Positions 1 through 46,080 of a DNA stretch of 46,080 nt are shown piece after piece. The notes beneath the pieces are model-generated. The model had not been told where the DNA came from. It made no database searches and saw only the letters and a list, made by a program, of their open reading frames with translations. Position numbers and translations under genes: made by a program. Origin of the DNA: an alpha proteobacterium SCGC AAA288-G21 (GTDB taxonomy: Bacteria; Pseudomonadota; Alphaproteobacteria; Pelagibacterales; Pelagibacteraceae); contig AZYC01000002.1 in NCBI GenBank assembly GCA_000513075.1, positions 1 to 46,080 of the forward strand. The letters run 5' to 3'. How positions within the stretch are numbered: the stretch's first letter is position 1; each line of letters starts with the position of its first letter.

Positions 1-46
1 CTAAAAAAATATTTATTAAAAATAAAATCAATACCCCAAAATTTTT
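1..46 (+). repeat. 46-bp perfect inverted repeat, copy A (ddl internal)
   Basis: ctaaaaaaatatttattaaaaataaaatcaataccccaaaattttt equals the reverse complement of 33004-33049; bounded on the left only by the window edge. Confidence 0.95.
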
Positions 47-617
47 CGTCTATAATTTTAATAACAGTTTAAATATTCACAGCTTGATAAAAAAATCAAA
101 AATTAATTTTCCCGTTATTATTAAACCAATTAACGAAGGTTCAAGCATAGGTGTTTATATTTGTACAAAAAAAAATCTAAACAAAAATTTAAAAAAGTTA
201 AGAAAATATAACAAAATATTAGTCGAAAAATGTATTCCTGGAAGAGAAATACAAGTGGCAGTTATGAATAACAAGCCTTTAGGTGCTATAGAGCTTAAAC
301 CTAAAAGAAAATTTTATGACTACCATGCTAAATATTCAAGTAAAGCAAAAACCAAACATATTATGCCGGCTCCTTTGGAATCAAAAAAATATAAAGAGGT
401 TTTAAGTATTGCCAGAAAAGTTCACCTTTTATTAGGATGTAAGGGAATCACTAGAAGTGATTTTAGATACCACAACAATAAATTCTTTCTACTGGAGATT
501 AATACACAACCAGGAATGACAAATCTTTCTTTAGTACCTGAAATAGCAGCATATAAGGGCATTAAATTTGAAAATTTGGTTGAATGGATGGTTAAAGATG
601 CTGATTACGCTAGGTAA
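1..617 (+). CDS. ddl: D-alanine--D-alanine ligase, C-terminal part (5' end missing at window edge)
   Basis: Frame 3 is open from base 3: KKIFIKNKINTPKFFVYNFNNSLNIHSLIKKSKINFPVIIKPINEGSSIGV...EINTQPGMTNLSLVPEIAAYKGI; ATP-grasp Ddl motifs; followed by ftsQ. Confidence 0.93.
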   Translation, partial: KKIFIKNKINTPKFFVYNFNNSLNIHSLIKKSKINFPVIIKPINEGSSIGVYICTKKNLNKNLKKLRKYNKILVEKCIPGREIQVAVMNNKPLGAIELKPKRKFYDYHAKYSSKAKTKHIMPAPLESKKYKEVLSIARKVHLLLGCKGITRSDFRYHNNKFFLLEINTQPGMTNLSLVPEIAAYKGIKFENLVEWMVKDADYAR

Positions 618-1293
618 TAAAAAAATTAAAATATTATTTTATATTTTAGTATTTATTTTTGTGTCCACGATAAGTTTTTTTGAAAGGACAAATATTTTCG
701 GCAAGAAATTTTTCTTTCAGTTAAAAGAGATTGAAATATCAGGGTATACAAAAGTTGATCATGTAGCAATGCAACGTAAATTAAATAATTTAATAGGAAA
801 GAATTTACTTTTAACAAAACGCAGAGATATTGAAGGTATTATAAATGAGAATAAGTTAATCAGCGAATATACAGTTGTAAAACAATATCCCAATAAAATT
901 AGTGTCAAATTGAAGGAAGTTGTTTTGGTTGCAAAGTTTATAAAAGATAAAAAAAGGTATTTTTTAGCTGATAATAATAATCTTATCCCTTATGCGGATC
1001 ATTTAACTGATCAAAATTTACCAAATGTTTATGGAAAAGATGCAGAATATTATTTCAATGATTTTCAGAAATTACTCAAATTAAATAATTTTAATTTAAA
1101 TATCATATCGAGTTATTACTTTTTTCAAATTAACAGATGGGATATAGTTACAAATAATCAAAAAATAATAAAATTTCCTTCAAAAGGCTTAACGGAAGCT
1201 ATAAGAGTAGTTAAAAAGCTTTTGAATAATAAAAATTTTAACAATTATTCTGTTATAGATTTAAGGATAAATAATAAAATTATCACTCAGTAG
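598..1293 (+). CDS. ftsQ: Cell division protein FtsQ (POTRA domain); ORF opens at 568, more likely start 598
   Basis: Single N-terminal TM, then POTRA-like IEISGYTKVDHVAMQRKL; position between ddl and ftsA. Confidence 0.85.
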   Translation: MLITLGNKKIKILFYILVFIFVSTISFFERTNIFGKKFFFQLKEIEISGYTKVDHVAMQRKLNNLIGKNLLLTKRRDIEGIINENKLISEYTVVKQYPNKISVKLKEVVLVAKFIKDKKRYFLADNNNLIPYADHLTDQNLPNVYGKDAEYYFNDFQKLLKLNNFNLNIISSYYFFQINRWDIVTNNQKIIKFPSKGLTEAIRVVKKLLNNKNFNNYSVIDLRINNKIITQ

Positions 1294-2519
1294 TGGAAAA
1301 CAAAAAAATTATTGCTGTTATTGATTTAGGAACCTTCAATCTTAAATGTGCTATTTTTTCATTTAGCATTGGTGAGTTACCAAAACTTATTGGCTTTTCT
1401 AAAAAAAAAACAAAAGGTATACATAATTCAATCATTGTTAATATGAATGATGCAATTGATTCAGTTCGTTCATGTTTGATAGAGGCGGAAAAAAAATCAC
1501 AAATTAGTCTAAATAAAATAAATGTATTAATTGATCCTACTGAAATTATTACCACCAGGTTGACCAAGTTTAAAAAAACTAGTGGGTCTAAAATAGAAAA
1601 AAATGATGTCAGTTTTCTCCTGAAAGAGGCAAAAAAACAAGTTGAATTAAATGATTCTAGATTATCTAATATCCATATATTTAATTATAAATATGTAGTC
1701 GATAATAAACTTTTTAAAGATTTGCCTTTTAATATTTATGTAGATCAATTTAGTCAAGAAAATGTTTTTCTCGGTGTCCCAAAAAATATTTTAAAGAATA
1801 TTTCAGAGGTATTTCATTCTTGCGATATTGAAATTGGTAAATTTATTTCTTGTTCTTACGCTTTAGGCATTTGCTGTTTTAATCAAGATCAAATTGATTA
1901 TGGATGTGGCATTATTGATATGGGTTATGAAAAAACTTCTCTAGCGCTATTTAAAGATTCATCTTTAGTACGTGCTTCTTCTTTTCCAATAGGATCAAAT
2001 CACATTACAAAGGATATTTCCCGCGGTTGTTATTTATCTGAAATTGAATCAGAATTAATCAAGAAAGAAATATCAATAATTGATAATTTAGATGAAGAAT
2101 TAAATAATAATGGATTTTTATCTGATAAATATTTTTCTGAAACTAAATTTAGAAAAATTTCATCTAAATTTATTAAAGATATCATTTTAGCAAGATTAGA
2201 TGAAATTCTAAATAAAATTTTTAAAGAAACAAGTTTTTTACAATTTGAAAGTATAAAACAAAATTTAATTTTTGTGGGAGAAGGATCAAGATTAAATGAT
2301 TTAAAAAAAATAGCTAACGCTAAGTTACAAAATTGTACCTTTGATACTAACCTAGATAATTTTAAATCTTTAGGAAATATCGATAGAGAATTATTGGCCT
2401 GCTATGGTGCAGTGAAAATTTTAACAGAAGGTTTTGCCTCGGAGGCAATTGCTATACCAAATAAAAGTCAAAATGATAAAAGTGGCTTTTTTACTAGAAT
2501 TTTTAATATTTTTAATTAG
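1293..2519 (+). CDS. ftsA: Cell division protein FtsA (GTG start)
   Basis: VIDLGTFNLKCAIFS, GCGIIDMGYEKTSLALF, C-terminal amphipathic GFFTRIFNIFN; after ftsQ. Confidence 0.9.
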   Translation: MENKKIIAVIDLGTFNLKCAIFSFSIGELPKLIGFSKKKTKGIHNSIIVNMNDAIDSVRSCLIEAEKKSQISLNKINVLIDPTEIITTRLTKFKKTSGSKIEKNDVSFLLKEAKKQVELNDSRLSNIHIFNYKYVVDNKLFKDLPFNIYVDQFSQENVFLGVPKNILKNISEVFHSCDIEIGKFISCSYALGICCFNQDQIDYGCGIIDMGYEKTSLALFKDSSLVRASSFPIGSNHITKDISRGCYLSEIESELIKKEISIIDNLDEELNNNGFLSDKYFSETKFRKISSKFIKDIILARLDEILNKIFKETSFLQFESIKQNLIFVGEGSRLNDLKKIANAKLQNCTFDTNLDNFKSLGNIDRELLACYGAVKILTEGFASEAIAIPNKSQNDKSGFFTRIFNIFN

Positions 2520-2589
2520 TTTCTTTATTGTATTTTTTTGAAACAATTGTTGTTTTTTATATCTTACCTTTGATCATTATAAAGGTTTT

Positions 2590-3510
2590 ATGCCTGGTTT
2601 TTATCAAAAGACAATCAAACGTGAAATTCAATTCAAGGGTGTTGGCCTGCATAATGGTAAAAAGGTTAATATAAAACTTGTTCCCGCGGCACCAAATCAC
2701 GGGATAGTTTTTAAGAGAACTGATTTAAAAACCAAGAATTTAATTCCTGCAATTGTTGACAATGTAAGCAATGCAGTTCTCTGCACAAATATACAAAATG
2801 AGTTTGGAGCTACTGTCTCAACGATTGAACATTTAATGGGAGCATTATATGGGGAGGAGATTGACAATTTATTGGTTGAAATTGATTCTAGCGAAGTTCC
2901 TATTATGGATGGTTCAGCTAAAGAATTTATTAAACAAATTAGAGAAACTGGAACTAAAAATTATGACACTACGAGGAAATTTATAAAAGTTTTAAAAAAA
3001 TGTGAACTGGTTGTTGATAATAAATTTATATCAATAGAACCTTATGAAAACGATTTAAAAATTGATTTTGAAATTGTATACAAAAATCAACTTATTAGTA
3101 CTCAGAGGAAATCAGTTAGGCTGTCTAATGATAATCTTGATTCAGTTTATAATTCTAGAACTTTTTGTTTGTTTGAAGATATAGAAAAGATTAAGCGGTT
3201 AGGTCTGGGAAAAGGTGGGTCTCTTGAGAACGCAATTGTAGTAGATGATAACAAGGTTCTTAACAAGGAAGGATTAAGATATAAAAATGAATTTGTAATG
3301 CATAAAATTTTAGATTGTATGGGTGATTTAATGTTAGCTAATTATAAAATTTTAGGTGAGGTAAGATGTAGCCAGGGCGGCCACCAATTGACTAATGCAT
3401 TACTAAAAAAATTTCTATCAGACAGCAAATACTTTTCGGTGATGGAATTTAAGGAAAAAAGATTTCCAAATAGTCAATTTTATAACAGACCTGTAGCCGT
3501 AAACGCTTAA
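2590..3510 (+). CDS. lpxC: UDP-3-O-acyl-N-acetylglucosamine deacetylase
   Basis: KTIKREIQFKGVGLHNGKKV, STIEHLMGALYG, MDGSAKEF, HKILDCMGDLML motifs. Confidence 0.96.
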   Translation: MPGFYQKTIKREIQFKGVGLHNGKKVNIKLVPAAPNHGIVFKRTDLKTKNLIPAIVDNVSNAVLCTNIQNEFGATVSTIEHLMGALYGEEIDNLLVEIDSSEVPIMDGSAKEFIKQIRETGTKNYDTTRKFIKVLKKCELVVDNKFISIEPYENDLKIDFEIVYKNQLISTQRKSVRLSNDNLDSVYNSRTFCLFEDIEKIKRLGLGKGGSLENAIVVDDNKVLNKEGLRYKNEFVMHKILDCMGDLMLANYKILGEVRCSQGGHQLTNALLKKFLSDSKYFSVMEFKEKRFPNSQFYNRPVAVNA

Positions 3511-3559
3511 ATTTCAATCTATTTTAAATTCAAAAAAAATTTGGTAATCTCTATTTCCA

Positions 3560-4396
3560 ATGTCTAAACATATTATTTTTTTATTCATATATATAATTTT
3601 TATTGTTTCATGCTCAAAAGATAAAAGTAAGGTCGACCAAGTTTTGCTTGAACAAGATGTCGAAGCAGAAATGATTCTTGCCTATAAAGAAGGAATGCAG
3701 CAATTAGAAGAAGGCGATGCACTTTATGCATCAAGAAAATTTGATGAAGCAGAAATTTTGTTTCCCCAATCTATTTGGGCTTCCAAAGCATCATTGATGT
3801 CTGCTTATGCGTTATATTCTCAAAATTATTATGATGATGCTATCTTTAATTTAGAGCGCCATATTAAAAATTATCCCAAAGATAAAGATTTAGTTTATGC
3901 CCACTACTTAATTGCAATATGTTATTTTGAACAATTATATGATGAGAGAAAAGATTTAAAACCTTTAGTAAATGCGCGTGAAAAATTTGAACATATTTTA
4001 AAAAAATATCCTAATACAGACTATGCAATTGATGCTAAATGGAAGATGGGACTAATTGTAGATCAAATGGCTGCAAAAGAAATGTATATTGGTCGTTATT
4101 ACATGAAGATGGAAAAATGGATTGCTGCAATTAATCGTTTCAAATTTGTTGTACAATATTATGATACTACAGTTTATATTGAAGAGGCATTACATCGGTT
4201 AGTTGAAATTTATTATAAAATTGGTTTGGTTGAAGATGCACAAAAAATTGCAGCAACACTTGGATATAATTATGGTTCTGGAGAATGGTATAAAAACTCT
4301 TATAAAATATTTAATAAATCTTACAAGACAGCAAATATTACTAAAAAGGAAAAGGATTCTTTTATTAGAAAAAAATTCAAAAAATTATTTGAATAG
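3560..4396 (+). CDS. bamD: Outer membrane assembly lipoprotein BamD
   Basis: Lipobox FIVSCSK, TPR-like repeats, ALYSQNYYDDAIFNLERHIKNYP; after lpxC. Confidence 0.88.
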   Translation: MSKHIIFLFIYIIFIVSCSKDKSKVDQVLLEQDVEAEMILAYKEGMQQLEEGDALYASRKFDEAEILFPQSIWASKASLMSAYALYSQNYYDDAIFNLERHIKNYPKDKDLVYAHYLIAICYFEQLYDERKDLKPLVNAREKFEHILKKYPNTDYAIDAKWKMGLIVDQMAAKEMYIGRYYMKMEKWIAAINRFKFVVQYYDTTVYIEEALHRLVEIYYKIGLVEDAQKIAATLGYNYGSGEWYKNSYKIFNKSYKTANITKKEKDSFIRKKFKKLFE

Positions 4397-8146
<3,750 letters not shown>

Positions 8147-8166
<20 letters not shown>

Positions 8167-10189
8167 TTAGTTTTTTTTGTAATCTTAACCAACCAGGACT
8201 TCTAATTTCCTTTTCATAAGAAATATCTTGATTAAATTCAAAATCATAAATATTTTCCTCAGTCACATTGCTTTTTTTAATATTTTCTTTTGGTAATTCA
8301 TCTATAAATCGAGAAGCTAGACTTTCAATCCAATCACCCTGGTAAAATCTGTTCATAGAAAATGAAATATAAGCCCTTTTTTTTGCTCTAGTTATAGCAA
8401 CGTATGCAAGTCGTCTTTCCTCTTCTAGAGCCAAATCTCCTTTTTCTTCTAGTGATTTTTGATGCGGAAATAATCCTTCTTCCCAGCCTGGTAAAAAAAC
8501 TATATCGAATTCCAATCCTTTTGCAGCATGCATGGTCATTAAATTTATCTTTTTTCCTTCCCAATCTTGATCAATTGAAGTTGCTAAAGCAACATGTTCA
8601 AGAAAGCTTTCTAAATTTTCAAATTCACTCATACCTCTTAAAAATTCTTTGATATTTTCTAAACGTCCTTCACTCTCTATATCTTTTTTATTTTTTAACA
8701 TTTCGGAATATCCAGATTCATCCAATATAATTTGCATCAATTCGACATGTTTTTTTGAGAACAAATCTTTTCTCCATTTTGAAATAAGGTTGAGTATTGT
8801 AAGTAGACCTATTTTTGCTTTAGGTTTTATCTCATTCATTTCTATCATTTTTAAAGAAGCATCTTCTAAACAAAGTTTGTATTTTTTAGCATATTCATTA
8901 ATTTTTTTTATTGTTGTGTCCCCAACTGATCTTTTGGGTGTATTTACAATTCTTTCAAATGCTAAGTCGTCTTTTTTTTGAAAAATGATCCTTAAATAAG
9001 CAACAGAATCTTTTATTTCAGATCTTTCATAAAATTTAGTTCCACCAACAATTCTGTATCCAACGCCAATTTTTAAAAATCTTTCTTCAAATTCTCTTGT
9101 TTGAAATATAGCTCTAACTAAAATTGCAATGTTATTATAAGAAAAATTTTTTTTTAATTTTTTTTCAATAATGTCCGAGATATTAATTGCTTCATCTTTG
9201 CCACTTTTATAACAACTCAATTTGACTAATTCTCCATCTTCCTCATCAGTCCATAATTTTTTTCCAAGTCGATCTTGATTATTTGCTATTAACACAGAAG
9301 CAGCAGACAATATATTTTGGGTAGATCTATAATTTTGTTCTAACTTGATTTTTTTTGTATTTTTAAATATTTTATCAAAATTTAAAAAATTTTTTATTTC
9401 TGCTCCTCTCCAACTATAAATTGATTGATCATCATCTCCCACGCAACAAATATTCTTATGTTTGTTTGCTAATAAATTAAGCCATTTGTTTTGAATAAAA
9501 TTTGTATCCTGATATTCATCAACCAATATATATCTAAAATTATTTGAGTAAATTTTTAAAATATCTTGCTTGTTTTCAAAAATAGACACACAATGTAAAA
9601 TTAGATCACCAAAATCGCATGCATTGAGAGCTAAAATTTTTTCTTGATAAATCTTATAAACACTTAAAATTCCTTTTTCCCATATTTCTCCTTTTTTAGT
9701 TACAACATTATTGGGAAATAGACCTTTATTTTTCCATTTATCAATAATAGCAATTATGAATTGAGGAGATAATTTTTTAATATCAATATTTTCCGCCTTA
9801 CAAATATTTTTTATTAATCTTAGTTGGTCATCTCGATCAATAATTGTGAAATTAGAATTTAAGTTTACAGCAGCCGCATGTTTTCTAAGTATTTTTGCAC
9901 TGATTGAATGAAATGTTCCAAGCCACGGAATTGCGGTAGCCTGTTTATAAAGCAATTTACTCACTCGAACTCGCATTTCTTGAGCAGCCTTGTTTGTAAA
10001 TGTTACGCACAGAATTTGATTAGGCCATGCTTTTCTTTCTTTGATTATGTGGGCAACCCTTGTTGTTAATACTCTTGTTTTGCCCGATCCAGCTCCAGCA
10101 ACAATTAGGCAAGGTCCATCCAAATTAATTACCGACTTTATTTGATTTTCGTTCAAATTTTTTAGATAATTTAAATTGCTGTATTTCAT
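8147..10189 (-). CDS. uvrD: UvrD/PcrA-type DNA helicase
   Basis: GPCLIVAGAGSGKTRVLTTRV Walker A, VDEYQDTN, GDDDQSIYSWRGA, LMTMHAAKGLEFDIVFLPG. Confidence 0.95.
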
Positions 10190-10247
10190 TTAATATGTAT
10201 TTTATACTTTTTTCAATGTTAGTAAATTATACTCATCTATTTCTTTT

Positions 10248-11693
10248 ATGATCAGAATAAATCAGCCTGGACTTAAAAGTTTTGTTTTCTATGTATTTGG
10301 TTTTATATTTTTAACACTTTTCATATATTTAGGAATACCTTTCTTTTTTGATTATAAAAATAATCAACCAGATTTAAAAAGAAAAATATTTGAAAATTTT
10401 GGTTTAAATTTAAGCTTTACCAGTAATGTAAAATATAATATTTTTCCAAGTCCGAGATTAAACTTGAAAAATGTTGAAATCTTAAGTTTTTCGGAAAGTT
10501 CTAAAAACATTGGATCTGTCAAAAAGATCATTTTAAAGATTCCATTTAAAAGATTGGTGAGTTTAAAAAAATTAGATTTTGATTCTATTGAATTAATTGA
10601 TGCGGTCATCAATATTAAAACTTCGGAAATTAATAATTTCAAAAACTATTTAAACAACAAGACACATGGAAAACTAATTCAATTAACAAAAAGTAAAATT
10701 AATCTATTAGATAAAACAAAATTGCTTTTTAATATTGATATAAAAAAATTGCGTATTTCAGGCAAAAGCTTATTTGATAAATTAGATCTCAAAGGTCGAA
10801 TATTTGATACAAAAATAGAAATTAATTATCAAAATAAAAATTTTAATAAAAATTCTGAGAAAAACGTGGAAATTTGGCTTCCAGAAATTGGCCTAAATTC
10901 AAAATTAAGTATAAATGCTGATAAAAAAAATAATGAAACTATTTATGGCAGGGTTAGCATTTTCTTTCCCAGCAATCAAATCTACTTGGACTATATATTA
11001 AGAAATAAAATTTTTAATATTTCGAGTTCAAGATTAACAAATAATTACTTTAAAGGTAAAATATTTGGAGATTTAATCTTGTTTCCGTTTTCAACTTTTG
11101 ATTTAAAACTAGACATTGATTTTCTAAAATTTAAAAACATACTAAATAGCGGATTTATAGATAATAATAAATTCTTAAGTCAATTAATGCCATTTAATAA
11201 GAAAATTAATGGCAATATAAATATCAATGTTGACAAAATAGCATCTTCGTCAAATATAATAAATTCAGGTAATGCTAATTTAGAATTTATAAATTCTGTT
11301 TTAATAGTCAAGGAATTTAATTTAATTATTAACAAAATCGGTAATATCAAATTTGCGGGTAAAATTTTTAAACAAAAGAAAAAAAAAATATTTATTTTTA
11401 ACACTAAAATTAATTTAGACAATCCTAAAAATTTCTACTCACGTTTTTTAATACCAAAAAAAAATAGAATAGATTTGGTGCCTATTAATCTTCTTGGAAA
11501 AATTGATCTCGAGTCTTATGAAATTAAATTTGATAAGATATACCTTGATAATGCATTGAACCAAAAAGAATTAGACGAGGATAAATTATTTTTCTTACAG
11601 GAAAGGATTAATGAAATCTTTTCGCAAAACTCATTAAATAATATTTTAAAATATTCAAATTTAAGAAAAATTATTCAATCTTTCTTTAATTAA
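10248..11693 (+). CDS. AsmA-family / AsmA-like protein
   Basis: N-terminal TM, FGLNLSFTSNVKYNIFPSPRLNLKNVEI typical of the AsmA N-terminus; Lys/Asn-rich C-terminal region. Confidence 0.7.
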   Translation: MIRINQPGLKSFVFYVFGFIFLTLFIYLGIPFFFDYKNNQPDLKRKIFENFGLNLSFTSNVKYNIFPSPRLNLKNVEILSFSESSKNIGSVKKIILKIPFKRLVSLKKLDFDSIELIDAVINIKTSEINNFKNYLNNKTHGKLIQLTKSKINLLDKTKLLFNIDIKKLRISGKSLFDKLDLKGRIFDTKIEINYQNKNFNKNSEKNVEIWLPEIGLNSKLSINADKKNNETIYGRVSIFFPSNQIYLDYILRNKIFNISSSRLTNNYFKGKIFGDLILFPFSTFDLKLDIDFLKFKNILNSGFIDNNKFLSQLMPFNKKINGNININVDKIASSSNIINSGNANLEFINSVLIVKEFNLIINKIGNIKFAGKIFKQKKKKIFIFNTKINLDNPKNFYSRFLIPKKNRIDLVPINLLGKIDLESYEIKFDKIYLDNALNQKELDEDKLFFLQERINEIFSQNSLNNILKYSNLRKIIQSFFN

Positions 11694-11711
11694 ATTAATT
11701 AGATCCATTTA

Positions 11712-13100
11712 TTACCGAGGTCCAATCATTTTTTTTGGGTCAGTAAGTTTATTAAATTCCTTTTCATTTATTAATCTGGATTTAATAGCTTCCTCTTTTA
11801 AAGTGGTACCATTTTTTAGTGCCTTTTTAGCAATGGTAGCGGCATTATCGTAACCAATTTTAGGTGCAAGAGCAGTTACTGACATTAAAGAATTTTCAAG
11901 CAATTGGTTTATTCTTTTTTTGTCAGGCTTTAACCCTCTGATACAATATTTTGCAAAATTTCTTGAAGCATCTGACATAAAGTTAATTGATTGTATGCTG
12001 TTAAGGTGTAAGAGGGGCTTGAATACATTTAGTTCAAAATGTCCATGAGAGCCTGCCATTGTAATTGCGTTATGATCACCTATTATTTTTACGCAGACCA
12101 TTGTTACTGCTTCACATTGCGTAGGGTTAATCTTTCCAGGCATTATTGAAGATCCTGGTTCATTTTCTGGCAAAATAAGCTCACCATATCCTGCTCTTGG
12201 CCCAGATCCAAGAAACCTAATATCATTTGCAATTTTCATTAAACAAACTGCCGTTGTGTTCATAGTTCCTGAAAAATTTACAATTGCATCGTGAGCCGCC
12301 AGAGCGGCAAATTTATTAACAGCTGGTTTCAAAGGAAGTTTTGTAATTTTTCTTAGTTCTAAGATTATTTTTTTATCAAAATTTTTTCTGGTATTTAAGC
12401 CCGTTCCAACCGCAGTTCCGCCCTGAGCTAAAAAATATATTTCTTCAAGAGATTTTTCAATTCTCTCAATGCATTTTTTTAATTGTGCGTGATAACCGGA
12501 AAACTCCTGACCCAGTGAAATAGGAGTTGCATCTTGTAAATGAGTTCGTCCTACTTTTATTATTTTACTAAATTGTTTTACTTTTTTTTTAAGTTCTGAT
12601 TCAAGTAGTTTTAATGCAGGTAATAACCTACCTCTTGTCCTAGTAGCAATAGCAATATGCATTGCTGTAGGAAATACATCATTGGTTGATTGGCTTTTAT
12701 TTACGTGGTCATTGGGATGCACTGGTTTTTTGGTTCCCATTTTTCCACCAAGTATTTGAATTGCTCGATTAGCAATTACTTCATTTACATTCATGTTTGT
12801 TTGCGTTCCAGAACCAGTTTGGAAAACTTTAAGAGGAAAATGATTATCTAGCTTTCCTGCAATAATTTCATTTGCTGCCTTTATAATTACCTTTGCAATT
12901 TTAGGATCAAGATCTTTATTTTTAGTGTTTACTATAGCTGCGGCCTTTTTTATCATAGCGATCGATTTGATAATCATTGGCCCTACAAAAATATCACCGA
13001 TATCAAAATATTTATTCGATCTTTGAGTGGAAGCGCCCCAATACTTATCCGATGGCACACTAATAGAACCTAAGCTATCGAATTCTTTTCTAAATTTCAT
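11712..13100 (-). CDS. fumC: Class II fumarate hydratase
   Basis: GSGTQTNMNVNEVIANRA, VHPNDHVNKSQSTNDVFPT, GSSIMPGKINPTQCEA signature. Confidence 0.97.
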   Translation of the reverse strand: MKFRKEFDSLGSISVPSDKYWGASTQRSNKYFDIGDIFVGPMIIKSIAMIKKAAAIVNTKNKDLDPKIAKVIIKAANEIIAGKLDNHFPLKVFQTGSGTQTNMNVNEVIANRAIQILGGKMGTKKPVHPNDHVNKSQSTNDVFPTAMHIAIATRTRGRLLPALKLLESELKKKVKQFSKIIKVGRTHLQDATPISLGQEFSGYHAQLKKCIERIEKSLEEIYFLAQGGTAVGTGLNTRKNFDKKIILELRKITKLPLKPAVNKFAALAAHDAIVNFSGTMNTTAVCLMKIANDIRFLGSGPRAGYGELILPENEPGSSIMPGKINPTQCEAVTMVCVKIIGDHNAITMAGSHGHFELNVFKPLLHLNSIQSINFMSDASRNFAKYCIRGLKPDKKRINQLLENSLMSVTALAPKIGYDNAATIAKKALKNGTTLKEEAIKSRLINEKEFNKLTDPKKMIGPR

Positions 13101-13183
13101 TTAAATATATTTTAGTATAAAATAATTTAATTGATATCTTAAATTATCTAGTAATAAAATGAAAAAAAATATACAGGAGAGAA

Positions 13184-13555
13184 ATGAGTAATTTTGATGA
13201 TGTTAAAACTTTTATGCAAACTTTTGGTCAAGAAGTTAAAATTAAGGCCGAATTCCCCAAAAAAAAAATTGTTGAATTACGTTATGATTTAATTAAAGAA
13301 GAATTAAATGAACTGCAAAATGCAATAAAAACAAAAAACTTAAGAGAGATTGCAGATGCATTAACAGATATTTTATATGTTACTTACGGCGCCGGTCATG
13401 CCTATGGTATAGATTTAGATAAGTGTTTTAGTGAAGTACAAAGATCAAATATGAGCAAATTGGGTGGGGATGGAAAACCTATTTATAACGAAAAAGGCAA
13501 AGTTATGAAGGGCCCCAAATATTTTGAACCAAATTTGAAAAAATTTATTGAATAA
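13184..13555 (+). CDS. HisE/MazG-like nucleotide pyrophosphohydrolase superfamily protein
   Basis: ELRYDLIKEELNELQNAIKTKNLREIADALTDILYVTYGAGHAYGIDLD (EExxE...D motif). Confidence 0.75.
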   Translation: MSNFDDVKTFMQTFGQEVKIKAEFPKKKIVELRYDLIKEELNELQNAIKTKNLREIADALTDILYVTYGAGHAYGIDLDKCFSEVQRSNMSKLGGDGKPIYNEKGKVMKGPKYFEPNLKKFIE

Positions 13556-13605
13556 ATATTTAACAAACAAATATTTTATTTGATCAGTTTTTAATCTAAT
13601 TGTAG

Positions 13606-14022
13606 TTAATTTTTTGAAACGTAATCCAGAGCCTCATAATGGCCCTTTACCCAAGTTTCCAAAGTGCCATTTCCGTGCAAACATTCGCTATCACTACCAA
13701 AAAGGGACTTAACTTTATGCGAAGGTATGGTTACGTTTTCTAAGATATAAAAAACTGGCTCAATATCACTTTTAATTTCTGCAAGTAAATGTTTTCCTGA
13801 AATAATCTCATTTTTTTTTAAAGGATAATATTCATGAAAGCATTTACTTCTAAAAGGATTGTGTGCCGTAAGCACACTTAATTGAAGTGCTTTAGCCATA
13901 TCTTTTCTGGTCATACCTTTGCGTAGTTTTCCTTCCTCAAAAACAACCGTTGTAGGTGCTTTACAGTTACTGAGAAATAAAATTAATGAAATTAGAATAA
14001 TTGTATAAATCTTTTTGATCAT
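13606..14022 (-). CDS. Small putative lipoprotein of unknown function
   Basis: Signal peptide with lipobox LFLSNC; weak BamE/SmpA-like KGMTRKDMAKALQ segment. Confidence 0.6.
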   Translation of the reverse strand: MIKKIYTIILISLILFLSNCKAPTTVVFEEGKLRKGMTRKDMAKALQLSVLTAHNPFRSKCFHEYYPLKKNEIISGKHLLAEIKSDIEPVFYILENVTIPSHKVKSLFGSDSECLHGNGTLETWVKGHYEALDYVSKN

Positions 14023-14092
14023 AATAAATAGTATATATTATAAAATGATTCTTGGAAAAATGCATAAAAAAATGGAATATAATTATTGTTTT

Positions 14093-14776
14093 ATGAATAA
14101 ATTTCTAGGTGCACTATTTTCGGGTTTATTGTTTTGTGGCATCTCGGAAGCCGAGAGTTCCTTGCTAGAGTGTCAGGGTAGTAATTTTCCCACTTGGACA
14201 AATTGTTATGGCGAAGTAGGACCTCTCCCAATATCTGGTGACGTTTATACAGGAGAATGGAAAGTCGGCAAATATCACGGTCAAGGGACAATTGAATATT
14301 CAGATGGAACAAAATATGTAGGAAAATGGAAAAATGGTTTACCAAACGGAAAAGGAACCTTAACGGATTCTAGTGAAAATGAATATGTTGGAGGATTTAA
14401 AGATGGCAAGAGACAAGGTATAGGGACTCATACCTCCGCTAATGGAAGTAAATATTTCGGAGAATGGAAAGATGATAAATATCACGGACAAGGGACTAAT
14501 ATTTCCGTTGATGGAAAAAAATATGTTGGGAAGTGGGAAGACGGTTTGCCAAATGGAAAAGGAACCCTAACGGATTCTAGTGGAAATAAATACGTTGGAG
14601 GATTTAAAGAAGGCAAGAGACACGGACAGGGAACTTACACAATGTCAGATGGCTCAAATTACACCGGACAATGGGAAGGTAGCATACCAAATGGAGAAGG
14701 CGTTTATACATTTGCTGATGGAAAAATTGAAAAAGGTATTTGGAAAATGGGAGAATTAATTAAACGGAAAAAATAA
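14093..14776 (+). CDS. Secreted MORN-repeat protein 1 (ORF opens at 14015; signal peptide starts at 14093)
   Basis: Signal peptide MNKFLGALFSGLLFCGISEAES, then about 7 MORN units (YxGxWKxGxxxGxGT, 23 aa). Confidence 0.85.
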   Translation: MNKFLGALFSGLLFCGISEAESSLLECQGSNFPTWTNCYGEVGPLPISGDVYTGEWKVGKYHGQGTIEYSDGTKYVGKWKNGLPNGKGTLTDSSENEYVGGFKDGKRQGIGTHTSANGSKYFGEWKDDKYHGQGTNISVDGKKYVGKWEDGLPNGKGTLTDSSGNKYVGGFKEGKRHGQGTYTMSDGSNYTGQWEGSIPNGEGVYTFADGKIEKGIWKMGELIKRKK

Positions 14777-15664
14777 ATGAAAAACTTATCTTTTTATATA
14801 TTTTTGGTTTTATTTTTTTGTAACATAGGGTGGACAGAAACTTCATTGCCCGAATGTAAAGGAAGTAATTATGAAAAATGGACAAACTGCAAGGGTACTG
14901 AAACATGGGATAATGGAAGAGAATATGTTGGAGAATTTAAAGATGGCAAGAGAAACGGACAGGGGACTATAACTCATCCAGATGGATCAAAATATACTGG
15001 ACAATGGAAAGATGGTTTACCAAATGGAAAAGGAACTGAAACATGGGAAGACGGAACTAAATACGTTGGAGAATTTGAAAATGGTAAGAAAATCGGACAT
15101 GGACAAGGATCTCTCAGATATCCAAATGGAGCTAAATTTGTTGGACAATTTATAGATGGTTTTCCAACCGGAAAAGGAACCATGACATGGCTAGATGGAT
15201 CTAAACATGTTGGAGATTTTGAAGATGGCTCAGCTACTGGACAGGGAACTTTTATAACATCAGATGGAGCTAAATATGTTGGGCAATGGGAAAATGGTTT
15301 TCCAAATGGAAAAGGAATCGAAACATGGTCAGATGGAAGAAAATATGTTGGAAAATACAAAGACGGTTTATTTGATGGACAGGGAACTATGACATGGGCA
15401 GACGGAAAAAGATACGTCGGAGAATATAAAGCAGGCAAAAAAGAGGGACAAGGAACTTATACATATTCGGATGGATCTCAATACGTTGGAGAATATAAAG
15501 ATGATTCAGAAAATGGACAAGGAACTTATACATATCCTGGTGGAGAAAAATATGTTGGAGAATGGAAAGATGGACAATTCCATGGACAGGGAACCCTTAC
15601 ATATACTAATGGAACTGTTGAAAAAGGTTTTTGGAAAGATGGTAATATAGTTGAACCACAATAA
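14777..15664 (+). CDS. Secreted MORN-repeat protein 2
   Basis: Signal peptide, shared cap ETSLPECKGSNYEKWTNCKG, about 10 MORN units; starts immediately after the preceding TAA. Confidence 0.85.
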   Translation: MKNLSFYIFLVLFFCNIGWTETSLPECKGSNYEKWTNCKGTETWDNGREYVGEFKDGKRNGQGTITHPDGSKYTGQWKDGLPNGKGTETWEDGTKYVGEFENGKKIGHGQGSLRYPNGAKFVGQFIDGFPTGKGTMTWLDGSKHVGDFEDGSATGQGTFITSDGAKYVGQWENGFPNGKGIETWSDGRKYVGKYKDGLFDGQGTMTWADGKRYVGEYKAGKKEGQGTYTYSDGSQYVGEYKDDSENGQGTYTYPGGEKYVGEWKDGQFHGQGTLTYTNGTVEKGFWKDGNIVEPQ

Positions 15665-15782
15665 TAAATTAATTTTTTTCTTCAAAAATCAAATTTGGCA
15701 CCTGGGAGGAACGATATTTTTATTTTACTAAATAAGATTTTAAAATTATATATGGAAAGTAATTATTAAAAGGAGAAAAACC

Positions 15783-15863
15783 ATGAAATCAATATCAAGT
15801 GGAAGAACTAGGAGACGTCATCAAAAACAAAAAAGAACAAAGAAAAAAAAGAAAAAAAAATAA
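15783..15863 (+). CDS. Tiny basic ORF, 26 aa: MKSISSGRTRRRHQKQKRTKKKKKKK
   Basis: ATG...TAA read by hand; strong Shine-Dalgarno AAAAGGAGAAAAACC directly upstream; below the supplied ORF-track cutoff. Confidence 0.45.
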   Translation: MKSISSGRTRRRHQKQKRTKKKKKKK

Positions 15864-15882
15864 AAATTGATAAAATAATAAA

Positions 15883-16029
15883 ATGAAAAAATTGACAGCA
15901 AAAAGAAAAATACGACAAATCCGAATGTTTAAGAAAAACTTAAAAAAGGTGGAGAAAAGAAAAAATAAGAAAGAGAAAGACAAAAAAGAAGCAGCTGAGA
16001 AACAACGTGTGTTACCAAGGTCGCGTTAG
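15883..16029 (+). CDS. Small Lys/Arg-rich ORF, 48 aa: MKKLTAKRKIRQIRMFKKNLKKVEKRKNKKEKDKKEAAEKQRVLPRSR
   Basis: ATG...TAG read by hand; follows the 26-aa ORF by 19 nt. Confidence 0.35.
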   Translation: MKKLTAKRKIRQIRMFKKNLKKVEKRKNKKEKDKKEAAEKQRVLPRSR

Positions 16030-16108
16030 TAAGCACAGCTTTTTGAGTTAGGCTTAGAAATAATACGGGGCGTTCTGTTGCTCGGTGCCTTGGACCTGGC
16101 TTTGTTGG
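16002..16108 (-). pseudogene. Degenerate partial copy of the ssrA 3' segment
   Basis: GGCACCGAGCAACAGAACGCCCC (minus) versus GGCACCGGGCAACAGAACGCCCC in ssrA; flanking partial matches GTGTGTTACCA/GTGTGTCACCA and GACC..GCTTT. Confidence 0.6.
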
Positions 16109-16135
16109 TTTGTAATATCGCTATTGCAGAATTTA

Positions 16136-17299
16136 ATGAATAAAAATTTACTTTTATTAACCATCAGTCAGGTTTTTGGATTTACAGCTAATATTATTAC
16201 AGTTTTTTTAAGTGGAATTGTCGGGTCACAAATTACATCTATAAAGTCTTTATCAACATTGCCTACAGCTTTATCAGTTGTTGGTACTGCAATTTTTACT
16301 ATTTTAGCAGCAAAAATTATGGGCAAAATAGGCCGAAGGTTAGGTTTTATTTTTGCAGCTTTAGTAAGTTCAGCGACTTGTTTGCTAGCTACTTTCGCTA
16401 TCATTCAACAAAACTTTATTTTATTTTGTATCTCACATTTAATTCTTGGTATGGGGATAGCTTTTGCTCATCAATATCGTTTTGCAGCAGCAGAAAGTGT
16501 AGAGAAAGAAAAAGTACCAAAAGCTATCTCTATTTTAATGTTAGCTGGAATCGTTTCATCCTTTCTAGGTATAACTTTAGCGAATTATACAAAAAATATT
16601 TTTAGTGATTATTTATATGTTGGCTCTTATCTTTTGCTCGCTGTATTTACTTTTATGCCAGCAATATTTTTAATTTTTTATAAAAATAATGAAAAAACAA
16701 AAATAGATTTTAATAATAAATACAATGGACGTAGATCATTTGAAATAATTTTTCAACCAAGATTTTTGCAAGCAATAATTGCTGCTGCATTTGCTTATGC
16801 TATCATGTCATTTTTAATGACTGCTACACCCTTAAGCATGCATGTGATGGAAAAAATGAGTTTAAAAAAAACAGGCATAGTTCTTCAATTTCATCTAGTA
16901 GCTATGTTTCTTCCATCATTAATTACAGGACATTTAATTAAAAAGTTTGGGCATAGCAATATAATGTATATAGGAGTTTTATTTTTTGTCGTAACAATAA
17001 TCTTAAGTTTATTTGAACAAACATTAGCAAATTATATGGTAGCTCTAATATTTTTAGGATTAGGATGGAATTTTTTATTTATTTCTGGAACTAGTTTAGT
17101 TGTTTTAACTTATAAAGAAGAAGAGAAATTTAGAGCACAAGGAATTAATGATTTGATTGTATTCTCTATAATGGCATTAGCAAGTTTATCGGCAGGAATA
17201 TTGCTAAGTTTAACTAGTTGGAAAACTATGAACTTAATATGTATTCCTTTTTTGATTTTAATCCTTATTACTACTTTTAGAGCTGAAAGAATAAATTAG
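16136..17299 (+). CDS. MFS transporter (ORF opens at 16085; ATG at 16136 fits a membrane N-terminus)
   Basis: About 12 hydrophobic segments; GKIGRRLGFIFAALVSSATC MFS loop 2-3-like motif. Confidence 0.82.
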   Translation: MNKNLLLLTISQVFGFTANIITVFLSGIVGSQITSIKSLSTLPTALSVVGTAIFTILAAKIMGKIGRRLGFIFAALVSSATCLLATFAIIQQNFILFCISHLILGMGIAFAHQYRFAAAESVEKEKVPKAISILMLAGIVSSFLGITLANYTKNIFSDYLYVGSYLLLAVFTFMPAIFLIFYKNNEKTKIDFNNKYNGRRSFEIIFQPRFLQAIIAAAFAYAIMSFLMTATPLSMHVMEKMSLKKTGIVLQFHLVAMFLPSLITGHLIKKFGHSNIMYIGVLFFVVTIILSLFEQTLANYMVALIFLGLGWNFLFISGTSLVVLTYKEEEKFRAQGINDLIVFSIMALASLSAGILLSLTSWKTMNLICIPFLILILITTFRAERIN

Positions 17300-17309
17300 A
17301 ATAATTCCC

Positions 17310-17625
17310 CAGCGTAAGTCTAATTTCTCTCTTCTGTGTGTCACCAGTGTGTCCGGAACTACTGATAGATTAAATTGTCTTTGACTTACTTAGCTACAAG
17401 AGACTTTACTAGGGGCGTTCTGTTGCCCGGTGCCCCAGACCGCGCTTTCTTAATATAAATTAAGCAGCGAGAGCAAATTTATCATTTGCAATTATAATTT
17501 AGCCCGTTACGGCGGAACAATACCGAACGAAAGAATAGCCTTTAGACACTCGTCGATCCTAGTTCACCCCCGCAAGTTGTAAATGGTGGAGGTGGTGGGT
17601 ACTGCCCCCACGTCCGCAATGTTTA
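17310..17625 (-). ncRNA. ssrA: tmRNA, circularly permuted two-piece alphaproteobacterial type (outer boundaries approximate)
   Basis: Minus strand: acceptor piece ...GGGGGCAGTACCCACCACCTCCACCA (encoded CCA at 17584-17586), loop, then 5' GGGGGTGAACTAGGATCGACG (from about 17571), tag ORF GCA AAT GAT AAA TTT GCT CTC GCT GCT TAA = ANDKFALAA* at 17460-17489, then a GGGGC/GCCCC stem. Confidence 0.9.
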
Positions 17626-17710
17626 TTACGAAATTCGTTTATCGTCATAGTTGGAAATCCAACACTATTAATATAAAACTTATATATTATAATTCAATAA
17701 TTTTTTAATC

Positions 17711-18658
17711 ATGGAATTAACGGATCAGCAAAAAAAAGAAATAGCTGAACAACAGTCTCAAATAAATACCACTAAAAGAGTAACCGCTCCAGGACTTGAA
17801 AAAATACTTTATGAGATATTACCTGTTTTAGATCATGGTTTTGTAAGAGTAGTAGACTATATGGGAGATGATACTTCTATAGTTCAATCAGCTAGAGTTT
17901 CGTATGGAAAAGGAACTAAAAAAGTATCTACTGATAGTGGACTCATTAAATATTTAATGCGCCACAGGCATAGTACACCCTTTGAAATGTGTGAAATAAA
18001 ATATCATGTTAAGTTACCAATTTTTGTTGCAAGACAGTGGATTAGACATCGAACTGCAAATGTAAATGAATATTCTGCGAGATATTCGATTTTAGATAAG
18101 GAATTCTATCTTCCTGCTAAGGAAAACTTGGCCGCACAGTCAAAAAATAATAGACAGGGAAGAGGTGATTTAATTAATGGTGAACAAGCAGATGATGTTC
18201 TCAAAATATTAAAAGAAGATGCTGAAAAAAGTTACAAAGACTATGAAACAATGCTTAACGAACGTCATGATGGAACGATAATCAATGAAAACAAAAAAGG
18301 ACTTGCAAGAGAGCTCGCAAGAATGAATTTGACGCTCAATACTTATACACAGTGGTATTGGAAAACAGATTTGTTGAATTTATTAAATTTTTTGTCTTTA
18401 AGAGCTGATGATCATGCACAATACGAGATCAGAGCTTATGCAGACATAATGATTGACAGTTTAAAAAGATGGGTGCCCATAACTTATGAAGCCTTTATGG
18501 ATTACCGGATAGGTGCAATTGAATTATCATCTAAAGGAAAATCAGTAATCTCAAAAATGATTAAAGGGAAAAGCTGTGATTTTGAAAATTCAGAACTAAC
18601 CAAAAGAGAATGGAATGAATTAATGGAGTCTTTTGGTTTTAAAGAAAAGATGATTTAA
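17711..18658 (+). CDS. thyX: FAD-dependent thymidylate synthase ThyX
   Basis: [19 protein letters not shown] (ThyX RHRxxSxxxxSxR-type motif), [11 protein letters not shown]. Confidence 0.95.
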
Positions 18659-19463
18659 TTTTTTTTGCTAATTCTAAATATACTTTTGAAATTTTATGTT
18701 CAGGATTTTCCTCAACCAGTGGTTTTCCATTATCTGCAGTCTTCCCGACATTTGGATCAATTGGAATTTTTCCTAGAAATTTTTTATTAAATTCTTTTGC
18801 AACTCTTTCAACTCCACCTTCACCAAAAATATTATATTTTTTTCCATCATCGCCCTCAAAATAACTCATATTATCCACGAGACCAACTATTTTAACTTTA
18901 AGTTTATCAAACATTTTGATTCCTCTTTTAACATCTAAAAGGGCAATTTCTTGAGGAGTTGAAATAATGATTGCGCCGTCAATTTTAATTTCTTGTGAAA
19001 ATGTTAATTGCGTATCCCCAGTTCCTGGGGGCATATCGATAATAAGAAAATCCAAATTATTCCAAAGCACTTTTTGAGTGAAAGTTTTTATTGCACTTGT
19101 TACCATGGGTCCTCTCCAGATCATGGGTGTTTCTTCATCTACTAAAAAACCGATAGATATACACTGCACGCCGTATTTTTCAATTGGAGTTAAACTTTTT
19201 CCATCACTCTCAGGTTTTTGATTAATGTCCATCATTTTTGGTAAAGAAGGTCCATATATATCTGCGTCAAGAATGCCCACTTTTGATCCAAGATTTTTTA
19301 AAGACATCGCTAAATTAATAGCAAATGTTGATTTACCTACTCCTCCCTTAGCGCTTGAAATAGCAATGGTATATTTTGTTCCTTGGATTGGATTTTTTGT
19401 AAAGCTTTTTGGAGCTATTTTTTCTTTCATTGATTCACTTAGGCCAGCAGTTCTTTTATCCAT
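18639..19463 (-). CDS. mrp: Mrp/NBP35-family Fe-S cluster carrier ATPase (ApbC), short form without N-terminal MIP18 domain
   Basis: [19 protein letters not shown] deviant Walker [25 protein letters not shown]. Confidence 0.92.
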
Positions 19464-19512
19464 ATTAGTATCTTAACTTGTTTTTCACTCTAAAAACATT
19501 ATATACATTCTC

Positions 19513-20616
19513 ATGGCAAACAAAGATGATTTTAGAGGTGGTGGAAGTCCTTGGGGTTCACCTCCTGGAGAAGGCAACGGTTCTGGACGAAGAGGACCAA
19601 CTCCGCCTAACATTGATGAAGTTATAAAAAAAATTCAAGATTTAATAAAAAAATTTATGCCTGGAAATGGTTCTAGTGGAAAACCCATAATTTTAGGCTT
19701 AGTAATTTTAATTGCAATTTGGGCATTTAGTGGTTTGTATAGAGTACTCCCTGACGAACAAGGAGTAGTTTTAAGATTTGGAAAATTTGTTTCTACAACT
19801 CAACCTGGTTTGAATTATCATATTCCTTATCCAGTGGAAACTGTTCTTACTCCAAAGGTTACAAAAGTAAATAGAATTGATGTTGGTTTTAGATCAGTAA
19901 GTGACTCAGGAAGAACTTCGGGCGTAGACGATGTTTCAGAAGAAAGCTTAATGTTAACCGGTGATGAAAATATTGTAAACATTGACTTTTCAGTTTTTTG
20001 GGTCATCAAAGATGCTGGCAAGTTTTTGTTTAAAATACAAAGTCCTGTAGTAACAGTAAAAGCTGCAGCCGAAACAGCCATGAGAGAAGTAATAGCAAGA
20101 AGTAAAATTCAATCAATATTGACTGAAGGTAGATCCAAAATTGAAATTGAAACACAAAACATTATCCAGAGTCTTTTGGATGAGTATGAGTCTGGAATAC
20201 AGATTACTCAAGTACAAACCCAAAAAGCTGACCCACCCGATGAAGTAATTGATGCTTTTAGAGATGTTCAAGCTGCAAGAGCAGATATGGAGCGTTCAAA
20301 GAATGAAGCTGAAGCTTATCAAAATGATGTCATACCAAGGGCGAGGGGTGATGCTGCAAAAATCTTACAGGAAGCTGAGGCATACAAAAAACAAGTTGTT
20401 GCGCTAGCTGAAGGAGAGGCGAGTAGATTTTTAGCAATTTATAATGAATACAAATTGGCTAAACGAGTAACCCAGGAAAGAATGTATCTTGAGACCATGG
20501 AAAAGGTTTTAGCGGATATAGATAAAGTCATTATAGATAAAAAAGCAGGAGGAGTGGTTCCTTACTTACCTTTACCAGAGTTAACGAAGAAATCGAAAGG
20601 AACTGACACACAATGA
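19513..20616 (+). CDS. hflK: FtsH protease modulator HflK
   Basis: Gly/Pro-rich N-terminus, TM, LPDEQGVVLRFGKFVSTTQPGLNYHIPYP prohibitin/SPFH domain. Confidence 0.94.
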   Translation: MANKDDFRGGGSPWGSPPGEGNGSGRRGPTPPNIDEVIKKIQDLIKKFMPGNGSSGKPIILGLVILIAIWAFSGLYRVLPDEQGVVLRFGKFVSTTQPGLNYHIPYPVETVLTPKVTKVNRIDVGFRSVSDSGRTSGVDDVSEESLMLTGDENIVNIDFSVFWVIKDAGKFLFKIQSPVVTVKAAAETAMREVIARSKIQSILTEGRSKIEIETQNIIQSLLDEYESGIQITQVQTQKADPPDEVIDAFRDVQAARADMERSKNEAEAYQNDVIPRARGDAAKILQEAEAYKKQVVALAEGEASRFLAIYNEYKLAKRVTQERMYLETMEKVLADIDKVIIDKKAGGVVPYLPLPELTKKSKGTDTQ

Positions 20617-21482
20617 AACTAGGTAAATTTATACTTCCTATTATAATTGCTCTTGGAGTCTTAGCTTATTTATCATTTTTTACGGTCAAAGAAATTAATC
20701 AAGCGATAGTGTTACAATTTGGTGACCCGAAAAGAGTACTTAATGATCCTGGGCTTAAAGTAAAAATTCCTTTTATTCAGAATGTTGTGTTCTTAGATCG
20801 TAGAATTTTAAGTTTAGATCCTCAACCAGAAGAAGTCATTGCATCAGATCAAAAAAGATTAATTGTGGATGCTTACGCACGATTTAAAATTGTTGATCCG
20901 TTAAAGTTTTACATTTCAGTGGGCAATGAAGCGGTAGCAAGATCAAGATTAGCTACAATTATTAATTCGAGAATAAGAAATGTTTTAGGTAAACAGAGTC
21001 TTGCAACATTATTGTCTGAAGCGAGATCAAAACAAATGGCAATTATTCAAGATGGTGTTAATGCTGAGGCAGAAAAATTTGGTATAACAATTATTGATAT
21101 TAGAATTAAAAGGGCCGATCTTCCACAAGCGAATAGCGAAGCTATATATAAAAGAATGCAAACTGAAAGAGAAAGAGAAGCAAAACAATTTAGAGCAAGA
21201 GGAGCTGAAATGGCGGTTACCATTACTTCAACGGCAGATAAAGAAGTTACTGTTATTTTAGCGAATGCAAATAAACAATCTGAGATTATGAAGGGTGAAG
21301 GAGACGGTATAAGAAATAAAATATTTGCCGATGCCTTTGGTCAAGACCCAGAGTTTTTTTCTTTTTATAGGGCAATGCAAGCTTATGAAACAGCATTAAT
21401 CGGAGGAGAAACATCGCTAATCTTATCTCCTGATAGTGAATTCTTTAAATTTTTTGGAAGTACGGGGCTAACCAAAAACTAA
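20613..21482 (+). CDS. hflC: FtsH protease modulator HflC
   Basis: VKEINQAIVLQFGDPKRVLNDPGLKVKIPFIQNV SPFH domain; overlaps hflK. Confidence 0.94.
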   Translation: MKLGKFILPIIIALGVLAYLSFFTVKEINQAIVLQFGDPKRVLNDPGLKVKIPFIQNVVFLDRRILSLDPQPEEVIASDQKRLIVDAYARFKIVDPLKFYISVGNEAVARSRLATIINSRIRNVLGKQSLATLLSEARSKQMAIIQDGVNAEAEKFGITIIDIRIKRADLPQANSEAIYKRMQTEREREAKQFRARGAEMAVTITSTADKEVTVILANANKQSEIMKGEGDGIRNKIFADAFGQDPEFFSFYRAMQAYETALIGGETSLILSPDSEFFKFFGSTGLTKN

Positions 21483-21494
21483 ATAATAAATTCA

Positions 21495-21680
21495 ATGAAA
21501 GAGCTAGTAATTGCTTTTGGTTTATTACTCTTTATAGAAGGTTTTTTGTACGCCTTATTTCCATCAAAAATGAAAAATATGCTAAAAACCATTGAAAAGA
21601 TGGAAGTCAATCAACTGAGAACAGGTGGTTTGATTTTTGCTTTAATAGGCTTTGCAATTGTTTGGTACTATAAAAGTTAG
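21495..21680 (+). CDS. DUF2065-like small membrane protein
   Basis: 61 aa, two TM segments, LLFIEGFLYALFPSKMKNML; between hflC and degP. Confidence 0.75.
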   Translation: MKELVIAFGLLLFIEGFLYALFPSKMKNMLKTIEKMEVNQLRTGGLIFALIGFAIVWYYKS

Positions 21681-21682
21681 TT

Positions 21683-23089
21683 ATGAATTTAAACAAATTT
21701 AAATTTTATTTTATAAACTTTATTTTAATAATTTTTTTTTCTACTTCTGTAAGTGCTAAAAAAGTTCCAGATTCATTTGCCGATTTAGCAGAAAAGCTAA
21801 TGCCATCGGTTGTAAATATTTCAACGACACAAACAATCAAAGGCAAAGTTAATCCTTTTCCATTCGAATTTCCTCCAGGTTCTCCTTTTGAGGATTTGTT
21901 CAAGGATTTTAACAGTCCAACCGAGAGACAAATTAGTTCTTTGGGATCGGGATTCATTATTGATGCAAAAGGAATTGTGATTACTAATAATCATGTAATT
22001 CATAATGCAGAGGAAATTATTGTTAAAGTTAATGGCAAAAAAGAATTTAAAGCAAAAGTATTGGGAAGTGATCCTCTCTCAGATGTTGCGGTCATTGAAA
22101 TTATTTCTGATGATACTTTTACTCCAGTAAAGTTTGGAGATTCTGATAAGGCAAGGATTGGAGATTGGGTGATTGCAATCGGCAACCCTTTTGGTTTTGG
22201 TGGAACGGTTACTTCAGGAATTATATCAGCTCGCAATAGAGAGATTGGGCTTTCTCGTTATGAAAATTATATTCAAACAGATGCTTCAATTAACCAAGGA
22301 AATTCTGGAGGACCACTTTTTAATTTAAAAGGCGAAGTGATCGGAATCAATACTGCAATTTTAGGTCAATCAGGGTCAATTGGAATCGGATTTGCAATCC
22401 CCTCAAACTCAGCATCTCTAGTCGTTGATCAATTATTAAAGTATGGAGAAACCAAGAGAGGTTGGTTAGGAGTTAGAATTCAAGAAGTTACAATAGAAAT
22501 TGCAGAAGTGGAGCAATTAGATTCTCCAAAAGGGGCTTTGGTTGCCAGCGTAGGTGATAACAGTCCAGCAGACAAAGCAGGGATTAAACCTGGAGATATT
22601 ATTTTAGAATTTGATGGTAAGGACGTGGATACAATGAAAACTTTACCAAAAATTGTTGCACTGACAGAAGTGGGTAAAAACGTAATTGTTAAAGTTTGGA
22701 GAAATAAAAAAATAATTTCAAAAAAAGTTTTATTGGGCCGGCTTGAAAGTTCTAAAGAATTTGCATCACTTAAAGAAAAGGAGGCACCAACTGAAATCAA
22801 ATCTCTTAAAATTTCCGTAAGATTATTAACCGAAGAAGATATTAATCAACGACAATTGCCTTCTGATATAACTGGAGTTGTAATTACTGAAATTGCTTCC
22901 GACAGCCCTGTTTACAATCACCTGCAAGTTAATGATATTATTGTTGAAGTTCAAAAAACAAAGATTAATAATTTAAATCATTTAAAAGATATATTGAAGA
23001 AAAGCTTTGGCAAAGGCGAAAAGACTTTATTGTTTGCAACTTATAACAATCAAAATGTAAGACGCTATCTAGGAATTAAATTAAATTAA
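21683..23089 (+). CDS. degP: Do/DegP-family periplasmic serine protease
   Basis: ITNNHVIHNAEEI, GNSGGPLFNLKGEVIGINTAI, two PDZ domains. Confidence 0.95.
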   Translation: MNLNKFKFYFINFILIIFFSTSVSAKKVPDSFADLAEKLMPSVVNISTTQTIKGKVNPFPFEFPPGSPFEDLFKDFNSPTERQISSLGSGFIIDAKGIVITNNHVIHNAEEIIVKVNGKKEFKAKVLGSDPLSDVAVIEIISDDTFTPVKFGDSDKARIGDWVIAIGNPFGFGGTVTSGIISARNREIGLSRYENYIQTDASINQGNSGGPLFNLKGEVIGINTAILGQSGSIGIGFAIPSNSASLVVDQLLKYGETKRGWLGVRIQEVTIEIAEVEQLDSPKGALVASVGDNSPADKAGIKPGDIILEFDGKDVDTMKTLPKIVALTEVGKNVIVKVWRNKKIISKKVLLGRLESSKEFASLKEKEAPTEIKSLKISVRLLTEEDINQRQLPSDITGVVITEIASDSPVYNHLQVNDIIVEVQKTKINNLNHLKDILKKSFGKGEKTLLFATYNNQNVRRYLGIKLN

Positions 23090-23100
23090 TTTTCCATTCC

Positions 23101-24015
23101 ATGGAGCGAAAGCCTATAATTGTTTTGCTAGCCGGTCCAACGGCATCAGGAAAATCTAAGCTTGCAATTAAATTATCAAAAATTCTTAATGGAGAAATTG
23201 TTAATGCAGATAGTATGCAAGTTTACAAGGAATTAAAAATATTAACATCTAGACCTTCTTCTTCAGATTTAAAAAAGATTAAGCACCATCTTTATGGATT
23301 TGTTTCTGTAACAAAAAATTTTTCAAGTGGTTCTTGGTTAAATATTGTCACCAAAAAAATTGAATCAATTTTAAGGAAAAGGAAAGTTCCTATTTTAGTT
23401 GGGGGGACGGGCCTTTACTTTAAAGCATTAGTTGATGGTTTGGCCAAGATCCCAGATATTCCAATACCTCTAAGGGAAAAAATTAGAAAATATCATAAAA
23501 AAATTGGCCAGGAAAAATTTTATAGTGAATTATTAGAATTGGATCCCAAAGTTAAAAATTTTATTCTTAAAAGTGATAACCAAAGATCAATTAGGGCATA
23601 CGAAGTTAAAAAGTTTACTAAAAAATCTTTATACGATTGGACTGAAAATACTAAACCAACATTTGATCCAAATCTTTTTCAAAAATTTTTTATTCATCCT
23701 CCCAAAGATTTATTATTGCAGCAAATAAATTTACGTATAAATAGAATGTTTAAGCAAAGGGTAAAGCAAGAGGTTAAAAAATTTTCAAAACTAAGAATTC
23801 ATCCTGATTTGAGTGCAAACAAAGTGATTGGTTTACAAGAAATTAAGGAGCATTTAGTAAAAAAATTAACGTTGACTGAGGTTAAGAATTTAATCCAAAT
23901 TAGAACCCGTCAATATGCAAAGCGTCAGTTTACATGGGCTAGAGGAAAAATGAGTTCCTGGAAGATAATTAATCCTAAAAATTATAAAGTTATTTTAGAT
24001 ACACTTGTCATTTAG
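23101..24015 (+). CDS. miaA: tRNA dimethylallyltransferase
   Basis: LLAGPTASGKSKLA, NADSMQVYKEL, ILVGGTGLYFKAL. Confidence 0.96.
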   Translation: MERKPIIVLLAGPTASGKSKLAIKLSKILNGEIVNADSMQVYKELKILTSRPSSSDLKKIKHHLYGFVSVTKNFSSGSWLNIVTKKIESILRKRKVPILVGGTGLYFKALVDGLAKIPDIPIPLREKIRKYHKKIGQEKFYSELLELDPKVKNFILKSDNQRSIRAYEVKKFTKKSLYDWTENTKPTFDPNLFQKFFIHPPKDLLLQQINLRINRMFKQRVKQEVKKFSKLRIHPDLSANKVIGLQEIKEHLVKKLTLTEVKNLIQIRTRQYAKRQFTWARGKMSSWKIINPKNYKVILDTLVI

Positions 24016-24061
24016 CTGTTCTTAAACTTGACCAAAAACTAAACTCCGTTAGATTGTCCTA

Positions 24062-25822
24062 ATGGGACATTTAATGACAGGTGCAGCAATAGTTTTCAAG
24101 GCCCTCGAAGAACAGGGTGTGGATACTATTTTTGGTTATCCTGGTGGGGCAGTTTTACCAATCTATGACGAACTAAAAAATCACAAACAAATTAGACATT
24201 TTTTAGTTCGTCATGAACAAGGGGCAGGCCACGCAGCTGAAGGCTATGCTAGGTCATCAGGAAAACCCGGTATTGTTTTGGTTACATCGGGTCCAGGTGT
24301 TACCAATACGGTAACAGCTTTAACCGATGCTTATATGGATTCAATTCCAATTGTATGTATTACAGGTCAAGTCCCTACCCATTTGATTGGAACAGATGCA
24401 TTTCAAGAATGTGATACCACTGGAATTACACGACCATGTACAAAGCATAATTGGTTAGTCAAAGATGTAAAAGATTTGTCTAAAATCATGCACAAGGCTT
24501 TTGAAGTGGCAACGTCGGGAAGGCCAGGTCCCGTTTTAGTTGATATTCCAAAAGATATTCAGTTTAATAAAACAAAATATATTTCTTATAAAAACAAGAA
24601 ACAATTAAATAACAAAAAGAATAATCTTTTTACTCAAAAAGACATTGAGACAGCCGTCGAATATTTTAAAAAATCTTCTAAACCTGTTATTTATACTGGT
24701 GGTGGCGTTGTAAACTCAGGACCTGAAGCAAGCACTTTGCTTAGGGAGTTGGTTGCAATAACGGGTTTTCCGATTACTTCCACTCTTCAAGGATTAGGAT
24801 GTTATCCAGGAGAAGAAAATCAATTTATTGGTATGTTAGGTATGCACGGAACTTTTGAAGCAAACAATGCTATGCATGATTGTGATTTGTTAATCAATAT
24901 TGGAGCCAGATTTGATGATCGTATCACAGGAAAGATTGATGAGTTTTCTCCAAAATCAAAAAAAATACATATAGATATTGATCCATCTTCTATTAATAAA
25001 AATGTAAAAGTTGATTTACCAATAGTAGGAGACGTAAGTAAAGTTTTAAAGACATTCATTAAAACCTTTAAGAAAAAAAATCCCAATTTTGAAAAATCAA
25101 ATAAACAAAAGATTTCAAAGTGGTGGGAACAAATTGAAAAATGGAGAGAAAAAAAATCATTAAATTTTATAAACAGTACAACAATTATTAAACCACAACA
25201 TGCTGTTCAAAGGTTATATGAATTAACCAAACATAAAGATGTATTTGTTACTACTGAGGTAGGCCAACATCAAATGTGGGCAGCTCAACATTATAAATTT
25301 AATAAACCTAACAGATGGATGACCTCAGGTGGACTTGGTACAATGGGTTATGGTTTGCCAGCAGCAGTTGGGGTTCAAGTTGCTAATCCTGGAAAATTAG
25401 TTATTGATATTGCTGGAGAAGCTTCTGTGTTAATGACTATGCAAGAGATGTCTACTGCGGTTCAACACAAATTACCAATTAAAATTTTTATTTTAAACAA
25501 TGAATACATGGGAATGGTTCGTCAATGGCAGGAATTGTTACATGGAAAAAATTATGCAGAAAGTTATACCGCAGCACTTCCTGATTTTGTAAAATTAGCA
25601 GAAGCTTATGGCTGCGTAGGAATTCGTGCAAAAACTCCTGACGAATTAGATCAAAAAATCAAGGAAATGATTGAGATTGATAAACCCGTTATTTTTGATT
25701 GTGTCGTTGATAAAACGGAAAATTGTTTTCCAATGATCCCATCGGGAAAGCCACATAATCAGATGTTGCTTGGTCCACAAGATGAAGAAGAAATTTCAGA
25801 AGAAGGGAAAGTGTTAGTATAA
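24062..25822 (+). CDS. ilvB: Acetolactate synthase large subunit
   Basis: TIFGYPGGAVLPIYDEL, RHEQGAGHAAEGYARSSGKPG, TPP-binding region; followed by ilvH. Confidence 0.96.
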   Translation: MGHLMTGAAIVFKALEEQGVDTIFGYPGGAVLPIYDELKNHKQIRHFLVRHEQGAGHAAEGYARSSGKPGIVLVTSGPGVTNTVTALTDAYMDSIPIVCITGQVPTHLIGTDAFQECDTTGITRPCTKHNWLVKDVKDLSKIMHKAFEVATSGRPGPVLVDIPKDIQFNKTKYISYKNKKQLNNKKNNLFTQKDIETAVEYFKKSSKPVIYTGGGVVNSGPEASTLLRELVAITGFPITSTLQGLGCYPGEENQFIGMLGMHGTFEANNAMHDCDLLINIGARFDDRITGKIDEFSPKSKKIHIDIDPSSINKNVKVDLPIVGDVSKVLKTFIKTFKKKNPNFEKSNKQKISKWWEQIEKWREKKSLNFINSTTIIKPQHAVQRLYELTKHKDVFVTTEVGQHQMWAAQHYKFNKPNRWMTSGGLGTMGYGLPAAVGVQVANPGKLVIDIAGEASVLMTMQEMSTAVQHKLPIKIFILNNEYMGMVRQWQELLHGKNYAESYTAALPDFVKLAEAYGCVGIRAKTPDELDQKIKEMIEIDKPVIFDCVVDKTENCFPMIPSGKPHNQMLLGPQDEEEISEEGKVLV

Positions 25823-27391
<1,569 letters not shown>

Positions 27392-27410
27392 CAATCTTTT
27401 ATTTTTTTGT

Positions 27411-27454
27411 TATAATTTATACAATTATTTTGCAATCTCGCCTAGAGATTGTAA
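27411..27454 (+). promoter_or_regulatory. Candidate -10 (TATAAT) and leader hairpin upstream of leuA
   Basis: TATAAT 27411-27416; TTGCAATCTC (27430-27439) GCCTA GAGATTGTAA (27445-27454), 10-bp stem with one G-U; no following T-tract. Confidence 0.45.
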
Positions 27455-27494
27455 TATTAAGTACTGAAAAAAAAGCAAAGGTACGTTTATTTAA

Positions 27495-29063
27495 ATGGCT
27501 AACGAAAAAAATAGAGTAATCATTTTTGATACTACAATGCGTGATGGTGAGCAATCGCCAGGCGCATCAATGAGCTTGGAAGAAAAAATACAAATTTCTA
27601 GAATTTTTGATGAACTGGGTGTGGATATTATTGAAGCTGGTTTCCCAATTGCTTCTCCAGGTGATTACGAAGCAGTTAAAGAAATAAGTAAAATTTTAAA
27701 AAATTCAATTCCATGTGGATTATCTAGACATACCAAGAAAGATATCGATGCATGTCACGAGGCTTTAAAAGCAGCTCCTAGATTTAGAATTCATACTTTT
27801 ATTTCAACGAGTCCACTTCACATGAAACATAAATTAAATAAATCACCAGAACAAGTAATCGAGTCAATAAAAGAACATGTTACATATGCAAGAAAATTTA
27901 CAGATGATATAGAATGGTCATTCGAAGATGGAACGCGGACAGATATGGATTTTATGTGTAAGACTGTCGAACTTGCAATTAATTGTGGAGCAAAAACAAT
28001 TAATATACCTGATACTGTTGGATATTCTGTTCCTTCAGAATTCAAAAAAATAATCGAAACACTTATAAATAAAGTACCCAACATAGATAAAGCTATTTTA
28101 TCAACACATTGTCATAATGACTTAGGTTTAGCAGTGGCAAATTCTTTAGCTGGAGTTTCAGCGGGCGCTAGACAGATTGAATGTACCATTAATGGTATTG
28201 GTGAAAGAGCTGGTAATGCAGCTCTTGAAGAAATTGTAATGGCAATTAAAACTCGAAATGATTTAATGCCATTTAAAACAGGAATAAATACAGAATTATT
28301 AAGCAAAGCTTCAAAAGTTGTTTCAAATGCAACCGGCTTTCCTGTTCAGTTTAATAAAGCGATTGTTGGAAAAAATGCTTTTGCCCACGAATCTGGCATA
28401 CATCAAGATGGAATGTTGAAGCATAAAAATACTTACGAAATAATGACTCCCGAAAGTGTGGGTGTAAAACAAACTTCATTAGTTATGGGAAAACATTCTG
28501 GAAGACATGCGTTTAAAGAAAAATTAAATGATCTTGGTTATATGGGAATTACTGATGATATTATTCAAATTGCCTTCGGTAAATTTAAAGTTCTTGCTGA
28601 TAAAAAAAAACATGTTTACGATGAAGATATTGCAGCTTTAGTAGATGACAGTTTAATCAAAGAAGACAATGTTATTAATTTGAAATCTCTTAAAGTATTT
28701 GCTGGAACAGGAGAACCGCAAAGAGCAGATATGACGTTAGAAGTTTATGGTGAAGTTAAAAAAGCTACCGAAACTGGCGACGGTCCAGTAGACGCTATTT
28801 TTAAATGTGTAAAAAAATTATATTCTCACGATGTAAATCTTAAATTGTATCAAGTACATGCTGTAACCGAAGGAACCGATGCTCAAGCTACGGTAAGTGT
28901 AAGAATAGAAGAAAACGGTAAGACCACTGTTGGTCAAGCAGCTGATACCGATACTCTTGTAGCTTCAGCAAATGCATATTTAAATGCATTAAATAAAATG
29001 ATTATTAAAAGAAAAAGAACATCCCCAGAAGAATATGAGCAGCAAAAAATGAAAGGAATATAA
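27495..29063 (+). CDS. leuA: 2-isopropylmalate synthase
   Basis: IIFDTTMRDGEQSPGASM, LSTHCHNDLGLAVANSLAG, C-terminal LeuA allosteric domain. Confidence 0.96.
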   Translation: MANEKNRVIIFDTTMRDGEQSPGASMSLEEKIQISRIFDELGVDIIEAGFPIASPGDYEAVKEISKILKNSIPCGLSRHTKKDIDACHEALKAAPRFRIHTFISTSPLHMKHKLNKSPEQVIESIKEHVTYARKFTDDIEWSFEDGTRTDMDFMCKTVELAINCGAKTINIPDTVGYSVPSEFKKIIETLINKVPNIDKAILSTHCHNDLGLAVANSLAGVSAGARQIECTINGIGERAGNAALEEIVMAIKTRNDLMPFKTGINTELLSKASKVVSNATGFPVQFNKAIVGKNAFAHESGIHQDGMLKHKNTYEIMTPESVGVKQTSLVMGKHSGRHAFKEKLNDLGYMGITDDIIQIAFGKFKVLADKKKHVYDEDIAALVDDSLIKEDNVINLKSLKVFAGTGEPQRADMTLEVYGEVKKATETGDGPVDAIFKCVKKLYSHDVNLKLYQVHAVTEGTDAQATVSVRIEENGKTTVGQAADTDTLVASANAYLNALNKMIIKRKRTSPEEYEQQKMKGI

Positions 29064-30113
<1,050 letters not shown>

Positions 30114-30126
30114 TTTATGATAGGCC

Positions 30127-30978
30127 ATGGTAACCAGCCGAGATGATTTTTCAATAGCGATACGATCTGCCTTTCTTAAAAAAGGCGTCAAACAGAAGTT
30201 TTCATTACTAGCTCTTATTATTGCTTCAATTATTTTGCTTTCTTTAGAAGCAATCAATTCAAAATCACTCAATTTTGTTCGCTCTGCAATTAAGGATGTG
30301 ATTTATAGAACTTCTTTTATTGCTTCCATACCAGGTAATTCCATTGTTCCCGTATTTACCAAAATTCAGAATTATTTTGAAGTTTATGAACAATATGAAA
30401 TAGTAAAATCTAAATTACAACAATTAGAGAATCAACAAAATCAAATTAATTACCTAAAAATAGAAAATGTTAAATTAAAAAAAATCATAGATGATACTGA
30501 TATTTATGATTATGAATCTGTCATAACCAAAGTTTTGGTGGACAAAAAAAGTCCCTTTTTGAAGTCAGTTATTTTAAATAAGGGATTTAACTCAGGCCTT
30601 AAAAAAGGAATGCCAGTTTTAGATGGTCCTTATTTTGTCGGTCGAATAACGGAAGTAAATTATTTATCTTCACGAGCCTTATTAATCAACGATTTAAACA
30701 GCAAAATTCCTGTCCTCATTGAACCAATGGGTTATCAAGCGATTATGAGCGGCACTGGTGATAAACCAGCTCTATTAGAATTTTTGCCAAAAAATCATCA
30801 ATTAGAAGCTGGTAGCCTGGTTTATACTTCTGGCACAGGTGGTATATTTTTTCCGGGTATTCCAATTGGGCAAGTTGAACTAATTGAGAAAAAATTCCAT
30901 ATAAAATTTTTTTCCGATTTAAGTCAATTATATTTAGTAAATGTGATTACGTCAAAACTAATAGGAAGTGAACAATAA
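30127..30978 (+). CDS. mreC: Rod shape-determining protein MreC
   Basis: N-terminal TM, coiled coil, ILNKGFNSGLKKGMPVLDGPYFVGRITEV; after mreB. Confidence 0.93.
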   Translation: MVTSRDDFSIAIRSAFLKKGVKQKFSLLALIIASIILLSLEAINSKSLNFVRSAIKDVIYRTSFIASIPGNSIVPVFTKIQNYFEVYEQYEIVKSKLQQLENQQNQINYLKIENVKLKKIIDDTDIYDYESVITKVLVDKKSPFLKSVILNKGFNSGLKKGMPVLDGPYFVGRITEVNYLSSRALLINDLNSKIPVLIEPMGYQAIMSGTGDKPALLEFLPKNHQLEAGSLVYTSGTGGIFFPGIPIGQVELIEKKFHIKFFSDLSQLYLVNVITSKLIGSEQ

Positions 30979-31494
30979 ATGGTTTTATTGAGAAAAAATT
31001 TTGTTAGTCGTTTCTTCAGTTTAATTCCACTTTTAATTCTATTTTTTTTAGCTTTTAGTGAAACGGATTTTAATTTTGAAAAGTTAAGTTTTTTATCCTT
31101 CAATCTAATATATATTGTTATATTTTATTGGGTTTTAAAAAAACCAGATATTTTAGGTTATGGATTTATTTTTTTAGCGGGAATCGTTAATGACGTAGTT
31201 ATTGGACTACCCATTGGAGTTAGTTCAATTACTTATTTAATTTTGGCAGGATTTGCAGCTTATGTAAGATATTTAACAGTACAGCCTTCTCTCATTTATG
31301 ATTGGATTATTTTTGTACCTTCAATTGCAGTTACAAATTCAGTCTATTTTTATATTCTAAGAATATTTTTTGATATTCAAATAAATTATATTACTTTAGC
31401 ATTAAACACTGGCATTACGATTCTTTTCTATCCTGTTATTGGAATTTTATTTAGTTTTTTAGCCAATATAATTATCAAGGAAAAAAATGTTTGA
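30979..31494 (+). CDS. mreD: Rod shape-determining protein MreD
   Basis: Small polytopic membrane protein between mreC and mrdA. Confidence 0.82.
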   Translation: MVLLRKNFVSRFFSLIPLLILFFLAFSETDFNFEKLSFLSFNLIYIVIFYWVLKKPDILGYGFIFLAGIVNDVVIGLPIGVSSITYLILAGFAAYVRYLTVQPSLIYDWIIFVPSIAVTNSVYFYILRIFFDIQINYITLALNTGITILFYPVIGILFSFLANIIIKEKNV

Positions 31495-33022
31495 TCGAGA
31501 TGCTTTTGGAGTCAATAAAAATAAATTAATTACAAGACGAATGTTTGTTTTGTCTGGTGCAAAAGTTATCGTTTTTACAGGTATTATTTTTCGATTATTT
31601 TCATTACAAATTTCTGAAAATAAAAAATATTCATCTTTATCTGAAAAAAATAGATTGAAGGCATGGAAACTGCCGCCAAAACGAGGAGTTTTTGAAGATT
31701 ATTTTGGAAATACAATAGCGGACAACTATCAAGTTTTTCAATTACATGTGGTGCCTGAAGAAGTGGAGGATTTTAATTATTTGATAGTCAGGCTAAAAAA
31801 TATAATCAAAATAGATAATAGAGAAATAAGGAGAATTTATAAGAAAAAGGAAAAACAATTACCTTGGCAAACATTAATTATTTCAGAAAACCTTTCTTGG
31901 GGGGAATTTTCTAAACTCAATCTTTTCTTACATGAACTATCAGGAGCAAAACCAGTATTTTCAGTTGCAAGAAAATATCCTCAAGCAGAAAATTTTTCTC
32001 ATGTTTTGGGATATGTTGCGGAAGCTAGCACACAAGATATTAACAATTATTCATTTATTAAAGAAAATTATATTCCCGGTCTTCGCGTTGGCAAGACCGG
32101 ATTAGAGAAAGCCTTAGAAAAAGAACTTATCGGCACTTCCGGCCTACAAAGCTACGAAGTTAATGCCCATGGAAAAAAAATTAAACAAATCAGTCGTGTC
32201 GAAGGAACTCAAGGCAAAAGCTTTAGAACTACCATTGATCAAGAAGTTCAAAAATATGCTCAGAAGTTATTGTTTGGAAAAAGCGGATCTATAAATGTAA
32301 TGGATATTTATACAGGAGATATAATTGCAATGGCATCCTCTCCAAGTTTTGATCCAAACCAATTTGTTCATGGAATAGATAGTAAAGAATGGAATAAAAT
32401 TAATAAAGACCCAATGAAACCCTTAATCAATAAATCGGTTTCTAGTTTATATTCTCCAGGCTCAACCCTGAAGCCTTTAGTTGCTCTGTCTGCACTAGAA
32501 AACCACGTGATAGTGCCTGGTTTTACTCATAAATGTGAAGGAGAAATGGAACTGTATGATCATAAATATCATTGCTGGAAGAAAAAAGGTCATGGTTACA
32601 TGAGTTTAAGGAATGCGATTAAACAATCTTGCGATATCTATTTTTATGAAGTGGCAAGAATATTAGGAGTGGACCGTTTATCGATTACCGCAAAAAAATA
32701 TGGACTTGGAGAAAAAGTATTGAGAGGTTATTTTCTAGAAGAAAAATCTGGAGTTATTCCATCTACAAAATGGAAACTTAAAAACATAGGCAGAGGATGG
32801 GTATTAGGTGAAACCTTACTTACGGGAATTGGGCAGGGTTATATTCAATGTACTCCATTAGAACTTTGTTTAATGGTTGCCCAGATGGCCAATGGAGGAT
32901 TTGAAATCCGACCCCGAATTATTGATGACGGTACTGTGGTTTATGAAGATATTAAATCATATATTGATAATCAATTGCAAAAATTTAAACTAGGATTAAA
33001 AGAAAAAATTTTGGGGTATTGA
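31487..33022 (+). CDS. mrdA: Penicillin-binding protein 2, C-terminally truncated at the inverted junction (native sequence to about 33003)
   Basis: LPPKRGVFEDYFGNTIADNYQVFQLHVVPE, SSLYSPGSTLKPL (SxxK), KQSCDIYFYE (SxD); no KTG box before the stop. Confidence 0.92.
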   Translation: MFDRDAFGVNKNKLITRRMFVLSGAKVIVFTGIIFRLFSLQISENKKYSSLSEKNRLKAWKLPPKRGVFEDYFGNTIADNYQVFQLHVVPEEVEDFNYLIVRLKNIIKIDNREIRRIYKKKEKQLPWQTLIISENLSWGEFSKLNLFLHELSGAKPVFSVARKYPQAENFSHVLGYVAEASTQDINNYSFIKENYIPGLRVGKTGLEKALEKELIGTSGLQSYEVNAHGKKIKQISRVEGTQGKSFRTTIDQEVQKYAQKLLFGKSGSINVMDIYTGDIIAMASSPSFDPNQFVHGIDSKEWNKINKDPMKPLINKSVSSLYSPGSTLKPLVALSALENHVIVPGFTHKCEGEMELYDHKYHCWKKKGHGYMSLRNAIKQSCDIYFYEVARILGVDRLSITAKKYGLGEKVLRGYFLEEKSGVIPSTKWKLKNIGRGWVLGETLLTGIGQGYIQCTPLELCLMVAQMANGGFEIRPRIIDDGTVVYEDIKSYIDNQLQKFKLGLKEKILGY

Positions 33023-33049
33023 TTTTATTTTTAATAAATATTTTTTTAG
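33004..33049 (-). repeat. 46-bp perfect inverted repeat, copy B (at the mrdA/ddl junction)
   Basis: Reverse complement identical to window bases 1-46; diverges at base 47 (C versus T). Confidence 0.95.
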
Positions 33050-33347
33050 AAACCTCTTTATCAATAGCAATACTTGAAGCAAGAACTCCTGAGTGAGTAT
33101 ATTTTATTTTTTCTGCATCTAAAATACTTTGAATATAGCCATCTTCACCGAAACGACCGTGCAAGGCATTAAATACAATTTTTGGTTTTATTTTTCTAAT
33201 TTCATTAATAAAATTTCCTTTTGGATCTAAGACTTTAACTTTATATTTCTTTTTTTTTAATGCCCTTACACATGCCCTTCCAGACAAAATACTAATTTCC
33301 TTTTCTTCAGAAATTCCTCCCATTAGAACTAGAATCGTTTTTTTCAT
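33004..33347 (-). CDS. ddl: D-alanine--D-alanine ligase, N-terminal part, truncated at the inverted junction (ORF reads to 32985)
   Basis: MKKTILVLMGGISEEKEISILSGRACVRALKKK...VFNALHGRFGEDGYIQSILDAEKIKYTHSGVLASSIAIDKEVSKKIFIKNKINTPKFF, then five non-homologous residues. Confidence 0.93.
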
Positions 33348-34264
33348 TTTTTTTTACCAATAATCTGTAATTCCAATTCAAGTTTTATTCCAGTGGTATT
33401 AAAAACCTTTTCTCTTACAAGACTAATCAAATTTTCCATATCATTTGAAGTTGCCGAACCCTGATTAACAAAAAAATTGCTATGTTTTTCAGAAATTGTG
33501 GCATCCCCAATTTTCATATTCTCACATTGCGCCTCTTTGATAAGTCCCCATGCCTTTTTTTGTGTCTGATTAGTTGGATTTTTAAAAGTACTTCCGCAAG
33601 TTTTAATTCCCGTTGGTTGTGATTTTTTTTTAATCGCTAAAAGTTTTTTCATTCTTTCTTTAATTTTTTTGCCATCTTGTTTTTTTCCCTTAAAAGTTCC
33701 GCTTAAAAAAATCAAATCATTAGATAAATCTGAACCTCGATAAAAAAAATTTATTTTTTCAGACTTAATCGTTCTCACAATCCCATTAAAGTCTACCGCC
33801 TGGATTGAAACTATACATTTTGAGATATCGTAGTCATAGCACCCTGAGTTCATTTTTATTGCACCACCAATAGAACCAGGAATACAAGAGAGAAATTCTA
33901 GTCCAGCAATAGAATTTTCTATTGCAAAATTTGATAACTGCTTATCCAACACAGCGGAACCTGAGATTACGGTATTATCACCAAGTTTAGACAAATGTGA
34001 GAAGTTTTTTCCAAGTTTAATAATAACGCCATCATATCCTCCATCTCTGATTAATGTGTTCGAACCAACTCCAAGAACTTTGATTGGCAAACTATTTGAA
34101 AAATTTTTTAAAAAAAAAATTAATTCTTGTAATGTATTTGGTTTAAAAAAAACTTTAGTTGGACCTCCTAGATTAAACCAATTTAATCGACTCATATCAT
34201 ATTCATAATAAATTTTTCCTGATAATTTTTTTGATAAATCTTGAACTAGTTTTGATATATTCAT
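33344..34264 (-). CDS. murB: UDP-N-acetylenolpyruvoylglucosamine reductase
   Basis: NWFNLGGPTKVFFKP, LGVGSNTLIRDGGYDGVIIKL, GCYDYDISKCI, CGSTFKNP. Confidence 0.96.
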   Translation of the reverse strand: MNISKLVQDLSKKLSGKIYYEYDMSRLNWFNLGGPTKVFFKPNTLQELIFFLKNFSNSLPIKVLGVGSNTLIRDGGYDGVIIKLGKNFSHLSKLGDNTVISGSAVLDKQLSNFAIENSIAGLEFLSCIPGSIGGAIKMNSGCYDYDISKCIVSIQAVDFNGIVRTIKSEKINFFYRGSDLSNDLIFLSGTFKGKKQDGKKIKERMKKLLAIKKKSQPTGIKTCGSTFKNPTNQTQKKAWGLIKEAQCENMKIGDATISEKHSNFFVNQGSATSNDMENLISLVREKVFNTTGIKLELELQIIGKKK

Positions 34265-35649
34265 AATTTTTTTGATATACTTTTAATCCATGAAGATATG
34301 CTCCCGGCACCCATGCATACTACTAACTCATTATCAAAAAGATTTTTTTTAAAATAATTTAATAAATCATTTTCTGATTTTAATATTGCCACTGTTACGT
34401 TAGATTTTTTTACAATTAATTTTCCAAATGAATGATAATCGAAATATTTATTAATTTTTTCACCGGCCGGATAAACGGGACATAGAACAACCTCGTCACA
34501 AAGCTTAAATGCCTTCGCAAATTCTTTTTTTAATAACCTGACTCGAGAGAATCTGTGGGGCTGAAAAACAGAAATTATTTTTCTAGAACGATGTACTGAC
34601 CTAATGCCGTCAAGTAAAGAGTGTATTTCGGTTGGATGATGGGCATAATCATCGTAAAAATCAATTTTTTTATAAGAAAATATTTTATTAAATCGACGTT
34701 GAACTCCTTCAAAATTTTTTAAAGCATTTTTGATTATATTTATTTTGATACCTAGACTTAATGCCACCGCAACTGCCGCTGTAGCATTTTTTATATTATG
34801 GTTCCCAAGCAAAGGTATTTGTAAATTTTTTAAATTTTTTTTAATTTTTCCAACTAAATTTAATTTTATATTAAAGCTTGAATTATTAATTTTTTTTCTA
34901 ACATTATTAATTTGAAAATTTGAATTTTTATCAAAGCCATAAGTTAAATAATTATTTATTTTTAAATTTTTAATTAATAATTTATTATTATAATCGTCTT
35001 TACAAATAATTGACTTTCCCAGGGAAGGTGTTTTTTCAACAAATAACTGAAAATATTTTTGTAAAACTGCTAATTTTTTATAAAAATCTAAGTGTTCCTT
35101 ATCAATATTTGTAACCACAGAATATGTTACGGGTATCTTTAAGAAACTACCATCTGACTCGTCTGATTCTACTACACACCAGTCACTTTTTCCCAGCTTC
35201 GCAGAATTTTTCAAAAAATTTATGATTCCACCATTAATTATTGTTGGATCCAATTTTGCTGCAAATAAAATGTTGGATATCAAAGAAGTAGTGGTCGTTT
35301 TTCCATGTGATCCTGAAATAACAATATTTTTTTTTAATGAAATAATGTTAGCAAGCATTTTACCACGTTTGTGAATAGGTATTTTTTTTTTTTTAGCTAA
35401 TAAGTATTCAACATTATTTTTTTTAATAGCAGAAGAAATAACAAGCATGGTAACCTTTTTTATATTTTTCTTTTTATGACCAATAAAAATCTTAATGCCA
35501 AATTTTCTTAACCGATCTATATTTTTGCTTTGACTTAAATCGCTACCCTGTACTATAAAGCCCATGTTATGCATTATTTGTGCTAATCCACTCATACCAA
35601 TTCCGCCAATACCAACAAAATGAATTACTTCATTGCTTGTTATTTTCAT
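34261..35649 (-). CDS. murC: UDP-N-acetylmuramate--L-alanine ligase
   Basis: VHFVGIGGIGMSGLAQIM, VISGSHGKTTTTSLIS, DDYAHHPTEI. Confidence 0.97.
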   Translation of the reverse strand: MKITSNEVIHFVGIGGIGMSGLAQIMHNMGFIVQGSDLSQSKNIDRLRKFGIKIFIGHKKKNIKKVTMLVISSAIKKNNVEYLLAKKKKIPIHKRGKMLANIISLKKNIVISGSHGKTTTTSLISNILFAAKLDPTIINGGIINFLKNSAKLGKSDWCVVESDESDGSFLKIPVTYSVVTNIDKEHLDFYKKLAVLQKYFQLFVEKTPSLGKSIICKDDYNNKLLIKNLKINNYLTYGFDKNSNFQINNVRKKINNSSFNIKLNLVGKIKKNLKNLQIPLLGNHNIKNATAAVAVALSLGIKINIIKNALKNFEGVQRRFNKIFSYKKIDFYDDYAHHPTEIHSLLDGIRSVHRSRKIISVFQPHRFSRVRLLKKEFAKAFKLCDEVVLCPVYPAGEKINKYFDYHSFGKLIVKKSNVTVAILKSENDLLNYFKKNLFDNELVVCMGAGSISSWIKSISKKL

Positions 35650-35651
35650 TT

Positions 35652-36728
35652 TCAGTAAATTAATTTTTCTATTTCTTTTTCTATTTTTAAAAGGGTATTT
35701 TTACTATCATTTTTAAACATATTTTCTCTTTTCAAGCTTACTTCAACATTATTATCTAAAATTCTGATCAGCATTTCTTTCAAACTATTGAAGGATAAAT
35801 TTTTTTGCTCTAATACCCAGCAACATCCCTTTTTTTCATAATAAATTGCATTTTGATATTGATGATTATCTTTGGCAAATGGATAAGGAATAGCAACAAA
35901 TGGTACTCCTAAAAATTCAAGTTCTCCGATAGTTGATGATCCACATCTTGATATCGCAAGGTCGGCTTTTGATATTAATTCAACAATGTTTTCGTGAAAG
36001 CTAAAAATATAATTTTCAATATTATTTTTATTATAATAATTTTGAATTTCATTTACTTGGTTAGGTAAGGATTGTTGAATGACGTTTATTTTGTAACTTT
36101 TATTTATGTCTAAAATAACCTGCGGTATTACTTTACCAAAAATTTCAGCGCCTTGGCTTCCACCCAAAATCAAAATGGTTTTTTTTGAATTTAAATTATT
36201 TTTTTCCGATAATTCATATTTTATAATTTCTTCTCTAAGAATATTTCCAACCTCAACACATTTGATTAAATGCTTATTGGGAAGATTGAGAATACTGTTC
36301 GAATTTATAAAAAGCTTACTACAAAAACGCACAAAATATTTATTTACTCTACCCAAAACAAGATTAGGTTCGTACAATAAAATTTTAATATTAAGTAATT
36401 TTGCAGCCAAACAGATGGGAAGGGAAACATATCCCCCAAGACCAAATACAAAATATGGTTTTTCTTTCCTCAAAAGCAAAAAAGAATTGAATAAAGCTAG
36501 AATTAGCTTTAAATAAAAAAATATTTTGTTTACAAATCTTATTCGAGTTGGAAAACCAACATCGAATATTTTATGTAAAGAAAAATTTTTTTTTACATAT
36601 TTTGCACCTCTTTTATCGGTAACGAATATTGTTTCATATTCTTTTTTTTTAAGAAAATTAATTAAACTAATAGAGGGAAAAACATGACCTCCCGTACCTC
36701 CGCTACAAAAAAGAATTTTTTTTTTCAT
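35652..36728 (-). CDS. murG: UDP-N-acetylglucosamine--N-acetylmuramyl transferase
   Basis: CSGGTGGHVFPSISL, GSQGAEIFGKVIP, ISRCGSSTIGELEFLGVPFVAIPYPFAKDNHQYQNA. Confidence 0.96.
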   Translation of the reverse strand: MKKKILFCSGGTGGHVFPSISLINFLKKKEYETIFVTDKRGAKYVKKNFSLHKIFDVGFPTRIRFVNKIFFYLKLILALFNSFLLLRKEKPYFVFGLGGYVSLPICLAAKLLNIKILLYEPNLVLGRVNKYFVRFCSKLFINSNSILNLPNKHLIKCVEVGNILREEIIKYELSEKNNLNSKKTILILGGSQGAEIFGKVIPQVILDINKSYKINVIQQSLPNQVNEIQNYYNKNNIENYIFSFHENIVELISKADLAISRCGSSTIGELEFLGVPFVAIPYPFAKDNHQYQNAIYYEKKGCCWVLEQKNLSFNSLKEMLIRILDNNVEVSLKRENMFKNDSKNTLLKIEKEIEKLIY

Positions 36729-37867
36729 AAACTATCTTGGTTTAATGGAATTTTTTTTGTCAAATTTAATATTAAACCAGCTATTATTGCGTTTCCTACA
36801 ATTGATGAGCCTCCATAACTTAAAAACGGAAGGGTTATCCCTGTTGTTGGTAAAAGTCTTATATTTACTCCAATATGAATGAAAGTTTGAATTAACAATA
36901 ATGAAATTAAACCAACCAGTACGAGTTTAGTATATTCATCCTTTTCATCTAATAATTTATGTAACACCTTGTAAGAAAAAAATAAGAAAATTATTAGTAG
37001 CAGCAAAAGTAATATACCTCCAAATTCTTCTGCGATTATGGCAAACATATAATCGGTATGAGCTTCTGGCACTCTATCTTTTAATACTCCTTCACCTAAA
37101 CCTCTGCCCGTAAAACCACCGCTCTTTATCGCCTCTAGTGCTTTCTCTGATTGATAGTTTTCTCCTTTTGTTGGATCAATAAATGATTTTAGTCTAAATA
37201 AGATATATCCAAATTTATTCGGAAAAAAAAATAGAATCAAAACAAAAATTAAAACACAGAATAAAAAAAATATACCCAAAATTATGAAATTTATTCCTGA
37301 TGAAAAAAGCATAATTAACCAAGACGAAAATAGTAGAACAGATTGGCCTAAATCTGGTTGAATAATTAAAAGAAGCAAAATAAATGATAATAAAACTAAT
37401 GTATAAAAATATTTTTTATATAAATTATGAATTACTTGTGAAGAGATAATTTGTGCTAATATAAGAATAAAAAAGGGTTTTAATATTTCAATCGGTTGAA
37501 ATCTAGGTAGAAGAGGTATGTCCAACCATCTTTTTGCACCCTTAACTTCAATTCCAATAAGGGGAACTAAAAATAATAATAAGAGAGATATTAAAAAAAA
37601 ATATGGCAGATATGCTTTGATTATTTCTCTTTTTTGAAGAGAAACAAAAAAGATAATTATTAGTGCAATAACAACAAATATAAAATGCTTTAAAAAGAAA
37701 AAATAAGCTTCCTTATTTAATTTTTCACCAATAACAGATGATGTAGAAGAAAATGAAAAAAATAAACCTAAGAAAAAAAGTAGCAAGATTAGCGATAATA
37801 TTGTCTTGTCTATATTTCTCCACCAGCTTGCTAGTAAACTTCTATTTTCTCTACTAAAATCAAACAT
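36725..37867 (-). CDS. ftsW: Lipid II polymerase FtsW (SEDS family)
   Basis: Polytopic; GGFTGRGLGEGVLKDRVPEAHTDYMFAIIAEEFG, LPFLSYGGSSI. Confidence 0.95.
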   Translation of the reverse strand: MFDFSRENRSLLASWWRNIDKTILSLILLLFFLGLFFSFSSTSSVIGEKLNKEAYFFFLKHFIFVVIALIIIFFVSLQKREIIKAYLPYFFLISLLLLFLVPLIGIEVKGAKRWLDIPLLPRFQPIEILKPFFILILAQIISSQVIHNLYKKYFYTLVLLSFILLLLIIQPDLGQSVLLFSSWLIMLFSSGINFIILGIFFLFCVLIFVLILFFFPNKFGYILFRLKSFIDPTKGENYQSEKALEAIKSGGFTGRGLGEGVLKDRVPEAHTDYMFAIIAEEFGGILLLLLLIIFLFFSYKVLHKLLDEKDEYTKLVLVGLISLLLIQTFIHIGVNIRLLPTTGITLPFLSYGGSSIVGNAIIAGLILNLTKKIPLNQDSL

Positions 37868-37870
37868 ATA

Positions 37871-39208
37871 TTAATAAATACTTGATCTTGCCCTATAAAC
37901 AAGTTCCTTAAATTTTTTTCCTCTGTCTTCAAAATTTGTAAATTGATCAAAGGATGCGGCCGCAGGACTAAATAAAATTGTATATTTATTTTTTGTTAAA
38001 CTATTTGAGTTTTTTATTTGCTTCAAGTCCTTGATAACTTTTAAAAATGCATTCTTTAAATTATTTACCACAACTAAATTTACTTTTTTTCTTAATTGTT
38101 TTCTAAAGAAAATCGTACTTTTTCCAATGATATAAGCTTTGATAATATTTTTTTTAAGTTTATTTAGAAAAAATTTATCACCTTTTTTAGGAAGTCCTCC
38201 AACAATCCAAAAAATATTTTGATAGCTTTTCAATGATTGTGAAGATGATTCAAAATTGGTTGCTTTTGAATCATTTATGCAAATTATTTCGTCGTTTAAT
38301 AATAATCTTTCTTGTCTATGTGGCAATCCTTTAAATTTGTTTAAGACTTGCAATACAAGATTTAATCTTATTCTATAATTGCTTGCTATTTTAAGTACAA
38401 AAGAAATATTTTCCAAATTGTTTTGTGATAACAAATATTTATTTTTAATTTTTTTAAAAATTTTTTTTACCTTATATTTATCAACTTTATGCAACTTGGA
38501 AAAAAATTGTTTTTTCTTATAATTGTCTATAATTTTTTTCGTAAATTTATTGTTTAAATTTAGATACGAATGATCTTTGGATGATTGGAATTTTAAAATT
38601 TTTATCTTTGCATTAATATAGTTTGTCATAGTCTTGTGTCTTTCCATATGGTCAGGTGAAATATTAAGTATTGCAGCATGATTAGATTTAAAATGCTGTG
38701 TATATTCAAGTTGATAAGATGAAACTTCGACAATAATAACTGCTTTTTTATTTAACTTTTTAAGAGATAATATTGGCTCACCTATGTTCCCTACAAGATG
38801 AGTTTTGTGACCGGCTTTTTTAAAAACTGCCTCTAGTAGCTTACAAGTTGTTGATTTACCATTCGTACCAGTAACCGAGATAATTTGGCTATCTTTGTTG
38901 AAATTATAAAATATATCTAAATCCGTAATTATTTTAGCTCTATTTTTTGCTAAAAAATTTTTTAGATAGCAATGTCTAATATTTATACCAGGACTGACTA
39001 CAATAAAGTCAATAAAATCATTTGTTAATTTTTTTTTGAAATTTAGTAAATATTTTTTTTTTATACTTTTTCGAACAAAAGAATTATCATCCCAACAATA
39101 AATTTCTGATTTAATTTTTTTTAAGAATTTTAGTGTAGCTAATCCACTTTTTGCAAATCCATAAATAAGAATTTTTTTTTTTGCAAATTTTGAACTTAAA
39201 TTTCGCAT
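37871..39208 (-). CDS. murD: UDP-N-acetylmuramoylalanine--D-glutamate ligase (ORF opens at 39265; likely start 39208)
   Basis: ILIYGFAKSGLATLKFL, VTGTNGKSTTCKLLEAVF, SPGI, ILNISPDHMERH. Confidence 0.94.
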   Translation of the reverse strand: MRNLSSKFAKKKILIYGFAKSGLATLKFLKKIKSEIYCWDDNSFVRKSIKKKYLLNFKKKLTNDFIDFIVVSPGINIRHCYLKNFLAKNRAKIITDLDIFYNFNKDSQIISVTGTNGKSTTCKLLEAVFKKAGHKTHLVGNIGEPILSLKKLNKKAVIIVEVSSYQLEYTQHFKSNHAAILNISPDHMERHKTMTNYINAKIKILKFQSSKDHSYLNLNNKFTKKIIDNYKKKQFFSKLHKVDKYKVKKIFKKIKNKYLLSQNNLENISFVLKIASNYRIRLNLVLQVLNKFKGLPHRQERLLLNDEIICINDSKATNFESSSQSLKSYQNIFWIVGGLPKKGDKFFLNKLKKNIIKAYIIGKSTIFFRKQLRKKVNLVVVNNLKNAFLKVIKDLKQIKNSNSLTKNKYTILFSPAAASFDQFTNFEDRGKKFKELVYRARSSIY

Positions 39209-40293
39209 TATCTCAATTTTAGAGTCGCTAATCCAATTAAAGCTAAAATTATCGAGATAATCCAAAACCTAATTACAACTGTTGATTCTGCCCAACCTTT
39301 TTTCTCAAAATGGTGGTGCAGGGGTGCCATTTGAAAAATTCTTCTTCCAGTTAATTTAAAGGAAACTACCTGAATAATTACAGAGACTGTTTCTAATACG
39401 AACAAACCACCAATGATTGCCAGCACAATTTCATGTTTTGAAACAATACTTATGGCTCCTAACGATCCCCCAAGTGATAATGATCCAGTGTCTCCCATGA
39501 AAATTTTCGCGGGAGGTGCATTGTACCACAAAAATCCAAGACAAGCGCCGCATATAGCACCGCAGAATATTGAAACTTCACCAAGTTCTTCAATATGCGG
39601 TATTTGAAGATAATTTGAGAAAACTGTATTTCCTGCAACATAACAAATAAAAGCAAAAGAAGCTGCCACCATTATCACAGGTACAGTTGCTAAACCATCT
39701 AACCCATCTGTTAAGTTGACAGCATTTGATGATGCAATAATTATAAATATGTAAAACGGAATAAAAAATATTCCCATATTAAAAATTAAATTTTTAAAAA
39801 ATGGAAAATATAAATTTTTCAAGTGTAAATGGTCACCAAGTTTATGCAAAAAAAGTACGGCAATAAAAGCTAATAATATTTGGGCAACAAGCTTCAGTTT
39901 TGGAGAAAGGCCAGATGAATTATGATTTTTTATTTTTAAGAAATCATCGATTGCTCCTAAAATTCCAAAACTACTAGCTACAAATATTAAAAACCAAATA
40001 TAAATATTGGATAAATCTGCCCAAAGTAAAGTGCTTAGTAACATTCCTATTAAGATCACCACTCCTCCCATTGTTGGAGTTCCAACTTTTTTAAATATGT
40101 GATCAATCGGGCCATCATCTCTAATAGGTTCCGTAATATTTTTTTGTGAAAAATATTTTATAAATGGACCTCCAATAAGAAATACAATAATCAAAGACGA
40201 TATTAATGATAATCCAGTCCTAAATGTTAAATATCTAAATACATTTAAAAAAGAAAATTCGTCTATAAAAGATGTTAATAAACTATAAAGCAT
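39208..40293 (-). CDS. mraY: Phospho-N-acetylmuramoyl-pentapeptide-transferase
   Basis: GTPTMGGVVILIGM, AVNLTDGLDGLATVP, FMGDTGSLSLGG, MAPLHHHFEKKGWAE. Confidence 0.98.
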   Translation of the reverse strand: MLYSLLTSFIDEFSFLNVFRYLTFRTGLSLISSLIIVFLIGGPFIKYFSQKNITEPIRDDGPIDHIFKKVGTPTMGGVVILIGMLLSTLLWADLSNIYIWFLIFVASSFGILGAIDDFLKIKNHNSSGLSPKLKLVAQILLAFIAVLFLHKLGDHLHLKNLYFPFFKNLIFNMGIFFIPFYIFIIIASSNAVNLTDGLDGLATVPVIMVAASFAFICYVAGNTVFSNYLQIPHIEELGEVSIFCGAICGACLGFLWYNAPPAKIFMGDTGSLSLGGSLGAISIVSKHEIVLAIIGGLFVLETVSVIIQVVSFKLTGRRIFQMAPLHHHFEKKGWAESTVVIRFWIISIILALIGLATLKLR

Positions 40294-43127
40294 TAATTAA
40301 TTTTTCCTTTTTTTAATTTTTTGCATAAATTATTCAAACCAGTTAAATTTGAACCTTTTATCATTACATAATCATTATCATTTATATAATTCCTAATTAA
40401 ACTACCAATATCATTTAATGAATTTAATATTTTTCCTTTTTTGTTTTTTCTCACAAATTTGTAGGTCTCCAATATAGATTTGCCAATCACAAAAACTTTA
40501 CCAATGTCACTATTATTAATATATTTTGCTAAATTTCTGTGAAAAAACTTAGCTTTTTTTCCCAATTCCAACATATCTCCCAATACAAGAATTTTTTGAG
40601 TCTTTTTTTTATTGATATTATTAAAATGATTTATAGCCAGTCTCATTGAATGTGGATTAGCATTATAGCTTTCGTCAAGTAAATAAAATTTTTTCTTAAA
40701 TATTTTAATTTTATTCATATCTCCTCGTCCTTCTGGTATTTTAAAATTTAAAAAAATATTTTTCTTATCTGATATATCCAAATCCAAAACAAATATAATT
40801 AGGCATGTTGAAAGAACATTTTGAATGTAAGCACTATTATTATAGTTAATGTTAAATAAATAAACTTTATTATTATATGAAATGGAAGCTTGATAAATAT
40901 TATTATTTTTTTTTACATTTTTTAAATATAGATCTGCATTTTTATTCAAACCAAATGATTTTACCTGAATGTTTTTTTGGCTAGCTTTCTGCGTTATATA
41001 ATTAAAAAATTTATCATCTCTATTTAAGATTAAAGTTCCTTGTGCAATTAAATTATTAATAATTTCGGACTTTGCTCTTGCAATTTCTTTTGTACTTTTA
41101 AAATTTTTTAAATGTGCTGAAGAAATATTTGTTATAACTGCTATATCTGGTTTTAATATATTGGAAAGTGAGTTTATTTCACCTTTTTTATCCATGCCTA
41201 ATTCAAATACACCAAAAGCATCCTTTTCTTGCAGATTGGATAAGCTCAAGGGTACTCCATATTGATTATTGAACGACGACTTTGATGAGGAAGTTTTATC
41301 AAAATTTTTTAAAACAAAACTTGTCATATCTTTTAGTGTTGTCTTTCCAGAACTCCCTGTAATCCCAATGATTTTTGCTTTGGTACGATGTCTAATTACT
41401 TTTGCAAGATTATTTAGTGCATTTAAAGTATCTGGAACTCGAATTAATTTTTTTAAATTAACCCCTCTTATTAATCTGCTCACAACGGCTTTTTTTGCTC
41501 CTCTTGCGAAGGCTTCTTTAACAAATTTATGTCCATCCTTTCTTTTTCCTTTAATCGCAAAAAATAAAGATTTGGAAGTAATTTGTTTTGAATTTATGGA
41601 AACATTTTTAAAATTAAAACGATTATAATTTGAAAACACTTCAGATGTGATGCTTGGGTGCCAAAAATAATTGATAGTTTGTTTTTTGTTGTTTATGAAA
41701 AATTTTTTTATTTCATTTTCGTCAGAAAAATGAATTTTTTTTGAACCAAAATCTTGATATTGTTCATGACCTTTGCCTGCTATAAGTAATATTTCATTAT
41801 AGCCAAGTTCTTTAATGGCCAGCTGAATGGCAAGCTTCCTATTTTTCATTTCCACAAAGTCTGTTTTAATTCCTTTTTTGATTGATTGTCTTATACTTTT
41901 TGGATTTTCAAATCTTGGATTGTCATCTGTTAAATAAATTTTTTTGCAATACTTGCTTGCTATATGGCCCATAATGGATCTTTTGCCTTTGTCACGATCT
42001 CCTCCACATCCAAAAACAATCAAAATATTTTTTTTAAATTGAAACTTTAAATTTTTTAAAACTCTTTCTAGAGCATCTGGAGTATGTGCAAAATCAACAA
42101 ATATTTTCGAATTATTTTTTAATTTTTTTACACATTCCAATCTTCCTTTTGCTGATTTAACATATTTTGTTTTATTTAAAGATTTTTTAATACTAAGGCC
42201 GCATTTTTCTGCTAAAAGAATAGCAAAAAGCAAATTTTTTATTTGATATTGTCCAAATAGGGAAGTTTTTAATTGATACATTTTTTTTTTATATAAAAAT
42301 TCTATTTCCTGTAAATGGTTCTTATGTTTTTGACTTAGTATTTTTAAGTTTCCACAATCATAACCAACTGAATTAATATTAATGTTTTTTATTTTACATA
42401 TTTTTTTTAATTTTTTAAAAAAGCTGTTAGTTTCATCTGTAATACAGAATGTTTTTTTGTTTAATAAATTTTTAAATAAATAAAGTTTTGAATTTAAATA
42501 GCAATTCATATTTCTATGGTAATCCATATGATCTCTGCTTAAATTTGTAAATGCAGCTGCTTTGAAATTAATATGATCCAATCTTTTTTGATCAAGGCCA
42601 TGGCTTGATGCCTCTAATATTACGGTATTGATTTTTTTTTTTTTAAATTCAGAAAGACTTTTATGTAACAATAATGGGTCTGGAGATGTAAGACTGGTTG
42701 TTTTTTTAAATAAATTTGACTTTATGCCTAAAGTACCTACAGAAGCAGCACGTATTTTATTTAATTTAAATAATTGAAAAAAAAAATCAGCGACTGAAGT
42801 TTTTCCATTAGTTCCAGTTACAGCAACAATATGAGAAGGTTTTTCTTTATAAAAATTTGAACAAGCTTCGGATAAACTCTTTCTTACATCGCACACCCTT
42901 AACAGTGGAATTTTGAAACTTTTAAATTTGATTTTTGAATCAACAACAATTGCAGATACCTTTTTCAAGATTGCTTTTTGAATAAATTTTGTTCCAGCTA
43001 TTTTGTTTCCTTTAATTGCAAAAAAAATGTCACTTTTTTTTGCTTTTCTGCTATCAAAACAAATACCTTTTACATAAATTTTTCGATATTTTTTGCCTAC
43101 AGTTTTAAGTAGCTCGGGTAAGTACAT
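40293..43127 (-). CDS. MurE-MurF fusion (mDAP ligase + D-Ala-D-Ala-adding ligase), 944 aa
   Basis: N-half: VAVTGTNGKTSVADFFFQL, DDNPRFENP (mDAP-type DNPR); C-half: VSINSKQITSKSLFFAIKGKRKDGHKFV, GITGSSGKTTLKDM, LDESYNANPHSMRLAI; one uninterrupted frame. Confidence 0.94.
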   Translation of the reverse strand: MYLPELLKTVGKKYRKIYVKGICFDSRKAKKSDIFFAIKGNKIAGTKFIQKAILKKVSAIVVDSKIKFKSFKIPLLRVCDVRKSLSEACSNFYKEKPSHIVAVTGTNGKTSVADFFFQLFKLNKIRAASVGTLGIKSNLFKKTTSLTSPDPLLLHKSLSEFKKKKINTVILEASSHGLDQKRLDHINFKAAAFTNLSRDHMDYHRNMNCYLNSKLYLFKNLLNKKTFCITDETNSFFKKLKKICKIKNININSVGYDCGNLKILSQKHKNHLQEIEFLYKKKMYQLKTSLFGQYQIKNLLFAILLAEKCGLSIKKSLNKTKYVKSAKGRLECVKKLKNNSKIFVDFAHTPDALERVLKNLKFQFKKNILIVFGCGGDRDKGKRSIMGHIASKYCKKIYLTDDNPRFENPKSIRQSIKKGIKTDFVEMKNRKLAIQLAIKELGYNEILLIAGKGHEQYQDFGSKKIHFSDENEIKKFFINNKKQTINYFWHPSITSEVFSNYNRFNFKNVSINSKQITSKSLFFAIKGKRKDGHKFVKEAFARGAKKAVVSRLIRGVNLKKLIRVPDTLNALNNLAKVIRHRTKAKIIGITGSSGKTTLKDMTSFVLKNFDKTSSSKSSFNNQYGVPLSLSNLQEKDAFGVFELGMDKKGEINSLSNILKPDIAVITNISSAHLKNFKSTKEIARAKSEIINNLIAQGTLILNRDDKFFNYITQKASQKNIQVKSFGLNKNADLYLKNVKKNNNIYQASISYNNKVYLFNINYNNSAYIQNVLSTCLIIFVLDLDISDKKNIFLNFKIPEGRGDMNKIKIFKKKFYLLDESYNANPHSMRLAINHFNNINKKKTQKILVLGDMLELGKKAKFFHRNLAKYINNSDIGKVFVIGKSILETYKFVRKNKKGKILNSLNDIGSLIRNYINDNDYVMIKGSNLTGLNNLCKKLKKGKIN

Positions 43128-44873
43128 TTAAAATTTATTGGAAGCTTGTAAATTATTTGTGGCTAAAATTGGACCTATTTTTTCAATAATATTACCTGCA
43201 ACAACAACCGTATTCCATCCAGCAGTATTGCGTGTTTCTCCAGTAAGCTTGTATCCACTAGAAAATTCATAAACAAAGCCTGGGGCAGATTTTGGTTCAT
43301 CCAACATCACAAGTAATAAATATTTAGGTTTGTTGATTGGAAACAAGGATACAAAAGTATTTATTTTTTTTTCTTTACTATAAGTTCCATTAATTACTTT
43401 ACGAGCTGTTCCGGTTTTACCTCCTACCTCATATCCTTCTTTGTCTGCAAATGATGCCGTTCCTTTTTTGTTTAAAACTACTTTTCTCAACATTGAGTTA
43501 ATTACGTTGCTCGTTTTTAATGATATAATCTGCTTTTTAACTTGTGGTGTAATATTTTTATTTAATAAAATAGTTGGATGAATCTCGTATCCACCATTAC
43601 CAATGATTGCATAAGCTTTTGCAAGTTGCAAAAGTGTGGTGGTTATTCCGTGTCCGAATGATGCAGTTTCAAGTGTACATTTTTCCCATTTAAATGGAAG
43701 AGGTGTTCCCACTTCCTCCAACTCAAAATTAATTTTTTCAAAAAGCTCTAAAGAATTTAATAATTTTCTATAGTTTTTAACACCAACTTTTTTAGCTATT
43801 CGGATTGCCCCAATATTAGATGATCTAACTAATATTTCTTCCGCTGTTAAGTTTTTTGGTAATTTGTCGTGTTCTGAGATTGGCATTCCACCACAAATTA
43901 TTTTATTTTTTAAATCTTTAAATACTGTATTTGCCTTTATTGACCCAAATTCTATACCTGCTGTTAATGTAAATGTTTTAAAAACTGAACCTAACTCATA
44001 AACTCCTTTTGTGATCTTATTCAAATAAATCGGGTCCTCTATATTCATTCTCTTATTTAAGTCAAAATCAGGAAGTGAGATTAAAGATAAAATTTCGCCA
44101 CTATCAATTTCCATAAGTAATGCGGCACTACCTAACGTTTGAAATATATTATTTCCAGATATTAATTCTTCTCTAATGATATATTGTAAGTTAGCATCTA
44201 ATGATAAAATTAGTGGATTATTAGACTCTGTTAATTTTTCATTAAATGATTTTTCTAATCCCGATATACCCAAATTATCATCGTCTATTTGTCCTAGAAC
44301 ATGACTGAAAAGAGATTCATGAGGATATACTCTGAATTGTTTTTCATTTATATCAATGGACTGATCACCTAAAAGCCATAGTTTTCTCCATTCTGATTCA
44401 TTTAATCTTTTTTTTATATAAAAGTATTTTCCTAGTTCTATTTTTTTTTTTATTCTATCCATATTCATGTTTGGAAAAATCAATCTTAAATTGATTAATA
44501 GTTTACCCTCATCTGTAACGAACCGAGGTTTAATTGCTGCTGAATACAATTTTACATTTCTTGCAAGTAGATTACTATTTCTATCGAGAATATCTTGTCT
44601 TCTTAAAAAAACTGAAGGCAGGGATTTATTTGTAAAATAGTTTTCTTTCTTAATTGATGCCAAATAAATAATTTTAGACCCAAATATAAAAGCAACAACT
44701 AAAAAAATAAAAAAAATAAAAGATACTCTATTCAAAGACAATTTAACTCCGGAGAATTTTGATTGATCTTTATATTCATATTTTGGAGTTTCATAATCTT
44801 CAAAGTAAAAGCCTTTATTCCTCCAAGAGGTATGACTAACTGGTTTATTAATTTTTCCTTTTTTGTTGTACAT
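43128..44873 (-). CDS. ftsI: Peptidoglycan D,D-transpeptidase FtsI (PBP3)
   Basis: GSVFKTFTL (SxxK), RSSNIGAI (SxN), EVGGKTGTARKV (KTG). Confidence 0.95.
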   Translation of the reverse strand: MYNKKGKINKPVSHTSWRNKGFYFEDYETPKYEYKDQSKFSGVKLSLNRVSFIFFIFLVVAFIFGSKIIYLASIKKENYFTNKSLPSVFLRRQDILDRNSNLLARNVKLYSAAIKPRFVTDEGKLLINLRLIFPNMNMDRIKKKIELGKYFYIKKRLNESEWRKLWLLGDQSIDINEKQFRVYPHESLFSHVLGQIDDDNLGISGLEKSFNEKLTESNNPLILSLDANLQYIIREELISGNNIFQTLGSAALLMEIDSGEILSLISLPDFDLNKRMNIEDPIYLNKITKGVYELGSVFKTFTLTAGIEFGSIKANTVFKDLKNKIICGGMPISEHDKLPKNLTAEEILVRSSNIGAIRIAKKVGVKNYRKLLNSLELFEKINFELEEVGTPLPFKWEKCTLETASFGHGITTTLLQLAKAYAIIGNGGYEIHPTILLNKNITPQVKKQIISLKTSNVINSMLRKVVLNKKGTASFADKEGYEVGGKTGTARKVINGTYSKEKKINTFVSLFPINKPKYLLLVMLDEPKSAPGFVYEFSSGYKLTGETRNTAGWNTVVVAGNIIEKIGPILATNNLQASNKF

Positions 44874-44879
44874 GAAAAA

Positions 44880-45542
44880 TTATTTAACTGGTATAGCCGG
44901 AATACCAAAAAATGATTTTATAATTTGTAGTCCCGCCCAATTATGAACTTTTTTTGAAACAGATATTTTTTTTGATCCTTGTAATTGTCTGTTATCAATC
45001 TCTTTTGTAACATTTAATGTCTTATTAATCGATTCCTCTGTACTTAATTGACTGACAGTATTGTTATTTTTTAATTTTTTCAAAATTGCTAAATATTTAA
45101 TAGTTTCTTCTCCTGTGAAAGCGTCTTCTGTAATTTGTGTCTCAATATTTTTTGTAGCAAGTAATTGTCTATTATCAATCTCTTTTGTAACATTTGATTT
45201 CTTGTTAACCGATTTCTCTGTGCTTAATTGAGTAAAAGCATTGTCATTTTTTAATTTTTTTAAAATAGCTAAATCTTTTTTTGGTTTAACTGATTTTTTT
45301 ATTTGAGATTCTTTGTAATATGAAAAATTTTCATCAAGAAAATTTTTTGCCAAAAGAGAAATACGTTTGGGTGTCGTTAAATATTCAAAATCCAAGCTTA
45401 CTTCATTTAAGTTAAAATTTAAACTATTAATTTCATTATCTAAGTAAAGTAATTCTTTTTCTAATAATCTTGTTTTGTTTTTCACCAAAGACGTAAAAAT
45501 TAATCCTGATATTAGAGTTATTAATATTAAAATGTTTCTCAT
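44880..45542 (-). CDS. ftsL: FtsL-like protein with an internal repeat
   Basis: N-terminal TM + coiled coil (LLEKELLYLDNEINSLNFNLNEVSLDFEYLTTPKRISLLAKNFL) between rsmH and ftsI; duplicated LAILKKLKN..KEIDNRQL segment. Confidence 0.75.
   Translation of the reverse strand: MRNILILITLISGLIFTSLVKNKTRLLEKELLYLDNEINSLNFNLNEVSLDFEYLTTPKRISLLAKNFLDENFSYYKESQIKKSVKPKKDLAILKKLKNDNAFTQLSTEKSVNKKSNVTKEIDNRQLLATKNIETQITEDAFTGEETIKYLAILKKLKNNNTVSQLSTEESINKTLNVTKEIDNRQLQGSKKISVSKKVHNWAGLQIIKSFFGIPAIPVK
44981..45094 (-). repeat. ftsL internal repeat, unit 1
   Basis: gtaattgtctgttatcaatctcttttgtaacattt...ttttttaattttttcaaaattgctaaat; about 114 bp, offset 180 bp from unit 2. Confidence 0.85.
45161..45274 (-). 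repeat. ftsL internal repeat, unit 2
   Basis: gtaattgtctattatcaatctcttttgtaacattt...ttttttaatttttttaaaatagctaaat. Confidence 0.85.
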
Positions 45543-46080
45543 AAATGCGAACCCATTCCTTCTATCTCTAGATAGTTTTTAAATTTTTCTGTTAATTTAT
45601 TAGGAAACAAATACTTCTTATTATTTCTTATACCATAACGTAGTTTTGCAGATCTTGATGGATGATTTATTAAAATTTCATTTTTGGAAGGATTTATTGA
45701 TTTTCTTATTGGGCAATCAAAGAGTCTTATATCTTCTTTATCTAACTTTGGAAAATATCTTGAAGGATTTTTGCTTTTTTCAGAATAAGTTCTAAAAAAA
45801 TATTTTACTATTTTATCTTCTAATGAATGAAAACTTACTACAATTAATATGGCTCCTGGATTTAATAATTTAGTTGCCTCTATAAGTCCTTTGATTAATT
45901 CACTCACTTCATTATTTACAAAAATTCTTAAAGCCTGAAGTGATTTAGTAGCTACATTTTTTTTAGCAAAATTATTATTTTTTTTAACTTTTTTTACGAT
46001 TCCCACAAAATCATCTGTACTAAATATTTTATTATTTTTTCTTAACCTTGCTAATTGAAATGCTATTTTTTTGTGATCCT
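45539..46080 (-). CDS. rsmH: 16S rRNA (cytosine1402-N4)-methyltransferase, C-terminal part (5' end beyond window)
   Basis: LQALRIFVNNEVSEL, GAILIVVSFHSLEDKIVKYFFR, RSAKLRYGIR; frame open to the window edge (HKKIAFQLARLRKNNKIFSTDDFVGIV). Confidence 0.95.
   Translation of the reverse strand, partial: DHKKIAFQLARLRKNNKIFSTDDFVGIVKKVKKNNNFAKKNVATKSLQALRIFVNNEVSELIKGLIEATKLLNPGAILIVVSFHSLEDKIVKYFFRTYSEKSKNPSRYFPKLDKEDIRLFDCPIRKSINPSKNEILINHPSRSAKLRYGIRNNKKYLFPNKLTEKFKNYLEIEGMGSHL

Follow-up and report, generated by a model that had tools for sequence, protein, structure and literature searches.

An inverted ddl–mrdA junction in a Pelagibacterales contig, almost certainly a chimera of in-vitro genome amplification

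Genes at the junction and the inverted repeat

The DNA stretch analyzed here (the window; 46,080 nt) is the entire contig C2 of the Pelagibacterales genome G000, which has 909,786 bases in 139 contigs and is 66.46% complete. At position 33004, a truncated mrdA on the plus strand and a truncated ddl on the minus strand are joined tail to tail. The N-terminal part of mrdA (PBP2), cut by the join, occupies 31487–33003; its ORF (31487–33022, plus strand) ends with ...LGLKEKILGY and has no KTG box, as described in the first-pass annotation, and covers positions 1–466 of the 593 in profile TIGR03423 (pbp2_mrdA). The N-terminal part of ddl (D-alanine--D-alanine ligase) lies at 33004–33347 on the minus strand, within an ORF (32985–33347) ending with ...NTPKFFLLILV*. 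The C-terminal part is found at the other end of the block, in an open-ended ORF on the plus strand (3–617) beginning with KKIFIKNKINTPKFF. These two ORFs agree with the earlier statement that Ddl is split, with the N-part on the minus strand and the C-part on the plus strand from base 1. Next to the N-terminal part of ddl is a murB-murC-murG-ftsW-murD-mraY-murEF-ftsI-ftsL-like-rsmH block (33347–46078, minus strand), the orientation of which is wrong relative to 1–33003.

Inverted-repeat search showed that the ddl segment at the contig start (1–46, plus strand, coding for KKIFIKNKINTPKFF) is an exact inverted copy of 33004–33049 (minus strand), with 46 nt being 100% complementary. Among 10 first-order Markov sequences matched to the window in composition (29.5% GC), exact inverted repeats reached a maximum length of 16–18 nt, and in the window minus its first 46 bases the maximum was 18 nt; the identical segment claimed previously is therefore real and far beyond chance. 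Since the left limit of the repeat is the contig start, 46 bp is the length of a leftover overlap and not that of a biological repeat.

Native continuations of ddl and mrdA

Joining the two parts of ddl across the 46 bp gave one ORF of 304 aa, which passes profiles NF002378 and TIGR01205 and can be aligned without gaps over the full length to the Ddl of three congeners (93.8, 89.5, and 87.8% identity). The continuous Ddl predicted from the sequence alone was thus obtained; the N-terminal part (33347–33004, minus strand) natively continues into 3–617. Searching the genome with profile PF07478 (Dala_Dala_lig_C) revealed a single strong match, within the C-terminal part of ddl (C2:90–593), and two weak PF07478/ATP-grasp matches, on C20 and C10, in open frames of far greater length. 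No second Ddl was detected by this search in the assembly (66% complete).

When the junction region was used as the query against the genome, a match other than the window itself was found on contig C30, with 6401–6432 (minus strand) identical to window 32977–33008 (plus strand). This 32-bp stretch at the C30 end is a trace of native mrdA continuity: starting with it, the reverse complement of C30 continues mrdA with YAGKTGTSQ, followed by a rodA-type gene. The mrdA C-terminus with its KTG box and rodA, recommended as search targets by the first-pass annotation, are thus both located on C30. The PF00905 transpeptidase domain is divided accordingly, with profile positions 1–188 at C2:32285–32929 and 206–299 at C30:5985–6299. 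The sole other PF00905 match in the genome is ftsI, and no second PBP2 was detected with this profile in the assembly (66% complete). Joining mrdA to C30 gave a PBP2 of 666 aa, sharing 84.2, 79.9, and 71.1% identity over the full length with those of three congeners. Matches of the junction region to C18 (86%) and C19 (76%) were dismissed as low-complexity similarity of short A/T-rich stretches.

Gene order in relatives

With window genes as queries, murC-murB-ddl-ftsQ-ftsA-lpxC-bamD-ligA was found as a single run in genomes G001, G003, G014, and G006, the canonical order holding as far as their stretches extend, and G002 showed the canonical order from rsmH through an intact ddl. In G007, a genome in one contig, the run extends from murC through ddl, ligA, mazG, and thyX to mrp-hflK-hflC-degP-miaA and goes on with ilvB-ilvH-ilvC-leuA-mreB-mreC-mreD-mrdA and then a rodA-type gene, all colinear. 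In G003 and G004, mrdA is directly followed by its own C-terminal part and a rodA-type gene. Hence, murB-ddl-ftsQ and mreD-mrdA-rodA are intact and in canonical order in the closest relatives and in the one-contig family member. The murB-ddl and mreB-mrdA genes, facing each other in the window, are on one strand and in one block in these relatives. The comparison with close relatives, which had been advised, therefore showed colinearity with ddl and mrdA intact, and agrees with the order rsmH-...-murB-ddl-ftsQ-ftsA expected after joining.

The window junction was absent from the four other genomes of the genus searched (G001, G002, G003, and G004). In G001, G002, and G003, the two halves of the junction matched separate places on native ddl or mrdA, and in G004 there was a short mrdA match only.

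Anatomy of the breakpoint

At the breakpoint, native mrdA on C30 reads GAAAAAAAAGTC, the window GAAAAAATTTTGGGG, and the reverse strand of native ddl CGAAAAATTTTGGGG. The longer readings are ...GGATTAAAAGAAAAAAAAGTC for mrdA on C30, ...GGATTAAAAGAAAAAATTTTGGGG for the window, and ...GACGAAAAATTTTGGGG for ddl, the last being the reverse complement of window 36–50. Since identity to mrdA extends to 33008 and identity to ddl begins at 33004, the microhomology at the breakpoint is AAAAA (33004–33008), common to mrdA and the ddl reverse strand. Homopolymer A is common in a genome of 29.5% GC.

Both native arrangements have left traces in the assembly: the contig starts with 46 bp of native ddl, and C30 ends with 32 bp of native mrdA. 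These are what remains of the two native connections; the join did not arise through this homology. The reciprocal junction, between the C-terminal parts of ddl and mrdA, was not found in the assembly; the C30 end leads to native mrdA and base 1 to native ddl. The junction spans 33.0 kb, compared with 1.3–25 kb for other junctions in G000, and its leftover overlaps are 46 and 32 bp versus the usual 95 bp of this assembly.

Inverted contig ends across the assembly

Contig ends reappearing inverted inside their own contig were found in 14 of the 33 ends examined in G000, distributed over 12 contigs. The ends examined were the starts of C1–C18 and C20–C22 and the ends of C1–C12, the larger contigs being sampled by their first 10–20 kb and last 10 kb. 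Since these stretches cover about half of the assembly, 14 is a lower bound for chimeric ends. The inverted self-overlaps were 93 bp at the start of C1, 46 bp at the start of C2, 38 bp at the end of C5, 103 bp at the end of C8, 227 bp at the end of C9, and 997 bp at the start of C15; exactly 95 bp was seen eight times, at both ends of C4 and C10 and at the starts of C7, C11, C14, and C17. Thus, the lengths range from 38 to 997 bp, with spans of 1.3–33 kb. The end of C3 and the start of C18 also have 95 bp in common, in direct orientation, indicating that 95 bp is the overlap left by the assembler.

Alternative joins at these ends restore ProB at C1 and GreA at the C4 end, as tested with profiles, and give longer ORFs also at the C4 start, C8 end, C10 end, and C11. 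We take the products of the latter to be an MsbA-type ABC transporter, NuoF, UvrB, and a family-2 glycosyltransferase, respectively. At the C10 start, the contig body itself is the native side (PgsA, profile-tested), and longer body ORFs suggest the same for the C5 end (MnmA-like) and the C14 start (ABC-permease-like). ORF continuity at the self-overlaps of C9, C15, and C17 points to neither side as native. A mixture of native and non-native contig bodies is what is expected from an arbitrary choice of paths through chimeric edges.

Other repeats were also noted in this assembly. A 220-bp exact repeat, inverted and internal to both contigs, is present in C18 (8447–8666 of the C18 stretch read) and C6 (36209–36428), and short repeats of 28–34 bp link C3, C6, and C16. 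Positions 22501–25000 of C11 are exactly 2,500 bases of N, probably a masked stretch, and were left out of the tally.

Similar structures in sister genomes

Contig C4 of G002, which belongs to the same genus, runs natively from rsmH through the intact ddl to degP and then breaks inside degP. Beyond the break (about 43,064–43,083) is an inverted rodA-mrdA-mreDCB-leuA-ilv-miaA segment, with degP again at the contig end, and the last 95 bp recur inverted (42980–43074/54566–54660). As in the window, a contig end is found inverted inside its own contig, an essential gene is split, and the native join restores it. The two cases differ in the genes broken (ddl and mrdA are intact in G002), in the overlap, which is 95 bp in G002, and in the span (about 11.5 kb).

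Exact inverted repeats of at least 30 bp were found neither in the stretches of the one-contig family genomes nor in the loci of the named relatives, except CACKOH010000015.1 from the single amplified genome AG-457-B14. One 6,454-bp sequence stands at either end of this 24,880-bp contig, inverted at one end relative to the other, and mrdA is present twice. It is probably a palindromic contig resulting from the same kind of amplification artefact.

Origin of the junction

The join at 33004 is, with near certainty, an inverted chimera generated in vitro by multiple displacement amplification (MDA) and taken into the contig by the assembler. The material amplified was most likely a single cell of the SAR11 clade (Pelagibacterales), in which ddl and mrdA were unbroken; the breaks were made by whole-genome amplification. 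The first-pass annotation had preferred a chimeric or misassembled contig, such as an MDA inversion chimera, and this reading is upheld by five independent lines: the missing pieces on C30, the restored proteins, the intact genes in relatives, the 14 of 33 contig ends, and the G002 case. G000 itself appears to be a single amplified genome, judging from its congeners and its own artefact profile. The nearest named relative, the congener Pelagibacteraceae bacterium AG-464-P07, is named in the AG- plate style used for single amplified genomes; in the project of PMC6122165, to which this plate presumably belongs, such genomes underwent MDA or WGA-X amplification and SPAdes assembly in single-cell mode. 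For G000, phi29 MDA with random primers is the presumed method, with chimeric reads expected among the data.

Among 475 MDA chimeras sequenced from one E. coli cell, 406 (85%) were inverted; 69 of these 406 spanned more than 10 kb, the typical inversion being below 10 kb (Lasken and Stockwell 2007, PMC1855051). Most chimeras were joined at complementarity of 2–21 nt, a range into which AAAAA falls, and microhomology was present in only 34.8% of the inverted chimeras beyond 10 kb (PMC1855051). In a larger survey, the overlaps were mostly 5–8 nt, with a peak at 6 nt (PMC4595205). The window resembles these phi29 products (PMC1855051, PMC4595205) in that segments of the same genome are inverted and joined at a short microhomology, here 5 nt, and G000 resembles published cases in that native forms are found alongside chimeric ones in the data and many chimeras occur per genome. 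Unlike the published chimeras, which are individual reads, that of the window is seen as an assembled contig, and with 33 kb it belongs to the less frequent group of more than 10 kb. Apart from this long span and the leftover overlaps, unusually short at 46 and 32 bp instead of 95 bp, nothing about the junction is untypical.

A displaced 3′ end, extended along the murB-ddl side as far as about 33004, would have re-annealed through AAAAA to an mrdA strand located some 33 kb from it on the chromosome, from where synthesis would have continued in reverse orientation. The assembly graph would have contained the native edges (ddl-N/ddl-C and mrdA-N/mrdA-C-rodA) together with a chimeric edge (ddl-N/inverted mrdA-N). 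In following the chimeric edge, the assembler would have cut the native ones, so that short native overlaps remained, 46 bp long where the contig starts and 32 bp long where C30 ends. The gene order on the real chromosome is rsmH...murB-ddl-ftsQ-ftsA-lpxC...mreB-mreC-mreD-mrdA-rodA, that is, window 46080–33004 (reverse strand), window 47–33003, and C30 reversed.

Two other explanations were considered. Pure assembler error, by which unrelated graph nodes were joined via a common 46-bp k-mer overlap without any chimeric molecule, would fit the way in which de Bruijn assemblers leave branch points with shared ends, of which those of 95 bp are common in G000. However, the 46-bp overlap connects ddl-N to ddl-C and is thus a native edge, the fused ddl-N/mrdA edge has 5 nt in common, which is below any usual k, and the typical overlap of the assembly is 95 bp and not 46 bp. 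The earlier suggestion that the 46 bp represents the k-mer overlap or graph edge behind the join was therefore not sustained. Since 5 nt is too little for any usual k, the join requires that a chimeric molecule, or reads derived from it, existed, and assembler error by itself is very improbable.

A real chromosomal inversion of the ca. 33-kb ddl-mrdA block is less probable still. Staggered breaks, possibly duplicating 46 bp within ddl and 32 bp within mrdA, would likewise yield inverted copies at the breakpoints, and both breakpoints fall within one contiguous block in relatives. Such an inversion, in a genome retaining mreBCD, rodA, and all of the mur pathway, would break the sole ddl and mrdA copies of the assembly, in line with the earlier remark that two normally essential genes would be disrupted. 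Moreover, the reciprocal ddl-C/mrdA-C junction was not seen, C30 end and base 1 running natively; the junction occurs in none of the four congeners searched; and thirteen other contig ends carry the same signature, which as a set of real inversions is not credible. This second reading of the first-pass annotation retains hardly any probability. It is just as implausible that a cell or subpopulation bore a ddl/mrdA-disrupting inversion with a damaged cell wall and that the remnants at the contig ends are breakpoint duplications.

Implications for synteny and other features of the window

The join at 33004, being an MDA chimera in our preferred reading, is a matter of data quality and no real biological feature. 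Synteny on either side of 33,004 is sound; synteny across it is not to be used, and the caution expressed previously in this respect was justified. With at least 14 inverted self-overlaps in G000, neither the order of genes nor gene fusions or "truncated essential genes" can be relied on close to such points, in this assembly or in its sister assemblies. A simple test, whether a contig end recurs inverted inside its own contig, could flag chimeras without reads.

Several other features were observed in the window. In the block next to ddl, one ORF of 944 aa (40293–43127, minus strand) is an apparent MurE-MurF fusion; MurE and MurF follow the same order in G002, where the frame appears to shift near residue 224. 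The gene in the ftsL position contains two 134-nt copies, 84% identical and spaced by 180 bp (44965–45278, minus strand), through which its 220-aa protein is internally repeated. Two neighbouring MORN-type repeat genes (14015–15664, plus strand) have 10 listed 86-nt copies, mostly in a 69-bp register, and this gene pair is also side by side in G001. A permuted two-piece tmRNA of the alphaproteobacterial type, which is ordinary for Alphaproteobacteria, is located between an MFS gene and thyX (17408–17701, minus strand; RF01849, 239 bits), with the tag ANDKFALAA predicted by ARAGORN.
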